Origin: Mesoterricola sediminis
Lineage (GTDB): Bacteria > Acidobacteriota > Holophagae > Holophagales > Holophagaceae
NCBI RefSeq assembly: GCF_030295425.1
Contig: NZ_AP027081.1
Coordinates: 1,116,001 to 1,180,000 of the forward strand
Reading direction: 5' to 3'
DNA length: 64,000 nucleotides
The position numbers were made by a program, and so were the translations under genes. Every line of letters starts with the position of its first letter. Position 1 is the first letter of the stretch. Of the stretch, positions 1 to 64,000 are shown in pieces. A model generated the notes under the pieces. It saw nothing but the letters and a program-made list of their open reading frames with translations, was not told the DNA's origin and did no database searches.

Positions 1-667
<667 letters not shown>

Positions 668-706
668 GGGTTGGTACTCCCGCAGGTGGGGAAAGGGGGA
701 TTCGGC

Positions 707-1405
707 CTAGGAGGCGGTGGCGTCCGGGTCGGGGTGGTTGTTGACGACGACCCGCGCGGGCCGGAGGAGCTGGTCCCGGTGCGTGTAGCCGCGCTCGAAG
801 ATCGCGGCCACGCTGCCGTCGGGCAGGGAGGGCTGGGCGGTGGTGGTGAGGGCCTCGGCGTGCTGGGCGTCGAAAGGATCGCCCACCTGCAGTTCCACCG
901 GCTCCACGCCGGCCTTTCGGAGGGCCTCCTGCATCTGGCGGTGGATGAGCACCACGCCGTTGTGGAAGTCCTCCACGCTGGCGTAGGTGGCCGCGACGCA
1001 CCGCTCGAAGCTGTCCATGACGGGGAGGATCTCCAGGAGGAGCTTCCGTTCGGCCAGGGTGACCGCCAGCTGGGTTTCGCGGCCCACGCGGTTGCGGTGA
1101 TTGGCGAAATCCGCGAGGAGGCGATGATGTTTGTCCTTGTGTTCGTTTTCAGCCCGTTCCAGGGCCTCGACCCGGGCTTTCAAGCGGACGATTTCGGCGT
1201 CCACGTCCCCGGAACCCTGGCCGCCCGCGGGGGCCGCCTTGGCGGTCGACGCCGCCTCCAGGCCATCCGCGGCTTCATCGGCAAGGGCCTGGAGATCCTG
1301 GCCCTCCCCGAATTCCTCCAGGTTGAGTTCCATGGTGAGGTCATTCTCGGGAGGGACGGTCCCGGGAGAGAGGTCCTGAGAGGGATTGGGTTTCTGGTCT
1401 GCCAT
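707..1405 (-). CDS. grpE: GrpE nucleotide-exchange factor
   Basis: This 232-residue protein has the usual GrpE layout: an acidic, low-complexity N-terminus to about residue 75, a coiled coil (RLKARVEALERAENEHKDKH), then the core with LLEILPVMDSFERC and a beta-wing end (FERGYTHRDQLLRPARVVV, ending NNHPDPDATAS). It releases ADP from DnaK. It sits between hrcA and dnaK on the same strand, 39 bp before dnaK. ATG at 1405 is preferred; a TTG two codons upstream is possible but unnecessary. No CIRCE-type inverted repeat is visible in the spacer. Confidence 0.95.
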   Translation of the reverse strand: MADQKPNPSQDLSPGTVPPENDLTMELNLEEFGEGQDLQALADEAADGLEAASTAKAAPAGGQGSGDVDAEIVRLKARVEALERAENEHKDKHHRLLADFANHRNRVGRETQLAVTLAERKLLLEILPVMDSFERCVAATYASVEDFHNGVVLIHRQMQEALRKAGVEPVELQVGDPFDAQHAEALTTTAQPSLPDGSVAAIFERGYTHRDQLLRPARVVVNNHPDPDATAS

Positions 1406-1440
1406 GATCAACTCGATAATGAAATGTTAAGCGCAGAGGG

Positions 1441-2514
1441 TCAAACGTTGCCGGAATTTCCCCGGCCGAGGGGGGCGGGCCATCCCGCCAGGCCGCCCGC
1501 GACCTTCCGGTAGTCCAGCCGCAGCGGGCCCATGAGGGCGAAGGTGACCTGGGGTCCGCCCCGGACGGTCACGGTGCGCAGGGCGGTGGCCAGGGGCAGG
1601 TCGGGGAGGAAGGGGTTCTCCGAGCCCAGCAGCAGCTGCACCTCCTGGGTGGCGGCCTCCGCGAAGGCGTTCAGGAGGTGGGCGAGCCGCTCGTGCTGCT
1701 CGAAGATCTCCACCAGGCCGCGGAACCGGCCGGGATCCAGGAATTCGGGGAACTTGCCCAGCTCGCCCAGGCCGGCGACCACCAGGGAACCCTCCGGCTG
1801 GGGGGACATGCAGGAGGCCAGGTCGTTCAGGCGGCGGGCGAGCATTTCGGCGTCCGTGGCCTTCCCTTCCAGATCGGTGATGAGGCGGGCCTTGAGTTCG
1901 GGGAGGGTCAGCCCATGGAAGTGGGCGGTGGCGAAGTTGCCCAGCTCGATGAGGGTCTCGGCGCGCAGGCCCCAGGGGTTCGCGAGGAGCTGGTGCTCCA
2001 CCTCGCCCCCCGTGCCCACCCAGAGGGCGACAAGGCGATCAGGCGGATGGCCGCCGCCGAGGGGGATGAACTCCAGGCGCACGAGCCGGCTCCGGCTCAG
2101 GTGGAGGGGCAGGGCGACGCAGATGCCCTTCATGGCCTCGGAGAGGACCCGGGCGGCGTTGCGCAGCCAGGCGGCATCCCCCTCGCGGCCGTCCAGGCCG
2201 CCGAGCGCTTCGGACAGGCGCGCGGCCTCCACCGGGTCCGGCTGGATCGGTTGCACCCAGTGGTCCACGTAATAGCGATAGGCCTTCTCCGTGGGGATCC
2301 GGCCGGCCGAGGTATGGGGCTGGTCCAGGAGCGCTTCATCCTCCAGATCCGCCAGCACATTGCGGATGGTGGCGCTGGAATAGGCCCCCGGGATGCGCTT
2401 GGACAGGACGCGCGAGCCTACAGGCTCACCCTCGACGAGATAGGTCTCGATGAGCGTCTTGAGGACCGATTCGCTGCGGGGGGAGAGGTTTAACGTCAAA
2501 TGTCGAAATCCCAT
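1441..2514 (-). CDS. hrcA: HrcA heat-inducible transcription repressor
   Basis: The N-terminus is a winged helix with the family motif EGEPVGSRVLSKRIPG followed by SSATIRNVLADLEDEALLDQPHTSAGRIPTEKAYRYYVD, the HrcA signature. The remaining ~250 residues match the dimerisation/GAF-like part, including LVVAGLGELGKFPEF near the usual position. The length of 357 residues is normal. HrcA represses heat-shock operons by binding CIRCE (TTAGCACTC-N9-GAGTGCTAA); I see no CIRCE in the 67-bp divergent region upstream, so its target may be elsewhere or diverged. ATG at 2514 gives MGFRHLTLNLSPRSE; a TTG 30 bp upstream is an alternative. Confidence 0.94.
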   Translation of the reverse strand: MGFRHLTLNLSPRSESVLKTLIETYLVEGEPVGSRVLSKRIPGAYSSATIRNVLADLEDEALLDQPHTSAGRIPTEKAYRYYVDHWVQPIQPDPVEAARLSEALGGLDGREGDAAWLRNAARVLSEAMKGICVALPLHLSRSRLVRLEFIPLGGGHPPDRLVALWVGTGGEVEHQLLANPWGLRAETLIELGNFATAHFHGLTLPELKARLITDLEGKATDAEMLARRLNDLASCMSPQPEGSLVVAGLGELGKFPEFLDPGRFRGLVEIFEQHERLAHLLNAFAEAATQEVQLLLGSENPFLPDLPLATALRTVTVRGGPQVTFALMGPLRLDYRKVAGGLAGWPAPLGRGNSGNV

Positions 2515-2581
2515 GACCCAGGCGCCAGTGCGGGCCCTGGTCAACTATACTTCATTTTCTGACCTAGCCCGGAGGCGCGCC

Positions 2582-3424
2582 ATGCTCAACCGTCCCATTC
2601 TTTCCACCGCCGCGGCCCTCGTCCTCGTCCTCGGGGTCGCCTGCGACCGGACCAGCCCTGCGGTGAAGCAGGCCCAGGAAGCGGCCAAGGCTGCTGACGA
2701 CCGGGTCGCCGCGCTCGAAAAGCAGCTGGAGGAAATCAAGGCCGGGAAGGTGGCCGGCGAGGGCGACGCCGACGCCGCCATCCACGTCAGCCAGGCCCAG
2801 GTCAAGGCCCTGGACCGGCGCCTGGACCAGGCCAAGAAGGCCGCCGCCCAGCGCCACACCGAGGCCCAGGAACTGGCGGCCGCCCCCAAGGCCGTCGCCG
2901 ACCGGGCGGTCCTGGTGGAAGTGCCCGCCAACACCCGCCTGATCGTCGAGATCGGCCGGGACCTGGCCACGGACAAGGACCAGGCGGGCGACGCCTGGGA
3001 GGGCACCCTCGCCGAGCCCGTCTCCGTGAACGGCCGGGTGGTCTGGCCCAAGGGCACCCCCGTCAAGGGCGTGGTGGCCCAGAGCACGCCGGCCGGTCGC
3101 CTTCAGAGCGGCCAGGGGGGCCTCGGCATCCGCCTGACCACCGTGGGCGCCAATGACGTGGAGGCGGGCACCTTCCTCGTCGTCGGCGACAAGCGCGGCG
3201 AGCGCAACACCAAGTTCATCGGCGGCACCGCCGCCCTCGGGGCCCTGGTGGGCATCCTCTCCAGCCGCAACAACCAGGGCGACCACGCCCTGGGCGGCGC
3301 CGCCATCGGGGCCGCCGCCGGCACCGCCCTCGCGGCCGGAACCGCCGACACCATCATCAAGATCCCCGCGGCCAAGCCCGTGGCCTTCACCCTCTCCGCC
3401 CCGGAGCGGGTGGTCCTCAAGTAG
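2582..3424 (+). CDS. Lipoprotein with coiled coil and glycine-rich C-terminal segment
   Basis: The 280-residue product starts with a lipoprotein signal peptide ending LGVAC (Cys about 22), so it should be lipid-anchored. Residues ~25-110 are a charged alanine-rich coiled coil. The middle (ADRAVLVEVPANTRLIVEIG) looks like a small beta domain, and residues ~215-260 are a Gly/Ala-rich segment (FIGGTAALGALVGILSS, AIGAAAGTALAAG) resembling glycine-zipper regions of envelope proteins. GGAGG lies 7 bp before the ATG. It is divergent from hrcA and 7 bp upstream of the aldolase. The specific role is unknown; an envelope structural or stress role is only a guess. Confidence 0.8.
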   Translation: MLNRPILSTAAALVLVLGVACDRTSPAVKQAQEAAKAADDRVAALEKQLEEIKAGKVAGEGDADAAIHVSQAQVKALDRRLDQAKKAAAQRHTEAQELAAAPKAVADRAVLVEVPANTRLIVEIGRDLATDKDQAGDAWEGTLAEPVSVNGRVVWPKGTPVKGVVAQSTPAGRLQSGQGGLGIRLTTVGANDVEAGTFLVVGDKRGERNTKFIGGTAALGALVGILSSRNNQGDHALGGAAIGAAAGTALAAGTADTIIKIPAAKPVAFTLSAPERVVLK

Positions 3425-3431
3425 GCCCGGG

Positions 3432-4088
3432 ATGGCCCCCCGCGAGGACGACCTCCGCGCGGAGGTGTGTGACGTCTGCCGCCGCCTCCACGGGCGGAAC
3501 CTCCTGGCCGCCGCCGACGGCAACGTCAGCGTGCGGCTGGAGGACGGCACCATCGCCATCACCCCCTCCGGCGTCGCCAAGAACCGCATGGCCCCGGGCG
3601 ACCTGGCCCTCCTGGACCCCGACGGCACGGTGCTCGCGGGGCGGCCCAGCACGGAGCGGCTGATGCACCTGGCGGTGTACCGGGCCTGCCCCGAGGCCCG
3701 CGCCGTCGTCCACGCCCATCCCCCCACGGCCATCGCCCTGAGCCTGGCGCGGCCGGACTGGGCCTGGCTCCCCTCCGACGCCCTGCCGGAGGTGATCCTC
3801 GCGGCGGGGGCGGTCCCCATCGTCCCCTATGCCCGTCCCGGCACCGCCGCCATGGGCGAGGTCCTCGCGCCCTTCCTGCCGGAGCGCCGCCTCCTCATGC
3901 TTTCCCGCCACGGCGCCCTCGCCTGGGGGGAGGACCTGGAGGAGGCCTACCGGGGCGTGGAGCGCCTGGAGCACGTGTGCCAGATCCTCAAGGCGGCCCT
4001 GGAACTGGGCGGCGCCGCGGCCCTCCCGCCGGAGGAGGTGGAAGCCCTCCGGGAGGCCCGCGCCCGGAACGGAAGGAGGCTGCTGTGA
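3432..4088 (+). CDS. Class II aldolase, probable 5-methylthioribulose-1-phosphate aldolase (Ald2-type)
   Basis: The 218-residue protein is a class II aldolase/adducin fold member. Visible features are GNVSVRLEDG, the STERLMHLAVY stretch with the catalytic Glu, the zinc ligand motif HAHPPTA and the third ligand in SRHGALAWG. Fuculose-phosphate aldolases, methylthioribulose-1-P dehydratase (MtnB) and DHAP-shunt aldolases share this fold. Because mtnA follows directly with overlapping stop and start, the substrate is most likely the MtnA product, split into DHAP and an aldehyde, as described for Ald2 in the DHAP shunt. A dehydratase role (MtnB) cannot be excluded from motifs alone. Confidence 0.85.
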   Translation: MAPREDDLRAEVCDVCRRLHGRNLLAAADGNVSVRLEDGTIAITPSGVAKNRMAPGDLALLDPDGTVLAGRPSTERLMHLAVYRACPEARAVVHAHPPTAIALSLARPDWAWLPSDALPEVILAAGAVPIVPYARPGTAAMGEVLAPFLPERRLLMLSRHGALAWGEDLEEAYRGVERLEHVCQILKAALELGGAAALPPEEVEALREARARNGRRLL

Positions 4089-5092
4089 ACCCCATGACGT
4101 CCCTCGCCCTGCGCTACGACGGGCGCAGGCTCCTCATCCTGGACCAGACCCGCCTCCCCCGGGAGGAAGCCTGGGTGGACGGCGGCGACCCCGACGCCAT
4201 GGTGGGGCACATCCGCCGGCTGGCCGTCCGAGGCGCCCCCCTGATCGGCGTCGCCGCCGCCCTGGCCCTGGCGGTCTTCGCGGAGTCGGGTGCGGACGAA
4301 TCGTCGCTCCGCCAGGCGGCCGCTTCCCTCCGGGCGGCGCGCCCCACCGCCGTCAACCTCATGTGGGCCATGGACCGCATGGCGGAGCGCATCCCCCTGG
4401 GCGCCCCGGCCCTGGCCGCCGAGGCCGAGGCGATCTTCCGGGAGGACGTGGCCCTCTGCGAGGCCATGGCCCGCCACGGGGTGTCCCTCCTGGGCGCCGG
4501 GGAGGCCGTCCTCACCCACTGCAACTCGGGGGCCCTCGCGACCGTGGGGGTGGGGACGGCCCTGGGCGTGATCCTCCGGGCCTGGGAGGCCGGCAAGGTC
4601 CGCCACGTCTACGTGGACGAGACCCGGCCCCTGCTCCAGGGGGCGCGCCTCACCGCGTGGGAGCTGGCCCGGGCCGGCGTGCCCCACACGCTCCTCACCG
4701 ATTCCATGGCCGCCATCCTCCTCCGGGACGGGCGCATCGACCGGGTCCTGGTGGGCGCCGACCGGGTCGCCGCCAACGGCGACTTCGCCAACAAGGTCGG
4801 CACCTACGGCCTGGCGGTGCAGTGCCGCTTCCACGGGGTCCCCTTCCATCCCGTCGCCCCCTGGTCCACGGTGGACCTGGCCTGCCCCGCCGGGGCCGGG
4901 ATCCCCATCGAGATGCGGGACGCGGCCGAGGTGAGGGGGCAGGGCGGCCGCGCCTGGGCCGCCGATGACACCCCCGCCTTCAACCCCTCCTTCGACGTGA
5001 CCCCTGCGGCCCTGGTGACGAGCCTCGTCACGGACCGGGGCGTGGCGACCGCCGCCGACCTCCAGGCCGGCATCCTGGCCCGCCTCGGCTGA
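4085..5092 (+). CDS. mtnA: S-methyl-5-thioribose-1-phosphate isomerase
   Basis: The 335-residue protein shows the MtnA/eIF2B-alpha-like signature: RGAPLIGVAAALALA, the catalytic Cys in LTHCNSGALATVGVGTALG, and VGADRVAANGDFANKVGTYG with the catalytic Asp. It isomerises methylthioribose-1-P to methylthioribulose-1-P. GTG at 4085 overlaps the aldolase stop (GTGA) and has GGAGG 5 bp upstream; an in-frame ATG at 4094 is 14 bp from that site, so GTG is preferred. The two genes form a translationally coupled pair. No methylthioadenosine phosphorylase is visible nearby. Confidence 0.94.
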   Translation: MNPMTSLALRYDGRRLLILDQTRLPREEAWVDGGDPDAMVGHIRRLAVRGAPLIGVAAALALAVFAESGADESSLRQAAASLRAARPTAVNLMWAMDRMAERIPLGAPALAAEAEAIFREDVALCEAMARHGVSLLGAGEAVLTHCNSGALATVGVGTALGVILRAWEAGKVRHVYVDETRPLLQGARLTAWELARAGVPHTLLTDSMAAILLRDGRIDRVLVGADRVAANGDFANKVGTYGLAVQCRFHGVPFHPVAPWSTVDLACPAGAGIPIEMRDAAEVRGQGGRAWAADDTPAFNPSFDVTPAALVTSLVTDRGVATAADLQAGILARLG

Positions 5093-5094
5093 CC

Positions 5095-5832
5095 TCAGCG
5101 GGGGGGCTCGGCGGCCTCCGTCTCCCCCTCCTCGCGGATCAGGCACCAGCATCCCCCCACGGCGGCCGGCGCGTGCACCGACCCCCGCCCGTGGTGGACC
5201 CAGGTTCCGGGCGCGAGGGGAAGGCCGTCGTCCAGGAGGGTGCCCGCCAGGACGAGGACGCTCTCCGAGCCCAGGTGCCGGTGGGGCGGGGCCGGGGCGT
5301 CGCCGGGGGCGAAGGCCAGCACCAGGCGGGATCCGCCGGGTTCCGCGATCAGTTCGGCCCTGCGGCGGCCGCCCTCATCCGCCGCCCAGCGCCACTGGTC
5401 CGCGGGGGGGAGCCGCTCCAGGATGCCCTTGGGCAGGTGGAAGGGGCCCGCCTCAGGGCGCCGGGCGCCGGCCAGGGCCTCGTGGGCCGCGGCGAGGATG
5501 GCGAGGGGCAGGTCGGGCCTCCCCCCCAGCAGGTCCCGGGCCTCCTCCGGCACCGGCGTCGCGGGCCAGGGCCGGGCGGGAGGGGGGACCTCCCCGCGGG
5601 CGATGCGGGCCAGGGCGCCCCGCAGGGCGGCGCGGGCGGCCTCGGGGGCCTCGTCGTCCACCTGGGCCACGAGGGCCGGCAGGGCCCGCATCGTCGCCAG
5701 GATGGCGCGGCAGGCGGGGCAGAGGGGGAGGTGCAGGCGCAGGAGGAGGACCCGGCTGGAGGGGAGGCACCCATCCGCGTAGTCGGAGAACATGGACACC
5801 GCGCGCTCGCAGGTGATGAAACGCGGAATCAT
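5095..5832 (-). CDS. ChrR-like zinc anti-sigma factor with C-terminal cupin
   Basis: The 245-residue protein begins with a zinc anti-sigma module, H34-x3-C38-x2-C41 (HLPLCPAC). Its C-terminal ~90 residues form a cupin (PPHRHLGSESVLVLAG and VHHGRGSVHAP), the two-domain plan of Rhodobacter ChrR, which holds an ECF sigma factor inactive until oxidative damage such as singlet oxygen is sensed. Its start overlaps the stop of the sigma gene by 4 bp (ATGA), supporting a cognate pair. It converges on mtnA with only 2 bp between stops and no clear terminator. The actual signal is not visible from sequence. Confidence 0.87.
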   Translation of the reverse strand: MIPRFITCERAVSMFSDYADGCLPSSRVLLLRLHLPLCPACRAILATMRALPALVAQVDDEAPEAARAALRGALARIARGEVPPPARPWPATPVPEEARDLLGGRPDLPLAILAAAHEALAGARRPEAGPFHLPKGILERLPPADQWRWAADEGGRRRAELIAEPGGSRLVLAFAPGDAPAPPHRHLGSESVLVLAGTLLDDGLPLAPGTWVHHGRGSVHAPAAVGGCWCLIREEGETEAAEPPR

Positions 5833-6434
5833 CCCCGCCTCCCGGCCATGAACGCGTCCAGGAACCCCCGGAGCCCCAGGCGCGCCCGGTGGAGGCGCTG
5901 CCTCACGAGGCCGCGGCTGATGCCCAGCTTGTGTGCAACTTCGTCGGTGTTCATGCCTTCGAGATCCCTCAAGATGAACACGGCCCGCTGATCATCGGAA
6001 AGGCGGTTGAGGCCCTCCCGGATCTTGGCCCGCATCTGGTCCCTTTCAACCGAGACGAGGGCCATCGCTTCCTGGCTCCAGTCCCGCATCCTGTCCGTGT
6101 TCATGAGATGCCCGTCGGGGGAGAAACGTGGCAGAAAATCTTCGATGGCGTCCTCGCGGCGGCGGATGCGGGACCGGCGCAGCATGAGTGCCTCATTGAT
6201 GCAGATGCGGTAGGCCCAGGTGGAGAATTTGCTCTTCCCCTGGAACCGCCCCAGTTCGGTGTGGATGCTGATCAGGGCCTCCTGGAGGGCGTCCTGCGCG
6301 TCGAGGGTGTCCTGGAGGATGCGGTGGATGCCGGCAAAGAACAATCCGAGATGCGGAGCCACAAGCTCGCTGAAGGCGTCGCCGTCCCCTGTCTGGGCCC
6401 TCGCGATGAGATCGCTTTCGTTCGGCGGAATCAT
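5829..6434 (-). CDS. ECF-family RNA polymerase sigma factor
   Basis: The 201-residue protein has sigma region 2 (DAQDALQEALISIHTEL, FQGKSKFSTWAYRICINEA) and region 4 (LSDDQRAVFILRDLEGMNTD, then HTH EVAHKLGISRGLVRQRLHRA). It directs RNA polymerase to stress promoters. It is 9 bp downstream of a sensor kinase gene and overlaps the anti-sigma gene, giving a kinase-sigma-anti-sigma operon. The linker between the two regions is longer and more acidic than in minimal ECF proteins. Confidence 0.93.
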   Translation of the reverse strand: MIPPNESDLIARAQTGDGDAFSELVAPHLGLFFAGIHRILQDTLDAQDALQEALISIHTELGRFQGKSKFSTWAYRICINEALMLRRSRIRRREDAIEDFLPRFSPDGHLMNTDRMRDWSQEAMALVSVERDQMRAKIREGLNRLSDDQRAVFILRDLEGMNTDEVAHKLGISRGLVRQRLHRARLGLRGFLDAFMAGRRG

Positions 6435-6443
6435 CCTTCCAAC

Positions 6444-7655
6444 CTACCGCGAGGCGAGGGGAATGCGAACCGTGAACGTCGCGCCCTGCCCCAGACCGGG
6501 GCTTGAAGCTTTTATGGTGCCTTTGTGGAGCGTCACAATTTCCCATGAAAGAAAGAGGCCAAGGCCGGTGCCGGCCACTTGGCGGGTCATCTCGTCGCCC
6601 ACCCGGTAGAAGCGCTGGAACAGGCGGGGGAGCTCGCGGGGACTGATGCCGTTGCCGCGGTCCGAAACGCTGATGATGGCCATCTCGCCGTCCGAGTCAA
6701 GGGTGACCGTCGTCTTCCGGGGCTCGGGCGCGTACTTGTGGGCGTTGGACAGGAGGTTCTCCACCACCTGGGCCATGGCCCGGGGGTCGATGTCCGCCCA
6801 GATGTCGATGCCCAGCTGGAGGTTGAGGCCCAGGGAACCGGTGCCCAGGCGGTGGTCCATGCCGTCCGCGACCTCCCGGAGCCAGGGGGCCAGCTCCACG
6901 CGCTCGGGCTTCAGCTCCAGGCTCCCGGCGTCGGCCCGGGCCACGTCCAGGAGGTTGCCCACGAGTTCCGTGAGCCGGAGCAGGTCGCCGTCCATGAGCT
7001 GCTGGACCCTCGCCTTCCGGTCGGGCCCCAGCTCCCGGGTGAAGAGCGTCTCCATCCAGACCCGGAGGCTGGCGATGGGCGTCTTGAGCTCGTGGGTGAC
7101 GGAGGCGATGAAGTTCCGCTGGCGTAGCTTGAGCTCCATCTCGCTGTTCAGCTTGCGGTAGATGTAGCTGAGGCCGAGGAGCACCGCCAGGACCATCACC
7201 GCCGCCTCGCCGGCGGCCCTCCACAGGGCCAGGGTCCGCTCCCGCTCCATGGCCGAGAGGATCTCGGTGCGCAGGGTCAGGTAGGCGGACTGGTCGAGGA
7301 GGATGGGATCGTCGGGCTCCACCGGGCCGGGGACCACCGCGACGTAGGGGAAGCGCTGCTCGATGGCGGCCTTCCGGATCTGCAGGGGGGGGAACTCCGG
7401 CAGCTTGGCCTCCACCATGCCGGGCCGGTCGGAGGCGGGGTCCCGCTGGAAGACGATGCGGAGGATCTCGGCGCTGTCCATCTGCCAGGCCTCGGCGCGG
7501 CCGGCCCGCATGGTGGCGATGCGGGCGTTCTGGAGGTTCCTGGACTCCCGGATCTGGAGGCTGATCCACCAGGCCATCTGGCTGAGGAGGATGAAGGCGA
7601 CGCTCCAGAAGATGAGGCGCTCGGTGGCGGGGGCTTTGAGATGGGCCTGTTTCAT
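6444..7655 (-). CDS. Membrane-bound sensor histidine kinase
   Basis: The 403-residue protein has two membrane segments (about 14-33 and 148-166) bounding a ~115-residue periplasmic sensor domain without a recognised fold. HisKA carries the phospho-acceptor in SVTHELKTPIASLRVW (H188). The HATPase domain has ENLLSNAHKYAPEP, DRGNGIS, LFQRFYRV and GTGLGLFLSWEI. It begins the operon that continues into the ECF sigma and anti-sigma genes; no response regulator is adjacent. ATG at 7655 follows the only plausible ribosome site (ACCAGG). Confidence 0.92.
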   Translation of the reverse strand: MKQAHLKAPATERLIFWSVAFILLSQMAWWISLQIRESRNLQNARIATMRAGRAEAWQMDSAEILRIVFQRDPASDRPGMVEAKLPEFPPLQIRKAAIEQRFPYVAVVPGPVEPDDPILLDQSAYLTLRTEILSAMERERTLALWRAAGEAAVMVLAVLLGLSYIYRKLNSEMELKLRQRNFIASVTHELKTPIASLRVWMETLFTRELGPDRKARVQQLMDGDLLRLTELVGNLLDVARADAGSLELKPERVELAPWLREVADGMDHRLGTGSLGLNLQLGIDIWADIDPRAMAQVVENLLSNAHKYAPEPRKTTVTLDSDGEMAIISVSDRGNGISPRELPRLFQRFYRVGDEMTRQVAGTGLGLFLSWEIVTLHKGTIKASSPGLGQGATFTVRIPLASR

Positions 7656-7751
7656 GCCTGGTTTCACGTTGAAGTTTCCAGTCTGAGGCCGCGGCCCGCG
7701 CCTCCACAAGAATTCTTGCATTGGGCGCCCAGGAGGGCATTCTGGTAGCGA

Positions 7752-9185
7752 ATGAGCACCGCCCCCTCCAATCCCTTCAAGCCGGGCCCCGCCGCGGGCC
7801 GCCCGGCGGCGCCCGGGGCCCAGGGTCCCCTGGCCGGGGCGGGGCAGAACACGGAGCTGCTGGTGGAGCTCCTCCAGGGGCAGCGGCAGATCTCCGGCCT
7901 CACCCAGGAGCTGGCGGACCTGAGGGGGCGCCTGGCCCGGCGGTCCCACCAGATGAGCGTCCTCCAGCACGTGGCCGAGATCCTGGCCGCCACCCCCCGG
8001 GCGCCCCAGATCGCCGGGGTCGTCCAGGACGTCCTCGTGCAGGAGTTCGGGGCCCGCACCTGCGTCGTCTGGATCCTCGAGGATTCCGGGGCCCGCTACG
8101 AACCCCGCTGCGGCTACGGCCTCCCCAGGTCGGTGTGGACCTCCCTCCGGCTCCCGGCCCCCAACCCCTTCCCCGGCGCCCCCATGGTCCTCTTCCAGGA
8201 CCAGTGGATGGACGAGGGGCTCCACGGCGGATGCCTGGAACCCCTGCGGACCGGGGAGGACACGGCCCTCTACTACGTCCCCTTCGAGAACCAGCTCCTC
8301 CTCATGGGCTTCGCCGTCATCTGCCTCGAGGCGGGCCGTCCCATGGACGAGGACCAGAACTCCGTCACCATCCTCCAGCGCCAGGTGGCGGCCAGCATCT
8401 ACAACGCGTGGCTCTTCCGGGACCTGGGGGAGCAGCGCGACACCCTCCAGCGGCAGGCCACGGAACTCGAGAAGGCCAATGCCGCCCTGCGGGAGGCGGA
8501 CCGCTTCCGGAGCGAGTTCCTGGCCCTGACGAGCCACGAGCTGAGGACCCCCCTGACCGGCATCCTGGGCTTCACCCGCCTCGTCCTGGACGGATTCTAC
8601 GAGGACGAGGAGGAGATGCGCCGGATGCTGGCCGACAGCTACGCTTCCGGCAAGCACCTGCTGGACCTCCTCAACGACATCCTGGACCTCGCCAAGATCG
8701 AGAGCGGCCGCATGCAGATGCGGATCGAGCCCGTCGGCCTCGGAGGCCTTCTGGACGAGGTGAAGGCCATCGTCCAGGGCTACCCCCGCAAGCCCGAGGT
8801 CGAGCTCCACTGGCCCGCGGGCCTCGAGGCGGTCCCCGAGGTCATGGCCGACCCGGGCCGGCTCCGCCAGGTGCTCCTGAACCTCCTGTCCAACGCCCTG
8901 AAGTTCACCAAGGAGGGCTCGGTCCACGTGATCGTCGAGCGGGGCTTCGGCGAGGTGGCGCTCATCGTGGCCGATACGGGCATCGGGGTGACCCGGGAGG
9001 CCCAGGCCCGGCTCTTCCAGAAGTTCGTCCAGGCGGACGGCGGCCACAGCCGGGAGTACGGCGGCACCGGCCTGGGCCTTGTCATCTGCAAACACCTCAT
9101 GGAAATGATGAACGGCACCATCTCCCTGCATAGCGAGGGAGAAGGCAGGGGGACGACCATGACCCTCACGGTGCCCATCGCCTGA
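7752..9185 (+). CDS. Soluble GAF-domain histidine kinase
   Basis: The 477-residue protein lacks membrane segments. A Pro/Ala-rich N-terminus (1-35) is followed by a coiled coil (35-75), a GAF-like domain (~75-215), a second coiled coil (225-250), HisKA (FLALTSHELRTPLTGILGF, H262) and HATPase (NLLSNALKFTKEG, DTGIGV, GTGLGLVICKHL). It is divergent from the membrane kinase operon; a perfect palindrome CAAGAATTCTTG sits in the shared 96-bp upstream region. No receiver protein is adjacent, so the partner is unknown. Confidence 0.92.
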   Translation: MSTAPSNPFKPGPAAGRPAAPGAQGPLAGAGQNTELLVELLQGQRQISGLTQELADLRGRLARRSHQMSVLQHVAEILAATPRAPQIAGVVQDVLVQEFGARTCVVWILEDSGARYEPRCGYGLPRSVWTSLRLPAPNPFPGAPMVLFQDQWMDEGLHGGCLEPLRTGEDTALYYVPFENQLLLMGFAVICLEAGRPMDEDQNSVTILQRQVAASIYNAWLFRDLGEQRDTLQRQATELEKANAALREADRFRSEFLALTSHELRTPLTGILGFTRLVLDGFYEDEEEMRRMLADSYASGKHLLDLLNDILDLAKIESGRMQMRIEPVGLGGLLDEVKAIVQGYPRKPEVELHWPAGLEAVPEVMADPGRLRQVLLNLLSNALKFTKEGSVHVIVERGFGEVALIVADTGIGVTREAQARLFQKFVQADGGHSREYGGTGLGLVICKHLMEMMNGTISLHSEGEGRGTTMTLTVPIA

Positions 9186-9212
9186 GCCGCAGGGGCCGTG
9201 TGACCTTTACCA

Positions 9213-9241
9213 TTGTTCGCCGGCCGTGGGCCTCGTAAACT
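9213..9241 (+). promoter_or_regulatory. Probable sigma-70-type promoter for the S46 peptidase operon
   Basis: TTGTTC (9213-9218) and TAAACT (9236-9241) are separated by 17 bp and lie 22 bp before the first S46 start codon. This is a motif match only. Confidence 0.5.
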
Positions 9242-9262
9242 GAGGCATATTTGGAGCCTCCC

Positions 9263-11302
9263 ATGAAGCCAAGCCTGCTCGGCCTAGCCCTGTCCCTGGT
9301 CGCCCTGCCAGGCCTGCGCGCCGAGGAGGGGATGTGGACGTTTGATAACCTCCCCCTCGCCAGTATGAAGGAGAAATTCGGCTTCGCGCCGGACCAGGCC
9401 TGGCTGGACCACGCCCGGCTCAGCTCCCTGCGCTTCCCCGGCGGAAGCGGTTCCTTCATCAGCGCCGATGGCCTGGTGCTCACCAACCACCACGTGGGCC
9501 GCGACCACATCCAGGCGGTCTCGGGTCAGGGGCGCGACCTGGTGAAGAACGGGTTCGTGGCCGCCACCCGCGACCAGGAGATCAAGGTCCCCGGCCTGGA
9601 ACTCTACACCCTCGTGGCCATGGAGGACGTGACGGCCCGGGTGGCCAAGGCCGCCCCGGAGGCGCGCCAGGCCGAACTGGGGCGGATCCAGAAGGAGATC
9701 CAGGACCGGACCGGGCTGCGGTCCGAGGTGGTCAAGCTCTACCAGGGGGGCGAGTACTGGATCTACAGCTACCAGAAGCACACCGACGTGCGCCTGGTGA
9801 TGGCGCCCGAGGTGCGGATGGCCAAGTTCGGGGGCGACGCCGACAACTTCACCTACCCGAGGTTCGGCCTGGACTTCGCCCTCTTCCGGGTCTACGAGGA
9901 CGGCCGGCCCTACCATCCCAAGGCCCACCTGGCCTGGGCCACGGAGGGCCTCAAGGCCGGCGATCTGACCTTCGTCACCGGCCATCCCGGCTCCACCGCC
10001 CGCCTCGAGACCCAGGCCCAGATGCTGGCCTCCCGGGATGTGGCGTGGCCCGAGCGGATCCGCGCCCTGGACGCCCTGCGCGGGGCCCTGGTCGACTACG
10101 GCCGCCGCTCCCCCGAACATCAGCGTCAGGTCGCCGCCCAGATCCTGAACGTGGAGAACAGCCTCAAGGCCATGAACGGCTACCTCGCGGGCCTGAAGGA
10201 CGCCGAGGCCCTGGCCCGGCTGGCCAAGGCCGAGCAGGACCTGCGGGCCCAGGTGGAGGCCGACCCCGCCCTCAAGGCCAAGGCCGGGGGGAGCTGGGAC
10301 GCCATCGCCAAGGCCATGGAGGTCCGGAACGCCCTCTGGCGGGAACAGGCCCTGGTGGACACCTGCAACAGCACCCTGCTGGGCCATGCCCTGACCCTGG
10401 TGCGCCTGCCGGAACAGGCCGCCCTGCCCGGCGCCAGGCGCCTGGCCGAATACAACGACGCCAACGTGGAGGCCACCCGGCGCCGCCTCCTGGTGGACCG
10501 CCCCTACCATCCCGAACTGGAGACGGCCCTGTTCACCCATGGCCTGAAGTCGGCCCTGGAAGGGCTCGGCGCCGCTCACCCCTTCGTCCAGGCCATGCTG
10601 GGCGGCCAGAGCCCCGAGGCGGTGGCCAAGGCCGCCGTGGCGGGCTCCCGCCTGGGCGATCCCGCCGTCCGCAAGGCCCTCCTGGAGGGCGGGCGCGAGG
10701 CGGTGCTGGCCTCCCGGGACCCCATGCTCCTCCTGGCCCGGAAGCTGGAAGCGCCCAACCGTCTCCTGCGCCAGCGGATCGAGGACGAGGTCAACGCCGT
10801 GGTCGCCGAGCACGGCGGCCGCATCGCCGGGGCCCGGTTCCGGATCTTCGGCAAGGGCGTCTACCCCGACGCCACCTTCACCCTGCGCCTGACCTACGGC
10901 GCCGTCTCCGGCTACCCGGCCAACGGCACCCACATCCAGCCCTTCACCACCCTCCACGGCCTTTTCGACCGGGCCCTGGCCTGGGGCCCCGAGGCGGAAG
11001 GGGGGGCCTGGTCCCTCCCTGCCCGCTGGTGGGAGCGCAAGGGCCGCCTGGCCCTGGAGACGCCGTACAACTTCGCCCACAGCGTGGACATCATCGGGGG
11101 CAATTCCGGCAGCCCGGTGCTGAACCGCAAGGGGGAGCTGGCGGGGCTCATCTTCGACGGCAACATCGAGAGCCTCGCGGGCCGCTACTACTACGACGCC
11201 AGAGTCAACCGGGGCGTCTCCGTGGACGCGCGGGCCATCCTCGAGGCCCTCGGCAAGGTCTACGACGCCCAGCACCTGGTCAAGGAAATCACTACCAAGT
11301 AA
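9263..11302 (+). CDS. S46 family dipeptidyl-peptidase, copy 1 (DPP7-like)
   Basis: The 679-residue secreted serine peptidase has a signal peptide (cleavage near LRA-EEG, residue ~20), the catalytic His motif LTNHHVG (74-79), the Asp region FTYPRFGLDFALFRVY (~200) and the Ser motif GGNSGSPVLN (Ser615). S46 peptidases are periplasmic or cell-surface enzymes that remove dipeptides from peptide N-termini. The residue 18 after the Ser is Gly (LIFDGNIES); in characterised enzymes Gly here goes with DPP7 (hydrophobic P1) and Arg with DPP11 (Asp/Glu P1), so DPP7-type specificity is inferred. It is first of three tandem copies; GGAG precedes the ATG. Confidence 0.92.
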   Translation: MKPSLLGLALSLVALPGLRAEEGMWTFDNLPLASMKEKFGFAPDQAWLDHARLSSLRFPGGSGSFISADGLVLTNHHVGRDHIQAVSGQGRDLVKNGFVAATRDQEIKVPGLELYTLVAMEDVTARVAKAAPEARQAELGRIQKEIQDRTGLRSEVVKLYQGGEYWIYSYQKHTDVRLVMAPEVRMAKFGGDADNFTYPRFGLDFALFRVYEDGRPYHPKAHLAWATEGLKAGDLTFVTGHPGSTARLETQAQMLASRDVAWPERIRALDALRGALVDYGRRSPEHQRQVAAQILNVENSLKAMNGYLAGLKDAEALARLAKAEQDLRAQVEADPALKAKAGGSWDAIAKAMEVRNALWREQALVDTCNSTLLGHALTLVRLPEQAALPGARRLAEYNDANVEATRRRLLVDRPYHPELETALFTHGLKSALEGLGAAHPFVQAMLGGQSPEAVAKAAVAGSRLGDPAVRKALLEGGREAVLASRDPMLLLARKLEAPNRLLRQRIEDEVNAVVAEHGGRIAGARFRIFGKGVYPDATFTLRLTYGAVSGYPANGTHIQPFTTLHGLFDRALAWGPEAEGGAWSLPARWWERKGRLALETPYNFAHSVDIIGGNSGSPVLNRKGELAGLIFDGNIESLAGRYYYDARVNRGVSVDARAILEALGKVYDAQHLVKEITTK

Positions 11303-11322
11303 CCCGTTCCATGGAGCCTCCG

Positions 11323-13383
11323 ATGCGCGCATCCCTCACCCCCCTGCTGGCCCTCCTCATCGCGGCCCCCGCGCTCCGCGCCGACGAGGGCATGTGGACG
11401 TTCGACAACCTCCCCACCCAGAAGATGAAGGCCAAGTACGGCTTCGCCCCCGACGCGGCCTGGCTCGACCACGTGCGCCTCAGCGCGGTGCGCTTCCCGG
11501 GCGGCAGCGGTTCCTTCATCAGCGCCGACGGCCTCGTGCTGACCAACCACCACGTGGGCCACAGCTGGATCGAGCGCGTCTCCGACCCGACCCACGACTA
11601 CGTGGGCAACGGCTTCGTGGCCGCCACCCGGGACCAGGAGATCAAGGTCCCCGGCCTGGAGCTGCACACCCTGATGTCCATGGAGAACGTCACCGAGGCG
11701 CTGGCCAAGGCCGTCCCGGCCGGGGCCGACGAGGCCCGGGCCGCCGCGGCCCGCCAGGAGGCCCTCGCCGGCCTCCTCAAGGAGGCCCGGACCCGGACCG
11801 GCCTGCTCTGCGAGCCCGTGGTCCTCTACCAGGGCGGCGAGACCTGGATCTACGCCTACAAGGTCCACAAGGATGTCCGGCTCGTCATGGCCCCCGAATA
11901 CGGCATCGCCGCCTTCGGCAAGGAATGGGACAACTTCTCCTACCCCCGGTTCTGCCTGGATTTCAGCCTCTTCCGCGTCTACGAGGACGGCAAGCCCTAC
12001 CGCCCCGCCCACCACCTGGCCTGGGCCGCCTCCGGCCCCAAGTACGGGGACATGACCTTCATGGTCGGTCACCCCGGGCGGACCTCCCGCCTGGAGACCC
12101 TGGCCCAGATGGAGGCCCAGCGCGACGCCCTGACCCCCCTCATGGTCCGGACCCTGGACCGGGCCCGCAAGGTGCTCCACGCCTACGCCGCTTCCGGCCC
12201 CGAGCAGGCCCGCCAGGTCTCCGACGCCATCATGGGCGTGGAGAACGGCTACAAGGTCTACGTGAACCAGCTCACCGGCCTCCGGGACAAGGAGGCCATG
12301 GCCGAGGTCGCCCGGGCCGAGGCCGAGCTGCGCGCGGCCGTCGAGAAGGACCCCGCGCTGAAGGCCCTGGCCGGCGGCAGCTGGGACAAGGTCGCCGCCG
12401 CCACCGCCCGCCGGGTCAAGGCCGCCGTCGAGGAGTCTCTCGTGGGCGGGCTGGGCAGCCGCACCCTGGAGTTCGCCCTGGCGGTGGCCAGGCTGGAGGC
12501 CGAGGCCGCCCTGCCCAAGGGCGAGCGGGACCCCCAGTTCCGCAGCGACGCCGACATCGAGCGCGTGAAGGGCCGCCTCAAGGCCACCCTCATCCCCGCC
12601 CCGGCCCTCGAGAAGGAAAGCATCGTCGCGGGCCTCAAGGCCGCCCAGGCCGAGCTGGGCGCGGCCCATCCCTTCGTGGCCGCGGCCCTACAGGGACGCA
12701 CCCCCGAGGCCGCCGCCGAGGCCCTGGTCTCCGGCACCCGCCTCATGGACGCCAAGGTCCGCGAGGGCCTTCTCTCCGGCGGATCCGAGGCCGCCGCCAA
12801 GGACCCGATGCTGGTGCTCGCCCGCAGGATCCTGGAGATCCAGAAGCCCATCCGCAAGGAGCAGCGCGAGGTCCAGGCCATCCTCTCGGAGCACGGCGGC
12901 CGGATCGCCCAGGCCCGCTTCCGCGTCCGGGGCCGCTCCGTCTATCCCGACGCCACCTTCACCCTGCGCCTGACCTACGGCGCCGTCGAGACCTACCCCT
13001 CCGCCGGCACCCTGGCGCCCCCCTTCACCACCTTCGGCGGCCTCTATGACCGTGCCGACGCGTGGGGCCCGGAGGCCGAGGACCACTCCTGGGAGCTGCC
13101 GAAGCGCTGGCAGGAGGCCCGGGGCCGCCTCGACCTGAGGACCCGTTTCAACTTCATCACCAACAACGACATCATCGGCGGCAACTCGGGCTCCCCCGTG
13201 GTGGACCGCCAGGGCCGGCTCATCGGCCTGGTGTTCGACGGGAACATCGAATCCAACGCTGGGCGCTTCTTCTTCGATCCCAAGGTCAACCGCGCCATCT
13301 CCGTCGACGCCTCCGCCATCCTGGCGGCCCTGGACAAGGTCTACGGCGCCGGACACCTCGTCACCGAGATCAACGCCAAATAG
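11323..13383 (+). CDS. S46 family dipeptidyl-peptidase, copy 2 (DPP7-like)
   Basis: The 686-residue paralogue of the preceding gene has a signal peptide ending at ALRA-DEG, LTNHHVGHSW, FSYPRFCLDFSLFRVY and GGNSGSPVVDRQG followed by LVFDGNIES, so the triad and the Gly discriminator are kept. It starts 20 bp after copy 1. ATG at 11323 is preferred because GGAG is correctly spaced; an in-frame ATG at 11311 overlaps that site. The helical middle part is the most divergent section relative to copies 1 and 3, suggesting different peptide preference or regulation. Confidence 0.92.
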   Translation: MRASLTPLLALLIAAPALRADEGMWTFDNLPTQKMKAKYGFAPDAAWLDHVRLSAVRFPGGSGSFISADGLVLTNHHVGHSWIERVSDPTHDYVGNGFVAATRDQEIKVPGLELHTLMSMENVTEALAKAVPAGADEARAAAARQEALAGLLKEARTRTGLLCEPVVLYQGGETWIYAYKVHKDVRLVMAPEYGIAAFGKEWDNFSYPRFCLDFSLFRVYEDGKPYRPAHHLAWAASGPKYGDMTFMVGHPGRTSRLETLAQMEAQRDALTPLMVRTLDRARKVLHAYAASGPEQARQVSDAIMGVENGYKVYVNQLTGLRDKEAMAEVARAEAELRAAVEKDPALKALAGGSWDKVAAATARRVKAAVEESLVGGLGSRTLEFALAVARLEAEAALPKGERDPQFRSDADIERVKGRLKATLIPAPALEKESIVAGLKAAQAELGAAHPFVAAALQGRTPEAAAEALVSGTRLMDAKVREGLLSGGSEAAAKDPMLVLARRILEIQKPIRKEQREVQAILSEHGGRIAQARFRVRGRSVYPDATFTLRLTYGAVETYPSAGTLAPPFTTFGGLYDRADAWGPEAEDHSWELPKRWQEARGRLDLRTRFNFITNNDIIGGNSGSPVVDRQGRLIGLVFDGNIESNAGRFFFDPKVNRAISVDASAILAALDKVYGAGHLVTEINAK

Positions 13384-13391
13384 GAGCAGCC

Positions 13392-15467
13392 ATGAGGACC
13401 CGCCTCCCCCTCCTCGCCCTCGCCGCCGCCCTCGCCGCCGGATCCGCCCTCCGCGCCGACGAAGGCATGTGGACGTTCGACAACCTCCCCGTCGCCAAGA
13501 TGAAGGCGGCCTACGGTTTCGCGCCTGACCAGGCCTGGCTGGACCATGTGCGCCTCTCCGCCATCCACTTCGGCGGCGGCAGCGGCTCCTTCATCAGCGC
13601 CGACGGGCTCGTCCTGACGAACCACCACGTGGGCCGCAGCTCCGTCCAGCTCCTTTCGGACCGCCTGAAGAAGGACTTCATCAAGGACGGCTTCCTGGCC
13701 ACTTCCCGTGACCAGGAGCTCAAGGTCCCCGGCCTGGAGCTGCGGACCCTCGTCTCCATGGAGAACGTGACCGACCGCGTGGCCAAGGCGGTGAAGCCCG
13801 GCCTGTCGGAGGCCGAGGCCCAGAAGGCCCGGCGCGAGGAGCTGGCCCGCATCCAGAAGGAGGTCCGCGAGAAGACGGGCCTCAGCCCCGACGTCGTCCG
13901 CCTCTACCAGGGCGGCGAGACCTGGATCTACGCCTACAAGCGGCACACCGACGTCCGCCTCGTGATGGCCCCGGAAATGCAGGTGGCCTTCTTCGGCGGG
14001 GATCCGGACAACTTCACCTACCCGCGCCACAACCTGGACTTCACCCTCTTCCGGGTCTACGAGGACGGCAAGCCCTACCATCCCGCTCACCACCTCACCT
14101 GGACCTCCACCGGCGTCAAGGCCGGCGACCTGACCTTCGTGGTCGGCCACCCCGGCTCCACGGAGCGGCTGGCCACCTTCGCCCAGATGCTCCACGCCGG
14201 CGAGTTCAGCCTGCCCCGGCGCATCAAGGCCATGGAGCGCCAGCGGGAGTCCCTCCTGGCCTACGGCAGCCTCTCCCCCGAGAACCGCCGCCAGGTCAAC
14301 AGCCTCATCTTCGGCCTGGAGAACAGCATCAAGGCCTCCACCGGCTACGTGTCCGGCCTCCGCGACAGGTCCGCCATGGACCGCATCCGCAAGGACGAGG
14401 AGGAGCTCAAGGCCAAGGTGGCCGCCGATCCCGGCTCCGACGCCAAGGGCAGCTGGTCCGCCATCGAGAAGGCCCTCGAGGCCCAGAAGGCGCTCTTCGA
14501 GGAGAGCCAGTTCGCCAACGCGCGCTCCGGCGCCATGCTGGGGAGCACCCTCCTGGGCCAGGCCCTGACCCTGGTCCGCCTCGCCGACGAGGCCGGCCTC
14601 CCCGCCGAGAAGCGCCTCGACGAGTACAAGGACGCCAACCTCGACGCCGTGAAGCGCCGGCTGCTCAACGAGCGCCCCTTCTTCCCGGCCCTGGAGACGG
14701 CCCAGTTCGCCTTCGGCCTCAAGGAGGCCGCCGCCGGCGCCCCTCCCGCGTACATCAAGGCCATCCTGGACGGCCGCACCCCCGAGGCCGCGGCCAAGGC
14801 CGCCGTCGAGGGCTCGAAGCTGGCCGATCCCGCCGTCCGCAAGGCCCTCCTTGAGGGCGGCAGGAAGGCCGTCGAAGCCAGCACCGATCCCATGATCCGG
14901 ATGGCCCGCATCCTCGACGCCCCCAACCGGGAGTTCCGCAAGCGCATGGAGGCGATCAACGCCGTCATCGCCGAGCACGGCGCCCGCATCGCCAAGGCCC
15001 GATTCAAGGCCTACGGCAAGACCGTCTATCCGGACGCCACCCTCACCCTCCGGCTCGCCTACGGCCCCGTGGCCGGCTATCCCGCCAACGGGACCCTCAT
15101 CCAGCCCTTCACGACCTTCGGCGGCATGTTCGATCGCGCCGCGGGCTGGGGCCCCGAGGCCGAGCACGGCGCCTGGGCCCTGCCCAAGCGCTGGATGGAG
15201 AAGCGCGCCGCCCTCGACATGGACACCCCCTTCGTCTTCGCCCACGCCGTGGACATCATCGGCGGGAACTCCGGCAGCCCCGTCGTGGACCGCAAGGGCG
15301 AGCTGGTGGGACTCATCTTCGATGGCAACATCGAGAGCCTCCCCGGCCACTTCTTCTACGACGGCCGCGCCAACCGCGGCATCTCCGTGGACGCCCGGGC
15401 CATCCTGGCCGCCCTGGACAAGGTCTACGAGGCCAAGGAGATCGTGAAGGAAATCCGCGGTAAGTAG
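13392..15467 (+). CDS. S46 family dipeptidyl-peptidase, copy 3 (DPP7-like)
   Basis: The 691-residue product has a signal peptide (ALAAGSALRA-DEG), LTNHHVGRSSVQ, FTYPRHNLDFTLFRVY and GGNSGSPVVDRKG followed by LIFDGNIES. It begins 8 bp after copy 2 with AGGAG before the ATG, so the three genes are one transcription unit closed by the hairpin terminator at 15491. It resembles copy 1 more than copy 2 in the middle region. Together the set points to a peptide- or protein-feeding lifestyle. Confidence 0.92.
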   Translation: MRTRLPLLALAAALAAGSALRADEGMWTFDNLPVAKMKAAYGFAPDQAWLDHVRLSAIHFGGGSGSFISADGLVLTNHHVGRSSVQLLSDRLKKDFIKDGFLATSRDQELKVPGLELRTLVSMENVTDRVAKAVKPGLSEAEAQKARREELARIQKEVREKTGLSPDVVRLYQGGETWIYAYKRHTDVRLVMAPEMQVAFFGGDPDNFTYPRHNLDFTLFRVYEDGKPYHPAHHLTWTSTGVKAGDLTFVVGHPGSTERLATFAQMLHAGEFSLPRRIKAMERQRESLLAYGSLSPENRRQVNSLIFGLENSIKASTGYVSGLRDRSAMDRIRKDEEELKAKVAADPGSDAKGSWSAIEKALEAQKALFEESQFANARSGAMLGSTLLGQALTLVRLADEAGLPAEKRLDEYKDANLDAVKRRLLNERPFFPALETAQFAFGLKEAAAGAPPAYIKAILDGRTPEAAAKAAVEGSKLADPAVRKALLEGGRKAVEASTDPMIRMARILDAPNREFRKRMEAINAVIAEHGARIAKARFKAYGKTVYPDATLTLRLAYGPVAGYPANGTLIQPFTTFGGMFDRAAGWGPEAEHGAWALPKRWMEKRAALDMDTPFVFAHAVDIIGGNSGSPVVDRKGELVGLIFDGNIESLPGHFFYDGRANRGISVDARAILAALDKVYEAKEIVKEIRGK

Positions 15468-15490
15468 CTCCCGGATCCCTTAACCGAAAA

Positions 15491-15519
15491 GCCCCGGGGC
15501 CCCTCCCCGGGGCCTTTTT
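15491..15519 (+). terminator. Rho-independent terminator after the S46 operon
   Basis: A 9-bp stem GCCCCGGGG/CCCCGGGGC with loop CCCCT is followed by CC and five T. It ends the S46 operon and lies upstream of the first Fn3-like lipoprotein gene. Confidence 0.85.
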
Positions 15520-15666
15520 ATTCCTGACGCCTGCTGGTAGATTTGAGGCATCCGTACTCTTGGCATCCCGCTCGGGGCAGCCGCCCCGGGGCCCGGCTTC
15601 CGGTCCGCCCGGAACCAGCCCGCATTCCAGGCGGGGGGATGCCCGGCTGGTTTTCCGGAGCCCTCG

Positions 15667-17676
15667 ATGGCCCAGCATCCCCTTCGACCCCTGAACTGCC
15701 TGGCCCTCCTCGCCCTGGCGATCCTCCCGGGCTGCAGCGGGGGCGGGGGCCAGCCGCAGGTTCCCCTGGAACCGCCGACCCACCTCACCGCGAGCTGGTC
15801 CACCACCTTCGCGGACCATGCGCACCTGACCTGGACCGCCCCGGCCCAACCCGTCGACGGCTACAACGCGGAATTCCGGATCGATTCGGGCGGCTACACC
15901 CGGCTGAACACCGAGGGCCTGTACAATCCGGCATGGACCTACGGGCATTGGCCGATCCCGTTGTCCACCCTTCCCGAACTCACGCCCCTCTCCTTCCGGA
16001 TGAGTTCCACGCGCGGGTCCGGGACTTCCGGGTACTCCAACGAGGCCAGCCTCATCGCGCCGCTCCGGGCCCCGGCGCGCCCCGTGACGACCGAGGTGAT
16101 CGGTGGCTACAGGGTGACCTGGATCAACAACAGCCTTGTGGCCGATTCGCTGACCCTGGAGCGGGGCGTCACCCCGAACGGGTACGCGCCCGACGCCGTC
16201 TGGACGCAGATCCCCGGCGTCGCCTTCGGCGCCCTCGACTACACGGACTTCGCGGCCCCGGAAGGCGCAGGAATCTGTTATCGGGTGACCTACGCCAGGG
16301 GCGCGGCCTCGACCTCCTCCACCAGCCTGGTCTTCACGAGCGGCTTGAACGGGCCCGTCAACCTGGTGGCGACGCCGGGGGCCGATTCCGTCCACCTGAC
16401 GTGGGCCAACCGGAGCACGGCGGCCGCCTCCGTCGTCGTCGCCCGCGCTTCGACCCTGGGCGCCGACCCGACATTCCTGCCCATCGCGACCCTTCCGCCG
16501 ACGGGGACCTCTTTTGACGACGTCCAGGTACCCACCGGGTACTACACGTACCGGGTGGAGGCGAGGGCCGCCGGAGCCTTCGCCGGAGCCCCGAGTCCGG
16601 CCGTCAAGGTGGCGATCCGACCCGCCGCGGTCCCGGGCCTGACCGTCGTCCCCAGCATCCTCCCTGCCATGCCCAGCGGCAGCCTCGGGGCCCTGGCCCC
16701 CCAGGGGACCTGGTTCCTGGGCATTCCGCCCGGGCTTTCCTCGACTTGCCGGGTCTTCCATCCGGTCGATGGCACCTGGGTCACGCAGGCGTTCGCCAGC
16801 GCCACCCGGCTGGCATCGCCGGGCCTCGCGTCGGACGCCCAGGGCCGGCCCCACCTTGTCCTGGCCCGGCCCGTCGCCCAAGGGAGTTCTCAATCCGTCC
16901 TTGTGCACGCCTGGTTTGACGGGGGCGCTTGGCAGGAGGAGGAAATCACCCGGACCTCCCTGCCCACGGGCTTCGCCCCGCCGGCCTTCGTACTGCCGGC
17001 CGGCAGCCAGCATCCCAGCGTGCTCTTCCTGACCTCCGCCCGGGACCTGATCTACATGAGCAGGGGGGAGGACGGCACCTGGCAGTCGGAGACGCTGGAT
17101 CCCTTCCTGCCCGTGGGCTTCGTGTGTGATCGGTTCACCCTGATCCTGGACGGGGCCGGCGCACCGGCCGTGCTCGCGGGGGATTACCCCGGACCCCAGC
17201 TCCTGCGCCGCACCGGTGCCGACGCGTGGGTCGCGGAGGCCCTTCCCAGCGGCCTGGCGGAGTACGGCGGACGCGGCTCGCTCGTAGCCACGGCGGATGG
17301 CGACCTGCACCTCTTCCTGGCCATGGAAACGACCTTCCTCAGCAGAACGTACAACCTGGCCTGGAGCCGACGGAGCGGCGGAGCCTGGAGTTCGCCCGCG
17401 ACCCTGGTCGCCCTCCGCGACGCGTCCCCCACGCCCAGCATCCAGGCGAAGGCGAGCCCCGATGGGACCCGGGTGATCGTCGCCTGTCCAACCCCCCTGG
17501 GCAACACCCTGCTGGCCTTTGCCCAGGGCGCCTGGGCCCAGGTGGTCCTGGGACCCGCGCTGGAGCCGCCGCCGCTGCTGGGCTTCATGTCCGATGGGCG
17601 CCTGCGGGTCCTCCAGAAGGCGGGCTATGAGTACGCCAATGGCTGGTCGGATTACGTCCAGTACACCGAGCCATGA
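15667..17676 (+). CDS. Fn3-like / propeller-like lipoprotein, paralogue 1
   Basis: The 669-residue lipoprotein has a signal peptide ending ILPGC-SGGGG, so it is lipid-anchored. Residues ~35-325 look like three successive beta-sandwich (Fn3-like) domains with LTWTAPAQPVDGYN, LTLERG and YRVTYARG motifs. Residues ~330-669 carry repeated short blocks of the type 'G-T-W', 'HAWFDG-W', 'W-R-R-GG-W', resembling beta-propeller blades. It is paralogous over its whole length to the next two lipoproteins. No catalytic motif is seen; extracellular binding or adhesion is a guess. Confidence 0.85.
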   Translation: MAQHPLRPLNCLALLALAILPGCSGGGGQPQVPLEPPTHLTASWSTTFADHAHLTWTAPAQPVDGYNAEFRIDSGGYTRLNTEGLYNPAWTYGHWPIPLSTLPELTPLSFRMSSTRGSGTSGYSNEASLIAPLRAPARPVTTEVIGGYRVTWINNSLVADSLTLERGVTPNGYAPDAVWTQIPGVAFGALDYTDFAAPEGAGICYRVTYARGAASTSSTSLVFTSGLNGPVNLVATPGADSVHLTWANRSTAAASVVVARASTLGADPTFLPIATLPPTGTSFDDVQVPTGYYTYRVEARAAGAFAGAPSPAVKVAIRPAAVPGLTVVPSILPAMPSGSLGALAPQGTWFLGIPPGLSSTCRVFHPVDGTWVTQAFASATRLASPGLASDAQGRPHLVLARPVAQGSSQSVLVHAWFDGGAWQEEEITRTSLPTGFAPPAFVLPAGSQHPSVLFLTSARDLIYMSRGEDGTWQSETLDPFLPVGFVCDRFTLILDGAGAPAVLAGDYPGPQLLRRTGADAWVAEALPSGLAEYGGRGSLVATADGDLHLFLAMETTFLSRTYNLAWSRRSGGAWSSPATLVALRDASPTPSIQAKASPDGTRVIVACPTPLGNTLLAFAQGAWAQVVLGPALEPPPLLGFMSDGRLRVLQKAGYEYANGWSDYVQYTEP

Positions 17677-17770
17677 ACTCCCGCCTCCGCCCTCGCATTG
17701 CTCCTGATCGGCCGCATCCTTTCCGGGTGCGCCGCGCGGATGCCCTCCCCGATCGTTGTCCGAGGTATCG

Positions 17771-19762
17771 ATGATCTCCAAAATCCTTCATCCCCTGGGT
17801 CTGGTATCCATGCTCGTGCTCGCGGCCCTCGCCGGCTGCGGCAAGGGCCAGGAGGCCCTCGATCCCCCGACGAATTTCGCCGCGCATTGGTCCCCGGACT
17901 ACGAAGACATGATGATCACCTCCTGGACCGCGCCGACCTGCGAACTCGACGGCTACAACATGGAATACCAGGTGGACGCCGGCCCCTTCGTACGTCTGAA
18001 CACGGAGTACATCCACGCTGCCTGGACCAGTTCCTCGTTCCCGATGAATCTGAACAACCTGCCCGAACTGGTCCCACTCCGGTTCCGCATGAATACGTTC
18101 CGGACCCCCCGCGTCTCCGCGTACAGCAACGTCGTAACGCTCATGACCCGCCTCCGGGCCCCGAAGAACGTCGGGGCGTACTTCTACGCGGACCATGTCC
18201 AGGTCAGTTGGACCAACCCAAGCCTGGTGGCCGATACCCTCACCCTCGAGCGGGGCGTCGCCTCGCCAAGCACGCCTTCCGACAAGGTCTGGACCCGGCT
18301 TCCGTCGGTCCGGTTCGGGGATCTCCAATACACGGACCTCGAGGCGCCGGAAGGGATGAGCGTTTCCTACCGGGTGACCTACGCCAAGGGCGAGGCCTCG
18401 ATGTCCGGCTATTCCAATTCCCAGGTGACGTCCATCAGCGCCCCCACCCAACTGGTGGCCACCCCGGGGCCGGCCAGCGTCCACCTGACCTGGACCAACC
18501 AAACCACGGGCGCCACCTCACTGGTGGTCCTCCGCCAGTCGGGTAAGGATGGGGGGGGCAGCCTGACCGAGCTCGCCACCCTGCCGCCGACGGCCACCTC
18601 GTACGACGATCTGGACCTGGCCGCGGGCACCTACTTCTACCAAATCCAGGCGCGGCACCCGGAACCCACCATGACCGTCAGCAGCCCGACCGTGCTGGGC
18701 GCGGCGTTGCCGGCCGCCACGCCCGGGTTCTCCCTCGAAGGCCTCTCGGTCCAGTGGCCGAGTGTCAACCTCGGGGCCCTTCGCAGGGATGGGACCTGGG
18801 TGATCGGTTTTCTGCAGGGCGGGAGCAGCTCCAGCCAGGTCTACCTGCCATCCGGCGGCACGTGGACGTCCCAGGGTTTCCCGAATGCCACGAAGTTCGC
18901 CCAGCCGGGCATCCTGCTCGACGCCTCCGACCAGCCCCACGTGCTCTACCTGCGCCCCGCCATCCAGGGCAGTTCCAGCCAGATGCTCCGGCACGCCTGG
19001 TTCGATGGGTCCGTTTGGCAGGATGAAGCGCTCGCCACCGGCGACTATGACAGGTTCTGGTCCCTCCCCATCCTGGCCAGTCTGGACCGGTCCGGGAACC
19101 CGGTCGTGGTGGCCCCGCTCTCCTCGGGGGTCCTCTCCTGCACGCTCAAAGGCGAGGATGGATCCTGGATGACGGAATCCCTGGCCGCAGTCCAGCCGCC
19201 GCTTGCGGGGGGGGCGATCCGGTATGCGCTGTCCCTGGACGCGGCGGGCGTACCCGTCGTCGCGATCGCCAATGCCACCACCTGGAACGTGGCCCGGCGC
19301 ACCGGTCCCCAGACCTGGCAAGCCGAGGCCGTCCCCCTGGATCGGGCCACCGATACGTCCCTCTCCCGGCTGGGGCTCGCGGTGACCGCCGACGGGGATC
19401 TGCACCTCCTCGTGGGAAGGGCCCACCTCCCCGTAACCTCCCCTGCCTCCAATGAACTGGTCTGGGTCCGGCGCGCCTCCGGGACCTGGGGCGCGCCCAC
19501 CGTCCTGATGACCGCCAGCGGCACCCTCATGCCCGGCGGGGAGTACCGGGTCAGCCCCGCCGGCGACCGCATCGCCTGCGCCGCGTTCGACGGCACGGGG
19601 ACCCATCTCCTGGTCTATTCGCAGGGCGCCTGGATCACGCCGAACCTGGGCTTGGCCTATGGGGTGGGCCCCATGCTGGGGTTCACCCCCGAGGGCAAGC
19701 TCCGGTTTGTGATGGGGTCGCCCCAGACCCAGACGGACTTCCTCCTCTTCTCGGAACGCTAG
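17771..19762 (+). CDS. Fn3-like / propeller-like lipoprotein, paralogue 2
   Basis: The 663-residue paralogue has lipobox LAALAGC-GKG. It keeps the LTLERG and SYRVTYAKGEAS blocks in the N-terminal half and the HAWFDGSVWQDE-type blades in the C-terminal half. ATG at 17771 is preferred over upstream TTG because it gives a standard signal peptide (MISKILHPLGLVSMLVLA). The 94 bp upstream hold a short stretch that, in another frame, reads ALALLLIGRILSGCA, like a decayed lipoprotein signal. Confidence 0.85.
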   Translation: MISKILHPLGLVSMLVLAALAGCGKGQEALDPPTNFAAHWSPDYEDMMITSWTAPTCELDGYNMEYQVDAGPFVRLNTEYIHAAWTSSSFPMNLNNLPELVPLRFRMNTFRTPRVSAYSNVVTLMTRLRAPKNVGAYFYADHVQVSWTNPSLVADTLTLERGVASPSTPSDKVWTRLPSVRFGDLQYTDLEAPEGMSVSYRVTYAKGEASMSGYSNSQVTSISAPTQLVATPGPASVHLTWTNQTTGATSLVVLRQSGKDGGGSLTELATLPPTATSYDDLDLAAGTYFYQIQARHPEPTMTVSSPTVLGAALPAATPGFSLEGLSVQWPSVNLGALRRDGTWVIGFLQGGSSSSQVYLPSGGTWTSQGFPNATKFAQPGILLDASDQPHVLYLRPAIQGSSSQMLRHAWFDGSVWQDEALATGDYDRFWSLPILASLDRSGNPVVVAPLSSGVLSCTLKGEDGSWMTESLAAVQPPLAGGAIRYALSLDAAGVPVVAIANATTWNVARRTGPQTWQAEAVPLDRATDTSLSRLGLAVTADGDLHLLVGRAHLPVTSPASNELVWVRRASGTWGAPTVLMTASGTLMPGGEYRVSPAGDRIACAAFDGTGTHLLVYSQGAWITPNLGLAYGVGPMLGFTPEGKLRFVMGSPQTQTDFLLFSER

Positions 19763-19799
19763 GAGCCGCGTCCGCCAAGTCTCTTGGAAAATCCGTACG

Positions 19800-19970
19800 C
19801 GATGGGAGCGGCACTTGCCGGGGGTCTGGGGGCCCGGGGCGACAGTCGGGAAGGCACTGCCTTCCCGACGCCATAGGGGGCTATGCCCCCGATGGAAGTG
19901 CAGCGGCCGCTCCCCTCGGATGATTCAGGCAACTTTGCGGACGCTGCACTCGGAGCCTGGGCGCCCAGGT
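19800..19970. ncRNA. Candidate structured RNA with pseudoknot, unidentified family
   Basis: This gene-free stretch has an unusual density of perfect complementarity. P1 pairs GGGAGCGGC (19804-19812) with GCCGCTCCC (19906-19914). Inside it are an 11-bp hairpin (19845-19855 with 19859-19869, loop ACT) and a hairpin CCAT-A-GGGGGC/GCCCCC-G-ATGG (19871-19895). A second 9-bp stem pairs AGTGCAGCG (19897-19905) with CGCTGCACT (19942-19950); it interleaves with P1, so an H-type pseudoknot is possible. CCTGGG-CG-CCCAGG follows at 19956-19969. On the + strand a terminator ends at 20086. I do not recognise a known class; the strand is undecided. Confidence 0.5.
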
Positions 19971-20059
19971 CCTTCCCCCCCGCTGCGGGCGGGACGCACG
20001 ACCAGGAGGCCGGCGCGGAAACCCGCGGGAAACCTGCCTCAAGACCATGAAAATAAAAG

Positions 20060-20086
20060 GCCCCGGACTTCGATCCGGGGCTTTTT
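20060..20086 (+). terminator. Rho-independent terminator before the third lipoprotein gene
   Basis: An 8-bp stem GCCCCGGA/TCCGGGGC with loop CTTCGA is followed by five T and preceded by an A-rich tract, so it may act in both directions. Confidence 0.85.
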
Positions 20087-20231
20087 ATGCCAGATCCTAG
20101 CTGGTACACTGGAGCCATCCCTTTCCATTCAGGACGCACGGGGCCGCCGCCCCGGGGACCCGGCTACCGGCCTGCCGGGCTCCGATCCGCGCCCCATGCG
20201 GGCACCCCACCCCTGGCCTTCCGGAGCCTCC

Positions 20232-22241
20232 ATGTTCCAGAACCCTCTCCGAACCTCGATCTGCGCGGCCCTCCTCGCGCTCGCGACCCTCGCCGGCTGC
20301 AGCGGCGGCGGGGGCGGCAAGGGTTCATCCCTCACGGCGCCCACCAACTTCAGCGCGAAATGGTCCGAGGCTTATACGGACGAGATCGAACTGGCCTGGA
20401 CCCCGCCCAGCCAGACCTTCGACGGCTATAACGTGGAGGGCCAGTTCGGATCGGGCAGCTTCGTCAAGCTGAACCTCAACAGCCTTCTCCCGTCGACCTG
20501 GACCGGTGCGAGCTACACGACCGGCACCCTGGGCCTGCCTGAACTCACGGCCTTGAACTTCCGCATGAACTGCCAGCGCGGAACCGACGTCTCCGCCTAC
20601 AGCAACGTGGCCTCGGTCACCACGCCGCTCCGCGCCCCGACCTATCCCTACGTGGAGCAGGTGGGCGGCGGCTACAAGGTGACCTGGTACAACAACAGCG
20701 CCATCGCCGATACGCTGACCCTGGAGCGCGGCATTGCCAGCTCCTCTGCCACGGCCGGCACCGTCTGGACCCCCATCCCGTCCGTGATGTTCGGGGCCAC
20801 GACCTACACCGACCTCGACGTTCCGGAGGGCGTCTATCTCTCCTACCGGGTGACCTACGCCAAGGGCCAGGCCTCCGCCTCCAGCGTCGGCAACAGCGTG
20901 CAGACCTCCCTCAGCGCCCCCATCGATCTGGTCGCGACGCCCGGGTTCGAGAGCGTCCACCTCAGCTGGACCAACCGGAGCGCGCGCGCGGCCTCGGTGG
21001 TCGTCCTGCGGTCCTCGGGCCTGGATGCCTACCCCTACTTCTCCGTCGTCGCGACGCTGGCGCCAACGGCGACCACCTATGACGATCTCCAACTGGCCAC
21101 CGGGTACTACACCTATCGCGTGGAAGCCAGGATCGCGGGGGCCACCTCCGGAGCTCCGAGCCCGGTCGCGAAGGTGGCCACCCTGCCGGAGACCGCGCCC
21201 GGCTTGGCTGTGACGCCTTCCCTCCTCCAACTCCCGGTGGCCCTCTCGGGCGCCCTGGCGCCTGACGGAACCTGGATCCTGGGAACCTCGGGTTCCTCCT
21301 CGATGCCCTGCCAGATCAACTACCTCGTGGGCGGGACCTGGGCGGCTCAGACCTTCCCCAATGCCAACGCCTCCGCCGATCCTTGGGTCCTGTCCGACGC
21401 GTCGAGCCACCCCCATGGGGTCTACACCCGCATCGTCATGCAGGGGACCAACGATATGGCCTTCGTCCATGCCTGGTTCGATGGATCCGCCTGGCAGTCG
21501 GAGGAAATCACCCGTGCCGTGCTGCCCAGCTATGCCCCCACCCCCCTCACGCGCCTGGACGCCAATGGACATCCCGTGGTTCTGTTCATGGCCGCCAACG
21601 GGGGTCTGTCCTACGCCTTCAAGGCGGATAACGGCACCTGGACGACGGAGACGCTGGCCTCGGCCTTGCCGGCGAATGCGAACATCTCCTACATGGCCCT
21701 GACCCTGGACGCCTCCGGGGCGCCGGCTGTCCTGGTCAGTTGTTATAACGGAACGTGGGTGCTGCGACGGACCGGCGCCGGCGCGTGGGCCTCCGAAGCC
21801 CTGCCCACCGATGGAAATTCGTACGGCGCCTCCTCCTCGTTGGCGATCTCCGCGACCTCGGATGGGGACCTGCACGTGCTGTTGGTGCGCCCGCACTACC
21901 CCTATAACGGCGGCGACGACCTGGTGTGGAGCCACCGGATCGCCGGAACGTGGACCCTGCCGACGGTCCTCGCCAGCGTGACCACCAATATGATGGCCCT
22001 CCCGGTGCAGGTGAGCCCCGCCGGCGACAGGCTGGTCCTGTCCTGCCCGACCAGCCAAGGAAGTCTCCTTGTGACCTACGCCAGCGGCGCCTGGAACAGG
22101 GTCATCCTGGGACCCAGGCCGAACCTCCCGCCCTTCCTGGGTTTCACGTCCCAGGGGAAGGTCCGCGTGCTCCAGTCCACCGGATATCCCTACAGCGCCA
22201 GTTCGGCGCCCATGGATTACGTGCTCTATTCCGAGCAGTGA
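20232..22241 (+). CDS. Fn3-like / propeller-like lipoprotein, paralogue 3
   Basis: The 669-residue paralogue has lipobox LATLAGC-SGGGGG. The N-terminal half contains LAWTPPSQTFDGYN, LTLERGIAS and YRVTYAKGQAS; the C-terminal half has the same Trp-rich blades (VHAWFDGSAWQSEEITR) as paralogue 1. Its 145-bp leader resembles the leader of paralogue 1 and each leader follows a terminator, so gene and leader were duplicated together. It ends 1 bp from the convergent Nudix gene. Confidence 0.85.
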   Translation: MFQNPLRTSICAALLALATLAGCSGGGGGKGSSLTAPTNFSAKWSEAYTDEIELAWTPPSQTFDGYNVEGQFGSGSFVKLNLNSLLPSTWTGASYTTGTLGLPELTALNFRMNCQRGTDVSAYSNVASVTTPLRAPTYPYVEQVGGGYKVTWYNNSAIADTLTLERGIASSSATAGTVWTPIPSVMFGATTYTDLDVPEGVYLSYRVTYAKGQASASSVGNSVQTSLSAPIDLVATPGFESVHLSWTNRSARAASVVVLRSSGLDAYPYFSVVATLAPTATTYDDLQLATGYYTYRVEARIAGATSGAPSPVAKVATLPETAPGLAVTPSLLQLPVALSGALAPDGTWILGTSGSSSMPCQINYLVGGTWAAQTFPNANASADPWVLSDASSHPHGVYTRIVMQGTNDMAFVHAWFDGSAWQSEEITRAVLPSYAPTPLTRLDANGHPVVLFMAANGGLSYAFKADNGTWTTETLASALPANANISYMALTLDASGAPAVLVSCYNGTWVLRRTGAGAWASEALPTDGNSYGASSSLAISATSDGDLHVLLVRPHYPYNGGDDLVWSHRIAGTWTLPTVLASVTTNMMALPVQVSPAGDRLVLSCPTSQGSLLVTYASGAWNRVILGPRPNLPPFLGFTSQGKVRVLQSTGYPYSASSAPMDYVLYSEQ

Positions 22242-22242
22242 T

Positions 22243-22701
22243 TCAGGCCCGGTCCCGCAGCACCCGTTCCACCGCCGAAAGGGGGTGGCGGGTGCCGGCC
22301 AGGTAGTCGTCAATGACCGCCAGGACGGCGGAGGATCGCGGCCTGCGGGCGATTTCCTCGCGGGTGAGCCAGTGGCAGGCGAGGATCTCCGGATCCCGCG
22401 GCCGGGCCTCGGCGTCCGGGGGGACCGACCCCGTGAACGCGAAGCGCATGTAGTCGCGGCCGTTCTTCGCCTGGATCTGGTAGACGCCCAGGAAGTGCTC
22501 CAGGGTGAGGTCCAGGCCCGTCTCCTCCCAGGTCTCCCGGACCATGGCCTGCCGGAGCGTCTCTCCCGGATCCACGTGACCAGCCGGTTGGTTGAACACC
22601 CGCTCGGGGTGAACCCCATCCGTCTCCTCGACCACCAGGAAGCGGCCTTCCCGCTCCACCACCACGGCCACCGTGACGCGCCAGCCCTTCGGCTCCTCCA
22701 T
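22243..22701 (-). CDS. nudJ: NudJ-like Nudix hydrolase
   Basis: The 152-residue protein has a perfect Nudix box, GHVDPGETLRQAMVRETWEE followed by TGL, and strongly resembles E. coli NudJ in the flanking strands (VTVAVVVEREGRFLVVEET, NQPAGH). NudJ-type enzymes hydrolyse nucleoside di- and triphosphates and the thiamine precursor HMP-PP, using Mg2+. It is a single gene convergent with the lipoprotein and divergent from the tRNA pair. The exact substrate is inferred from similarity only. Confidence 0.88.
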   Translation of the reverse strand: MEEPKGWRVTVAVVVEREGRFLVVEETDGVHPERVFNQPAGHVDPGETLRQAMVRETWEETGLDLTLEHFLGVYQIQAKNGRDYMRFAFTGSVPPDAEARPRDPEILACHWLTREEIARRPRSSAVLAVIDDYLAGTRHPLSAVERVLRDRA

Positions 22702-22751
22702 GCCGGACCTCCCCCAGTCAGCTTGGGATCCCCGCTTCCCCGAAGCAACCC

Positions 22752-22780
22752 TTGACCTTCAAGCGCTCCGAAGGCAAACT
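22752..22780 (+). promoter_or_regulatory. Probable promoter of the tRNA-Lys/tRNA-Glu unit
   Basis: TTGACC (22752-22757) and CAAACT (22775-22780) are 17 bp apart and lie 22 bp before tRNA-Lys. The -10 resembles the TAAACT seen before the S46 operon. Confidence 0.45.
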
Positions 22781-22802
22781 GATCATTCGCCGGCAGCGGC
22801 AT

Positions 22803-22879
22803 GGGCCCTTAGCTCAGCTGGTTAGAGCACCTCCCTTTTAAGGAGATTGTCGCCGGTTCGAGTCCGGCAGGGCTCACCA
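22803..22879 (+). tRNA. tRNA-Lys (UUU)
   Basis: The cloverleaf has acceptor GGGCCCT/AGGGCTC, D-arm GCTC...GAGC, anticodon loop CTTTTAA with anticodon TTT, T-arm GCCGG-TTCGAGT-CCGGC, and a genomically encoded CCA end. It is 30 bp upstream of tRNA-Glu. Confidence 0.96.
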
Positions 22880-22909
22880 CTTGAAAACACACCAAGTTCC
22901 ACACCCCGG

Positions 22910-22984
22910 GGGGCTATCGTCTAGGGGTCAGGACGCCGCCCTTTCACGGCGGCAACACGGGTTCGAATCCCGTTAGCCCTACCA
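22910..22984 (+). tRNA. tRNA-Glu (UUC), attachment-site parent
   Basis: The cloverleaf has acceptor GGGGCTA/TAGCCCT, anticodon loop CTTTCAC with anticodon TTC, T-arm ACGGG-TTCGAAT-CCCGT, and encoded CCA. Its last 46 bp (22939-22984) recur at 25194, 33526 and 39599, marking it as an integration site. Confidence 0.96.
22939..22984 (+). repeat. tRNA-Glu 3'-end direct repeat, copy 0 (within the intact tRNA)
   Basis: These 46 bp from CCCTTTCACGG to the CCA end are the reference copy of the attachment repeat. They include the 3' anticodon arm, variable loop, T-arm and acceptor. Confidence 0.9.
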
Positions 22985-22988
22985 GCAG

Positions 22989-23022
22989 ACACCCTTGAGT
23001 AATCAAGGGTGTTCTTGTTTTT
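22989..23022 (+). terminator. Terminator after tRNA-Glu (flank type A)
   Basis: A 10-bp stem ACACCCTTGA/TCAAGGGTGT with loop GTAA is followed by TCTTGTTTTT. A near-identical copy follows the third tRNA fragment at 33574. Confidence 0.85.
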
Positions 23023-23049
23023 AATCGGCACGGCTCATTGCCTGGCCGG

Positions 23050-23070
23050 GCGTGCTCCACGAAATGCTCC
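23050..23070. repeat. Module-end repeat, copy 1
   Basis: The sequence CGTGCTCCACGAAATGCTCC, preceded by G, recurs at 33636 (identical), 38165 (one change) and 53694 (diverged). Copies 1 and 2 sit at the same distance after the tRNA-Glu terminator, so this is part of the type A module end. In the leftward frame it reads LEHFVEHA, possibly a gene-tail relic. Confidence 0.6.
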
Positions 23071-23091
23071 AAAATGCGGTGAGGTTCTGGG

Positions 23092-23979
23092 TCATGAACT
23101 GGGCCTTCCGCGTAAGATGCCCAGGCCACGTATGCAGGCCCGGACCACGGCCGTGATGGCCTCCGCGCGCCGGGAAACCTCCCCGCCGCCGCTTCCAGCC
23201 AGGACCTGGGTGACCAGATTCGCCTCCAGGCCTTGCCCCAGGATCGCCTCGACTTCATCTCCGAGTTCCGGGGGTGCGCAATTCCGGGCCCTCCATCCCA
23301 ATACCTCGGCGCCCGCCAACCTGGGGTCGCCGCCATTCCGCTCCACGGTCTCCATGTGGTTGTCATAGAGGGCTTCCAGGCCGATCAGGTCTTCCGCGCG
23401 CTCCAGGAGTTCCACCAGATCGACAGCATCCCGTCCGCGGGTCACGGCTCCCCGATCCTTCCATGCCAGGGCCTTCATGAGGATCATGGCTTCGACCTGG
23501 GGAATCGGCACCACCAGGCCGGGCTCCACCTGGATGGATTGGGTGTTTCCCATGCCGACGTGGAAGCCCCGCACGTCCATGACCACATCCTTGTCCTGCG
23601 GCCAGCGGATGATTCCACCCGGGGATTCGAGGGGGCCGAAGGGGACCAGGTCCACGGGCATCCGGACGCCGAACGCTTCCGCATGCGTATAGAGGCGGTG
23701 CTGGATGACTGGATCCGCCTCGAACCCAACACCTTCCAGGAGGATCTGTCTGAAGGATTCGAAGGACGCCCAATCCTCCACCTGGATACCGAAATCCGCA
23801 TCGCGCGTGGCCCGTCCGCGGGGCAGGCCATGCACGAAGACGAGGAGGATCTCGCGGGCCATGGCGCCCGTCAGAAGGTAGGGCGCGCCCAGGTCCCTGG
23901 CCGCACTGTCCACCCGGGCCAGGACCCTGACAAGCACGGGGTCCAGGTGGAGGCCTTCACGGAGCGGGATGGGTGACAT
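23092..23979 (-). CDS. Nucleotidyltransferase-fold protein, probable AbiEii-like toxin
   Basis: The 295-residue protein starts with a nucleotidyltransferase core: YLLTGAMAREIL (GS-like helix) and RATRDADFGIQV (DxD metal site). It overlaps the upstream AbiEi-type regulator by 23 bp, the gene order of type IV toxin-antitoxin pairs. In AbiE systems the NTase inhibits growth, and cyanobacterial/mycobacterial relatives modify tRNA. The GG of classical AbiEii (KGGTAL) is GA here, so it belongs to a divergent branch. It lies alone with its partner in module 1. Confidence 0.75.
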   Translation of the reverse strand: MSPIPLREGLHLDPVLVRVLARVDSAARDLGAPYLLTGAMAREILLVFVHGLPRGRATRDADFGIQVEDWASFESFRQILLEGVGFEADPVIQHRLYTHAEAFGVRMPVDLVPFGPLESPGGIIRWPQDKDVVMDVRGFHVGMGNTQSIQVEPGLVVPIPQVEAMILMKALAWKDRGAVTRGRDAVDLVELLERAEDLIGLEALYDNHMETVERNGGDPRLAGAEVLGWRARNCAPPELGDEVEAILGQGLEANLVTQVLAGSGGGEVSRRAEAITAVVRACIRGLGILRGRPSS

Positions 23980-25000
23980 GGATCATCCGGGCGAGGTCGA
24001 CATTGCGGGGATCACCGCTGGCAATCAGGTCCGCATGGACCAGGAGGGGAGGCACCAGGTCGGCAGGATAGCCCGGAGGATTCGGGAAATGCCAGAACCG
24101 CTCCAGGATTTCCACGTCCCCCGCAGGATCGGGACGCAAGCGAAGGTGGGTGGCCAGTTTCTCGGGCGGCACCACCGTGTAGAGGATGAATCGCGCCGGC
24201 TGCAGGTGACCTGTCAAACGATCCGCCGCGACCTCGCCTCCCCACTGGGCTTGCAGGGGATCGAGCGTGTCCGTCGGCCATCCCTGAGGGCGCAGGGCGC
24301 GGTAGCGTCGCGGATTCAAGTTGGGCCTCAGCTTGTAGGGATAATTGGCGATCCAGCCCTCCAGCAGCCGGTCCTCCTGGATGAGCGCGCGCTTTCGTCC
24401 CTGGTTCAGGAGGAGACCCGCCTCCGCCAGGTCCTTGAGAACCTCCCCGACGGTGCCGACCGCGACACCCGTCGCCCTTGCGAGTTCCCTGTAGGGGGCT
24501 TGCAGCAGGGCTGGATCCGCCAGGAGGCCGAACACCACCTGGAGCCCCTTGCGGTTGAACCCCTTGAAGGTGTGATTCCGCGCAAAGCGATCCTGGTCCT
24601 CCGGGGCCCTGTTGCCGATGATGCAGAGGTGCAGCCCTGGGAGCCTGAGGTGAATGTTGCCGGCGCCATCGATGAACTGTAGGCCCAACTCCACGCACCT
24701 TCGGGCCAGATGGGCCGTGAGGTAGGGGGTCACCAGCACCGTTCCTGCCGTCTGCTCCATCCTGCCCTTCAGGAGCGCCAACTCTTCCGTCCGCTGGATG
24801 CGCCGGTCGATGACCTGCAAGGCGGCCCCTCCAGCCTGCCAGCGGACCTCGAGTCTCCAGGCCTCTTCACCGGGAACCTGGATGGCAGCCAAGGTTAGAC
24901 CCAGCGCGGCAGGCAATGTCTCCTGGGCTGCTTCCAGGGTGGGGGTCCAGTTCGGGGCAGGTCCGGCTATCATGGATGTCCAATATTTTGCAGTGTTCAT
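23957..25000 (-). CDS. Type IV TA regulator, AbiEi-like antitoxin
   Basis: The 347-residue product has a domain around residues 70-160 with LVTPYLTAHLARRCVELGLQ followed by FIDGAGNIHLR, characteristic of the AbiEi_2 branch, and a winged helix at ~170-235 (YRELARATGVAVGTVGEVLK, DLAEAGLLL). It would repress its own operon and neutralise the NTase. Two 36-bp operator-like repeats cover the promoter and the first possible starts. ATG at 25000 is chosen because the -10 box lies upstream of it; 24973 is also possible, while 25081 would precede the predicted transcription start. Confidence 0.75.
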   Translation of the reverse strand: MNTAKYWTSMIAGPAPNWTPTLEAAQETLPAALGLTLAAIQVPGEEAWRLEVRWQAGGAALQVIDRRIQRTEELALLKGRMEQTAGTVLVTPYLTAHLARRCVELGLQFIDGAGNIHLRLPGLHLCIIGNRAPEDQDRFARNHTFKGFNRKGLQVVFGLLADPALLQAPYRELARATGVAVGTVGEVLKDLAEAGLLLNQGRKRALIQEDRLLEGWIANYPYKLRPNLNPRRYRALRPQGWPTDTLDPLQAQWGGEVAADRLTGHLQPARFILYTVVPPEKLATHLRLRPDPAGDVEILERFWHFPNPPGYPADLVPPLLVHADLIASGDPRNVDLARMIHVTHPAP

Positions 25001-25012
25001 GTTTCTTGGACG
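24977..25012. repeat. AbiEi operator-like repeat, proximal copy
   Basis: It runs TGTCCAATATTTT...TGGACG, with inverted ends TGTCCA/TGGAC. It matches the distal copy at 31 of 36 positions. Confidence 0.75.
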
Positions 25013-25057
25013 ATTTGCATTTAAGGATAAAGCTCGTTTGCCATCCGTCAAGCCGAT

Positions 25058-25093
25058 TGTCCAATATTTTACATTGTTCATGTATCATGGACA
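25058..25093. repeat. AbiEi operator-like repeat, distal copy
   Basis: It runs TGTCCAATATTTT...TGGACA, a 36-bp unit with perfect 6-bp inverted ends, 81 bp from the proximal copy. The leftward promoter at 25066-25094 is embedded in it. Confidence 0.75.
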
Positions 25094-25094
25094 A
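25066..25094 (-). promoter_or_regulatory. Promoter of the module 1 TA operon
   Basis: On the minus strand TTGTCC (25089-25094), a 17-bp spacer and TAAAAT (25066-25071) lie inside the distal operator repeat, so binding there should block transcription. Confidence 0.6.
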
Positions 25095-25193
25095 GATTCC
25101 GAATACAGCATGGGACACGCGCATCCTGTTTGATTGGATTTGTTTTTTATTAAAGCAAATAATAAGCTTGCCCATTTGAATGGCCAGGCTTGA

Positions 25194-25239
25194 CCCTTTC
25201 ACGGCGGCAACACGGGTTCGAATCCCGTTAGCCCTACCA
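25194..25239 (+). repeat. tRNA-Glu 3'-end direct repeat, copy 1 (module boundary)
   Basis: It is identical over 46 bp to 22939-22984 but lacks the 5' half of the tRNA, so it is not a tRNA gene. It separates modules 1 and 2. Confidence 0.95.
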
Positions 25240-25257
25240 AAGCAAGTGCAGGACATA

Positions 25258-25291
25258 GGAGCCGGAGAGACCCTCCGGCTCCTTCGTTTTT
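25258..25291 (+). terminator. Terminator after tRNA fragment 1 (flank type B)
   Basis: A 10-bp stem GGAGCCGGAG/CTCCGGCTCC with loop AGACC is followed by TTCGTTTTT. The AAAGCAAGTG flank and hairpin resemble those after fragment 3 at 39645. Confidence 0.8.
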
Positions 25292-25451
25292 GGCCGTTTT
25301 CCTCACTACTTCCTCATTCGGGGTACCCCGGGGTGGGGCGAGGACTGGCGAGGCCGGGCGCCGCGGTGCGTGGTCGGTCTTCCGGGGCGTTTTCCGGTGG
25401 ACGTCCAGAATGATGAATTGTTAGTGGGGCCTGAAGGGCGGCCACTACGGT

Positions 25452-26339
25452 TCAGGTCTTGAAGACATGCTCCCGGTGCCAGGCGAGAAAGACCGGATGG
25501 GGGCGGTGGTCGGGATGCTCAGGAGGCATCAACAGGCGGTCGGGACGGAGTAGCCTGCCCAGGTCGTCCGGCAGGCCTCGGGGGGAGACCAGGATACGCA
25601 GGTCATCCTCGATGGTCAGCAACCCACGGTCGAAGAGCCAGTGGAGGGTCCCGGTGAGCGCGAGGCCATTCCTTACCGAATCCGGGCCATCCGAGGCCAC
25701 GGGACGGATATGGGCGGCCTGGACTTCCGGCCTCCCTCCCCCATTGATGAGTCGCAGGCCGGAGAATGCGCAGGTTTCCCGGTAGGCTTCGCGGACCTTG
25801 CGCCTGAAGGCCTCATCCCTGAAGGGACGGGTGATGCACTGGGCCACAAGGGGTCGGGCGTCCCAGGTTACGGCCTCTTCCGGAATGCCCTGGGCCAGGG
25901 CCGCGTCCTTGGCCTCCCAGGGGGCCAACTGGCGATGGAATCCCTCCCGGACGATCGCTTCGAATTCGGAGGCCGGGAGGGTTCGAACGGCACGCCCGAA
26001 GGCGCCCTTGCTTGTGCTCCCGTCCGATTTCTGGAGGGCGGATTCCCAGTAGGTTCCATGCCCTTGGAATCCCACCGCCCGGTCAAACTCCTGGTACCCG
26101 TCCAGGTAGGCATAGTGATGCTCTGGGGAGCGTGGGTCGGACTCTACACGGAGCACCCTGGCCATGGCGAAATAGGCTTGCCTTCCGCCCCGCAGGCTTC
26201 GCCTGGGTTCGTAGTAGACGATCCAGTCCCCCACCGCCGCCTTGACCTGATTCAAATAGGTCTGGGGGAAGTGGTACCGGAATTCCGGCAGGTCGTCGTA
26301 GATCGAGCCCACCGACGCGGTGAAGACTGCATTGGACAT
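25452..26339 (-). CDS. HNH endonuclease, putative restriction-type
   Basis: The 295-residue protein has a C-terminal HNH_2-type domain: CAFSGLRLINGGGRPEVQAA, then HIRPVASDGPDSVRNGLALT and HWLFDRGLLTIEDD, with the His-Asn-His positions visible. The N-terminal ~130 residues (DWIVYYEPRRSLRGGRQAYF) look like a separate DNA- or modification-recognition domain. It lies downstream of the TOTE-type primase-helicase on the same strand; endonucleases are regular partners in such systems. The 122-bp gap from the preceding gene shows no promoter I can support. Confidence 0.82.
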   Translation of the reverse strand: MSNAVFTASVGSIYDDLPEFRYHFPQTYLNQVKAAVGDWIVYYEPRRSLRGGRQAYFAMARVLRVESDPRSPEHHYAYLDGYQEFDRAVGFQGHGTYWESALQKSDGSTSKGAFGRAVRTLPASEFEAIVREGFHRQLAPWEAKDAALAQGIPEEAVTWDARPLVAQCITRPFRDEAFRRKVREAYRETCAFSGLRLINGGGRPEVQAAHIRPVASDGPDSVRNGLALTGTLHWLFDRGLLTIEDDLRILVSPRGLPDDLGRLLRPDRLLMPPEHPDHRPHPVFLAWHREHVFKT

Positions 26340-26461
26340 GATGGACCAGGCTACCAGGTCCCATGGTTGGCCGGGCATCTGGTTGTTTGCGCCTGTAGAA
26401 CCCGATGCTGATCCTCGCCCACGGTCGCCGGCAAGGCGGACGCTCTGGATGACTATGGACG

Positions 26462-26881
26462 TCAATCCGCCATGACATCCGCGTCTGTATTCCTGAAGAC
26501 CTCTTCCCGGATGATCCGCTCCGTCGCCTCTTCCAGATAATCCCCCAGGGCCTCGGCCAACTGGCTGAATTCCGGCCAGAGGATGTCGTTCACGAACCGG
26601 GGGACCACCGACAGCATGACCGTCGTCCTCCGCTGGCCATGCCGGCGGTAGGGCTTCAATCCGTACCTGCGGCAGAGGGCCAGGAACAGCCTCACCTGCC
26701 ACCCGTCGGCCAGGGTGAAGCGCATCTCGATGGGGCGCTCCGTGGATTCGAACTCTCGCAGTTTCTCCAGGATGCGGTCCCGGGCGGCCATGGCCGCCGC
26801 GCGCTCCCCATGGGTGGAGGCGCCTGCGAACAGGGCCTCGATCTTCCGCAACTTCTCGCGCAATTCCTTTTCGGTGGTCAT
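26462..26881 (-). CDS. Small DUF2786-like protein
   Basis: The 139-residue protein begins with ELREKLRKIEALFAGASTHG then ERAAAMAARDRILEKLREFE, a pattern like DUF2786 helices, followed by a charged domain with YGLKPYRRHGQRRTTVMLSV. Its ATG overlaps the TOTE helicase stop by 4 bp, implying translational coupling and a shared pathway. No catalytic residues are recognisable; a nucleic-acid-binding accessory role is only a guess. Confidence 0.65.
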   Translation of the reverse strand: MTTEKELREKLRKIEALFAGASTHGERAAAMAARDRILEKLREFESTERPIEMRFTLADGWQVRLFLALCRRYGLKPYRRHGQRRTTVMLSVVPRFVNDILWPEFSQLAEALGDYLEEATERIIREEVFRNTDADVMAD

Positions 26882-29256
26882 GGCTCGTCCAAGGTGTCGG
26901 TGAACAGGGCGCCCTGACCAGAAGTCTCTCCAGGCTGGTACCCCATGGACCGGTAAGTCCTGAGGCGCTTTTCGAACATCTTCCGGAAGACGGGCACGGA
27001 GGCGTCCTGGTAGTCGTAAATCCTGACTTCCTCCTTGCCTTCTCGGAGGCGGTGGAGGCGCCCCGCGTACTGGACGAGGGTTCCCTTCCAGGCGATGGGC
27101 ATGGCGAGGACCAGGGTGTCCAGCCGGGGGTCATCGAACCCTTCGCCGATGTACCGCCCGATCCCGAGGATCAGCCGGGATTCCCGTTCCGGGACTTCGG
27201 CCAGCCTCTCAAGGGCGAGCCTGCGCTGCTTGGCGGGGATGCCTCCGTGGAGGATGACGACATGCTGGGCGGCATCCTGCAGGGCCTCCTTGAGGCGCTC
27301 CAAGTGGTCCTTCCGCTCCGTCAGGACGATCGGAGAGCGGCCTTCGCCCAGCGCGTCCCGGACGTCCTTGGCGATCTGGGCGTTCCTCATGGGGTCGTAC
27401 ACCAGCGCGGCGTAGAGGTCCTGGATCGCGCCTTCACCGAAGAACCGGGTCTCCCGCAGGACAAGGCGGTTGGCAAAGGGGTGGCCGTGTGAAGCGGACC
27501 CCTGGAAGCGGATCTCCCCACACTGGAAGTGAAGGAGACGCTGCAGGCCGTCCCGGCGGAAGGGGGTCGCGGTGAGCCCCAGAACGAACCTGGCCCGGAC
27601 GGCCCGCATGACCCGTTCGAAGGAGACGGCGGGGGCGTGGTGGCATTCATCGACGATCACGTGGCCATACTCGCCCACGAGGTCAAGCACGCCTTCCCGG
27701 GTGGCCAGGCTCTGGATCATGGCCACATCGATCCTGCCGGTGGCCTTGTGCCTGCCGCCGCCGATCTGACCGATCTCCTTGGCGTCCAGCCCCAGGAATG
27801 CCTGGAGTTGCGCGCGCCATTGCTCCATGAGCGGCTTCCGGTGGACCAGGATGAGCGTGTTCACGCCCCTGGCGGCGGTCATGAAGGCTCCCAGGACTGT
27901 CTTGCCCGTTCCGGGCGGCCCGACGAAGATCCCGATATCCTCCTCCATCAGCGCACGCGATCCCGCCTCCTGGAGGGCGGTCAGGGTTCCCTGGAACTCC
28001 ACCTGGATTGGCTGCCCTCCGAAGCGCAGATCTTCCACCTCAAGACGTGAACCGTGGACCGTGAGTAGGTTCTCCAGTTCCTTCCTGCAGCCTCGCGGCA
28101 GGGCGAGATGGGCCGGGTGGTCTTCGGCGGCACAGATGATTCTCGGAGTGCCGTTGGTGGAAAACCGCATGCCCTGTTTCTGGTAGAACTCCGGGTTCTG
28201 GAAGGAGGCCAGCCGCTTGGCCTCGGCCAGGAAAGCCTGGGGCAGCCCCGCCTTCTCCAGGAAGATCTGGCTGGAAAGCGTTGCTCCGACCCTTTCCGGC
28301 ATGGGGCCCAGGACCGCATTCCTGGCCTTGCCCGAAGGTGGGCGCTCCCAGGGCGTCAATTCGTAACCATCCTGGATGGCGTCGAAACGCACTCCCAGGA
28401 TCCGGCCCCGGCTCGAGGCCTTCTCGACGAGGGTTTCCACTTCCCCGGGCGCCATACGTTCCACCGTGGCGAGGTAGGTCCAGGGATCCGCATGGGGTTC
28501 CAGGGCCTCGTCCAGGAACAGGGTGTTGCCGGTCTTGCGGGCCTCGAACTGGAGGGGCAGGACGATCAGGTTTCCGAAGCCCCCCTTGGGCAAGGTGTCC
28601 TGGTTGGGGAACAGACGGTCATAGGAGCTCATGGCCAATTGATGACGGCTGTCCATGGTTTCGGTCAGGAGGAAGCTGCCGAGTTTGCGGGCGAGGATGG
28701 CCGGAACCGGCTCCCGGAAGAAGATCCACGCGTGCCCGCCACTCCCGGACCGGGACCGTTCGAGGGAGACGGGGACGCCCCAGGACCGGCACGTTCGGGC
28801 GAAGGCCTGCAGGTCCTCGCGCCAGCCTTCCTTGTCGAAGTCCACCGCCAGGAGCCAGCAGGTCTCGTCCCGAAGGAGCGGATACAGTCCGATGACATGC
28901 CTTCCCTGGAGATGATCAAGAACCACCTGGTCGGTCAGGGGCGCGTACTCCGGTTCAGGGCCCTGAACCAGGCAAACGGGGGAATACCCTGGTTTTCCCG
29001 CCCTTTCCGGTTTCCTGGAGAACCATTGGCGGGGGTAGACATCCTCCCGGCCACGGAACAGGCTCCTGAACAGGGCGACCTTGGATGCGGGGGTTGAAGG
29101 GCCGAGGGCCTCTCCGGCCCTTTCGGAAGAGGCATGGGGAACCTGGATCCGCCGCAACGCCAGGATTTCGGCCCGCAACCGATCCGCCTCCTCGAGGTTT
29201 TCCGCAAGCAGGCGTTCCAGGTCCTGCAGGCGCAACGACAGGGCGACTTGATCCAT
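26878..29256 (-). CDS. TOTE-type conflict-system protein: archaeo-eukaryotic primase plus SF2 helicase
   Basis: The 792-residue protein has an N-terminal coiled coil (1-40) and then an AEP primase domain: FRGREDVYPRQW, LTDQVVLDHLQGRHVIGLYP, the DxD metal motif in LAVDFDKEG (~135), SRSGSGGHAWIFF (~170), and PNQDTLPKGGFGNLIVLPLQ. The C-terminal half is a superfamily II helicase: Walker A VGPPGTGKT (~444), VDECHH (~534), LGLTATPFRR and QYAGRLHR (motif VI). This combination defines the TOTE-type primase-helicase of predicted anti-element conflict systems. It is coupled to the DUF2786-like gene and divergent from the 379-residue gene. Confidence 0.85.
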   Translation of the reverse strand: MDQVALSLRLQDLERLLAENLEEADRLRAEILALRRIQVPHASSERAGEALGPSTPASKVALFRSLFRGREDVYPRQWFSRKPERAGKPGYSPVCLVQGPEPEYAPLTDQVVLDHLQGRHVIGLYPLLRDETCWLLAVDFDKEGWREDLQAFARTCRSWGVPVSLERSRSGSGGHAWIFFREPVPAILARKLGSFLLTETMDSRHQLAMSSYDRLFPNQDTLPKGGFGNLIVLPLQFEARKTGNTLFLDEALEPHADPWTYLATVERMAPGEVETLVEKASSRGRILGVRFDAIQDGYELTPWERPPSGKARNAVLGPMPERVGATLSSQIFLEKAGLPQAFLAEAKRLASFQNPEFYQKQGMRFSTNGTPRIICAAEDHPAHLALPRGCRKELENLLTVHGSRLEVEDLRFGGQPIQVEFQGTLTALQEAGSRALMEEDIGIFVGPPGTGKTVLGAFMTAARGVNTLILVHRKPLMEQWRAQLQAFLGLDAKEIGQIGGGRHKATGRIDVAMIQSLATREGVLDLVGEYGHVIVDECHHAPAVSFERVMRAVRARFVLGLTATPFRRDGLQRLLHFQCGEIRFQGSASHGHPFANRLVLRETRFFGEGAIQDLYAALVYDPMRNAQIAKDVRDALGEGRSPIVLTERKDHLERLKEALQDAAQHVVILHGGIPAKQRRLALERLAEVPERESRLILGIGRYIGEGFDDPRLDTLVLAMPIAWKGTLVQYAGRLHRLREGKEEVRIYDYQDASVPVFRKMFEKRLRTYRSMGYQPGETSGQGALFTDTLDEP

Positions 29257-29306
29257 GCTGCTCCTTCCAGGTTCAATCTAGCATCTGGCCAGGATGCGGC
29301 GGGGGC

Positions 29307-30446
29307 ATGAGCGAATACCAGTACTACGAGTTCCAGGCCATCGACAGGGCCTTGACGGCGAAGGAGATGGAGGAGCTGCGCCGCCATTCCGCAAGGGCCC
29401 GAATCACGCCCACCTGCTTCACGAACCACTACGAGTGGGGGAGCTTCAAGGGAGACGAGGACGCGTGGATGGAAAGATACTTCGACGCATTCCTCTATCT
29501 TGCCAACTGGGGCACGCGGATCCTTCAGTTCCGTCTCCCTGCGGAGGTCCTGGATCCTGTCAAGGCGGGGGCTTACTGCTTCGGAGAGGGCGCCAGCGTA
29601 AGGAAGAAGGGCGGGAAGACCATCCTGCGATTCGTATCGGAAGATGACCAGGGGGATGACGACCCCGAAGGTGCAGGCCATCTGGCTTCCCTGATCGGGG
29701 CCAGGGATGGGTTGATGAAGGGGGACCTGCGGGCCCTCTACCTGGGGTGGCTGCTGATGGTGCAGGGGGAGGAACTCGACGAGGGCGAGGTGGAGCCTCC
29801 CGTTCCGCCGGGCCTTGCCGGATTGAGCGGCGCCCTCGAAGGCATGGCTTCCTTCCTTCGCATCGACCCCGACCTGATCGCGGCTGCGGCCGCCGGCAGC
29901 GCTCCGCTCCAAGCCCCGGACCTGGAAAGGAAACAGGTGCGCGCATGGATCCAAGGCATGCCGGCGGAGGAGAAGGATCGATTGCTTACCGACCTGCTAC
30001 TGAAGCCGGACCTGGGCCCTATCTTTACGCTCCAGGCCTGCGTGACCAGGGGAAACGTCCCGGAGGCCCCGCCGGGCCTGCGTGGAACCCGGACGGTGGC
30101 CGAACTCCAGGCACTCGCCCAGGCCCGCGGCGCCGATCGAAGGAGGCTGGAGCAAGAAGAACGTTCGAGGAAGCTCCGGATCCGCGAACAGGAGGCAGCC
30201 ATCGCCCGGGAGGCGCATCTCGACCGGTTGAAGGGGCAGGAACATGGACTCTGGGGCCAGGTCGAGGCCCTCTCCGCGACCAAGGTTCCCAGGAACTACG
30301 ATCGCGCCGTTGCCCTCCTGGTGGACCTGCGGGACATGGGGTTCCGCTCGAGGGCCGGTGATTTCGCAAGTCGGCTCGAGGCCTTCCGGACCAGGCACGC
30401 CCAACAGCCCTCCCTCACGAGACGCCTGGACAAGGCCGGCCTTTAG
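29307..30446 (+). CDS. Conserved protein of unknown function next to the TOTE gene
   Basis: The 379-residue soluble protein starts MSEYQYYEFQAIDRALTAKE and contains ITPTCFTNHYEWGSFKGDED. Then come an alpha-helical middle and a long charged coiled coil at ~270-330 (RRRLEQEERSRKLRIREQEA). No catalytic motif or membrane segment is visible. It is divergent from the TOTE gene with 50 bp between starts, which suggests co-regulation. I recognise the N-terminal block as belonging to a conserved uncharacterised family but cannot assign a function. Confidence 0.75.
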   Translation: MSEYQYYEFQAIDRALTAKEMEELRRHSARARITPTCFTNHYEWGSFKGDEDAWMERYFDAFLYLANWGTRILQFRLPAEVLDPVKAGAYCFGEGASVRKKGGKTILRFVSEDDQGDDDPEGAGHLASLIGARDGLMKGDLRALYLGWLLMVQGEELDEGEVEPPVPPGLAGLSGALEGMASFLRIDPDLIAAAAAGSAPLQAPDLERKQVRAWIQGMPAEEKDRLLTDLLLKPDLGPIFTLQACVTRGNVPEAPPGLRGTRTVAELQALAQARGADRRRLEQEERSRKLRIREQEAAIAREAHLDRLKGQEHGLWGQVEALSATKVPRNYDRAVALLVDLRDMGFRSRAGDFASRLEAFRTRHAQQPSLTRRLDKAGL

Positions 30447-30453
30447 GGCTCCG

Positions 30454-31554
30454 TCAGCGCATGCATGCCCTGCATCGGCAAAGCCCAGTGTTCCCGTAGC
30501 GCACCACCCAATCCCGGGTCCGGTGACCGCAGTCCTTGCAGGTCAGGAGACCCTCAGTCTCCGGGCCCATGCGGGAGGGGCCGTCCCTGTGGTCCGGACA
30601 CGAGGTGGCCGGGCCCGCGGCCTGGGCTGCAACGTCGGCCTCCTCTGGGGTCCTTGCCTCCTGGGCATCCTCTTCTTCGGGTTCAATGTCGTCATCATCC
30701 TCGTCGTCCCACCGGTCCCATCGTGGAATGTGGTCCTTTTCCGCCCTGATGGCCGCCTGGCGGCGCTTGCGCTCATCCTCCTCCCGCTTCTTCGCGGCGA
30801 GGGCCTCCTGGTGGCTCATCCATGCCTCATGTTCGCCCGGATGCACAAACTCTCCGGTCCGAGGGTGGAGCAGGATCGCCTCCAGGGGATGCTCCAGGAG
30901 GGTGGCCTGGTGGCCCTGGGGCGGGTGCCGCATCCAGATGCCGCGGCAGGTTGTGAGATGGCGCTTGGCGGGGTCCAGGAAATGGAGGGACTCGTCGCCG
31001 AACCCATACAGGCCGTCATAGGCGGAGTGTTCCGTCAATTCCCGGAGGGTCGCCGACAGGGTGATGCGGCCCTGGCCCGGCTCCTTCACGAGCAATCGCG
31101 CATGGAACACCGGATGCAGGAGCACTCCCAGTTTCCTGCAGGCTTTCAGCATGGCCTCTCGTACGTCCGGCTTGACTGCGGCGGGAACCACCCACCAGGC
31201 AAAGGTCGGTTTGCCAGCCCTTTCCACCCAGCAGTCCAGGGGCCGCGGAAGGCGGGGGGCCGTCTTCTCCAACTGGATGGAATCGGGGAACCGGACCCTG
31301 AGCCAGCCATACAGCAGGGCCCGACATTCGAGGACATCCAGAGAATCCTTGGCCCTGGGGCAATCACCGCCGGCCCGGTGAGCAAAATGCCAGATTCTCT
31401 CCTCACCGGCCCGGACGGTCACGGGCTGCCGGCAGCCTTCGCAGACAATCCGACCCTCCAGGGCCTCCCGCCGCAGATGGTCTGCCCTGGACAGACCGTC
31501 CTCCTTCAGGAGGATCACCTGGCTGGAATCGCTCGTCTGCATGGCGGTGAGCAT
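30454..31554 (-). CDS. CoiA-like protein with C-terminal zinc ribbon
   Basis: The 366-residue protein has the CoiA-like N-terminal zinc motif C38-x2-C41 and WHFAH (55-59), as in competence CoiA proteins, followed by a nuclease-like region (DSLDVLECRALLYGWLRVRF). The middle is helical with a very acidic stretch (EDDDDIEPEEEDAQE), and the end has a Cys-rich ribbon (CKDCGHRTRDW ... CRCRAC). A DNA-processing role is inferred. A truncated, frameshifted copy of its first ~180 residues lies at 37580-38131. Confidence 0.75.
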   Translation of the reverse strand: MLTAMQTSDSSQVILLKEDGLSRADHLRREALEGRIVCEGCRQPVTVRAGEERIWHFAHRAGGDCPRAKDSLDVLECRALLYGWLRVRFPDSIQLEKTAPRLPRPLDCWVERAGKPTFAWWVVPAAVKPDVREAMLKACRKLGVLLHPVFHARLLVKEPGQGRITLSATLRELTEHSAYDGLYGFGDESLHFLDPAKRHLTTCRGIWMRHPPQGHQATLLEHPLEAILLHPRTGEFVHPGEHEAWMSHQEALAAKKREEDERKRRQAAIRAEKDHIPRWDRWDDEDDDDIEPEEEDAQEARTPEEADVAAQAAGPATSCPDHRDGPSRMGPETEGLLTCKDCGHRTRDWVVRYGNTGLCRCRACMR

Positions 31555-31573
31555 TCTCGGCCTCCTGGAGGAA

Positions 31574-32533
31574 TCAGCCTTTCAGGTCCCGGTGGCGCTT
31601 CACATTCAAGGTCTTCCAACGCAGCAGGGGGGAGCTTGCGATCCTGCGCTGCAGGTCGGGATCCGAGGTCAGCCATTCGGGATGGATCTCCCCCTCCTCC
31701 CAGATGGCCCGGATGAATTCCGATTCGTGCCCGCGCACGGGAAGCAGTCGGCGCAGGCCTGAACGGGCTTTTTCCAATTGGGTTGCCGGGTCAGGTTGCA
31801 CATCGGAGGCCCGCAATAGGGGGCGAACCATGCGGTCGAACTCATCGCCGGCTGGATCGGCTGATTCCGGCGTGGCCGTCCTGAGGTCCAACGCTCGGCT
31901 TGCAGCCCCAACGATGACGAAGGGTAGCCTGAGCCGTTCCAGGTCCAGCCCGGGCTGATCGAAAAGGCGGGCGGCATCAACGATGTCCCTTGCCGCCGTT
32001 CGGTCAAGGAGCGCGATCAACTTCCCGGCCGCCAAGTCGTGAAGGCCCATCACCCGGACGTTCTTTGCCTGGAATGAACCCAGGTCCCTGGAATCCAGCC
32101 ATTGTGGCGATTCCAAAGGCACCCGATGGAGGAAATTGAGGTCAACCTCAAGGCTTCCCCCCTGCCCTTGGGCGCCGGCGTAACGCAGCTGCCACTTCCC
32201 TCCGGCGTGATCGGACGGGGCCTTGCGGATGGTGAAGTCGTCCTTTTCGAAGATGGACCTGAGCCTTGCCTCGAGGCCTGGGCGCTCGGCCTGCATGTCC
32301 TCCTTATCCTCCGCGCCGATGTAGTTCAGGTCGATGTCCACGGAGAGGCGAGGGATATCGAAAAGGAAAAGGTTCAAGGCCGTGCCACCCTTCAGGGCGA
32401 GGCGATCCCTCAGGAACGGATCCTGGAAGATATGGTTGAGAAGGCTGATGAGACGGATGACCTTCTCCAGGGATTCGGGCCTGAAGCCTGTGGCTTCGGC
32501 CTCCTTCATCAGGCGTTCCACGGACAGTCTCAC
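31574..32533 (-). CDS. abiEii: AbiEii nucleotidyltransferase toxin
   Basis: The 319-residue protein has the classical AbiEii motifs LALKGGTALNLF and RLSVDIDLNYIG (GG-T and DxD), QLRYAG and EVDLNFLHRVPL, and LHDLAAGKLIALLDRTAARD. It is the growth-inhibiting partner of a type IV toxin-antitoxin/abortive infection system. GTG at 32533 overlaps the abiEi stop (GTGA) and has GGGAGGAG upstream, so it is preferred over ORF extensions inside abiEi. Confidence 0.9.
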   Translation of the reverse strand: MRLSVERLMKEAEATGFRPESLEKVIRLISLLNHIFQDPFLRDRLALKGGTALNLFLFDIPRLSVDIDLNYIGAEDKEDMQAERPGLEARLRSIFEKDDFTIRKAPSDHAGGKWQLRYAGAQGQGGSLEVDLNFLHRVPLESPQWLDSRDLGSFQAKNVRVMGLHDLAAGKLIALLDRTAARDIVDAARLFDQPGLDLERLRLPFVIVGAASRALDLRTATPESADPAGDEFDRMVRPLLRASDVQPDPATQLEKARSGLRRLLPVRGHESEFIRAIWEEGEIHPEWLTSDPDLQRRIASSPLLRWKTLNVKRHRDLKG

Positions 32534-33333
32534 GACGGCTCCTCCCAGGCCCGGTTCCATAGTGCATCCGGCACGATCAAATTCCATCGTGCGGAAAGCC
32601 GGCCGCCCTTCTGCCGGTCCAGGTAGTGCCTGCCCTGCGGGCGGAGGTCCTCGAGTTGCTGCAGGCTGCCTCCCTCGAACGCGAAGTGGTCCTGGTGCTG
32701 CTCAAGGAAAAATCCCGTGAGCGCCGATGTGGTGGCGTTTCCAAGCAGGCAAAGGTAGGCGTGGACTTCCCCCACGTCCACCCATCGCATCTTCTCCAGG
32801 GATCGCCAGGCTTCCTCCCAGCCTCCGGAAAGATCCGGGCGATCCAGGCAGTCGACGAGGGTGCGGGCCTGGGTGGTGACAACCAGATCGACGCCGTGCC
32901 AATCCATCTTCTCCACTCCCATCTGGAAGGCGCTCCTGCCGAGGGCCCTCCTTGGCTGCACCGGGTGGAAATCCAAACCCCGGAATTGCCACCGCCGCAG
33001 GTTTCGTGGCACGAGCACCTGAATGGTCTCGAACGAAGAATGGGCCAGGCCGTGCATCTCCAGGGCCGAATGGTAGGCGAGGATCCCTTCGGGGAAGGCC
33101 CGATGGGCGACAAGGTATCCATCCAGCGGCGATCGTTCAGGTGTGCTTCCCGGCCTGACAGTAGCGAACAGGCCTCTCCGGATGGCCAGGATCCTGCCCG
33201 TTTCCTGGTGATATTGCAGAAGGGCATTGACGGTCTTTGGACTTTGAGCCCGTCCCGACTCCTCTGCGAGGTGGCGCACCATTTCCGTCCGAGTGAACAC
33301 CGGGTGGAGCGCGAAAAAATCGGAGAGGGACAT
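32530..33333 (-). CDS. abiEi: AbiEi antitoxin/autorepressor
   Basis: The 267-residue protein has the AbiEi order: an N-terminal winged helix (PVFTRTEMVRHL, KTVNALLQYHQETGRILAIR, RGLFATV) and the C-terminal antitoxin domain (LAYHSALEMHGLAHSSFETI, ARTLVDCLDRPDLSGGWEEA). It should repress its own promoter. A dyad of 10-bp half-sites overlaps the -10 box upstream. ATG at 33333 is chosen; a TTG four codons upstream is weaker. Confidence 0.9.
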   Translation of the reverse strand: MSLSDFFALHPVFTRTEMVRHLAEESGRAQSPKTVNALLQYHQETGRILAIRRGLFATVRPGSTPERSPLDGYLVAHRAFPEGILAYHSALEMHGLAHSSFETIQVLVPRNLRRWQFRGLDFHPVQPRRALGRSAFQMGVEKMDWHGVDLVVTTQARTLVDCLDRPDLSGGWEEAWRSLEKMRWVDVGEVHAYLCLLGNATTSALTGFFLEQHQDHFAFEGGSLQQLEDLRPQGRHYLDRQKGGRLSARWNLIVPDALWNRAWEEPS

Positions 33334-33351
33334 GGTTGAATCCAATATCTG

Positions 33352-33376
33352 AAAGTCCTAAAAAAATTAGGGCTTT
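33352..33376. promoter_or_regulatory. AbiEi operator-like dyad
   Basis: AAAGTCCTAA-N5-TTAGGGCTTT is a dyad with 9 of 10 half-site matches. It covers the predicted -10 box, consistent with autorepression by AbiEi. Confidence 0.65.
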
Positions 33377-33392
33377 TGATGCTCATTGTCAA
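33364..33392 (-). promoter_or_regulatory. Promoter of the abiE operon
   Basis: On the minus strand TTGACA (33387-33392), a 17-bp spacer and TAATTT (33364-33369) form a near-consensus promoter 31 bp upstream of abiEi. Confidence 0.65.
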
Positions 33393-33525
33393 CTATGTCT
33401 TTTCACCTTGCTGCTCAGGACTTGGCTGGAACCCCTTGCAGACGGGCATTCGAGCCCATTTGGCTCTTTGGCTATTCAACATAAATCCTTGCAATGCTTG
33501 AGCCATGGTCAAACTCAAACTCAGT

Positions 33526-33569
33526 CTTTCACGGCGGCAACACGGGTTCGAATACCGTTAGCCCTACCA
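33526..33569 (+). repeat. tRNA-Glu 3'-end direct repeat, copy 2 (module boundary)
   Basis: It matches 44 bp of the tRNA-Glu 3' end with one change in the T-arm (AATACCG for AATCCCG). It separates modules 2 and 3. Confidence 0.93.
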
Positions 33570-33573
33570 GCAA

Positions 33574-33607
33574 ACACCCTTGAGAAATCAAGGGTGTCCT
33601 TGTTTTA
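33574..33607 (+). terminator. Terminator after tRNA fragment 2 (flank type A)
   Basis: A 10-bp stem ACACCCTTGA/TCAAGGGTGT with loop GAAA is followed by CCTTGTTTT, nearly identical to the terminator after the intact tRNA-Glu. Confidence 0.8.
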
Positions 33608-33635
33608 TATCGGCATGCCTCCTGGAGGAAGGGCG

Positions 33636-33656
33636 GCGTGCTCCACGAAATGCTCC
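33636..33656. repeat. Module-end repeat, copy 2
   Basis: It is identical to the 21-bp unit at 23050-23070 and placed the same way behind a type A terminator. Confidence 0.65.
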
Positions 33657-33802
33657 AAGCACTTAGGCTCGGGAAACCGGGCCTTTTGCTTGCCATCGGG
33701 CATATGGCGGGCATGGACGCTCCGGAACGAGGGCGACCGACCCGGAAGGGAAGGGGTCTTTGGTCTGCGCCATTGCCCCGCCGTTGCCCGGGCGCCAGAC
33801 CT

Positions 33803-34267
33803 TCATCGGTCCCGGGCGGGGGCCGGAGATACCCGAACCTGGGCCTTGGGCGGGTGTGGGGCATGCCGGGTTGCGGATTTCCATGCGGCCCGGAAAGCCC
33901 CATAGGGTTTGAAGCAGTCGCTGTCGGCGGTGTCCCACCAAAGGATCTGACCGTTGTGCCGAAGGACCACCAGACGATCCAGAAGGGTGGAGGTCGAAGC
34001 CTCGCCAACGCAGTCCGGGTCAAAGCGAACAGCGAACATGAAATAGCCTTTCGTCGACTCCTCCAGGTCCGCGAAAAGGCACCGCCCGTGAATGGTGGGC
34101 CAGACCTTGTCTTTGATCACCTGTGCGATGACCCGCTGGGCGGCGGCCTCAGGTGAGAGGCCCCGGACCAACGTCTCTGGGCGCGGGGCCCTGGGCCACC
34201 CGGGTGTTCCCTGGAGCAGCAGGGGCAGTCCAACGGACCAAACCCAGGGGTGAAACGCAGGTCTCAA
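33803..34267 (-). CDS. Small hypothetical protein, possibly secreted
   Basis: The 154-residue product has a hydrophobic N-terminus (WVWSVGLPLLLQG) that may be a signal peptide, and a compact domain with GRCLFADLEESTKGYFMFAV and LVVLRHNGQILWWDTADSDC. It starts 7 bp after the DUF4139 gene stop, so it appears to be the last gene of a three-gene operon. I do not recognise the family. The Pro/Arg-rich last 20 residues may not be part of the fold. Confidence 0.55.
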   Translation of the reverse strand: MRPAFHPWVWSVGLPLLLQGTPGWPRAPRPETLVRGLSPEAAAQRVIAQVIKDKVWPTIHGRCLFADLEESTKGYFMFAVRFDPDCVGEASTSTLLDRLVVLRHNGQILWWDTADSDCFKPYGAFRAAWKSATRHAPHPPKAQVRVSPAPARDR

Positions 34268-34274
34268 GGGGCGA

Positions 34275-35708
34275 CTACCATTTGACGCGGACGCGATAGG
34301 TCAGTTTGGCCGCCCCTTCCGGAGGCACCGTGACCATGAATTGACCTTTCCCGGCTTCGATTTTCTGGCAGGGATGGGTGCTCTGGATGACCTCCCAGTC
34401 ACCGGGCATGGGCTCGATGACCTTGACCGTCACAGGCTCCTTCTTGGCGTTCCTCAGTTCGACTTCGAAAGCGCTTTCGTGGATGTTCCCGAATTTGCCT
34501 TGGCGTTCAAGCCGCTTGTAGTCGGTCTGCTTGCGGCGGGCAGTGAGGTCGAAGGCTTCGCCCATTTTGGCCTTCACCACTTCCCACTTGGGCGTGTGGT
34601 CGATGCGGTCCTCGCCGATGAACTGGGCCCGGCCCTCGGCGTCCCGCTTGTACATGCGGAGGATTCCCTTGGGGAGCGGCATGCCCAGGTGCGCAGCTTC
34701 GCGGTTGTCGAAAAGGACGTAGACGGCGACCTTCAGTTTGTCGCCCTGATCGGGGTAGGGGTTGAAGTAGTAGAAACTGTCCCCGTCCAACTGGTATTCC
34801 TTCCGGATCGGAACCCCCTGGGCCGAGAGGAGGGCGACCTGCTTGGTCTGGTTGTCCGCGATGGTGGTTGGGTGTTCAAGAGTATAGAGGTGGTACTCGA
34901 ACAGCCCCTCCTCCTTCATCCGTGGGGGAGCCAAGTTCGAAACGGCAAGGCCATCCACGGAGAAATTGTTCCCTCTAGATCGTTGATCCTTGACGGTATG
35001 AACGTCGCCAGCCACCAGCTGCAGCTTCGCCTCCGGGTAGGCCGCCCCGCTCTGGTTGGTGAGGGTCACCCACGCATTGAGGTCCAGGGCGCTCTCGTCC
35101 GCCGTCAGATTGGCCACGTAGTCGGCCCGCCAGGATAGCCCCGTGGTCAGGTAGCTGAGTTCGACCTGCTGGGGGCCCAGGGAGCCGCTGTGAAGGCTCA
35201 CGACCAGCGTGGGCTTGGCCCTGAGGGTCCCGGGGACTTTGGGGAAGACCAGGCGCCCAGGGATGGATGTTTCGATGCGGTCAGGGAACTGGAGGACCAC
35301 GCCGTTGTTGGTGGCCAGGACCGTGGCCTCTTCGCGGAGTTCGCGTGTCCCCGCATTGTCCGGGTTGGGGAGGGTCCGTACTACGGTGACCTTGTCCCCG
35401 ACGTATTTCTCGAGCAATTTTTGGGGGGTGAGGAGGTCGAAATCGAAGTTCTGCTCGGCCACCCAGAATCCTGTGGGCGCGGTTAGGTTCCTCAGCAGGG
35501 CCGTCTCCGGCCGGATCTTTGCCGAGACCTCCTGGAAGGCGAGTTTCTGGTCGCCCTTGGCAAGGGCCACCTTGCGCTGGTCCTTCACGAGGGCCAGGTT
35601 GTCGTTGTAGATGGTCACTGCGAGGGAAGTGTTGTCCCTCAGGGTTGTGGCGGGCTCCTGGGCCACAAGGAGAGCGGGGAGGGCGGGGATGATGAGGAGA
35701 GGGCGCAT
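34275..35708 (-). CDS. DUF4139-domain exported protein A
   Basis: The 477-residue protein has a short signal peptide (MRPLLIIPALPALLVAQ), an N-terminal DUF4140-like segment (VTIYNDNLALVKDQRKVALA) and a DUF4139 beta-rich body (VELSYLTTGLSWRADYVANL, LVAGDVHTVKD, YTLEHPTTIADNQTKQVALL). Family members are mostly uncharacterised mucoidy-inhibitor-like or envelope proteins. It is 18 bp downstream of a longer paralogue on the same strand. Confidence 0.82.
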   Translation of the reverse strand: MRPLLIIPALPALLVAQEPATTLRDNTSLAVTIYNDNLALVKDQRKVALAKGDQKLAFQEVSAKIRPETALLRNLTAPTGFWVAEQNFDFDLLTPQKLLEKYVGDKVTVVRTLPNPDNAGTRELREEATVLATNNGVVLQFPDRIETSIPGRLVFPKVPGTLRAKPTLVVSLHSGSLGPQQVELSYLTTGLSWRADYVANLTADESALDLNAWVTLTNQSGAAYPEAKLQLVAGDVHTVKDQRSRGNNFSVDGLAVSNLAPPRMKEEGLFEYHLYTLEHPTTIADNQTKQVALLSAQGVPIRKEYQLDGDSFYYFNPYPDQGDKLKVAVYVLFDNREAAHLGMPLPKGILRMYKRDAEGRAQFIGEDRIDHTPKWEVVKAKMGEAFDLTARRKQTDYKRLERQGKFGNIHESAFEVELRNAKKEPVTVKVIEPMPGDWEVIQSTHPCQKIEAGKGQFMVTVPPEGAAKLTYRVRVKW

Positions 35709-35726
35709 CAGGGCTCCCAGTGCTGG

Positions 35727-37451
35727 TCAGTCGTGGGATTCATCGTTGGCAACCGGCTCAGGTGCGGTCCGGACGGTGTATCGGAGAAGGGCTTTCCCGT
35801 GGGCCGGGACCTTCAAGGGGAAGTCGAAGGCGTTGGTCCCTGACCGCATTCCCCGGCGGCTCGAACGGAGCAGGGTGGCCTGGGCATGGACGGGCTCCCG
35901 CACGGTCACGAGGGAAGGGGTGGCGAGGGCGGAGGATACTTCGACTTCGATGGTGTAAGTCCAGGCGATTTGGCGCTCCCCGTGACCTTTGCCCTGGTTC
36001 GAATGGATGGCCCGCTTCTCAATCGGGCGGCGATCGACCTTGAAACCCCTGGCTGGCCCCAACGGCAACTCAAGGGTCTCCCCGGATGGCGTCATCGGAA
36101 ATGTGGTGGCCGCTCCCACTGATTCAGGGATGGGAAATTCGAAGCCGGAAGGATCCCGGTAACGGATCTCCAGGTCTCCTGCCGGTAGGGCTCGACCCAG
36201 GTGGGACTTGGGGCTGTTGATAAGTCGGCCGACTCGCTGGACGCGGGGGTGATGTCGTGCGGTCCATTGGGCCATTTGCCTCTCCCCCTCATTGATCTGC
36301 TCCCATGCCTGTCCATAGGCGGCAGCCCCGTCCTCCGGGCCTCTGGGGAGGATGGGGAGGGGGGAGAAGGACACTTGGCCGGGTTCGGGCTGAAACGTCT
36401 CGGAATCCATGAAGGCCGAGGCACTGTCCATCGCGTAATCCGGGTACGGAGATTCGGCGAGCAAAGTCTGCTCGAGGGGGATCCGCCTCCCCTGTAGCAG
36501 AAGGAGCTGTTTTTTGGACCTTGCTGGGATTGAGACGGGCCTGTCCAAGGTGAAGACCGGGTACTCCGACACCTTTTCTTCCTTGAAGGCCGGAGGACCT
36601 GCGGCGGTGGCGGCAACACATTCGACGGTGGCTGTGTCGAGCCTCGGCGCATCGGGGTCGGGTGGAGGGTCATCGTCCACGAGGGTCGGCAATCCTGCGA
36701 CCAATTGGAGGGTGGTGTCCGGAAGCGCGGCATCGCCCTCGTTTTCCACCGTAGCAAAGACCGTCAGGTCCAAATGGGACCCATCCGGGTCCAGGTTGGC
36801 CACGTAGTTGGCAGACCATTTCAGGTCAGTCGCCGAGTAGATCAAAGTCAGGTTCCTGGGGCCCGGAGACGGAGCCAGGACGTCCTGGAGGAGGGTCGGG
36901 GAGGGGCGGAGGCTGCCCGGGACCTGGGCGAAGGCAACCTCTCCAGGGGAGGCGGGGCGGAAACCCTGCTGCGTGGCGATGACGACATTCGGGTCAGGGG
37001 CCTGAACAAAGGCTCGCGGAAGCCGGGCGATGCGCGCCAGGGGGTCGGCATCACGCCGCAGGGCAGGCCGGAGGAGGGGCAGGGAGGCCAGGCTTCCCGT
37101 CGCGTCCCTGCTCCCATCCTTCCCCATCACCCAGGCCGGTGATCCAAGGCTCTTCTCCAACAATGCCCGGGGGCTCAACAAGTCGAAGATGTAGTTCCGC
37201 TCGAGGATCTGGACTTCGTTCGCCACGTCCACCAGGGTCGCGCTCTTGGCTCTGATCGTGGGGAGGAGGTCTCCGAAGGCAAGGCGGGACCGCCCCGAGG
37301 GAAGGTCGATGCGCCGGGTGTCGCGGATGACCGCAATCCCGTTCTGGTAGAAGGTCGCGCCCAGGTTCAGCCGGTCCTTGGCGGTCGTGCGGGTCTCCTG
37401 GCCTTGGAGGACAAGGCAGGCCAAAGGGATGGCATAGGGGGCGATCTTCAT
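35727..37451 (-). CDS. DUF4139-domain exported protein B
   Basis: The 574-residue paralogue of the next gene has a signal peptide (MKIAPYAIPLACLVLQGQ), then FYQNGIAVIRDTRRIDLPSG, LTLIYSATDLKWSANYVANL and VFTLDRPVSIPARSKKQLLL. It carries an extra ~100-residue insert (around 360-450) absent from protein A. The start at 37451 gives a clear signal peptide, unlike the upstream TTG/GTG choices. It heads the leftward operon of module 3. Confidence 0.8.
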   Translation of the reverse strand: MKIAPYAIPLACLVLQGQETRTTAKDRLNLGATFYQNGIAVIRDTRRIDLPSGRSRLAFGDLLPTIRAKSATLVDVANEVQILERNYIFDLLSPRALLEKSLGSPAWVMGKDGSRDATGSLASLPLLRPALRRDADPLARIARLPRAFVQAPDPNVVIATQQGFRPASPGEVAFAQVPGSLRPSPTLLQDVLAPSPGPRNLTLIYSATDLKWSANYVANLDPDGSHLDLTVFATVENEGDAALPDTTLQLVAGLPTLVDDDPPPDPDAPRLDTATVECVAATAAGPPAFKEEKVSEYPVFTLDRPVSIPARSKKQLLLLQGRRIPLEQTLLAESPYPDYAMDSASAFMDSETFQPEPGQVSFSPLPILPRGPEDGAAAYGQAWEQINEGERQMAQWTARHHPRVQRVGRLINSPKSHLGRALPAGDLEIRYRDPSGFEFPIPESVGAATTFPMTPSGETLELPLGPARGFKVDRRPIEKRAIHSNQGKGHGERQIAWTYTIEVEVSSALATPSLVTVREPVHAQATLLRSSRRGMRSGTNAFDFPLKVPAHGKALLRYTVRTAPEPVANDESHD

Positions 37452-37579
37452 GGGGTTGAATGAAGTATCGCCGACATTGCCTGCGGAAGCCAGAACGGCC
37501 CCCGGCGGCCAGCAACTCCTGGGCGGAAGGTGAGAGGGTTTCCGCATTAGGAAGCGTCAGGCCCCCGCTAGGGGGCCTG

Positions 37580-38131
37580 AACGCTTACAGACAGTCATTG
37601 GCCGAGTGCTTCGTCAATTACCTGAGGGGCGCCGAAAGGGTGATGCCGCCCTGGCCCGGTTCCTTCACGAGCAGCCTCGCATGGAACACCGGATGCAGGA
37701 TCGCCCCGAGCTTCCCGCATCCCTTCAGCATGGCTTCCCTCACATCCGGCTTGACCGAGGCGGAACCACCCACCAGGCCAGGGTCGGTTCGCCAGGCCTT
37801 TCGACCCAGCAGTCCAGGGGCCTCGGAGGACGGGGGATGACTTTTCCGGCTGGATGGCGTCGGGGAACCGGACCCGAAGCCATCCATAGAGCAGGGCGCG
37901 GCATTCGAGGACATCAAGGGAATCCTTCGCCCGGGGGCAATCGCCGCCGGCACGGTGGGCAAAATGCCAGATCCGTTCCTCCCCGGCCCGCACGGTCACG
38001 GACTGTCGGCAGTCTTCGCAGACGATCTGTCCTTCGAGGGCCTCCCTGCGCATTTGGTTGGCCCTGGATGGACCATCTTCCCTCAAGTGGATCACCTGGC
38101 TGGAATCGCGGGTCCGGATGGCGGTGAGCAT
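37580..38131 (-). pseudogene. Broken partial copy of the CoiA-like gene
   Basis: From ATG at 38131 the frame reads MLTAIRTRDSSQVIHLREDG, then IVCEDCRQSVTVRAGEERIW and HFAHRAGGDCPRAKDSLDVL, closely matching the intact gene at 30454. At about 37838 a 1-bp loss shifts the frame and near 37760 a second 1-bp loss occurs; the shifted frame recovers VKPDVREAMLKGCGKLGAIL and LVKEPGQGGITLSAPLR. Similarity stops near 37580, leaving roughly the first 180 of 366 codons. Confidence 0.85.
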
Positions 38132-38164
38132 TCTCGGCCTCCAAAAGGAGGGTCCTGTGATCAG

Positions 38165-38185
38165 GCGTGCTCCACGTAATGCTCC
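38165..38185. repeat. Module-end repeat, copy 3
   Basis: It matches the 21-bp unit of copies 1 and 2 with one change (GTAATG for GAAATG). It lies between the CoiA-like relic and the ATPase gene, so an old module end may be buried inside module 3. Confidence 0.55.
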
Positions 38186-38220
38186 CATTCGTACCGAGAA
38201 GGCATTGACAGCCCTGACGC

Positions 38221-39450
38221 TCATGCCTCCCAGAGCATGCGGATCGGCACCGCGAACAGACCATCCCCGAATCCCACGCATGCTTCGCCATCGTAGAGCA
38301 CGACTCCGCACCGGAACCGATCACCGGCCGCATCCCTGAGTTTCCGAAGGCCCCGGAAGTCCGCGGCGGTCACTGTGGCGGAAGCCTTGACCTCGACTCC
38401 GGCGAGCTCCTGGGTACCCCGCTCCACCACCATGTCCACTTCGTAGTTGTCCCGGTCACGGAAATGAAAGAGCCGCGGGGGGCGCTCATTCCAATCGCCC
38501 TGGCGCCTCAGCTCCTGGAAGACGAAGGTCTCGAGCACCTGCCCGAGCAGGGGCTTGTCCTTCCAGAGCGAAACCCCATCCACATCCAGCAGAGCGCAGG
38601 CAAGGCCGGAATCGCAGAGGTGGACCTTGGGAGTCTTGACCAGGCGGCTCAGACGGTTGCTGTGCCATGGGGGCAACTCTTCCAGGAGGAAGACCCGTTC
38701 CAGGAGGGTGATGTAGGCCCTGATGGTCGCCCTCGCCTTCTGGAAGGGCGAGGCGAGATCGCTGAGGTTCATGAGGCGGGCGCTTTGCCCCGCGGCGACC
38801 TCCAGGAGCCTTGGAAGCATTTCCAAGGAGCCGATTCTTGACAGGTCGCGGACGTCCCGTTGCACGATGGTCTCCAGGAAATCGCGATACCAGGCTGCCC
38901 GCCTGCGGGGAGTTGTCCGGGTGAGCGCAGAGGGATAGCCCCCCGCGCAGAGGATGTCCGCGAGCGCCGGACCGAGCCTCGGGAGGGTCCGGACGTGGAA
39001 ATCCGCCTGGAAAAGCCGGTCAAGAAACCGATTGTCCTGGCCATGGATTTCACTTTGGGCCAACGGGTGCAGGCGCAGGATGTCCATCCTTCCTGCAAGG
39101 GAATCCGCCAAGGTGGGGACCAGAAGCACGTTGGCGGAGCCGGTAAGCAGGAAACGTCCCGGGCGGCGGTCCCGGTCGACGGTCATCTTGATGGGCGTGA
39201 ATAGATTCGGCACCCGTTGCACCTCGTCCAGGATGACCCGGTCGGGCAGGTCCCCCAGGAAACCCACCGGATCCGAGGTGGCTGCGGAGAGAATGGCCGG
39301 GTCGTCGAAAGACAGGTAGGCGTAGTCCCTGCGGTCACCCACGGACCGGGCGAGAGTCGTCTTGCCGGATTGACGGGGGCCGTGAAGGAGAACGACCGGT
39401 GAATCTTCCAGCGCCTCCTCAAGGCGCGATTCTGCAAAGCGTGGGTACAC
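38221..39450 (-). CDS. AAA ATPase with C-terminal DUF4143
   Basis: The 409-residue protein starts YPRFAESRLEEALEDSPVVL and has Walker A LLHGPRQSGKTTLARSVG, Walker B DRVILDEVQRVPNLF and sensor FLLTGSANVLLVPTLADSLA. DUF4143 follows (VHLCDSGLACALL, LGQVLETFVFQELRRQG, FHFRDRDNYEVDMVVERG), ending in an endonuclease-like FxxR-DxEVD...EVKAS motif. Such ATPases are common in accessory islands, with unknown function. GTG at 39450 is preferred over ATG at 39489: GGAGG lies 7 bp upstream and the N-terminus matches family starts. Confidence 0.87.
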   Translation of the reverse strand: MYPRFAESRLEEALEDSPVVLLHGPRQSGKTTLARSVGDRRDYAYLSFDDPAILSAATSDPVGFLGDLPDRVILDEVQRVPNLFTPIKMTVDRDRRPGRFLLTGSANVLLVPTLADSLAGRMDILRLHPLAQSEIHGQDNRFLDRLFQADFHVRTLPRLGPALADILCAGGYPSALTRTTPRRRAAWYRDFLETIVQRDVRDLSRIGSLEMLPRLLEVAAGQSARLMNLSDLASPFQKARATIRAYITLLERVFLLEELPPWHSNRLSRLVKTPKVHLCDSGLACALLDVDGVSLWKDKPLLGQVLETFVFQELRRQGDWNERPPRLFHFRDRDNYEVDMVVERGTQELAGVEVKASATVTAADFRGLRKLRDAAGDRFRCGVVLYDGEACVGFGDGLFAVPIRMLWEA

Positions 39451-39465
39451 GGGGCTGCCTCCGTT

Positions 39466-39568
39466 TCGGCTGATTGCAAGGAGGGGCATCGGCTAAGTGT
39501 CACCCTTGGGGTCGGCTAAATGGATAAGATTGGATCGGCTGATTGTCAATATCCATTTCGGCCAAATG
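39466..39568. repeat. Five 11-bp direct repeats at exact 23-bp spacing
   Basis: TCGGCTRAWTG-like units start at 39466, 39489, 39512, 39535 and 39558 (TCGGCTGATTG, TCGGCTAAGTG, TCGGCTAAATG, TCGGCTGATTG, TCGGCCAAATG). They lie between the ATPase start codon and tRNA fragment 3, across the predicted promoter. Intervening 12-mers differ. They look like a protein-binding array. Confidence 0.8.
39521..39549 (-). promoter_or_regulatory. Promoter of the AAA-DUF4143 gene
   Basis: On the minus strand TTGACA (39544-39549), a 17-bp spacer and TATCCA (39521-39526) lie ~70 bp upstream of the GTG. Repeat 4 overlaps the -35 and repeat 3 the -10. Confidence 0.55.
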
Positions 39569-39598
39569 GCACTTGTGCGTCGAGCGACCGGAACCAGC

Positions 39599-39644
39599 CC
39601 CTTTCACGGCGGCAACACGGGTTCGAATCCCGTTAGCCCTGCCA
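39599..39644 (+). repeat. tRNA-Glu 3'-end direct repeat, copy 3 (right boundary)
   Basis: It is 46 bp matching the tRNA-Glu 3' end with one change (discriminator A to G). It closes module 3. Confidence 0.94.
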
Positions 39645-39661
39645 AAGCAAGTGTTTGACTT

Positions 39662-39697
39662 AGAAGCCGAAGTGGCCCTCCGGCTTCTGCTTTTTTT
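39662..39697 (+). terminator. Terminator after tRNA fragment 3 (flank type B)
   Basis: An 8-bp stem AGAAGCCG/CGGCTTCT is followed by GC and seven T. Its surroundings (AAAGCAAGTG...CCCTCCGGCT) match the flank after fragment 1. Confidence 0.8.
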
Positions 39698-40513
39698 CGT
39701 CAAGTCTGGTATTGGACGAAGCCGCTGCGCGGCAGGGTGGGCCGTCCTCCCCGGTAGGGTGTAGCATTGTGACGCTGGCCAGGTTGCGGCAACGCAGCCA
39801 ATCTGGCCTACTCCGGTGTCAGTTCGGGGTAGCGTCTTGGACAGGTTTCATCCAGTGGGCTACGGCGCCACCAAGGAAGGAAACCCTCGCGAGGTCCACC
39901 GGCTCCGTTGGCCGCTCCACCCCGAGGTCTCGGATAGAAATCTCGGATCGCCATTCTCCTTCGGGGGAAAGGGGGTGGTCTGAGAGATTTCGGGCTCCGT
40001 TTCTTCGTTTTTTCCGTATTGGGATTTCGGCCCTCCAACGGGCTTGTCCAAGACCGTAAATCGGGGTGGGCACGGCCTCGCCGACCCACGCCGACTGCCG
40101 AGTTCCGCCACCCCGATTTACTAACTATTTCCTTCCTAAATGGCAGGACGGGATTCCGCAGGGCAGGGCAAGAGATCGCGCGGCCAAATTTACGTTGAGC
40201 CCGTGCCTCCTCTAGGGGGGTGAAGATGGGGGTTGGCATCCTCAGCATCCCAGGCGTGACAACGTGGGCAGCCGAAGGATCGAGACCGCACCTTGCTTGA
40301 AGTCCCCGGCCGCTGAAAAGGAGCCCGGGCTGTCCGGCTGAGGAAAGCTCCGGCGCGTGCCGCTGCTTCCTCCAGGGCGCGGAATACCATGGGTCGCAAG
40401 GCCAGGAGGATCAGGCCCATGGGATCGTCCTTTTGGATGTCCAACCTGGGGATTCCGGCCGGCAACCAATTCCTTCGCGGCCCCGTAGATGTGGGCATGG
40501 GGGAGAAGCAGGG
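39698..40513. other. Gene-free stretch with a perfect 14-bp inverted repeat
   Basis: No frame here looks like a real protein. GTAAATCGGGGTGG (40056-40069) and CCACCCCGATTTAC (40108-40121) form a perfect inverted repeat around a 38-bp GC-rich centre. The stretch may be decayed DNA at the island edge. Confidence 0.6.
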
Positions 40514-41466
40514 ATGGCGCACGGCGGTAGGGCGCGTCCCGCCTCGGGTTTGGCCGCGGGCATAGGCGCGACCATGGTCTGGGGATTGACCTTCCTGGTC
40601 CCCACCGTTTTGGAAGGATACAGCCCGCTCTTGATCACCTTTGGCCGATTCGCCGCCCACGGCCTGCTCTCCTGCATTCTGAGCCAGGCCGGCCCCGGTC
40701 TGCGCGCCCTGGGGCGCGAGGCCTGGAAGGCCGCCGCTGCTTTCGCCCTCCTGGGCAACATCGGATACGACGTGGTTCTGGTCCAGGGCATCCGCCAGGT
40801 GGGCGCGCCCCTGGTCGCCCTCATCACGGGGCCCTTCCCCTGACAATCTCCATCGCCGGGAATTGGCGCCACCGGGAGTTCTCATTTGGAAGGCTGGCCC
40901 TGCCGTTCGGGCTCATCCTGATCGGTCTGGCGCTGGTCCATAGGGCCGGCAGCGGGACCGTGGGGGAGGGAACCTCGAGCCCTGGCGGCCGGGTCGCCGG
41001 CCTTGGATGTGCGCTAGGCGCGCTGGCCCTGTGGACGTGGTACGGCGTGGCGAACGTCGGCTTCCTGAAGCGCCATCCGGCGATAACTCCCCTCCGGTGG
41101 GCTTCCGTGGTCGGGGTCGCGACCCTGGCGCTGATTCTCGTCGCGGCGCCAGCCCTGATGGTGTGGGGGCGGGCGGCCTCGCCCGCCGGAGGGGGATTGG
41201 GCAGGCCCATCGGGCCACTGCTGGCGGGGAGCCTGGTCCTGGGCTTCGCCGTGTCCTGGGGCGGGACCCTCCTTTGGAATCGGGCAAGCTTGCTCCTGCC
41301 TATCTCCCTCGCGGGGCAGTTGATCGTATGCGAGAGGCTCTCCGGGCAGGGCTACGTGTTGATCGCCACCCGCACTTCCCCTGGTCCGGCCGCCCTGGCG
41401 GGCGTTGCTTTCCTCCTGGGCGGGGTACTGATGGGGATCCGGAGGGGCGTACCCCCGCTCGATTGA
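40514..41466 (+). pseudogene. EamA/DMT-family transporter, frameshifted
   Basis: The first frame encodes the start of a drug/metabolite transporter (GLAAGIGATMVWGLTFLVPT, YSPLLITFGRFAAHGLL) and stops at 40843 after LVALITGPFP. The next frame continues without a gap in homology: LTISIAGNWRHREFSFGRLA, PFGLILIGLALVHRAG, then eight-odd hydrophobic helices to 41466. One missing C in the run CCCC at about 40838 explains the break. Together they would give a normal ~317-residue ten-helix protein. It could be a true pseudogene or a sequencing error. Confidence 0.8.
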
Positions 41467-41772
41467 CCCAAGACCTCCGAGCGGGCATGGAACGGAACCT
41501 TCAATACGAACCGGTTGCGGATTGCCGGCAGGGTGAAGGAGGGAACGGGTGGGAAGGATCCCCGCCACGGTTCGCGAGGGCCATCGCCCTGGCTGCGACC
41601 AAACTCCAGGGAGAGGCGCCAGGCGTTCTGTTTCTGGTCGGGAAGAGAGAAACCGGGGAATCGGTCCTCGCATGGAAGCATCCGGTGTAGGCGTGCATCG
41701 GGCTGCCCGGAGCAGGGTCCGCAGCGGCTGCCGCTACCCGGGCTCTCGAAAGGCCCTTTTCCAGGAGCCTCC
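41467..41772. other. Intergenic stretch, nothing recognised
   Basis: About 306 bp between the broken transporter and the SDR gene hold no convincing reading frame. A promoter for the SDR gene is presumably here but no clear -35/-10 pair is visible. Confidence 0.4.
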
Positions 41773-42564
41773 ATGACTTACACAACCCACCCCGCCCTCA
41801 CCGCGGTCCATGGCCGCCTGCGGGGCAAGGTCGTTCTCGTGACGGGTGCATCGAGCGGGATCGGCGAGGCCGCTGCTCGATTGTTCGCGAAGGAAGGCGC
41901 CAGCGTCGTTGCTGCGGCGCGGCGCATGGATCGCATCGAGTCGATAACGGAGGAGCTGCGGGAGGAAGGGTTGCGCGTATGGGGCGTTGTTTGCGACGTG
42001 ACCGACGAGGATTCCGTAGCCAAGGCGGTCAAATCCACGATGGAGCATTTTGGCAGGTTGGACGCGGCCTTCAATAATGCCGGGATTCCCGGCGCGATGC
42101 GTCCCCTCCACGAACTGGTCGCTGCGGATTTCGATCGGGTCCTCGCGACCAACCTCAAGGGAGCGTTCCTCTGCATGAAGCACGAAATCCCGGCCATGCT
42201 GGCATCCGGGGGCGGCGCGATCGTGAACAATGCCTCCATCGGGGGTCTCGTGGGCGCTCCTGACAGCTCCTTCTACGGGGCAAGCAAGTGGGGGCTGGTG
42301 GGAATGACCAAATGTGCAGCCTTGGATTATGCCCGCAAGGGGATCCGCGTGAATGCGATTGCGCCGGGGCCGACCCGCTCCGAGATGTTCGACGGCTGGA
42401 TGGCGACAGAAGCGGCCCGGGAGAGGCTGGCAGCCGCCATGCCGATGAATTACATAGCCCACCCCGACGACATGGCGCGCGCGGCGCTCTACCTGCTCAC
42501 CGATGAAGCGCGGTGGACCACCGGGGCGGTGCTGGCGTGCGACGGCGGCGCCAGCGCCGATTGA
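41773..42564 (+). CDS. Short-chain dehydrogenase/reductase (SDR)
   Basis: The 263-residue classical SDR has the NAD(P) motif VTGASSGIGEAAARLF, the NNAG motif (AAFNNAGIPGA), the catalytic Ser in IVNNASIGG and FYGASKWGLVGM in place of the usual YxxxK (Tyr and Lys present), and PGPTRSEMFDGW. AARRMD after the second strand suggests NADP preference. GGAG precedes the ATG. Its 3' end overlaps the convergent thioesterase gene by 76 bp, so it may or may not belong to the NRPS cluster. Confidence 0.9.
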   Translation: MTYTTHPALTAVHGRLRGKVVLVTGASSGIGEAAARLFAKEGASVVAAARRMDRIESITEELREEGLRVWGVVCDVTDEDSVAKAVKSTMEHFGRLDAAFNNAGIPGAMRPLHELVAADFDRVLATNLKGAFLCMKHEIPAMLASGGGAIVNNASIGGLVGAPDSSFYGASKWGLVGMTKCAALDYARKGIRVNAIAPGPTRSEMFDGWMATEAARERLAAAMPMNYIAHPDDMARAALYLLTDEARWTTGAVLACDGGASAD

Positions 42565-43319
42565 TCCGCCTCCCGGGGCGCGTTCCCGGCGCGGATCGCG
42601 TGGCCGAGAATCCGGCTCCAGCCCCTGACGCCGGGCAGGTGCCGGCCGCGGAAGCCAAGGTATTCCACAGGGCACGAACTCCTCTGCTTCCAATAATCCT
42701 CCGCGGCCCGGTGGTCGCACCAGGGGTCATCCTCCCCGTTGAAGATGGTGAGGGGGCCTTGGATTCCTTCTGGCCGATGAGGGTCGAGGGTTCGCAGGCA
42801 ATGGAGATCCTTTTCGATTCTTGACCGCATCTCTTCGAAAACCCAGGGATCCACGCCGGAACCCGCGTGGGCGGCCTCCCTGGCGAGGAGGGTGGCAATC
42901 CAGGACGGAGCGTCATCCAGGCTGTTCCGCAGGGTCCGTGGATCCGGAACCGCGACCAGAACGACGCGGCGGAAGGAGTGGCCCAGCAGGGCTTCGCAGA
43001 TTCGGGCGATCTGGAAGGCGATATAGCCTCCGAAGCTCGCCCCCAGGAGAACCGCACCGTCCATCAGGTGCGGTTTCAGGTCCTGGGCGAAGCCCATGCA
43101 AAGGCGATCGAATTCGCGAGGGGAAGACCCGTGGCTGTCGGGGTAATCGGCGGCCACCAGCCCACAACCGGCAGGCAGCATTCCGAGCATGGACCTGGAA
43201 GCCAGGGCAAAGCTTCCAGCATGGGGAAGGTGGATGACGGGGCCGGTTCCGCACGCAGCCCTGATCTCAATCCAGCGCGGGCCATCCGGGTGCTTCGGGG
43301 GTTCATCTTCATGCAGCAT
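42489..43319 (-). CDS. Type II thioesterase (alpha/beta hydrolase) of the NRPS cluster
   Basis: The 276-residue protein has LPHAGSFALASRS near residue 31, the nucleophile elbow GASFGGYIAFQIA (Ser95), an Asp-containing GEDDPWC and a late His in GRHLPGVRGW, the layout of editing thioesterases (RifR/SrfAD type) that clear blocked carrier proteins. Because the NRPS lacks its own thioesterase, this protein could also take part in release. It is the last gene of the leftward operon, 7 bp after the LysE gene. Confidence 0.85.
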   Translation of the reverse strand: MLHEDEPPKHPDGPRWIEIRAACGTGPVIHLPHAGSFALASRSMLGMLPAGCGLVAADYPDSHGSSPREFDRLCMGFAQDLKPHLMDGAVLLGASFGGYIAFQIARICEALLGHSFRRVVLVAVPDPRTLRNSLDDAPSWIATLLAREAAHAGSGVDPWVFEEMRSRIEKDLHCLRTLDPHRPEGIQGPLTIFNGEDDPWCDHRAAEDYWKQRSSCPVEYLGFRGRHLPGVRGWSRILGHAIRAGNAPREADQSALAPPSHASTAPVVHRASSVSR

Positions 43320-43326
43320 GCTTCCC

Positions 43327-43950
43327 CTAGGTCAAGGCCAGCTTCACGGCGAAAAAGACCAGGAGACTCGCGCTCAGGGCCTCGATGGCCTTCCAGTGGT
43401 CTTCATAAACCTTGCGCGAGGCGGGATGTGCGAACACAAGCGCGACCAGGGCAAACCAACCCAGGGTCAACACGAAGATCACTACTCCGTATGCTGAAAG
43501 CGTGGCCAGGCCGGCTTCGGTCGCCATGATCTGGGAGAAGACGGAGACATAGAACAGTGTCACGTAGGGGTTGAACAAGTCGACCAGAAACCCGTTCCGG
43601 AAGCAACCGCCGGATGGCGGCCGGCTCGATCCCGGCTTTCCGGAGGCGGGGGCGGATAGAAGGCCTCGTGTGAGCTTGAGGGCCATCCAGAGGATATAGG
43701 CGACCCCCATCCACTTGACGACCCCGAACAGGAAGGGATGCTTGGCAAAGATCCGGTAGGATCCGTACATGGCCAGGGCGACGTGGACCATGATTCCCGA
43801 AGTAATGCCCAGGGCGGTCATCAGACCGAATCTCAGGCCGCATTCCAAGGATGTCCTGGATACCAAGGCGAAATTGAGCCCTGGGACGATCAGGACCGCG
43901 CCATTGGCGACCACCAGCGCGATCACGTTGCCTGGAATCCCTTCAAGCAT
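43327..43950 (-). CDS. LysE-family exporter
   Basis: The 207-residue membrane protein has about six hydrophobic helices and the LysE/RhtB N-terminal signature (ANGAVLIVPGLNFALVSRTS, GLRFGLMTALGITSGIMVHV) plus NGFLVDLFNPYVTLFYVSVF. Members export amino acids and small derivatives. Its start overlaps the MFS stop by 8 bp, so it is co-translated with the cluster and may export an amino-acid-like product or precursor. Confidence 0.9.
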   Translation of the reverse strand: MLEGIPGNVIALVVANGAVLIVPGLNFALVSRTSLECGLRFGLMTALGITSGIMVHVALAMYGSYRIFAKHPFLFGVVKWMGVAYILWMALKLTRGLLSAPASGKPGSSRPPSGGCFRNGFLVDLFNPYVTLFYVSVFSQIMATEAGLATLSAYGVVIFVLTLGWFALVALVFAHPASRKVYEDHWKAIEALSASLLVFFAVKLALT

Positions 43951-45169
43951 GTTGCCCCCTGCGGGACAACGTCAACCTGAAGACCAGCAGCATGAGCGCC
44001 GAGACCAGGAAGATGAACAGGGGCAGCTGGAGCAGCGTCCCGTCATGCATGTGCCCCATCATGCCGGTGAAAGCCGCGATGACGAGGTAGTACCCGAACC
44101 CGAACAAGGATGCTGCGGTCCCGGCGAAGCGACCGTACGGCTCCAGGGCCTGGCTCAGGCAGTTGGGTATGACCATCGTTATACCTGTCATCACCACGGT
44201 CACCCAGAGCAGGCTTTGGGCGACTGCCAGCCGGGACGCGACCGGCGAGATCCAGGCGAAACGCGTTCCGAGAAGGAAGGCCAGTGATCCGAAAAGCATC
44301 AGCCCGATGCCCCACTGGATGATCCGGCGGCCCGCCAATTTCTTCTCGTGCAAGCGGCGGGAAATCCATCCGCCCAGGGCCAAGGGCAGGCAGATGAAGA
44401 AGGCCATCAGGCCGAAGGAGGCCGCCGGCAAAGACAACCCGTTGATGAAGAAGAAGGGTGCCTCCGCGTAGTAGCCGAAGATGATTCCGTTGACCGCACC
44501 GACCATGAAAGCGTACCCCAGCGTGACCGGATTCCGGACCATGGCACTTAGGCATTTCCTGTAGATCGCAATTCCGTTTACGTTACGGTCGATGGCGGGG
44601 TGCGTCTCGGGAAGACGGAAAACGATGGCGAGGGTCGTGAACAGGCCGAGCATGACCAATACCAGGAAGACACGGTTCCAATGGAAGAATTGGGTCGTCA
44701 GGCCGCCGATGACAGGGCCGATGCCGGGTGCGAAGGCCATGGCCATGCTGATCGTCGAGAAGACCCGACCGCGGTCCTCGGGACGAATCGCGTCCCGCGC
44801 CACCGCCTGGCCCAGGACCGAACCCACGCTCGCCCCAAATGCCTGGATGAGACGCGTGAACAGGAGCATGTGGATGCTCCGTGTGAGGTAGCAGCCGATG
44901 CAGGCCAGGATGTACACGGAGAATCCGGCCACGAGGCAAGGCTTGCGTCCGTACCGGTCGGAGATGGTACCCCAGACCAGCACCCCGAGGGCGAATCCGA
45001 TGAGGTAGATGGTGAGCGTGTATTCGGAAAGGCTTTCGCTGGTGGCGAAATCGATGGCCAGCTGGGGCAGGGAAGGGGCGTAGATCGTCTCGCTCAGCTG
45101 TGGCAAGGCGACAATCAAGGTCAGCACGAAAAGGGAAACCGTGAGGCGTTTGGCTGTCAATTCATCCAT
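43943..45169 (-). CDS. Bcr/CflA-type MFS exporter
   Basis: The 408-residue protein has twelve predicted helices, the MFS motif GTISDRYGRKPCLVAG between helices 2 and 3, and the drug-efflux motif in FAPGIGPVIGGLTTQF. It resembles the Bcr/CflA drug-efflux subfamily. It starts 4 bp after the NRPS stop, so it probably exports, and confers self-resistance to, the NRPS product. Confidence 0.9.
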   Translation of the reverse strand: MDELTAKRLTVSLFVLTLIVALPQLSETIYAPSLPQLAIDFATSESLSEYTLTIYLIGFALGVLVWGTISDRYGRKPCLVAGFSVYILACIGCYLTRSIHMLLFTRLIQAFGASVGSVLGQAVARDAIRPEDRGRVFSTISMAMAFAPGIGPVIGGLTTQFFHWNRVFLVLVMLGLFTTLAIVFRLPETHPAIDRNVNGIAIYRKCLSAMVRNPVTLGYAFMVGAVNGIIFGYYAEAPFFFINGLSLPAASFGLMAFFICLPLALGGWISRRLHEKKLAGRRIIQWGIGLMLFGSLAFLLGTRFAWISPVASRLAVAQSLLWVTVVMTGITMVIPNCLSQALEPYGRFAGTAASLFGFGYYLVIAAFTGMMGHMHDGTLLQLPLFIFLVSALMLLVFRLTLSRRGQHA

Positions 45170-45173
45170 CCAG

Positions 45174-48100
45174 TCAGGGAATTTTCAATTCAGAGGGGAG
45201 GTCCGCAGTCGTGGCGCCGGCCAGGAGAGAGACTTCCCGGATGCTTGCGTTCAGGATGAAATCCCGGATGGTCATTCCGGCTCCGAAGCGCTTGTTGATC
45301 CTGGATACGATCTGGGGAATGTGGAGGGAATGGCCGCCGAGATTGAAGAAGTTCTCGGTCACGCTGATTCCCTTCACCGTGAGCACCTCTTCCCAAATGG
45401 CCTGGATTTCGGCCTCGACCCGGTTTCCCGGCGTCTCGTGACAGGCGGTGGCCATGCCGAAACGCTGATCGGGCGCAGGGAGGCGCTTGCGATCGACCTT
45501 CCTGTTTTGGGTGAGGGGAAAGGAGTCCAGCACGACGAAGGCGGTGGGAATCGCGGCGGAAGGCAGTTTGCTCTTCAGGAAGCTGCGGAACGCCTCGGCA
45601 TCCAATTCGGCCTCTCCACCAGCAGCGCCGGAACGGAGGACCAGGTACGCGGCGATCTGCGGCTGGTGGCGGTCGCCGGTCAGATGGCAGACGGCCGCCT
45701 CCACCCAGGGATGCCGGGTGAGGTGATATTCGATATCGCCCAGTTCGATGCGGTTTCCCCGGATTTTTACCTGGTAATCGGACCGCCCGCAGAAGACTAG
45801 GTTGCCCTCGTGATTCCATCTGGCCAGGTCCCCGGTCTCGTAGCAGGCGCCCCCTTCCCATGGGTGGAAAGCACGCCCAGTGAGCTCGGGCTTGCGCCAG
45901 TACCCCAAGGCCACGCCCTGGCCGGTCAGGTGTAGCTTTCCGATGACCCCGACCGGTACGGGATTCCGGGCAGCATCCAGGATATGGCACTGGGTGTTGG
46001 CGATGGGGCGCCCGATGTGCACATGGGAGCTCCGGCTCAGGTCGGCGGCCGTGGACCAGATGGTCGTTTCGGTGGGTCCATACAGGTTCCAGACGCGAAA
46101 CCCCTTCGCCTGCATCTTCCCGAGCAGAGCAGGAGGGAGCGCCTCACCGCCGCAAAGCGCCGATGTTTCCTGGCGGGGAAAGATGTGGTCGATGATGTGC
46201 ATCCAGATCGTAGGCGTCGCCTGCATCAGCGTCGGCTGCTCGCGGTTGAAGAGATTGGCCAGGGCGACGGGGTTGCGAGCAGTCTCCTGGTCGCAGAGGG
46301 TTATTTCCGCACCGGCAAGCAGGGTGCAGAAGATCTCCAGACCGAAGATGTCGAAGCTGACGGTGGTGATGCTCAACATCCGCTGCTTCCGGTGGAAGCC
46401 CAGCCGTTCGATCATGTCCTCGCAGAAGTTGACCAGGTTGGCCTGGGTGATCATCACCCCTTTGGGATTTCCGGTCGTTCCCGACGTATAGAGGATATAG
46501 GCAAGGTCGTCTGCCGCGGCGCACCTCGCCTGCCCACCTTCGATTCCCCGGCGGTCCGGGCCGGCGCCGTCCGGGCCATCCAGGCAGAGGACCTTGAGGT
46601 CCTCCCTCCTCCCCTGCCCGGGGTTCCTGGCTTCGGCCAGTTGATGGGCCAGAGGAAGGAGCGCTGTTTCGGTGACCAGGGCATCCAGGTCGGCATCGGC
46701 AACCATGTAAGCAAGGCGCTCTGCCGGATAATCCGGGTCAAGCGGAACGTAACATTGGCCTTCGGAGATGATGGCCAGGATGGATGTCACCAAGCCCACC
46801 GAGCGATTGAGCAGGATGCCGATCCGCTCCTGCCGGCCCCCGTCCCGTGGGAGGCGCGCGCAGATGTGGGCGACGCGCTCCGCCAGTTCGGGATACGTCA
46901 ACGGCAGGGTGCCTGCGACAAGGGCCGGCCCAGCCTCCTCCCGGCCCCTCTGGAGGGCCTCCTGGATCCATTCCTGCAGGGTCTCACGCAGGAGAGGCCG
47001 CTGGGGCCCTTCGGCAAGCCTCGCAATCATCGCGAGCTCACCCTCCGAGAGGAAGCCAAGGTTTGCCAGCGGTACGCTGTCATTTTCTACGCACGCCGAG
47101 AGGAAGCGCTCGAAGTTCGCGATCAGCCGGAGGATCGTTCCTTGGTCGAACAGCTCGCAGGCGTAATCGAGCTGGACGAAGAGGCCATCCGCGTTCTCTC
47201 CGAAATTCCAGACCATGTCGAACATCGATGTTCCGGTCTGGACTTGCATGCGGCTTACGGCAATCCCCGGTAAGGGAGGGAGCAGCTCCTCGTCGGCATT
47301 CTGAAGAATGACCATGATCTGGAACAGGGGGTTCCGGTTCAGAGACCGGTCGGCATGGGCCTGCTCGACAATCCAATCGAACGGAACATCCTGGTTCGCA
47401 TAGGCATCCAGACATCCGCCCTTGACCCCCTGCAGGAGCTCCTGGAAGGAGGTGCTGGATTGCAGGCGAGTCCGGATGGGAAGGGTGTTGACGAAAAATC
47501 CGGTCACGTTCTCGAGCTCGCGCCTGTTGCGCCCGGCGAGGGCTGTGCCGAGGACCATATCCGTCGACCCGGTGTAGCGATGGATCAACCCGTTCAGGCA
47601 GGCCATCACGAGCATGAAGGGGGTGACCCCGGCCTGCCTGCAGTAGGCCTTGAGCCTCCCATGCCAGTCGAGCCCTGGGAATGCATGGGAAATCCGCTGA
47701 CCCGCATGGGTGGCTACCGCCTGGCGAGGGAAATCGGTCGGGTAATTGAATTCCTCGTAACCCTGGAGCGCCCCCTTCCAATACGTCAGCTGGTTTTCCA
47801 GGCCGCTCGCGGCCTGGTATTCCTTCTGATGATTGGCAATATCCAGAAGCTGATAGGTCAGATGGGGCAGGACGACGGGTTGCCCCTCATCACCGAGGCA
47901 GTTGTAGGCCCTGAAGAGTTCTTTCAGGATAAGGCCCTCGGACCAAGCATCTGTAATTATGTTGTGCTTTGCAAATGCAAGGACGCAACCGGCACCGAGG
48001 GGCAGGGACGGATTCTCCCCCCGGAGGGCGATCAGGCGAATCCGCACCGGGGGACGGGCTCCCAGATTGAAGGGATGTCGGCATAGTTCCGTCAAAAGGG

Positions 48101-51100
48101 TGTCGAGTTCGTCGGTCTCCGCGGTCATCCGGCAGTAATCAAGCTGTCCAAGGCCGCAGGCGTGCCGGTCGAGAACCTGCTGGAAAGGGACTCCATCGAC
48201 GGACGTGAACAGGGTGCGGAAGGTCTCATGGCGCTGGACCATGAGATCAAGCGCTTCCTCCATCCGGTCAAGGTCCACCACGCCCTGGAGATGGAGCGCG
48301 AGCGGCAGGTTGTAGCTGACATCGGTGCTGTCGAACTGCTCCAGGTACCAGAGCCGTTCCTGGGAATGGGTCAGGCGTCCGCGCCTGCTCGGCGAGACCA
48401 CGATCTCCGGCCGCCCCGCCCCGGCGAATCCGGCCCCTTGAACCCGCTCGGCCAAGGCCGCCACCGTCGGATTCTCGAAGACATCCTTCGTGCTAATCCG
48501 GGCCTTCCCCTTGTAGAGCTCCGTCATGCGCGCGGCGATCTGGGTCGCAGTCAGGGAATGGCCGCCGAGGTTGAAGAAGTCGTCGAAAATACCGACATCA
48601 CCGCGATCCAGGACGGACATGAAGACCTTCCGGATTTCCGCTTCCTCCCGGTTGCGCGGGGGAACATGGCCGGTAGTCTCGGGCCCGCTGGCCGGCGCAG
48701 GCAGGCAGCTGCGATCGATTTTCCCGTGGGCGTTGAGTCTGAACGCGTCCACGCGCATGAGGCTGTCAGGCACGACGCCTGGATGCAGATATTGCTTCAG
48801 ATGCTGAGACAATCCGTCCATGAACTGGACAGGATCACCAGGTTGGGCACAGGTGAAGTATCCGGCCAGTCGCTTGTTCGCATCGGTCCCGTAGGCGACC
48901 ACCACCGACCCGGTGACGCCCTGATACTGGTTCATCAATGTCTCGATTTCCTGGGTCTCGATGCGGATTCCCCGGACTTTCACCTGATGGTCGACCCGGC
49001 CGAGGAACTCGACCTGGCCATCCGGTGTCCACATGCCCAGGTCCCCAGTGCGGTAGACGCGACGTGCCCTTCCGTCCAGGTTCAGGGTGATGAATTTCGC
49101 GGCCGTCAATTCGTCCGCGTTGAGGTAACCGCGCGCAAGCCCCGCACCACCGATGCAGATCTCGCCAGGTATGCCGATCGGAACGGGCCTTAACATTTCA
49201 TCGATGATGTAGAACTGGTAATTCAGCAAGGGCCTGCCGATGCAGCTTTCGGAGGTTCCAGGGGCATAAATCGCCAGGCTTGCACCGATTGTCGTCTCGG
49301 TCGGGCCATAGCCGTTGATCAAGGTTCGCCCCCTGGACCATTCGTCCATCATTCTGCGTTGGGGGCGATCGCCCATGACGACGAGGGTCCTGAGCGCCGG
49401 TAGGTCTCTTTCGGGCAACAGACCAAGAACGCTGGGGGTCAGGGTCGCCAAACTGATGGCGTGTTCAGAAAGGTATTCCACCATCTCATCCGCTCGAGTC
49501 TGGATCCCTTCGGGCGCCAGGTAAAGAGTGGCGCCCGTCAGGAGTGCACCGTAGATGTCCCAGCCGGCGGCGTCGAAGCCGATGGACGCGACGCAGAGAA
49601 CGCGTTGGCCCGGTCCCAGGCTGCATACCTCCAGGGCCCCCTGGACGAGGTTGACCACGTTCCGGTGTTCGATCATCACCCCCTTGGGCCTGCCGGTGGA
49701 ACCCGAGGTGAAGACGATGTAGGCAAGGTCCCCAGGCTGGTTCGTGCCCTGTGTCGCTGCCTGCCGCTGCAAATCCTGCATCGCGACGAGCATCTCCTCC
49801 AGGAGAAGCACGCTCCGGCCCTTCAAAAGCTCTGCGTGCCGGGCGAGGAAGGCGCCATCGCAAAGCATGATCTCGGGTGCCGCCTCCTGGATGATTTCTT
49901 GGATGCGCATGGGGGGGTAGGCGGGATCGACGGGGACGTAGCAGGCCCCGACCCGGATGATGGCAAGAAGGGCGGCGACGAGGTCCACCGATTTGCCGAT
50001 GCAGATTCCGACCCGGGCACCCCTTAACCTTGGATGGCAGAACGACATATAGCCGGCCATACGTTCAGACAACCATGCGACTTCGCGGTAACTATGGGTC
50101 CCAGCGGCGTCGACCACGGCAGGATGGTCCGGCTGAAGCCCAACGATTCCGTCGAATCGTCGGTCTATCGTCTGGGGGCCTTCGCAATCCTTCGGGGTCC
50201 GGTTGAAGTCCACGAGGACCCGCCGCAGCTCATCTTCGGCCAGATAGGGGCATGAAGGGTCGGTAATGATGGCCTTCAGGTGATCCAGAGCGTTCCGGTG
50301 AGCCTCCTTGAAGCAGTGCAGCTGGAGTTCCTTCCCTTGGGGATCCACGTCCAGGCATCCACACATCTCGATGCACTCGAAGATCGCTCCGTCCCTGGGC
50401 AGGATGACCCGAATACGCTCCCCTAGCCGGTCTTCAAGGTCCTCCTGGGCCATCCATCGAACCCTGCACCGGGCTCCATCCGCAGGCGGAAAATGGGGGT
50501 CCAGCGCGATGGGGATCTGGCCGCAATCCGCGATCCGGTAGCTGCCGAGAAGGTCATAGATCCGGCAGGCCAGTTCCTCCATGTCCAGGCAGTCCAGTTC
50601 GTCGAAGCTCGCGCGAGAGAAACATGACCCGCTGCCCATATCCGTTCCGACCAGGGTTTCGAGCGCGTGCTCCCGCGACAGGCGGATGATGCAGTCCACA
50701 AGCTGCTCCTGTAGGGCCGCGAGTACCCCTTGGGCCTCGTCTCGCGCCGCCGCCGCAACAGGGGCCAGATGGCCCGTTACGCCGCCGTGCAGGTACTGCC
50801 AGCCCATCGAAACGCTGCCTTCCGAAGCGCATTCATCCCCTTCAAACCATCCGGGCATGGATGAGGCCAGGATCAGGCGGGTCCGCCCCCGCAATCCAGG
50901 CGCAGGACCGCCCAGGAGGACATCGATATCCTCCTGGGCGGCAATGGATGGATAGACGCTTGCTCCGAAGCAGGCAATCCCGGATTCCGAGCAAAGTTCA
51001 GCTAGGGCCGTGGAATCAGATAGGACTCTGACCTCATGCCCCAGCATGGAGATCTTTTCGACCCATTCATGAAACAAGGTCTGCTCGCAAAAAAAATTGA

Positions 51101-51158
51101 TGCACAGTTTGTCCAACAAAGACTCCTTCAGCCATGGGCTGACCGGCAGGCCATCCAT
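45174..51158 (-). CDS. Two-module nonribosomal peptide synthetase (FT-like-A-PCP-C-A-PCP)
   Basis: The 1994-residue protein has an N-terminal ~330-residue part resembling a formyltransferase fold but lacking its catalytic residues. A1 (~330-830) has FTSGSTGRPKG and NGYGPTETTIG. PCP1 has FFNLGGHSLTATQ (~861). The C domain has KHNIITDAWSEG (~1063), keeping the second His but not the first. A2 (~1375-1880) has YTSGTTGNPKG and NLYGPTETTIW, with the ten-residue code reading DILQLGLIWK, a known glycine code. PCP2 has FFNLGGHSLHIPQ (~1936). The A1 code reads about DAWTVMGIGK, aromatic-like but unsure. There is no thioesterase, reductase or epimerase domain. ATG 51158 is chosen; TTG 51116 with AAGGAG is an alternative. 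Confidence 0.9.
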   Translation of the reverse strand: MDGLPVSPWLKESLLDKLCINFFCEQTLFHEWVEKISMLGHEVRVLSDSTALAELCSESGIACFGASVYPSIAAQEDIDVLLGGPAPGLRGRTRLILASSMPGWFEGDECASEGSVSMGWQYLHGGVTGHLAPVAAAARDEAQGVLAALQEQLVDCIIRLSREHALETLVGTDMGSGSCFSRASFDELDCLDMEELACRIYDLLGSYRIADCGQIPIALDPHFPPADGARCRVRWMAQEDLEDRLGERIRVILPRDGAIFECIEMCGCLDVDPQGKELQLHCFKEAHRNALDHLKAIITDPSCPYLAEDELRRVLVDFNRTPKDCEGPQTIDRRFDGIVGLQPDHPAVVDAAGTHSYREVAWLSERMAGYMSFCHPRLRGARVGICIGKSVDLVAALLAIIRVGACYVPVDPAYPPMRIQEIIQEAAPEIMLCDGAFLARHAELLKGRSVLLLEEMLVAMQDLQRQAATQGTNQPGDLAYIVFTSGSTGRPKGVMIEHRNVVNLVQGALEVCSLGPGQRVLCVASIGFDAAGWDIYGALLTGATLYLAPEGIQTRADEMVEYLSEHAISLATLTPSVLGLLPERDLPALRTLVVMGDRPQRRMMDEWSRGRTLINGYGPTETTIGASLAIYAPGTSESCIGRPLLNYQFYIIDEMLRPVPIGIPGEICIGGAGLARGYLNADELTAAKFITLNLDGRARRVYRTGDLGMWTPDGQVEFLGRVDHQVKVRGIRIETQEIETLMNQYQGVTGSVVVAYGTDANKRLAGYFTCAQPGDPVQFMDGLSQHLKQYLHPGVVPDSLMRVDAFRLNAHGKIDRSCLPAPASGPETTGHVPPRNREEAEIRKVFMSVLDRGDVGIFDDFFNLGGHSLTATQIAARMTELYKGKARISTKDVFENPTVAALAERVQGAGFAGAGRPEIVVSPSRRGRLTHSQERLWYLEQFDSTDVSYNLPLALHLQGVVDLDRMEEALDLMVQRHETFRTLFTSVDGVPFQQVLDRHACGLGQLDYCRMTAETDELDTLLTELCRHPFNLGARPPVRIRLIALRGENPSLPLGAGCVLAFAKHNIITDAWSEGLILKELFRAYNCLGDEGQPVVLPHLTYQLLDIANHQKEYQAASGLENQLTYWKGALQGYEEFNYPTDFPRQAVATHAGQRISHAFPGLDWHGRLKAYCRQAGVTPFMLVMACLNGLIHRYTGSTDMVLGTALAGRNRRELENVTGFFVNTLPIRTRLQSSTSFQELLQGVKGGCLDAYANQDVPFDWIVEQAHADRSLNRNPLFQIMVILQNADEELLPPLPGIAVSRMQVQTGTSMFDMVWNFGENADGLFVQLDYACELFDQGTILRLIANFERFLSACVENDSVPLANLGFLSEGELAMIARLAEGPQRPLLRETLQEWIQEALQRGREEAGPALVAGTLPLTYPELAERVAHICARLPRDGGRQERIGILLNRSVGLVTSILAIISEGQCYVPLDPDYPAERLAYMVADADLDALVTETALLPLAHQLAEARNPGQGRREDLKVLCLDGPDGAGPDRRGIEGGQARCAAADDLAYILYTSGTTGNPKGVMITQANLVNFCEDMIERLGFHRKQRMLSITTVSFDIFGLEIFCTLLAGAEITLCDQETARNPVALANLFNREQPTLMQATPTIWMHIIDHIFPRQETSALCGGEALPPALLGKMQAKGFRVWNLYGPTETTIWSTAADLSRSSHVHIGRPIANTQCHILDAARNPVPVGVIGKLHLTGQGVALGYWRKPELTGRAFHPWEGGACYETGDLARWNHEGNLVFCGRSDYQVKIRGNRIELGDIEYHLTRHPWVEAAVCHLTGDRHQPQIAAYLVLRSGAAGGEAELDAEAFRSFLKSKLPSAAIPTAFVVLDSFPLTQNRKVDRKRLPAPDQRFGMATACHETPGNRVEAEIQAIWEEVLTVKGISVTENFFNLGGHSLHIPQIVSRINKRFGAGMTIRDFILNASIREVSLLAGATTADLPSELKIP

Positions 51159-51168
51159 GCCCGCGTTT

Positions 51169-52134
51169 TTAGATGATTCCGTAATCAGCAAATGCCTTCC
51201 GGACCACCGGGTGCAACATCACCTCGGTCCTCCGCAGAAGGTCGATCATCTGCCGCGCGATGATATTCGTTTTGTCGATTCGCCCTTCAGTCCAGTTGCA
51301 ATGCGTATCCTGCAGGATGCGATCGATTGCCATCCCTTCATGCCCGAGGCTCTCCAGCACGGACCGGTCGAATTCCATCTGCAGCCAAGGCGCCAGGTAT
51401 CGATTGATCAGTTTCGGCAACAGGGCGCCGATGAGGCATTTCTGGTCTTCCTCCAGCCTTCCCCAGAAAAGCTTAAGGATCGATTCGAAAAGCAGGGAAT
51501 GGCGTCCTTCGTCCATCACATGGTCATGCATGATGTTGTAGAAAGTCCGGCAGACATCCCTGGCCTTGGCAACCGCGATGAGATCGTTGGTGAGCGCGTG
51601 CTCGGCTAGGGTGACGGCGATAAGTTCGAAATTTGCCACCTCGCCATTGGGCAGCGAGGAGCCAATCTCCTTGATCGCCGCAGATAACGCAGTCTCGGAG
51701 GGAAGCGGCAGGGCCTCTATTCCGGTCAGTTCCTTTACCTGCCGCATGAAGTCCATGGCAACGTACGCATGGTAGCTTTCATCGATGACCACGGACAACG
51801 CGTCCAGAGCCATGGCCTCCCCGAAATCGACAGCATACGTTTTCCTAAAGATTCTCAAGGCAATATTATTAATTATCTCTGTTTCAATTCTTGCTATGTC
51901 ATTCATGTATTTAAACAGGGACTGTGCTAAAATAAAGTTCTTCGCTTCGTCGCTGATATCCGTCAGGCCCGGATGGGAAAGAATTGGTTGTCTGGCTGGT
52001 GGGAAGATCCATCCGGGGCTGGATTCCTCGGATAAAACTCGTCGTGGCCGCGATCGCACCGAAGCCTGCTTCTCCCATCTGGGGATCATTGAGACGTAGG
52101 AGTTGGATTTCATTTGATTGAGTGTTTCTGGCAT
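51169..52134 (-). CDS. AurF/CmlI-like diiron N-oxygenase
   Basis: The 321-residue protein has the ligand pattern of the p-aminobenzoate N-oxygenase family: ARIETEIINNIAL, DALSVVIDESYHAYVAMDF (ExxH), VTLAEHALTND and the late MHDHVMDEGRHSLLF (DExxH). AurF and CmlI oxidise arylamines to nitro groups with a dinuclear iron centre. It lies between the PPTase and NRPS genes, 10 bp before the NRPS start, and probably modifies an amine on the precursor or carrier-bound substrate. GGAGGA precedes ATG 52134. The stretch around 51840-51960 is clearly AT-richer than its surroundings, a sign of transfer. Confidence 0.85.
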   Translation of the reverse strand: MPETLNQMKSNSYVSMIPRWEKQASVRSRPRRVLSEESSPGWIFPPARQPILSHPGLTDISDEAKNFILAQSLFKYMNDIARIETEIINNIALRIFRKTYAVDFGEAMALDALSVVIDESYHAYVAMDFMRQVKELTGIEALPLPSETALSAAIKEIGSSLPNGEVANFELIAVTLAEHALTNDLIAVAKARDVCRTFYNIMHDHVMDEGRHSLLFESILKLFWGRLEEDQKCLIGALLPKLINRYLAPWLQMEFDRSVLESLGHEGMAIDRILQDTHCNWTEGRIDKTNIIARQMIDLLRRTEVMLHPVVRKAFADYGII

Positions 52135-52185
52135 GCTGGATTCCTCCCACGTCAATTGGGACAATACGATTCCACGTTCCGTCCA

Positions 52186-52950
52186 TCAGGCCTCGAGAAC
52201 CTTTCCTGGTATTGAGGACCTGCGCTGGCAAGAGGGTCTGTCAACGAAGTCGAACCACTGCAGGTCCGTGCATGGTCCGGAACAGGCCAATGAGGCAACG
52301 TACCCTGGAGGAGCATCCAGGTTCAGCAGACGCCATGTGCGGGTCCCGCCTCGGGGGTCCGGCAGGCAGGCAACGTCCCGGAGCGTCGTGATCACCTGGA
52401 GACCGCATGGGACGCACAGGCCCACCCCGTCGGCCTTCAGCAAAGCCTCCTTTCGGACCCAGGTCCTGTGGAAGAAACAGGAGCGCATTTCTTCCGGAAG
52501 TTCCACCAGATGGCCTGCCTCAGCAGGAGAGCAGACTAGATCAACAAGGGGTCGCCAATCCCGGGTTCCCCTGACTTGCTCAAGGTCGAGGCCGATGGAG
52601 CACTTGCTGGCAAGGGCGAGCCAGGCCCAATCGCCACTATGTGTGAGGCTGAAATCCAGTTCGGGAGGAATCCCCGGCCCCCCGCGCAGGTGGGGCTTGC
52701 CCCCTTCCAGCCGGTACCCTATGTCCCCCGGCGCTAGGTTCAGATGGTAGGCAAGGATCCTCCGCATGGCCCAATGCGCCCACTGCCAGCGCCGCGCATC
52801 CACCGGATCCACTATTCTGGCCGCACGGGATCGTTCGAGCGGATCAAGTCCATTCGCGACGGGACACTGGAATTTGTCCGCTTCCCGGAGGTCCACCCGC
52901 CAGATCGCAACCTTGGTGCCCCTGTCGGGCGCGACAGATAAATTGGCCAT
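52186..52950 (-). CDS. Sfp-type 4'-phosphopantetheinyl transferase
   Basis: The 254-residue protein has LDFSLTHSGDWAWLALA and IGLDLEQVR (Mg2+/CoA site) and the WVRKEALLKADGVGL motif (W/F-x-x-KEA-x-x-K). It would activate the two carrier domains of the NRPS. It is the first recognisable gene of the leftward operon, 51 bp before the oxygenase gene. ATG 52950 gives MANLSVAPDRGTKVAIWRVD; an upstream ATG at 53010 is possible but adds an unfamiliar 20 residues. Confidence 0.88.
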   Translation of the reverse strand: MANLSVAPDRGTKVAIWRVDLREADKFQCPVANGLDPLERSRAARIVDPVDARRWQWAHWAMRRILAYHLNLAPGDIGYRLEGGKPHLRGGPGIPPELDFSLTHSGDWAWLALASKCSIGLDLEQVRGTRDWRPLVDLVCSPAEAGHLVELPEEMRSCFFHRTWVRKEALLKADGVGLCVPCGLQVITTLRDVACLPDPRGGTRTWRLLNLDAPPGYVASLACSGPCTDLQWFDFVDRPSCQRRSSIPGKVLEA

Positions 52951-53940
52951 TCGAGTCTTTGTTATCCATGGAAGGAGTGACGCTCCCATGCTTGGGAGGT
53001 TTGCGTTCATGCAGCAGCGCGCAGACGAAACGGACGACGGGTTGCACTGTATACGAGGTTGCTTTGGGACTCATGGCTGAAGCATTGTCGGTTGTAGGAG
53101 TGGATCCTTTCGGCGAAAACAATTGTCCCTCTGGTCATTCGGCGCAAGCGGGCGTAGCCTTTGGCGTCTATGGGTTTCCATCGATAAGTGGAATTTGATT
53201 CATATTGCACGGCTTCCCGGATGCTCTCGGGATAGGAAATGTGCAATTCTTGGTGTCCACCACCCGGGGAAAGGTTCCCCTCGCAGATTCCTCATACCTG
53301 CCCTCTTGTCGTGCGATCTTTCGCCTGTGGCAAGCAAGAGGGTGGGCCCTCCATGATTGGCATACTGCTTGTTCATCGCACTGTCTGAGATTAAGTGCCG
53401 GATCCCACTCGAAAGGAGGGAACGAGCCATCCAATGAACCCCTGGCCTCCTTGTGGCGGGCAGGGAGGAGGCAATGGCCCGTGAAGCCCAGCGCTGGAGC
53501 AAGCGCCGGACGATTGAGGGCGTGCTGAGAGTCCTCCCGGGCGAACCTCTGGCGGAGGTGTCCCCGGACGTCAATATATGAATCACCCGCCTAGAAGCCC
53601 GGCGGGACTGATGCGTCTACGGCCTGGGGCAGGCCAGGAAGGAGCGGGAGGGCGAGTTCTTGTTATTTCCGGCACCCCTGTTCGTGGGGGGCGGCGTGCG
53701 CCAAGAAATGCCCCAAAACGCGGCGGGACCACGAACTGCGGTCCCAGGACTCCGCACCGAATCATGAGGTCAGGAGTCTACGACAGGCAGGGAGGGCCTG
53801 CTCTACCCTTCGTTTAGAACGACATGGAGTTGCGTCCAGTCCTTTCTGTAAGGTCGCTCCGGCGGGATTTCCATGGACCTGGGGAGGGCGACTGAAGGCG
53901 GGTCTCGACGGGTGAAAACCCGCTGATGCAGGGGCGGGCC
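52951..53940. other. Gene-poor stretch between the NRPS operon and the right core region
   Basis: About 990 bp hold no convincing coding frame; the longer open frames lack homology-like character. The NRPS operon promoter must lie in the left part. The right part includes a diverged module-end repeat at 53694, suggesting the accessory DNA once ended near here. Confidence 0.5.
53694..53714. repeat. Module-end repeat, diverged copy 4
   Basis: GCGTGCGCCAAGAAATGCCC and its flanks (GTTCTTGTTATTTCCGGCAC before; AAAACGCGG after) align with the type A end after tRNA-Glu (GTTCTTGTTTTTAATCGGCA; AAAATGCGG). No tRNA fragment remains beside it. Confidence 0.5.
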
Positions 53941-54375
53941 TCAGAGGGGGCGAAGCTGTTCCTGGATGGACCGGGTCCGGGCGTCCAGGGCATCCCCCGT
54001 GTGCTTCGTGCTCTTCCGCTCCAGCAGCATGACCAGGCAGGGGTCCTCGGCGATGGGGTTGTGCCGCACGCCTTTGGGCACGATGAAGAGCTCCCCGGGG
54101 GCGACCTGGACGACGCCGGATTCCAGTTCGATCTTCAAGTGCCCCTCGAGGACGTAGAAGAGCTCGTCCTCGTCGGCGTGGCTGTGCCACAGGAGCTGGC
54201 CATGCAGTTTCGCGACCTTCACATAGCAGTCGTCGAGGACGCCGATGACGCGGGGGGACCATGTCTCCGTCAGGGATTCCGCCAGCCTCGCTGGAGAGGT
54301 CGCAGGGATCTGGGAGGCCCCGGGCCCTGGAGTGGGTGCGCGAGGGGGTTCAGGGGTGTCGGGGGACGGTTCCAT
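53941..54375 (-). CDS. Single-domain cupin protein
   Basis: The 144-residue protein has a Pro-rich N-terminus (1-30) and a small cupin: HGQLLWHSHADEDELFYVLE (motif 1 with HxH...E), GELFIVPKGVRHNP (motif 2). Such proteins bind a metal and act as isomerases, dioxygenases or sensors; nothing here fixes the role. It is a lone gene, divergent from mscL. Confidence 0.8.
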   Translation of the reverse strand: MEPSPDTPEPPRAPTPGPGASQIPATSPARLAESLTETWSPRVIGVLDDCYVKVAKLHGQLLWHSHADEDELFYVLEGHLKIELESGVVQVAPGELFIVPKGVRHNPIAEDPCLVMLLERKSTKHTGDALDARTRSIQEQLRPL

Positions 54376-54725
54376 GGTCAAGGTCCTGGGATCCGGAAGG
54401 GGGGTGGCGCCGGGCGCCCGCGTTCCAACGCCGTGTTCTTGAAGATGCTGTGGATCCGGGTGCTGGACGGCAGGGGTGCCGCTTCGCGGCCGCTGGCTGG
54501 AGTATCAAGTGGTTTTCAACATTGACGCAAGGGGGTGCATGGGAATAGCTTGCAGGTGGCATTTATCAACAACCCGAAGGGGGCCCCCTGCGAAGCGCGG
54601 CCCATGAGGCCGGTGGATTGGTTGCTGCCGGTTCGCCCTCCGGGAAGGCCAGGTCGGCCCCCAAGCCCGTCCAGACCCCGCGCCCCAGGAATGCCTCCCG
54701 CGGCGCCTCTTGATCGGAGAACCCC
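54376..54725. other. Intergenic region between cupin and mscL genes
   Basis: About 350 bp without a credible gene. An AT-richer segment near 54500-54580 (GTGGTTTTCAACATTGACGC) may hold the promoter of mscL, but no clear box pair is visible. Confidence 0.4.
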
Positions 54726-55130
54726 ATGTCCCTTGTCCAGGAGTTCAAGGCCTTCGTCGCGAAGGGAAACGTGGTCGACCTCGCCATCGCCGTGGTCGTG
54801 GGCGGCGCTTTCGGGGAGATCGTCAAGGCGTTCGTCAATGGCATCGTCATGCCCCTCGTGAGCTACGTCATGCCGGCGAACATGGTGTGGGAGCAGTGGA
54901 CGCTGGGCAAGCTCCGCATCGGCCTGGTGCTGGGCGCCACGCTGAACTTCCTGATCATCGCGGGCGTCGTCTTCCTGGTGCTGGTCAAGGCCCTCGCCAT
55001 CATCATGAGGAAGAAGGAGGAGGCACCCGCCCCGGACGCCCCGCCCACCAAGACCTGTCCCGAGTGTCTGGAGACCATCCCCGCCGCCGCCACCCGCTGC
55101 AAGTTCTGCACGAGCAAACTGGAAGGGTGA
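54726..55130 (+). CDS. mscL: MscL large-conductance mechanosensitive channel with C-terminal zinc ribbon
   Basis: The 134-residue protein has the MscL core: the N-terminal helix and TM1 (FKAFVAKGNVVDLAIAVVVG, GAFGEIVKAFVNGIVMPLV) and TM2 (LNFLIIAGVVFLVLVKALAI). After a Pro-rich linker the usual C-terminal helix is replaced by a zinc ribbon, C111-x2-C114 and C125-x2-C128 (CPECLETIPAAATRCKFC). MscL releases solutes on osmotic downshock; the ribbon may alter assembly or gating. Confidence 0.93.
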   Translation: MSLVQEFKAFVAKGNVVDLAIAVVVGGAFGEIVKAFVNGIVMPLVSYVMPANMVWEQWTLGKLRIGLVLGATLNFLIIAGVVFLVLVKALAIIMRKKEEAPAPDAPPTKTCPECLETIPAAATRCKFCTSKLEG

Positions 55131-55575
55131 AGGCCAGGGGCCGGGCCTGGAGGCCGGCCGCCCCGGGCAGGGGCGGGTTCCGGAGGACCCTGAGCCGGAT
55201 GGGCGGTTCAGGCCCTCCGCCCCGCCCGGGGGAAGTGGACAGCCACTGACGCGCCAGGGGCCTTAGCCTGGGGGCAGGTCTTCCGTGGCCCCCGAGGGGG
55301 CCCGGTCCGTGCCGGGCCGCCGGATCCCCTTTCCCGATGGGAGGGACACCGGTGGGCCTGTGGTCGGAACCCTCCTTGCGCATCGCCCGGGTTCAACCCC
55401 GCAAGGCGGCTTGATGCCCGGACCGTTCCTGGGCATTCGGCCCGTGGGCGCGTCTTCAGGGCTTCGGCGCGCTTCCGGGGCGGCTTCCGGACCCGGCCCC
55501 CACGCGATTCGAGGCCCGGGGCGGGCCCTGGTGGCCGCGACGCCCTTCCTCGAACCCCTCGCCCCTGGAGTTCCC
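55131..55575. other. GC-rich intergenic stretch, nothing recognised
   Basis: About 445 bp with no supportable gene. A frame from 55285 stays open into the following gene, but its translation is Arg/Pro/Gly-rich and unlike protein, so it is treated as noncoding. Confidence 0.4.
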
Positions 55576-56886
55576 ATGCATCCTGCCCACCTGGTCTCTT
55601 CCACCGCCCCCCGGACGCCGTTCCAGGGATGGTGCTGGCGCGGGGCGGACCTCGCGCCCCGGGAGATGGCCGCGTATGTGCCGGGGGCGGTCCTCAGGCA
55701 CCTCGGCCCCGCCGCAGCGCGGACCGGGGCGCCCCGCGACTTCCCGATGATCTTCTGGATTCACGCCTGGGAACGCTGTGCCCGCATCGGGGACACCGGG
55801 ACCGTCGTCTTCGAGCCGGACGCCGCGTTCCGGGTGGTGCGGGTGGACGTCATGACGGACAACCGGCTCTGCTGCTTCCTGGAGCAGGACGCTGCCGGGG
55901 GCGGGGACCTGGAGGCGGCCTATGAGGCGCGCCTGCTGGAGACCCTGCCCAGGCCGGCCCCGCCCGACCCGGAGCTGATCGAGGCCTTCGCGGGGCCCTT
56001 CGCGCGGTGGTCCATGGATGCGGTGCCGGGCGATCCTCCCCTCTTGGGTCAGGTGTACGAGGCCGAGGAGGCGGTGCGCTTCGCCAGTGCCTGGTCCGGC
56101 GTCGACGCGGAGGTGGTCCGGCGCGTGCTGGAGGCCAAGGCCCGCTACCTGATGCTGGCGGGCCTCGGCGGCTGCGAGGAGGACGATGGCCTGATCCGGG
56201 AGCGGGAGGCGGTGCGCCACCTCCTTCCGGAAACGCCCGGCGTGGTGGATGACCGGGAGACCGATTACGTGGTGCTGGCCACGGACCTCGACGAGGAGAC
56301 GGTCCTGCGCGTCACCCAGGGCGAGACGGCCTACCTGGAGGGCCTGGGGCTCCTCACCTGGGAGGGGGACGCGGATCGCGAGGCCGCCCTCGGCGCGCCC
56401 GTCCTGGATGGCGATCCCGGCGGCCGGGAGGGGGACGCATGGGAGGATTCGCCCCTGCGCGAGGGGCAGGAGCACCCCTGGGGGGGGTTCCGGCTGGCCT
56501 ACCAGGTCGCTCCGTCCTTCGCGCCCGCCTACGGGCTCACCGTGGACCACGACCAGGGCCAGACCCACCTCCGCTTCCACCTCGCCGCGGACCCAGGCGC
56601 GCGGAAACCGGCCCTGAGGCCGCCCAGCGTGCTCCTTCCTCCGGAGGAGGTCCACCTCCTCGTCTCCGGCCTGCGGCGCCTCCGTATCGCGCCCTTCGCC
56701 CCGTCCAAGGACGGGCTGGATGGGGTGACCTTCTCTCTCCGGATCCAGCATGGGGTCGACACGGCGGAGTTCTGCTGGTGGTGCGATCTACCGAAGGGAT
56801 GGGGCGGCCTCCGCCGGATCCAGGAGCGGCTCGAGGCCTACTGCGCGACCTATTTCCACTTCCCGCCCGAAAGGAGCTTCCGATGA
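55576..56886 (+). CDS. Hypothetical 436-residue soluble protein
   Basis: The acidic protein has no signal peptide or membrane segment. It starts HPAHLVSSTAPRTPFQGWCW and contains DFPMIFWIHAWERCARIGDT, IEAFAGPFARWSMDAVPGDP and DTAEFCWWCDLPKGWGGLRR. No catalytic motif is recognised. Its stop overlaps the Nudix start by 4 bp (ATGA), so the two are coupled and probably act together. GGAG precedes ATG 55576. Confidence 0.75.
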   Translation: MHPAHLVSSTAPRTPFQGWCWRGADLAPREMAAYVPGAVLRHLGPAAARTGAPRDFPMIFWIHAWERCARIGDTGTVVFEPDAAFRVVRVDVMTDNRLCCFLEQDAAGGGDLEAAYEARLLETLPRPAPPDPELIEAFAGPFARWSMDAVPGDPPLLGQVYEAEEAVRFASAWSGVDAEVVRRVLEAKARYLMLAGLGGCEEDDGLIREREAVRHLLPETPGVVDDRETDYVVLATDLDEETVLRVTQGETAYLEGLGLLTWEGDADREAALGAPVLDGDPGGREGDAWEDSPLREGQEHPWGGFRLAYQVAPSFAPAYGLTVDHDQGQTHLRFHLAADPGARKPALRPPSVLLPPEEVHLLVSGLRRLRIAPFAPSKDGLDGVTFSLRIQHGVDTAEFCWWCDLPKGWGGLRRIQERLEAYCATYFHFPPERSFR

Positions 56887-57515
56887 CCCTCCACCCCCGC
56901 CTCGATCACCACCAGCAGCCTGTGAGGATCGCCAGGCCCCACACCCCCACGCCTCCCGGGACGTGGCCGGATCCCGCCGCGCTCGCCACGGTCATCCCCG
57001 ACGGGCCCCTGCCGGAGCAGCTGAACGGCGTGCCCTTCTCGCCCTGGAGCGGGGCCCCGGCCGGGAACGCCGGCTGGCAGGACCTGGCGGAGCCCTGCGC
57101 CTTCCCGGAGCCGCCCTTCGAGGCGAAGGGCATGAAAGCCGCCGCGGGCGCGGTGGTGGTGGAGCCCGACGGCCGGGTGTGGGTGGTGGCGCCCAGCAAT
57201 GCCTTCGGGGGCTACCAGGCCACCTTCCCCAAGGGCAAGGCCGACGGCATGGGCCTGCGCGCGACGGCCCTCAAGGAGGTCTTCGAGGAAGCGGGGCTCC
57301 AGGTGGAACTCGTCGCGCACCTGGTGGACGTCCCCCGCAGCACCTCCCGGACGCGCTACTACCTGGCGCGGCGGAAGGGCGGGACGCCCGCGGCCATGGG
57401 GTGGGAGAGCCAGGCGGTGCACCTGGCGCCCCCGTCCAGCCTGAAGGGCCTCCTCCACCACCCCAACGACGCGCCCATCCTGGAAGCCCTCCAGAAGGCC
57501 CATCCCCTTTCCTAG
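56883..57515 (+). CDS. Nudix hydrolase with atypical Nudix box
   Basis: The 210-residue protein has AAAGAVVVEPDGRVWVVAPS and a Nudix region FPKGKADGMGLRATALKEVF followed by EEAGL. The EEAGL end is intact, but the first Glu of the G-x5-E segment is replaced and Arg is Lys. The ~75-residue N-terminal extension is unusual. It is coupled to the upstream hypothetical gene and 9 bp before the next small gene. Substrate unknown; activity may be altered. Confidence 0.82.
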   Translation: MTLHPRLDHHQQPVRIARPHTPTPPGTWPDPAALATVIPDGPLPEQLNGVPFSPWSGAPAGNAGWQDLAEPCAFPEPPFEAKGMKAAAGAVVVEPDGRVWVVAPSNAFGGYQATFPKGKADGMGLRATALKEVFEEAGLQVELVAHLVDVPRSTSRTRYYLARRKGGTPAAMGWESQAVHLAPPSSLKGLLHHPNDAPILEALQKAHPLS

Positions 57516-57524
57516 GAGCAGACC

Positions 57525-57854
57525 ATGTGGATCTTCCTCAACGACGCCTTCCTCTCGATCGTGGACAAGGGCGGCGACGGCACCACCCTCCTGGTGCGGG
57601 CCCGCCGCGAGGGTGACCTGGAGCGGGTCTTCCCCGGGGCCCAGGTGGAGCGGACGCCCCGCAATGACTACCGCTACCGGGCCCGCGTCGACCGGGAGGC
57701 GGTGGCCCAGGCCCTGGCCGCCGCCGTCCGCGGCATCGCGTACGGCAACTTCAAGGATTCCGTTCAGGACAGCGCCCGGCACGACGCCTACCTGGAGGTG
57801 TGGCGCGCCATGTACGCGTTCCAGCGCGCGAGCCCGCCTCCGTCGCGTTCCTGA
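57525..57854 (+). CDS. Conserved small hypothetical protein
   Basis: The 109-residue protein starts MWIFLNDAFLSIVDKGGDGT and contains LLVRARREGDLERVFPGAQV and AYGNFKDSVQDSARHDAYLE. The pattern matches a conserved uncharacterised family I recall from many proteobacteria. AGGAG precedes the start. It ends the three-gene unit with the Nudix gene. No function can be assigned. Confidence 0.8.
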   Translation: MWIFLNDAFLSIVDKGGDGTTLLVRARREGDLERVFPGAQVERTPRNDYRYRARVDREAVAQALAAAVRGIAYGNFKDSVQDSARHDAYLEVWRAMYAFQRASPPPSRS

Positions 57855-57889
57855 TCCGGCTTCCGCGGAAGCCTGGGCGCGGAAGGGGC

Positions 57890-59122
57890 CTACCGGAAGA
57901 AGATCATGGCCATGGCGAAGGCGCCAAGGAAGCCGCAGACGTCGGCGACGAGGGCGCAGGGAAGGACGGCGCGGGTCTTCTTGAGGCCGATGGCGCCGGA
58001 ATACAGGGCGATGACGTAGAGGGTGGTGTCGGTGCTGCCCTGGAGGAGGCAGGAGAGGCGGCCCGTGAAGGAATCGGCGCCGAAGGTGCGCATGGCGTCC
58101 AGGGTCAGGCCGCGGGCGGCGCCGCCGGACAGGGGCTTCATGAGCATGGTGGGGAAGGCGCCGACGGCGCCCTCGGGGAGTCCGGTCCACCGGACGCAGG
58201 CCCAGATGCCCTTCACGAGGAGATCCATGCCGCCCGAGGCCCGGAAGACACCGACGGCCACGAGGATGCCCACGAGGAAGGGGATCAGGGAAAGGGCGGT
58301 CTGGAAGCCCTCCTTGGCGCCGTCGATGAAGACCTCCCAGGCGTTGACCTTGCGCAGGGTGGCCAGGGCCAGGAACCAGAGGATGGCGCCCAGCATGAGG
58401 GCGGTTCCGAGGGTGGTGGAGGCGGCCTCGACGCGGTCGTGGGGCAGGCGGAGGAGCAGGGCGACCCCGCCCCCGAGCACGGCGGCCAGGCCCAGGAGCC
58501 ACCCGAGCAGGACGGGGTCGGCCAGCTTCAGCCGCTGGACCAGGGCCACGGTCAGGAAGCCGCCGGCGACGGAACAGGCGCTGGCCACGAGGATGGGCAG
58601 GAAGATGTCCGCGGGGTTCCGGGCGCCGGAGGCTGCGCGGATGGCCATGATGCTGATGGGGAAGAGGGTGAGGCTGGCCGCGTGGAGCACCATGAACATG
58701 ACCTGGTGGTCGGTGGCGGTGCCGGGATGGGGGTTGAGGGTCTCCAGCTCCTTCATGGCCTTGAGGCCGGCGGGGGTGGCGGCGTTGTCCAGGCCCAGGA
58801 GGTTGGCGGCCACGTTCAGCACCATGGCGTCCGCCGCCGGATGGCCGGGGGGCAGGCCCGGGAAGACCCGCTTCAGGAGGGGGGAAAGGGCGCGGGAGAG
58901 AAGGCGGACGGCACCCGCCGCCTCGCCCACCTTCAGGATCCCCAGCCAGAGGGTGAGAGCGCCCGTGAGGCCCAGGGCCACCTCGAAGCCCGTCCTGGCG
59001 GCGTCGAAGGAGGCCTGGGCCATGGCGGCGAACACGTGGGGGTCGGCGCCGGTGAGCCAGCGCCAGGCACCGAGGGCGCCGGCGAGGAAGAAGAGCCCGA
59101 GCCACACCACGTTCAATGCCAT
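57890..59122 (-). CDS. SpmA/SpmB-like fused nucleoside-recognition membrane protein
   Basis: The 410-residue protein has about ten hydrophobic helices in two homologous halves. The first has LLKRVFPGLPPGHPAADAMV and NLLGLDNAATPAGLKAMKEL, typical of SpmA; the second has GAFPTMLMKPLSGGAARGLT and GSTDTTLYVIALYSGAIGLK, typical of SpmB. Fused versions occur widely in non-sporulating bacteria and are of unknown transport function. GGGGGAGG precedes ATG 59122. Confidence 0.87.
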   Translation of the reverse strand: MALNVVWLGLFFLAGALGAWRWLTGADPHVFAAMAQASFDAARTGFEVALGLTGALTLWLGILKVGEAAGAVRLLSRALSPLLKRVFPGLPPGHPAADAMVLNVAANLLGLDNAATPAGLKAMKELETLNPHPGTATDHQVMFMVLHAASLTLFPISIMAIRAASGARNPADIFLPILVASACSVAGGFLTVALVQRLKLADPVLLGWLLGLAAVLGGGVALLLRLPHDRVEAASTTLGTALMLGAILWFLALATLRKVNAWEVFIDGAKEGFQTALSLIPFLVGILVAVGVFRASGGMDLLVKGIWACVRWTGLPEGAVGAFPTMLMKPLSGGAARGLTLDAMRTFGADSFTGRLSCLLQGSTDTTLYVIALYSGAIGLKKTRAVLPCALVADVCGFLGAFAMAMIFFR

Positions 59123-59230
59123 CCCGCCTCCCCCTGCCGCCCTGTCCTGGTTGGACCTGTGCTGACATGGTAGCCGCACCCCCGGCCCCGGCGTTCCGCC
59201 GGGACCGGGGGCGCGGGGCGGGGCCGGGGC

Positions 59231-60742
59231 TCAGGCCTCGTCGCGGAGCCTGGGCTGCCGGGGCACGGTCAGCATGATGGAGCCGATGGCCACCAGCACC
59301 ATGACGAGGTTGAAGAGGAGCGCGGCGAAGGCCGCGGCCCGGACGGCGGTGTTGTCCTGGCGCCCCTGCATCGCCAGGAACTCGCCCATGAAGCCCGCCC
59401 CGGTCTTCGCGCCGCTGAAGGCGGTGAAGATGGCGAGGGACACGGCCGCCCCGATGGCCCCGCCGAGGGACGAGGCCATCTTGTAGATGCCCGCGCCGGA
59501 CCCGGCCTGGTCGGGGGGGAGGTTCGCCAGGGCGGCGTCCGTGGAGGGGGTGGCGTAGAAGGCGAGGCCGAGGCCGAACAGCGCGTAGGCCACGGCGGCG
59601 AGGACGCGGTACTGGGCCAGCATGAGGTGGGTGGGCAGGAGCAGGACGCAGGAGGCGGCCACGATCAGCGAGCCCCAGATCATGGGCCTGCGGGGGCCGA
59701 AGCGCTGCAGGAGCTTCTCGCCCAGGCGGATGAAGGCGATGATCGTCAGGGCGTACCCGAGGGTCAGCAGGCCGGCCTCGGAGGCCTTCAGGCTCCCCCC
59801 CACCTGGAGGAGCTGCTGGCTGACGATGAGCAGGCCGATGGTGCCGTTCAGGAGGAAGTTGGACAGGGTGGCGCCCGTGAAGGTCATGTTCCGGAACAGG
59901 CGGAAGTCCACGAAGGCGTTCAGGGCCTTGCGCTCGACCTGGACGAAGGCCCAGAGGCCCAGGGCCCCCACCGCCGCCAGGCCCAGGGTGGCGGGGCGGG
60001 TCCAGCCCAGCCGGCTCCCGAAGATCAGGACCACCATCAGGGCGACCATGGCCACCAGGAAGGTCGCCACCCCCGGGACGTCGAAGCGGTGGTGCCTGCC
60101 GGAGGCCTGGGCCTTGAGTTCGGGGGTGGCGCGGATCAGCAGGTAGGAGACGGCGGAGATGACGATGGAGATCAGGAAGATGGAGCGCCAGCCCACGAGG
60201 GTGGCCATGTAGCCGCCGAAGATGGAGGCCAGGCCCGAACCGCCCCAGGATCCGATGGACCACATGGAGACGGCGCGCTGGCGGGCCTTGCCGTCCCAGC
60301 AGGTCTTCACCAGGGCCATGGTGGCGGGCATGATGCAGGCGGCGGACAGCCCCTGGATGGCGCGGCCCGCCAGCATCAGCGGCAGGGCCAGGGCGCCCGA
60401 GGCGCACACGATCAGGAGGGAGCCCAGGATGCCCAGGCCGTTGCCGATGAGCGCGACCTTCACCCGGCCGACGCGGTCGGCCATGCCCCCGAAGAGGACG
60501 ATGAAGATGCCGGAGAAGAGGGCCGTCACGGACACGGCCAGGTTCATGAAGACCGGGTCCAGGGCGGGATGGGGCCAGGCCTTGGCGCCGGGGGGAAGGG
60601 GGCCGTTGAGGTCCTGGAGGATGGCCGGGGCGATGGTCCCGGTGGTACCGGCGAAAAGCCAGAAGGTGACGACGCCGAGGACGATGCCCCAGAGCAGCCG
60701 CTCGGTGCCGAGGTCCTGGGAGGAACGGGTTTCGGTGGTCAT
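59231..60742 (-). CDS. DHA2-type MFS transporter (14-helix)
   Basis: The 503-residue protein has about fourteen helices, motif A-like GGMADRVGRVKVALIG, motif C-like GSWGGSGLASIFGGYMATLV and GLAFYATPSTDAALANLPPD, as in EmrB/QacA pumps. It lies 18 bp downstream of the M20 gene on the same strand, so they probably form an operon under LysR control. It is related to the partial MFS gene at 63248. Confidence 0.9.
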   Translation of the reverse strand: MTTETRSSQDLGTERLLWGIVLGVVTFWLFAGTTGTIAPAILQDLNGPLPPGAKAWPHPALDPVFMNLAVSVTALFSGIFIVLFGGMADRVGRVKVALIGNGLGILGSLLIVCASGALALPLMLAGRAIQGLSAACIMPATMALVKTCWDGKARQRAVSMWSIGSWGGSGLASIFGGYMATLVGWRSIFLISIVISAVSYLLIRATPELKAQASGRHHRFDVPGVATFLVAMVALMVVLIFGSRLGWTRPATLGLAAVGALGLWAFVQVERKALNAFVDFRLFRNMTFTGATLSNFLLNGTIGLLIVSQQLLQVGGSLKASEAGLLTLGYALTIIAFIRLGEKLLQRFGPRRPMIWGSLIVAASCVLLLPTHLMLAQYRVLAAVAYALFGLGLAFYATPSTDAALANLPPDQAGSGAGIYKMASSLGGAIGAAVSLAIFTAFSGAKTGAGFMGEFLAMQGRQDNTAVRAAAFAALLFNLVMVLVAIGSIMLTVPRQPRLRDEA

Positions 60743-60760
60743 GGGGTGCCTTTCGGGAGG

Positions 60761-62014
60761 TCAGGCGGCGAGCCAGGTCCCGGCGGCGGCCAGGAGGGTC
60801 TCGATGCCGGTTCGCAGGGTCGGGTCCAGGGCCGGGGCCCAGTACGGGGAATGGGGTCCGGGCAGGGCGTCCAGGGTGCCCTCCCGCGCCGCCGCGTCGT
60901 AGGCCTCGGGGGAGGTGCCGCCCACGAACCAGTAGCAGTAGGGCGTGCCCCAGGCCTGGCCGAAGCGTCCGAAGTCCTCGCTGGCGCCCACGGGGCGGGC
61001 CTCCGAGAGGAGGTCGCCGAACTGGGCCCGGAAGGCCTCGGCCACGCGCCGGGTGACCTCGGCGTCGTTGAGGGTCAGGGGAAAGTTGTTGATCGGCTCG
61101 AACTCGGGGTCCCGGGGCGCGTTGGAGGCCCTCGCCTCGGCGATGCAGACGCGGCGGATGGCCGCGAGCAGGTGCTCCCTGACCGCGAGGTCCGTGGTGC
61201 GGACGTTCAGCTTGATCACGGCCTCGGCGGGGATGATGTTCTCGGCGTGCCCCGCGTGGAACTCGCCCACCGTCACCACGGCCTGGGCCTGGGGCGCGAC
61301 CTCCCGGGCCACCAGGGCCTGGAGGCGGAGGACGGCGGCGGAGGCCATCACGATCGGGTCGATGGCGTTCTGGGGCATGCCGCCGTGGCCGCCGGCCCCG
61401 AAGAACCGGACCTGGAGGCTGTCGCCCGCGGTCAGGAGCTGCCCGGCCTTGCACGCGACGGTCCCGGCCCGGTACTGCAGCAGGTGCTGCCCGAAGATCA
61501 CGTCGGGACGGGGAAACCGCGCCACCAGGCCGTCGTCGAGCATGGCCTGGGAGCCGGTGCCGGTCTCCTCCGCCGGCTGGAGGACCACCAGCACGGTGCC
61601 CCGCCAGGCATCCCTGGCCCCGGCCAGGACCTGGGCCGCGCCCAGGGCCCAGGCCAGGTGCATGTCATGGCCACAGGCATGGGACACGGGCACGGGCTCG
61701 CCCTTGGCGTTGAGGCCTTCGCAGGCGGCGGCGTAGGCCAGGCCGGTCTGCTCCCGGATGGGCAGGGCGTCCATGTCCGCCCGCACCATGACGGTGGGGC
61801 CGGCGCCGTTCTCCAGGAGGCCCACCACCCCGGTGCCCCCCACCTGCTCAACCACCCGGTAACCCGCGTCGCGCAGGCACGCGGCGGCGACGGCGCCGGT
61901 GCGCGCCTCCTGGTGGGACAGCTCAGGGTGCTGGTGGAAGTCCTTGTACAGGGCTTCGACGCGGGGCAGGACCCGCGCGATGAGGGGCCGCAGAGGGTCG
62001 ACGAAGGGGTTCAT
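60761..62014 (-). CDS. M20 family amidohydrolase (aminoacylase/hippurate hydrolase-like)
   Basis: The 417-residue protein has FHQHPELSHQEARTGAV, MVRADMDALPIREQTGL, the metal site VSHACGHDMHLAWALGAA and LQPAEETGTGSQAML, followed by the dimerisation domain (GAGGHGGMPQNAIDPIVMAS). These are hallmarks of M20D amidohydrolases, which cleave N-acyl amino acids. It precedes an MFS gene. An operator-promoter unit lies 52-98 bp upstream of ATG 62014. Confidence 0.92.
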   Translation of the reverse strand: MNPFVDPLRPLIARVLPRVEALYKDFHQHPELSHQEARTGAVAAACLRDAGYRVVEQVGGTGVVGLLENGAGPTVMVRADMDALPIREQTGLAYAAACEGLNAKGEPVPVSHACGHDMHLAWALGAAQVLAGARDAWRGTVLVVLQPAEETGTGSQAMLDDGLVARFPRPDVIFGQHLLQYRAGTVACKAGQLLTAGDSLQVRFFGAGGHGGMPQNAIDPIVMASAAVLRLQALVAREVAPQAQAVVTVGEFHAGHAENIIPAEAVIKLNVRTTDLAVREHLLAAIRRVCIAEARASNAPRDPEFEPINNFPLTLNDAEVTRRVAEAFRAQFGDLLSEARPVGASEDFGRFGQAWGTPYCYWFVGGTSPEAYDAAAREGTLDALPGPHSPYWAPALDPTLRTGIETLLAAAGTWLAA

Positions 62015-62092
62015 GGGGGGGACCTCCCGGATCTGGACGCATCCAGGATCGGTTCCCCGTAAGCTCACCAAAAGGCATTATTTATTCAAAGG

Positions 62093-62111
62093 TGAACACC
62101 AAAAGTGGTCA
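62093..62111. promoter_or_regulatory. LysR-type operator, left copy (M20-MFS promoter)
   Basis: TGAACAC-N5-GTGGTCA is a 19-bp dyad of the T-N11-A type. Read leftward it is followed after 11 bp by ATAATGCCTTTTGG, a probable -10 region for the M20 gene. It overlaps the lysR stop codon. Confidence 0.65.
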
Positions 62112-63047
62112 TGCGCCGCGCTTGCCGCAGCCCTTGCGGCCGGCAGGAGAGGCGCACCAGCGTGCGACCTGGTGCTTCATGAGGTCGGCGAAGGCCCTGG
62201 CCACGGGGGTGAGGGGCACGTCCACCCGTGTGATGAGGCCGATGTCGCTGGGGGGCGGGGGGTCCTGCAGGGCCACCGCCCGGATCCCCTGGGTTTCCGG
62301 GCAGTCGAGCAGACCCATGGGCATGAAGGTGATGACATCCGTGTTGCGCACGAGGCTCAGGGCCGAAAGGACGGATTCGCACTTGAGGATGCGGGCGGGG
62401 GCAGGCAGGCCGGCCTCGCTGAAGTACCCGAGGAGGCGCGTGCCCAGGCCGTGGGTGCCGAAGCTGGTGGCGAGCCACTCCTGGTCCTGGAGGTCCTTGA
62501 GGCGGCGGGCGCCGGCGCAGGGGTGGCCCTCCCGCAGGACCACGGCGTTGGAGGCCCTGAACCAGTGTTCGAAGGCCAGGTCCTCACCCACGGCCTCCCC
62601 GGCGATGACGAGCACGCCGAAATCCAGGTGGCCCTGGCGGACGCCCGGAAGGGCGATCCCCTCCAGGCCCTCCACCACGTGCAGTTTCACGTGCTTGAAG
62701 GTGCGCCGAAAGGCGGCCACGGCGTGGGGCAGGACGGTCAGGGCCACCAGGGGGGTGACGCCCACCGCCACGCTCCCTTCATCGGCGCCCTTGGCCTGCT
62801 GGATCTCGGCCCGGGCGAGGGCCGCCTGGCGGAGCATCAGGTCAGCCCGGGCCAGCAGGCGCCTGCCGTCCACCGTGAGCTGGATCCCTCGCACGCTGCG
62901 GTGGATCAGGGCGGTGTCCAGGTCCTGTTCCAGTTCCTTGAGGGCCTTGGTGAGGGCGGACTGGGACAGGGACATGCGGCGGGCGGCGGCCCGGATGCTT
63001 CCCGTTTCCACGGCCGCGCGGAAGGCCTCGAGTTGGTGGAGCTTCAT
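62109..63047 (-). CDS. LysR-type transcriptional regulator
   Basis: The 312-residue protein has an N-terminal winged HTH (LHQLEAFRAAVETGSIRAAA, RRMSLSQSALTKALKELEQD) and a C-terminal substrate-binding fold (GSVAVGVTPLVALTVLPHAV). It is transcribed toward the M20-MFS pair. Identical-core operators sit at both ends of the gene, so it probably controls the M20-MFS operon, the rightward MFS gene and itself. The inducer is unknown, perhaps an aromatic or N-acyl amino acid. Confidence 0.92.
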   Translation of the reverse strand: MKLHQLEAFRAAVETGSIRAAARRMSLSQSALTKALKELEQDLDTALIHRSVRGIQLTVDGRRLLARADLMLRQAALARAEIQQAKGADEGSVAVGVTPLVALTVLPHAVAAFRRTFKHVKLHVVEGLEGIALPGVRQGHLDFGVLVIAGEAVGEDLAFEHWFRASNAVVLREGHPCAGARRLKDLQDQEWLATSFGTHGLGTRLLGYFSEAGLPAPARILKCESVLSALSLVRNTDVITFMPMGLLDCPETQGIRAVALQDPPPPSDIGLITRVDVPLTPVARAFADLMKHQVARWCASPAGRKGCGKRGA

Positions 63048-63063
63048 GGGGCCCCCTCCTGGT

Positions 63064-63082
63064 GAACACTTTTGGTGGTCAT
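63064..63082. promoter_or_regulatory. LysR-type operator, right copy (lysR / MFS promoter)
   Basis: TGAACAC-N5-GTGGTCA again, in opposite orientation with respect to its promoter. Read rightward it is followed after 11 bp by ATTATGCCTTTTGG, mirroring the left copy. It lies 17 bp upstream of lysR and ~165 bp upstream of the MFS start. Confidence 0.65.
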
Positions 63083-63247
63083 TCTACCCAAAATTATGCC
63101 TTTTGGGGTCCGGGGGCGGAGCCCATACTTCCCCATCGAACCGGACAAGCATGGGCGCACGGACGCCCCAACGTAGGGGCCCCACCCCCTGACCTGGGGG
63201 GTGCGCATGGGCCTTGGCCTCCACCTGATCCAACCCAGGAGCGATCC

Positions 63248-64000
63248 ATGTCTCACCTGCCGCAAGCTGCCGCAATGCCGGCCGGGGGCACCGGGAAGGG
63301 ATACGTTTGCCCCCCCAGCGTGCTGTTCGGGATGTGCATCGCCGTTTCCATCTATTGGCTCTTCGCCCTGTCCATGAATCCGCTGGTGCCGAGCATCGCC
63401 CGGGACCTCCACCTGCCCCTGGGCGTGGCGGACCCCAACCTGGCCCTGGCGGTCAGCTTGGCTGGATTGACGGCGGGCATCTGCATCATGCCCATGGGGG
63501 GGCTGGCCGACCAGTTCGGGCGCATCCGCCTGACCCGGATCGGCCTGGGCGTGGGCCTGGTCGGCGCGTTGCTTTGCGGCCTGGCACCCAGCATCGGGCC
63601 GCTGGTGGCCGGGCGGTTCTTCCTGGGGCTGTCGGCGGCCATCGTCATGCCCGCCACCCTCGGCCTGGTGAAGGTTTATTACGGCGATGCCGAGCGGCCC
63701 CGGGCCATCACGTACTGGTCCCTGGCCACGGCCGGCTGCGCCAGTTTCTCGAGCCTCTTCGGGGGCATCCTGGCCACCCACGCGGGCTGGCGCTGGGCCT
63801 TCCTCCTGGCCGTCCCCTGCATCCTGGGGGCCTTCTTCCTGCTCCGGTCCGCGCCGGAGCGGAAGGCCCCGGCCACGGGCCGGCGGCCCTTCGATGGGGT
63901 CGGGTTCTCGGCCCTCATTCTCGGCCTCCTGGCGCTGAACCTCTTCATCAGCAAGGGCAAGGCCTGGGGCTGGACGAGCCTGCCCACCCTGGGCAGCCTC
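63248..64000 (+). CDS. DHA2-type MFS transporter, N-terminal part; runs off the window
   Basis: About 251 residues are visible: a first helix (VLFGMCIAVSIYWLFALSMN), motif GGLADQFGRIRLTRIG, and AGCASFSSLFGGILATHAGW in the motif C position. It resembles the MFS gene at 59231. It lies downstream of the right LysR operator. The 3' end is outside the window. Confidence 0.9.
   Translation, partial: MSHLPQAAAMPAGGTGKGYVCPPSVLFGMCIAVSIYWLFALSMNPLVPSIARDLHLPLGVADPNLALAVSLAGLTAGICIMPMGGLADQFGRIRLTRIGLGVGLVGALLCGLAPSIGPLVAGRFFLGLSAAIVMPATLGLVKVYYGDAERPRAITYWSLATAGCASFSSLFGGILATHAGWRWAFLLAVPCILGAFFLLRSAPERKAPATGRRPFDGVGFSALILGLLALNLFISKGKAWGWTSLPTLGSL

Follow-up and report, generated by a model that had tools for sequence, protein, structure and literature searches.

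A primase-helicase gene block bounded by tRNA-Glu 3'-end copies in Mesoterricola sediminis, a possible DNA-conflict module with exchangeable partners

The CAPP_A type combines an AEP with a helicase domain, and, according to Zabrady et al. (PMC8211822), its relatives outside CRISPR loci mostly have this architecture and reside on mobile elements. TOTE conflict systems are defined by TPR, OB, and TBP partners together with an Effector (PMC12458937). Type IV toxin–antitoxin pairs of the AbiE kind consist of overlapping AbiEi and AbiEii genes, the latter with a GG-x15-DhD motif (PMC3985639). Elements that have kept their att sites and lost their recombinase are termed CIMEs, and tandem accretion of elements occurs at tRNA genes (PMC5704250). 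Here, we compare these systems with a gene block in a 64,000-nucleotide stretch of the Mesoterricola sediminis genome (the window; all positions are counted from its first nucleotide).

The block stands behind an intact tRNA-Glu (TTC) gene (22910–22984, forward strand, ARAGORN), whose 3' end is the probable attachment-site core. The 44-nt 3' end of this gene occurs four times in the window against zero copies expected from shuffles, with the further copies located at 25196–25239 (forward strand, 0 mismatches), 33526–33569 (forward strand, one mismatch), and 39601–39644. These copies split the span 22985–39644 into three cassettes. Cassette A (22985–25239) carries an AbiE pair on the reverse strand, with an AbiEi_2-type AbiEi gene at 23957–25081 and an AbiEii gene at 23092–23979. 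Cassette B (25240–33569) contains the primase-helicase gene block, and cassette C (33570–39644) holds two DUF4139 genes, a broken CoiA paralogue (approximately 82% DNA identity), and a DUF4143 ATPase gene. The sequences downstream of the first and third copies are alike, as are those downstream of the second and fourth. All seven genes of the block that had been called in a preliminary description were recovered at or very near the same positions; its account of the location and gene content thus stands, whereas it had missed the boundaries formed by the copies on either side of cassette B.

No match to a tyrosine recombinase (PF00589) was detected within the three-cassette array, no integrase or relaxase was identified by Pfam in cassette B, and no transfer-gene remnants were seen in the array. 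By comparison, four relatives (G027, G124, G076, and G249) carry a tyrosine-type integrase gene within approximately 0.5 to 1.5 kb of one such 3'-end copy. Because the copies bound the cassettes, the array has no recombinase, and the elements of relatives do have an integrase, the array looks like a series of accreted elements whose own integrase was lost or had never been present. It resembles CIMEs in that att-like copies are kept, the integrase is absent, and the cassettes lie in tandem at one tRNA gene. It differs from them in its lack of visible transfer-gene remnants, and its mobilization in trans by another element is a prediction. The gene block around the primase-helicase thus appears to have been inserted behind a tRNA gene without an integrase gene of its own.

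Comparable layouts are present in relatives. In another genome of the same genus (G256), a primase-helicase gene and the gene for a homolog of its small neighbor P139 (see below) occupy a 5.1-kb element bounded by a tRNA-Glu (CTC) gene and a 44-nt copy of its end (7985–8028 of L251, one mismatch). The end sequences of this element resemble those in the window, and no integrase lies nearby. In G066, the helicase gene is located between two tRNA-Asp 3'-end copies, and in G191, eight copies of a tRNA-Ser 3' end form an array that contains a broken helicase gene and a gene for a CcbP-like small protein; neither contig has a match to PF00589.

The central gene of cassette B (26878–29256, reverse strand) encodes a protein of 792 amino acids with an AEP primase domain (Pfam AEP-TOTE, PF22548, E = 2e-82) followed by an SF2 helicase of the ResIII/XPB-like kind (ResIII/DEAD/Helicase_C). 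The D139xD141 and SGxGGH175 motifs, the Walker A motif, the DECH box, and the C-terminal arginines are intact here and conserved in 21 linked proteins, including that of the window. With its catalytic residues intact, the enzyme is predicted to have primase/polymerase activity. A four-cysteine insert present in the same-genus proteins of G256 and G271 and in several others is missing from the window protein, possibly a sign that its function is altered or weakened. The best PDB matches include XPB-type helicases and, for the AEP half, the CAPP structures 7nqf and 7nqd. No cas1 or cas2 gene was found by Pfam near the helicase gene in cassettes A to C, although distantly related AEP-only proteins of the AEP-TOTE family adjoin Cas1, Cas2, and Cas6. 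The order of an AEP catalytic domain and then a helicase domain, the residence on mobile DNA, and the lack of cas genes are shared with the non-CRISPR CAPP_A helicase type (PMC8211822). The protein is probably better named a non-CRISPR CAPP-type primase-helicase, which is its closest known kind. The branch to which it belongs differs by the neighbors P379, CcbP-like protein, P139, and AbiE and by fusions to DUF559 or PLD domains, which we did not find described in the consulted passages of that paper; nor did we come across enzymological work on this branch.

The preliminary description had called the protein a TOTE-type primase-helicase. This holds for the AEP-SF2 fusion but not for a TOTE system as outlined in PMC12458937: by sequence profile (Pfam), no TPR-OB or TBP-like genes are present in cassettes A to C, and both are absent from the top families of 126 scanned neighbors of relatives. 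Because the TPR, OB, and TBP genes are absent here, the TOTE label rests on the Pfam name of the AEP domain. One of the neighbors, P379, may hide a remote helical-repeat version of the missing partner.

P379 (379 amino acids; 29307–30446, forward strand) is encoded divergently from the helicase gene at a distance of 50 nt and has no match in Pfam, PHROGs, NCBIfam, or PADLOC. Its AlphaFold2 model is confident (pLDDT 88.9) and reveals an N-terminal alpha/beta domain followed by a helical C terminus with a 45-residue helix. Foldseek returned no PDB match at E ≤ 0.001, and the best VIA-align result (Z = 6.2) covers 73 residues of 7sgl_C, a chain segment of a DNA-PK complex, with a warning from the tool that the match possibly has little meaning. 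The family is unnamed and widespread; more than 540 loci in GTDB genomes match it. In the best 80 of these loci, chosen by similarity to P379 of the window, the helicase lies near P379 in 22, in unrelated bacteria of many phyla. All 18 full-length helicase genes are located upstream of P379 (13 on the same strand and five divergent, as in the window). P379 aside, the helicase and the CcbP-like small protein, whose gene often sits between the two, are the only families found in more than six or seven of these loci. Distances among the P379 proteins and those among the helicases are correlated (Mantel r = 0.64, 0 of 5000 permutations, 21 loci, uncorrected for the species tree), and on the P379 tree, the helicase linkage changes 13 times, at least seven of them on well-supported branches. 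Among the 396 genomes of an unselected phylum sample, 11 had a clear P379, which stood beside the helicase in two of them, and most helicase loci in this sample are without P379. Several weak profile matches spanning only the C-terminal 60 residues were left out of this count. Since 22 of 80 similarity-chosen loci but only two of 11 unselected P379 genomes have the pair, the pairing is recurrent but optional; the co-occurrence check that the preliminary description had put forward thus has a mixed outcome.

On the other side of the primase-helicase gene lies P139 (139 amino acids; 26462–26881, reverse strand), the start codon of which is inside the helicase stop codon, creating a 4-nt ATGA overlap at 26878–26881. 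Translational coupling, proposed earlier, therefore holds in sequence terms, whereas the proposed DUF2786 identity was rejected: no Pfam family matched at E ≤ 0.1, and the prophage relatives gave none at 0.05. The AlphaFold2 model (pLDDT 82.7) shows a helical hairpin and a small alpha/beta domain of beta-alpha-beta-alpha order, and a model search yielded no structural match. In G256, P139 is encoded beside a 64% identical helicase. Elsewhere it is mostly unlinked to the helicase, and members of the family are also found in prophages and conjugative plasmids.

The remaining genes of the cassette match named families. The HNH endonuclease (295 amino acids; 25452–26339, reverse strand, with its start placed at 26339 rather than at that of the longer ORF) carries an HNH_2 domain at the C terminus (Pfam E = 3e-11). 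This end matches TagI in the PDB (8e-5), while the best match of the N terminus, a weak one, is to the EVE-type protein 2p5d (UPF0310, E = 0.39); in EVE/SRA-HNH type IV restriction enzymes, a reader domain for modified bases precedes HNH. A cysteine-rich protein of 366 amino acids (30454–31554, reverse strand) has a CoiA_N match over 33 residues (Pfam E = 2e-10) and a cysteine-rich C terminus. The toxin AbiEii, a predicted nucleotidyltransferase (31574–32587, reverse strand), was identified by Pfam (E = 3e-29), firmly by PADLOC, and by a GG-x15-DID motif in its translation. The AbiEi antitoxin/regulator gene (32530–33345, reverse strand) overlaps it, and its product matches AbiEi_1 at the Pfam threshold and strongly in PADLOC (2e-87). 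The operon organization and nucleotidyltransferase motif are those of type IV AbiE systems (PMC3985639), from which the pair differs by its place within a primase-helicase cassette; toxin and antitoxin activities are predicted. The nuclease, the CoiA-like protein, and the AbiE pair are therefore all present as first described.

Their links with the helicase are uneven. The CoiA-like protein recurs beside the helicase in one same-genus genome (G271), so the co-occurrence once anticipated for it amounts to a single case. As a common partner, the family was rejected: in the phylum sample, it is essentially restricted to its own genome, and none was found in plasmids or viral contigs. The AbiE pair, by comparison, accompanies the helicase in several lineages, which makes its role as a co-traveling addiction or abortive unit plausible. 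In G259, an AbiE pair 63 to 64% identical to that of the window stands beside a helicase of approximately 65% identity, with a YhcG nuclease gene upstream of the helicase and an integrase gene adjoining the set. In G288, Arcobacter, and elsewhere, the helicase has other AbiE genes as neighbors. Linkage among defense-type genes may also reflect shared islands, not joint action.

Within the same bacterial family, P139, the CoiA-like protein, and AbiE each recur beside a 64 to 66% identical helicase but never all together. The proposal of one multi-gene defense system is thus upheld insofar as partners recur beside the helicase, but a fixed set is rejected: the partners recur one at a time, and the HNH nuclease, tried as a constant partner, was not found beside other helicase loci. 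Because the neighbors recur singly and HNH does not recur, we favor a core enzyme with optional partners, and the gene block resembles exchangeable immunity cargo more than a single fixed machine. Overall, we assign a probability of about 0.5 to the reading that cassette B is a mobile module for DNA conflict whose parts are exchangeable, carried on a CIME-like, integrase-less, tRNA-Glu-bounded cassette within a three-cassette accretion array. Somewhat more tentatively, the AEP-SF2 helicase and P379, often with the CcbP-like protein between them, could represent an undescribed immune system that employs exchangeable nucleases across many phyla and resides on integrase-less, tRNA-bounded cassettes in this phylum.

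The same pattern of single recurrences could also arise if the tRNA-Glu hotspot had gathered separate units of one or two genes (helicase, HNH, AbiE, P379) that act independently. The isolated HNH gene, the mostly solitary P379 genes elsewhere, with the helicase and the CcbP-like gene as their only recurrent partners, and the unrelated genes that the array also houses, such as DUF4139, are in keeping with this explanation. We nevertheless consider it unlikely, since the helicase–P139 overlap is kept in two species, P379 occurs beside the helicase far above chance with the full-length genes always on one side, and AbiE and the helicase have diverged to a like extent (63–65%) from their counterparts in G259.

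Replication or maintenance of the cassette is another conceivable task, in which the AEP-helicase and P139 would copy the excised cassette and AbiE would stabilize it. Many mobile elements encode AEP-helicase fusions, to which their replication is attributed (PMC5862659), the cassette is att-bounded, and P139 relatives occur in prophage regions, in one of which (L268) the gene overlaps that of a RecD2-like helicase. However, no phage record carries the full AEP-SF2 fusion, and matches on viral contigs are confined to the helicase half, on which ground a viral origin of the helicase was likewise rejected. Moreover, the plasmid copies are solitary accessory genes, the cassette has neither integrase nor relaxase, and the C-terminal nuclease domains of relatives (DUF559 in eight and PLD in one of 10 relatives picked for protein length) fit poorly with a replicase. 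This makes the explanation improbable. Least probable of all is a DNA repair or damage-tolerance accessory gene that is a chance island passenger, like PrimPol on ICETh2 of Thermus thermophilus: the helicase half does match XPB, Rad25, and RadD, and in T. thermophilus, addAB mutations and fragmented DNA build up in Ppol mutants (PMC9751324), but the patchy distribution (AEP family in 65 of the 396 genomes), the nuclease fusions, and the toxin–antitoxin neighbors suit conflict better than housekeeping.

For the favored conflict module, we infer a defense function along the following lines. The SF2 motor would travel on DNA that invades or replicates abnormally, exposing single strands, the AEP would prime or copy these strands, and a nuclease would then cut the DNA. 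In relatives, the nuclease would be provided in cis by the DUF559 or PLD domain or by an adjacent gene, such as YhcG in G259, and HNH could fill this role in the window cassette. P379 would serve as an adaptor or sensor and P139 as a helicase accessory, while AbiE may act as an abortive or addiction backup through which the cell retains the cassette.

Non-CRISPR primase-helicases of this type are widespread, and we found no established role for them. The pairing with P379, the interchange of nucleases (DUF559, PLD, or a separate protein), and the linkage with AbiE provide a concrete, testable set of parts, and the integrase-less, tRNA-bounded cassettes hint at the way in which such genes spread and accumulate.

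The cassette that opens the tRNA-Glu array, cassette A, holds a second AbiE toxin-antitoxin pair (23092-25081), which is of the AbiEi_2 type and unrelated to the pair of cassette B. Upstream of its AbiEi gene lie two direct repeats of 35 nt with 89% identity (24977-25092), which are possibly the operator of that gene. Relatives of the cassette A pair are found near the tRNA-Glu hotspot in four other genomes (G256, G124, G263, and G268). Cassette C, in turn, contains a broken CoiA-like paralogue (37579-38126) that shares about 82% DNA identity with the CoiA-like gene of cassette B. An identical 24-nt sequence is located shortly after tRNA copies 1 and 3 (23049-23072 and 33635-33658), and a near-identical form is present in G256, a genome of the same genus; it is possible that this sequence represents recombinase arm sites or the ends of elements.

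The array is adjoined by genes for a thioesterase, an AurF-type oxygenase, a phosphopantetheinyl transferase, and transporters together with a 2005-aa ORF (42489-53010), a region that looks like a peptide-synthetase-type biosynthesis cluster. Elsewhere on the chromosome of M. sediminis, six scattered genes encode tyrosine recombinases of 316 aa with equal scores, perhaps representing an insertion element.

Among relatives, a gene for a small CcbP-like protein is positioned between the primase-helicase gene and that of the 379-aa family, or directly 3' of the helicase gene, in many loci, including L092, L110, L114, and L124. In the G256 cassette, a Schlafen/AlbA_2-domain protein is encoded divergently from the helicase (L251, 11271-12980).

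Comparable 3'-end copies, here of tRNA-Ser, occur in genome G191, where eight copies, all on one strand, span about 15.5 kb of contig C20 (92104-107551; from position 7105 of L307 into L308). No integrase was found on this contig, and the run of copies is a large cassette array.
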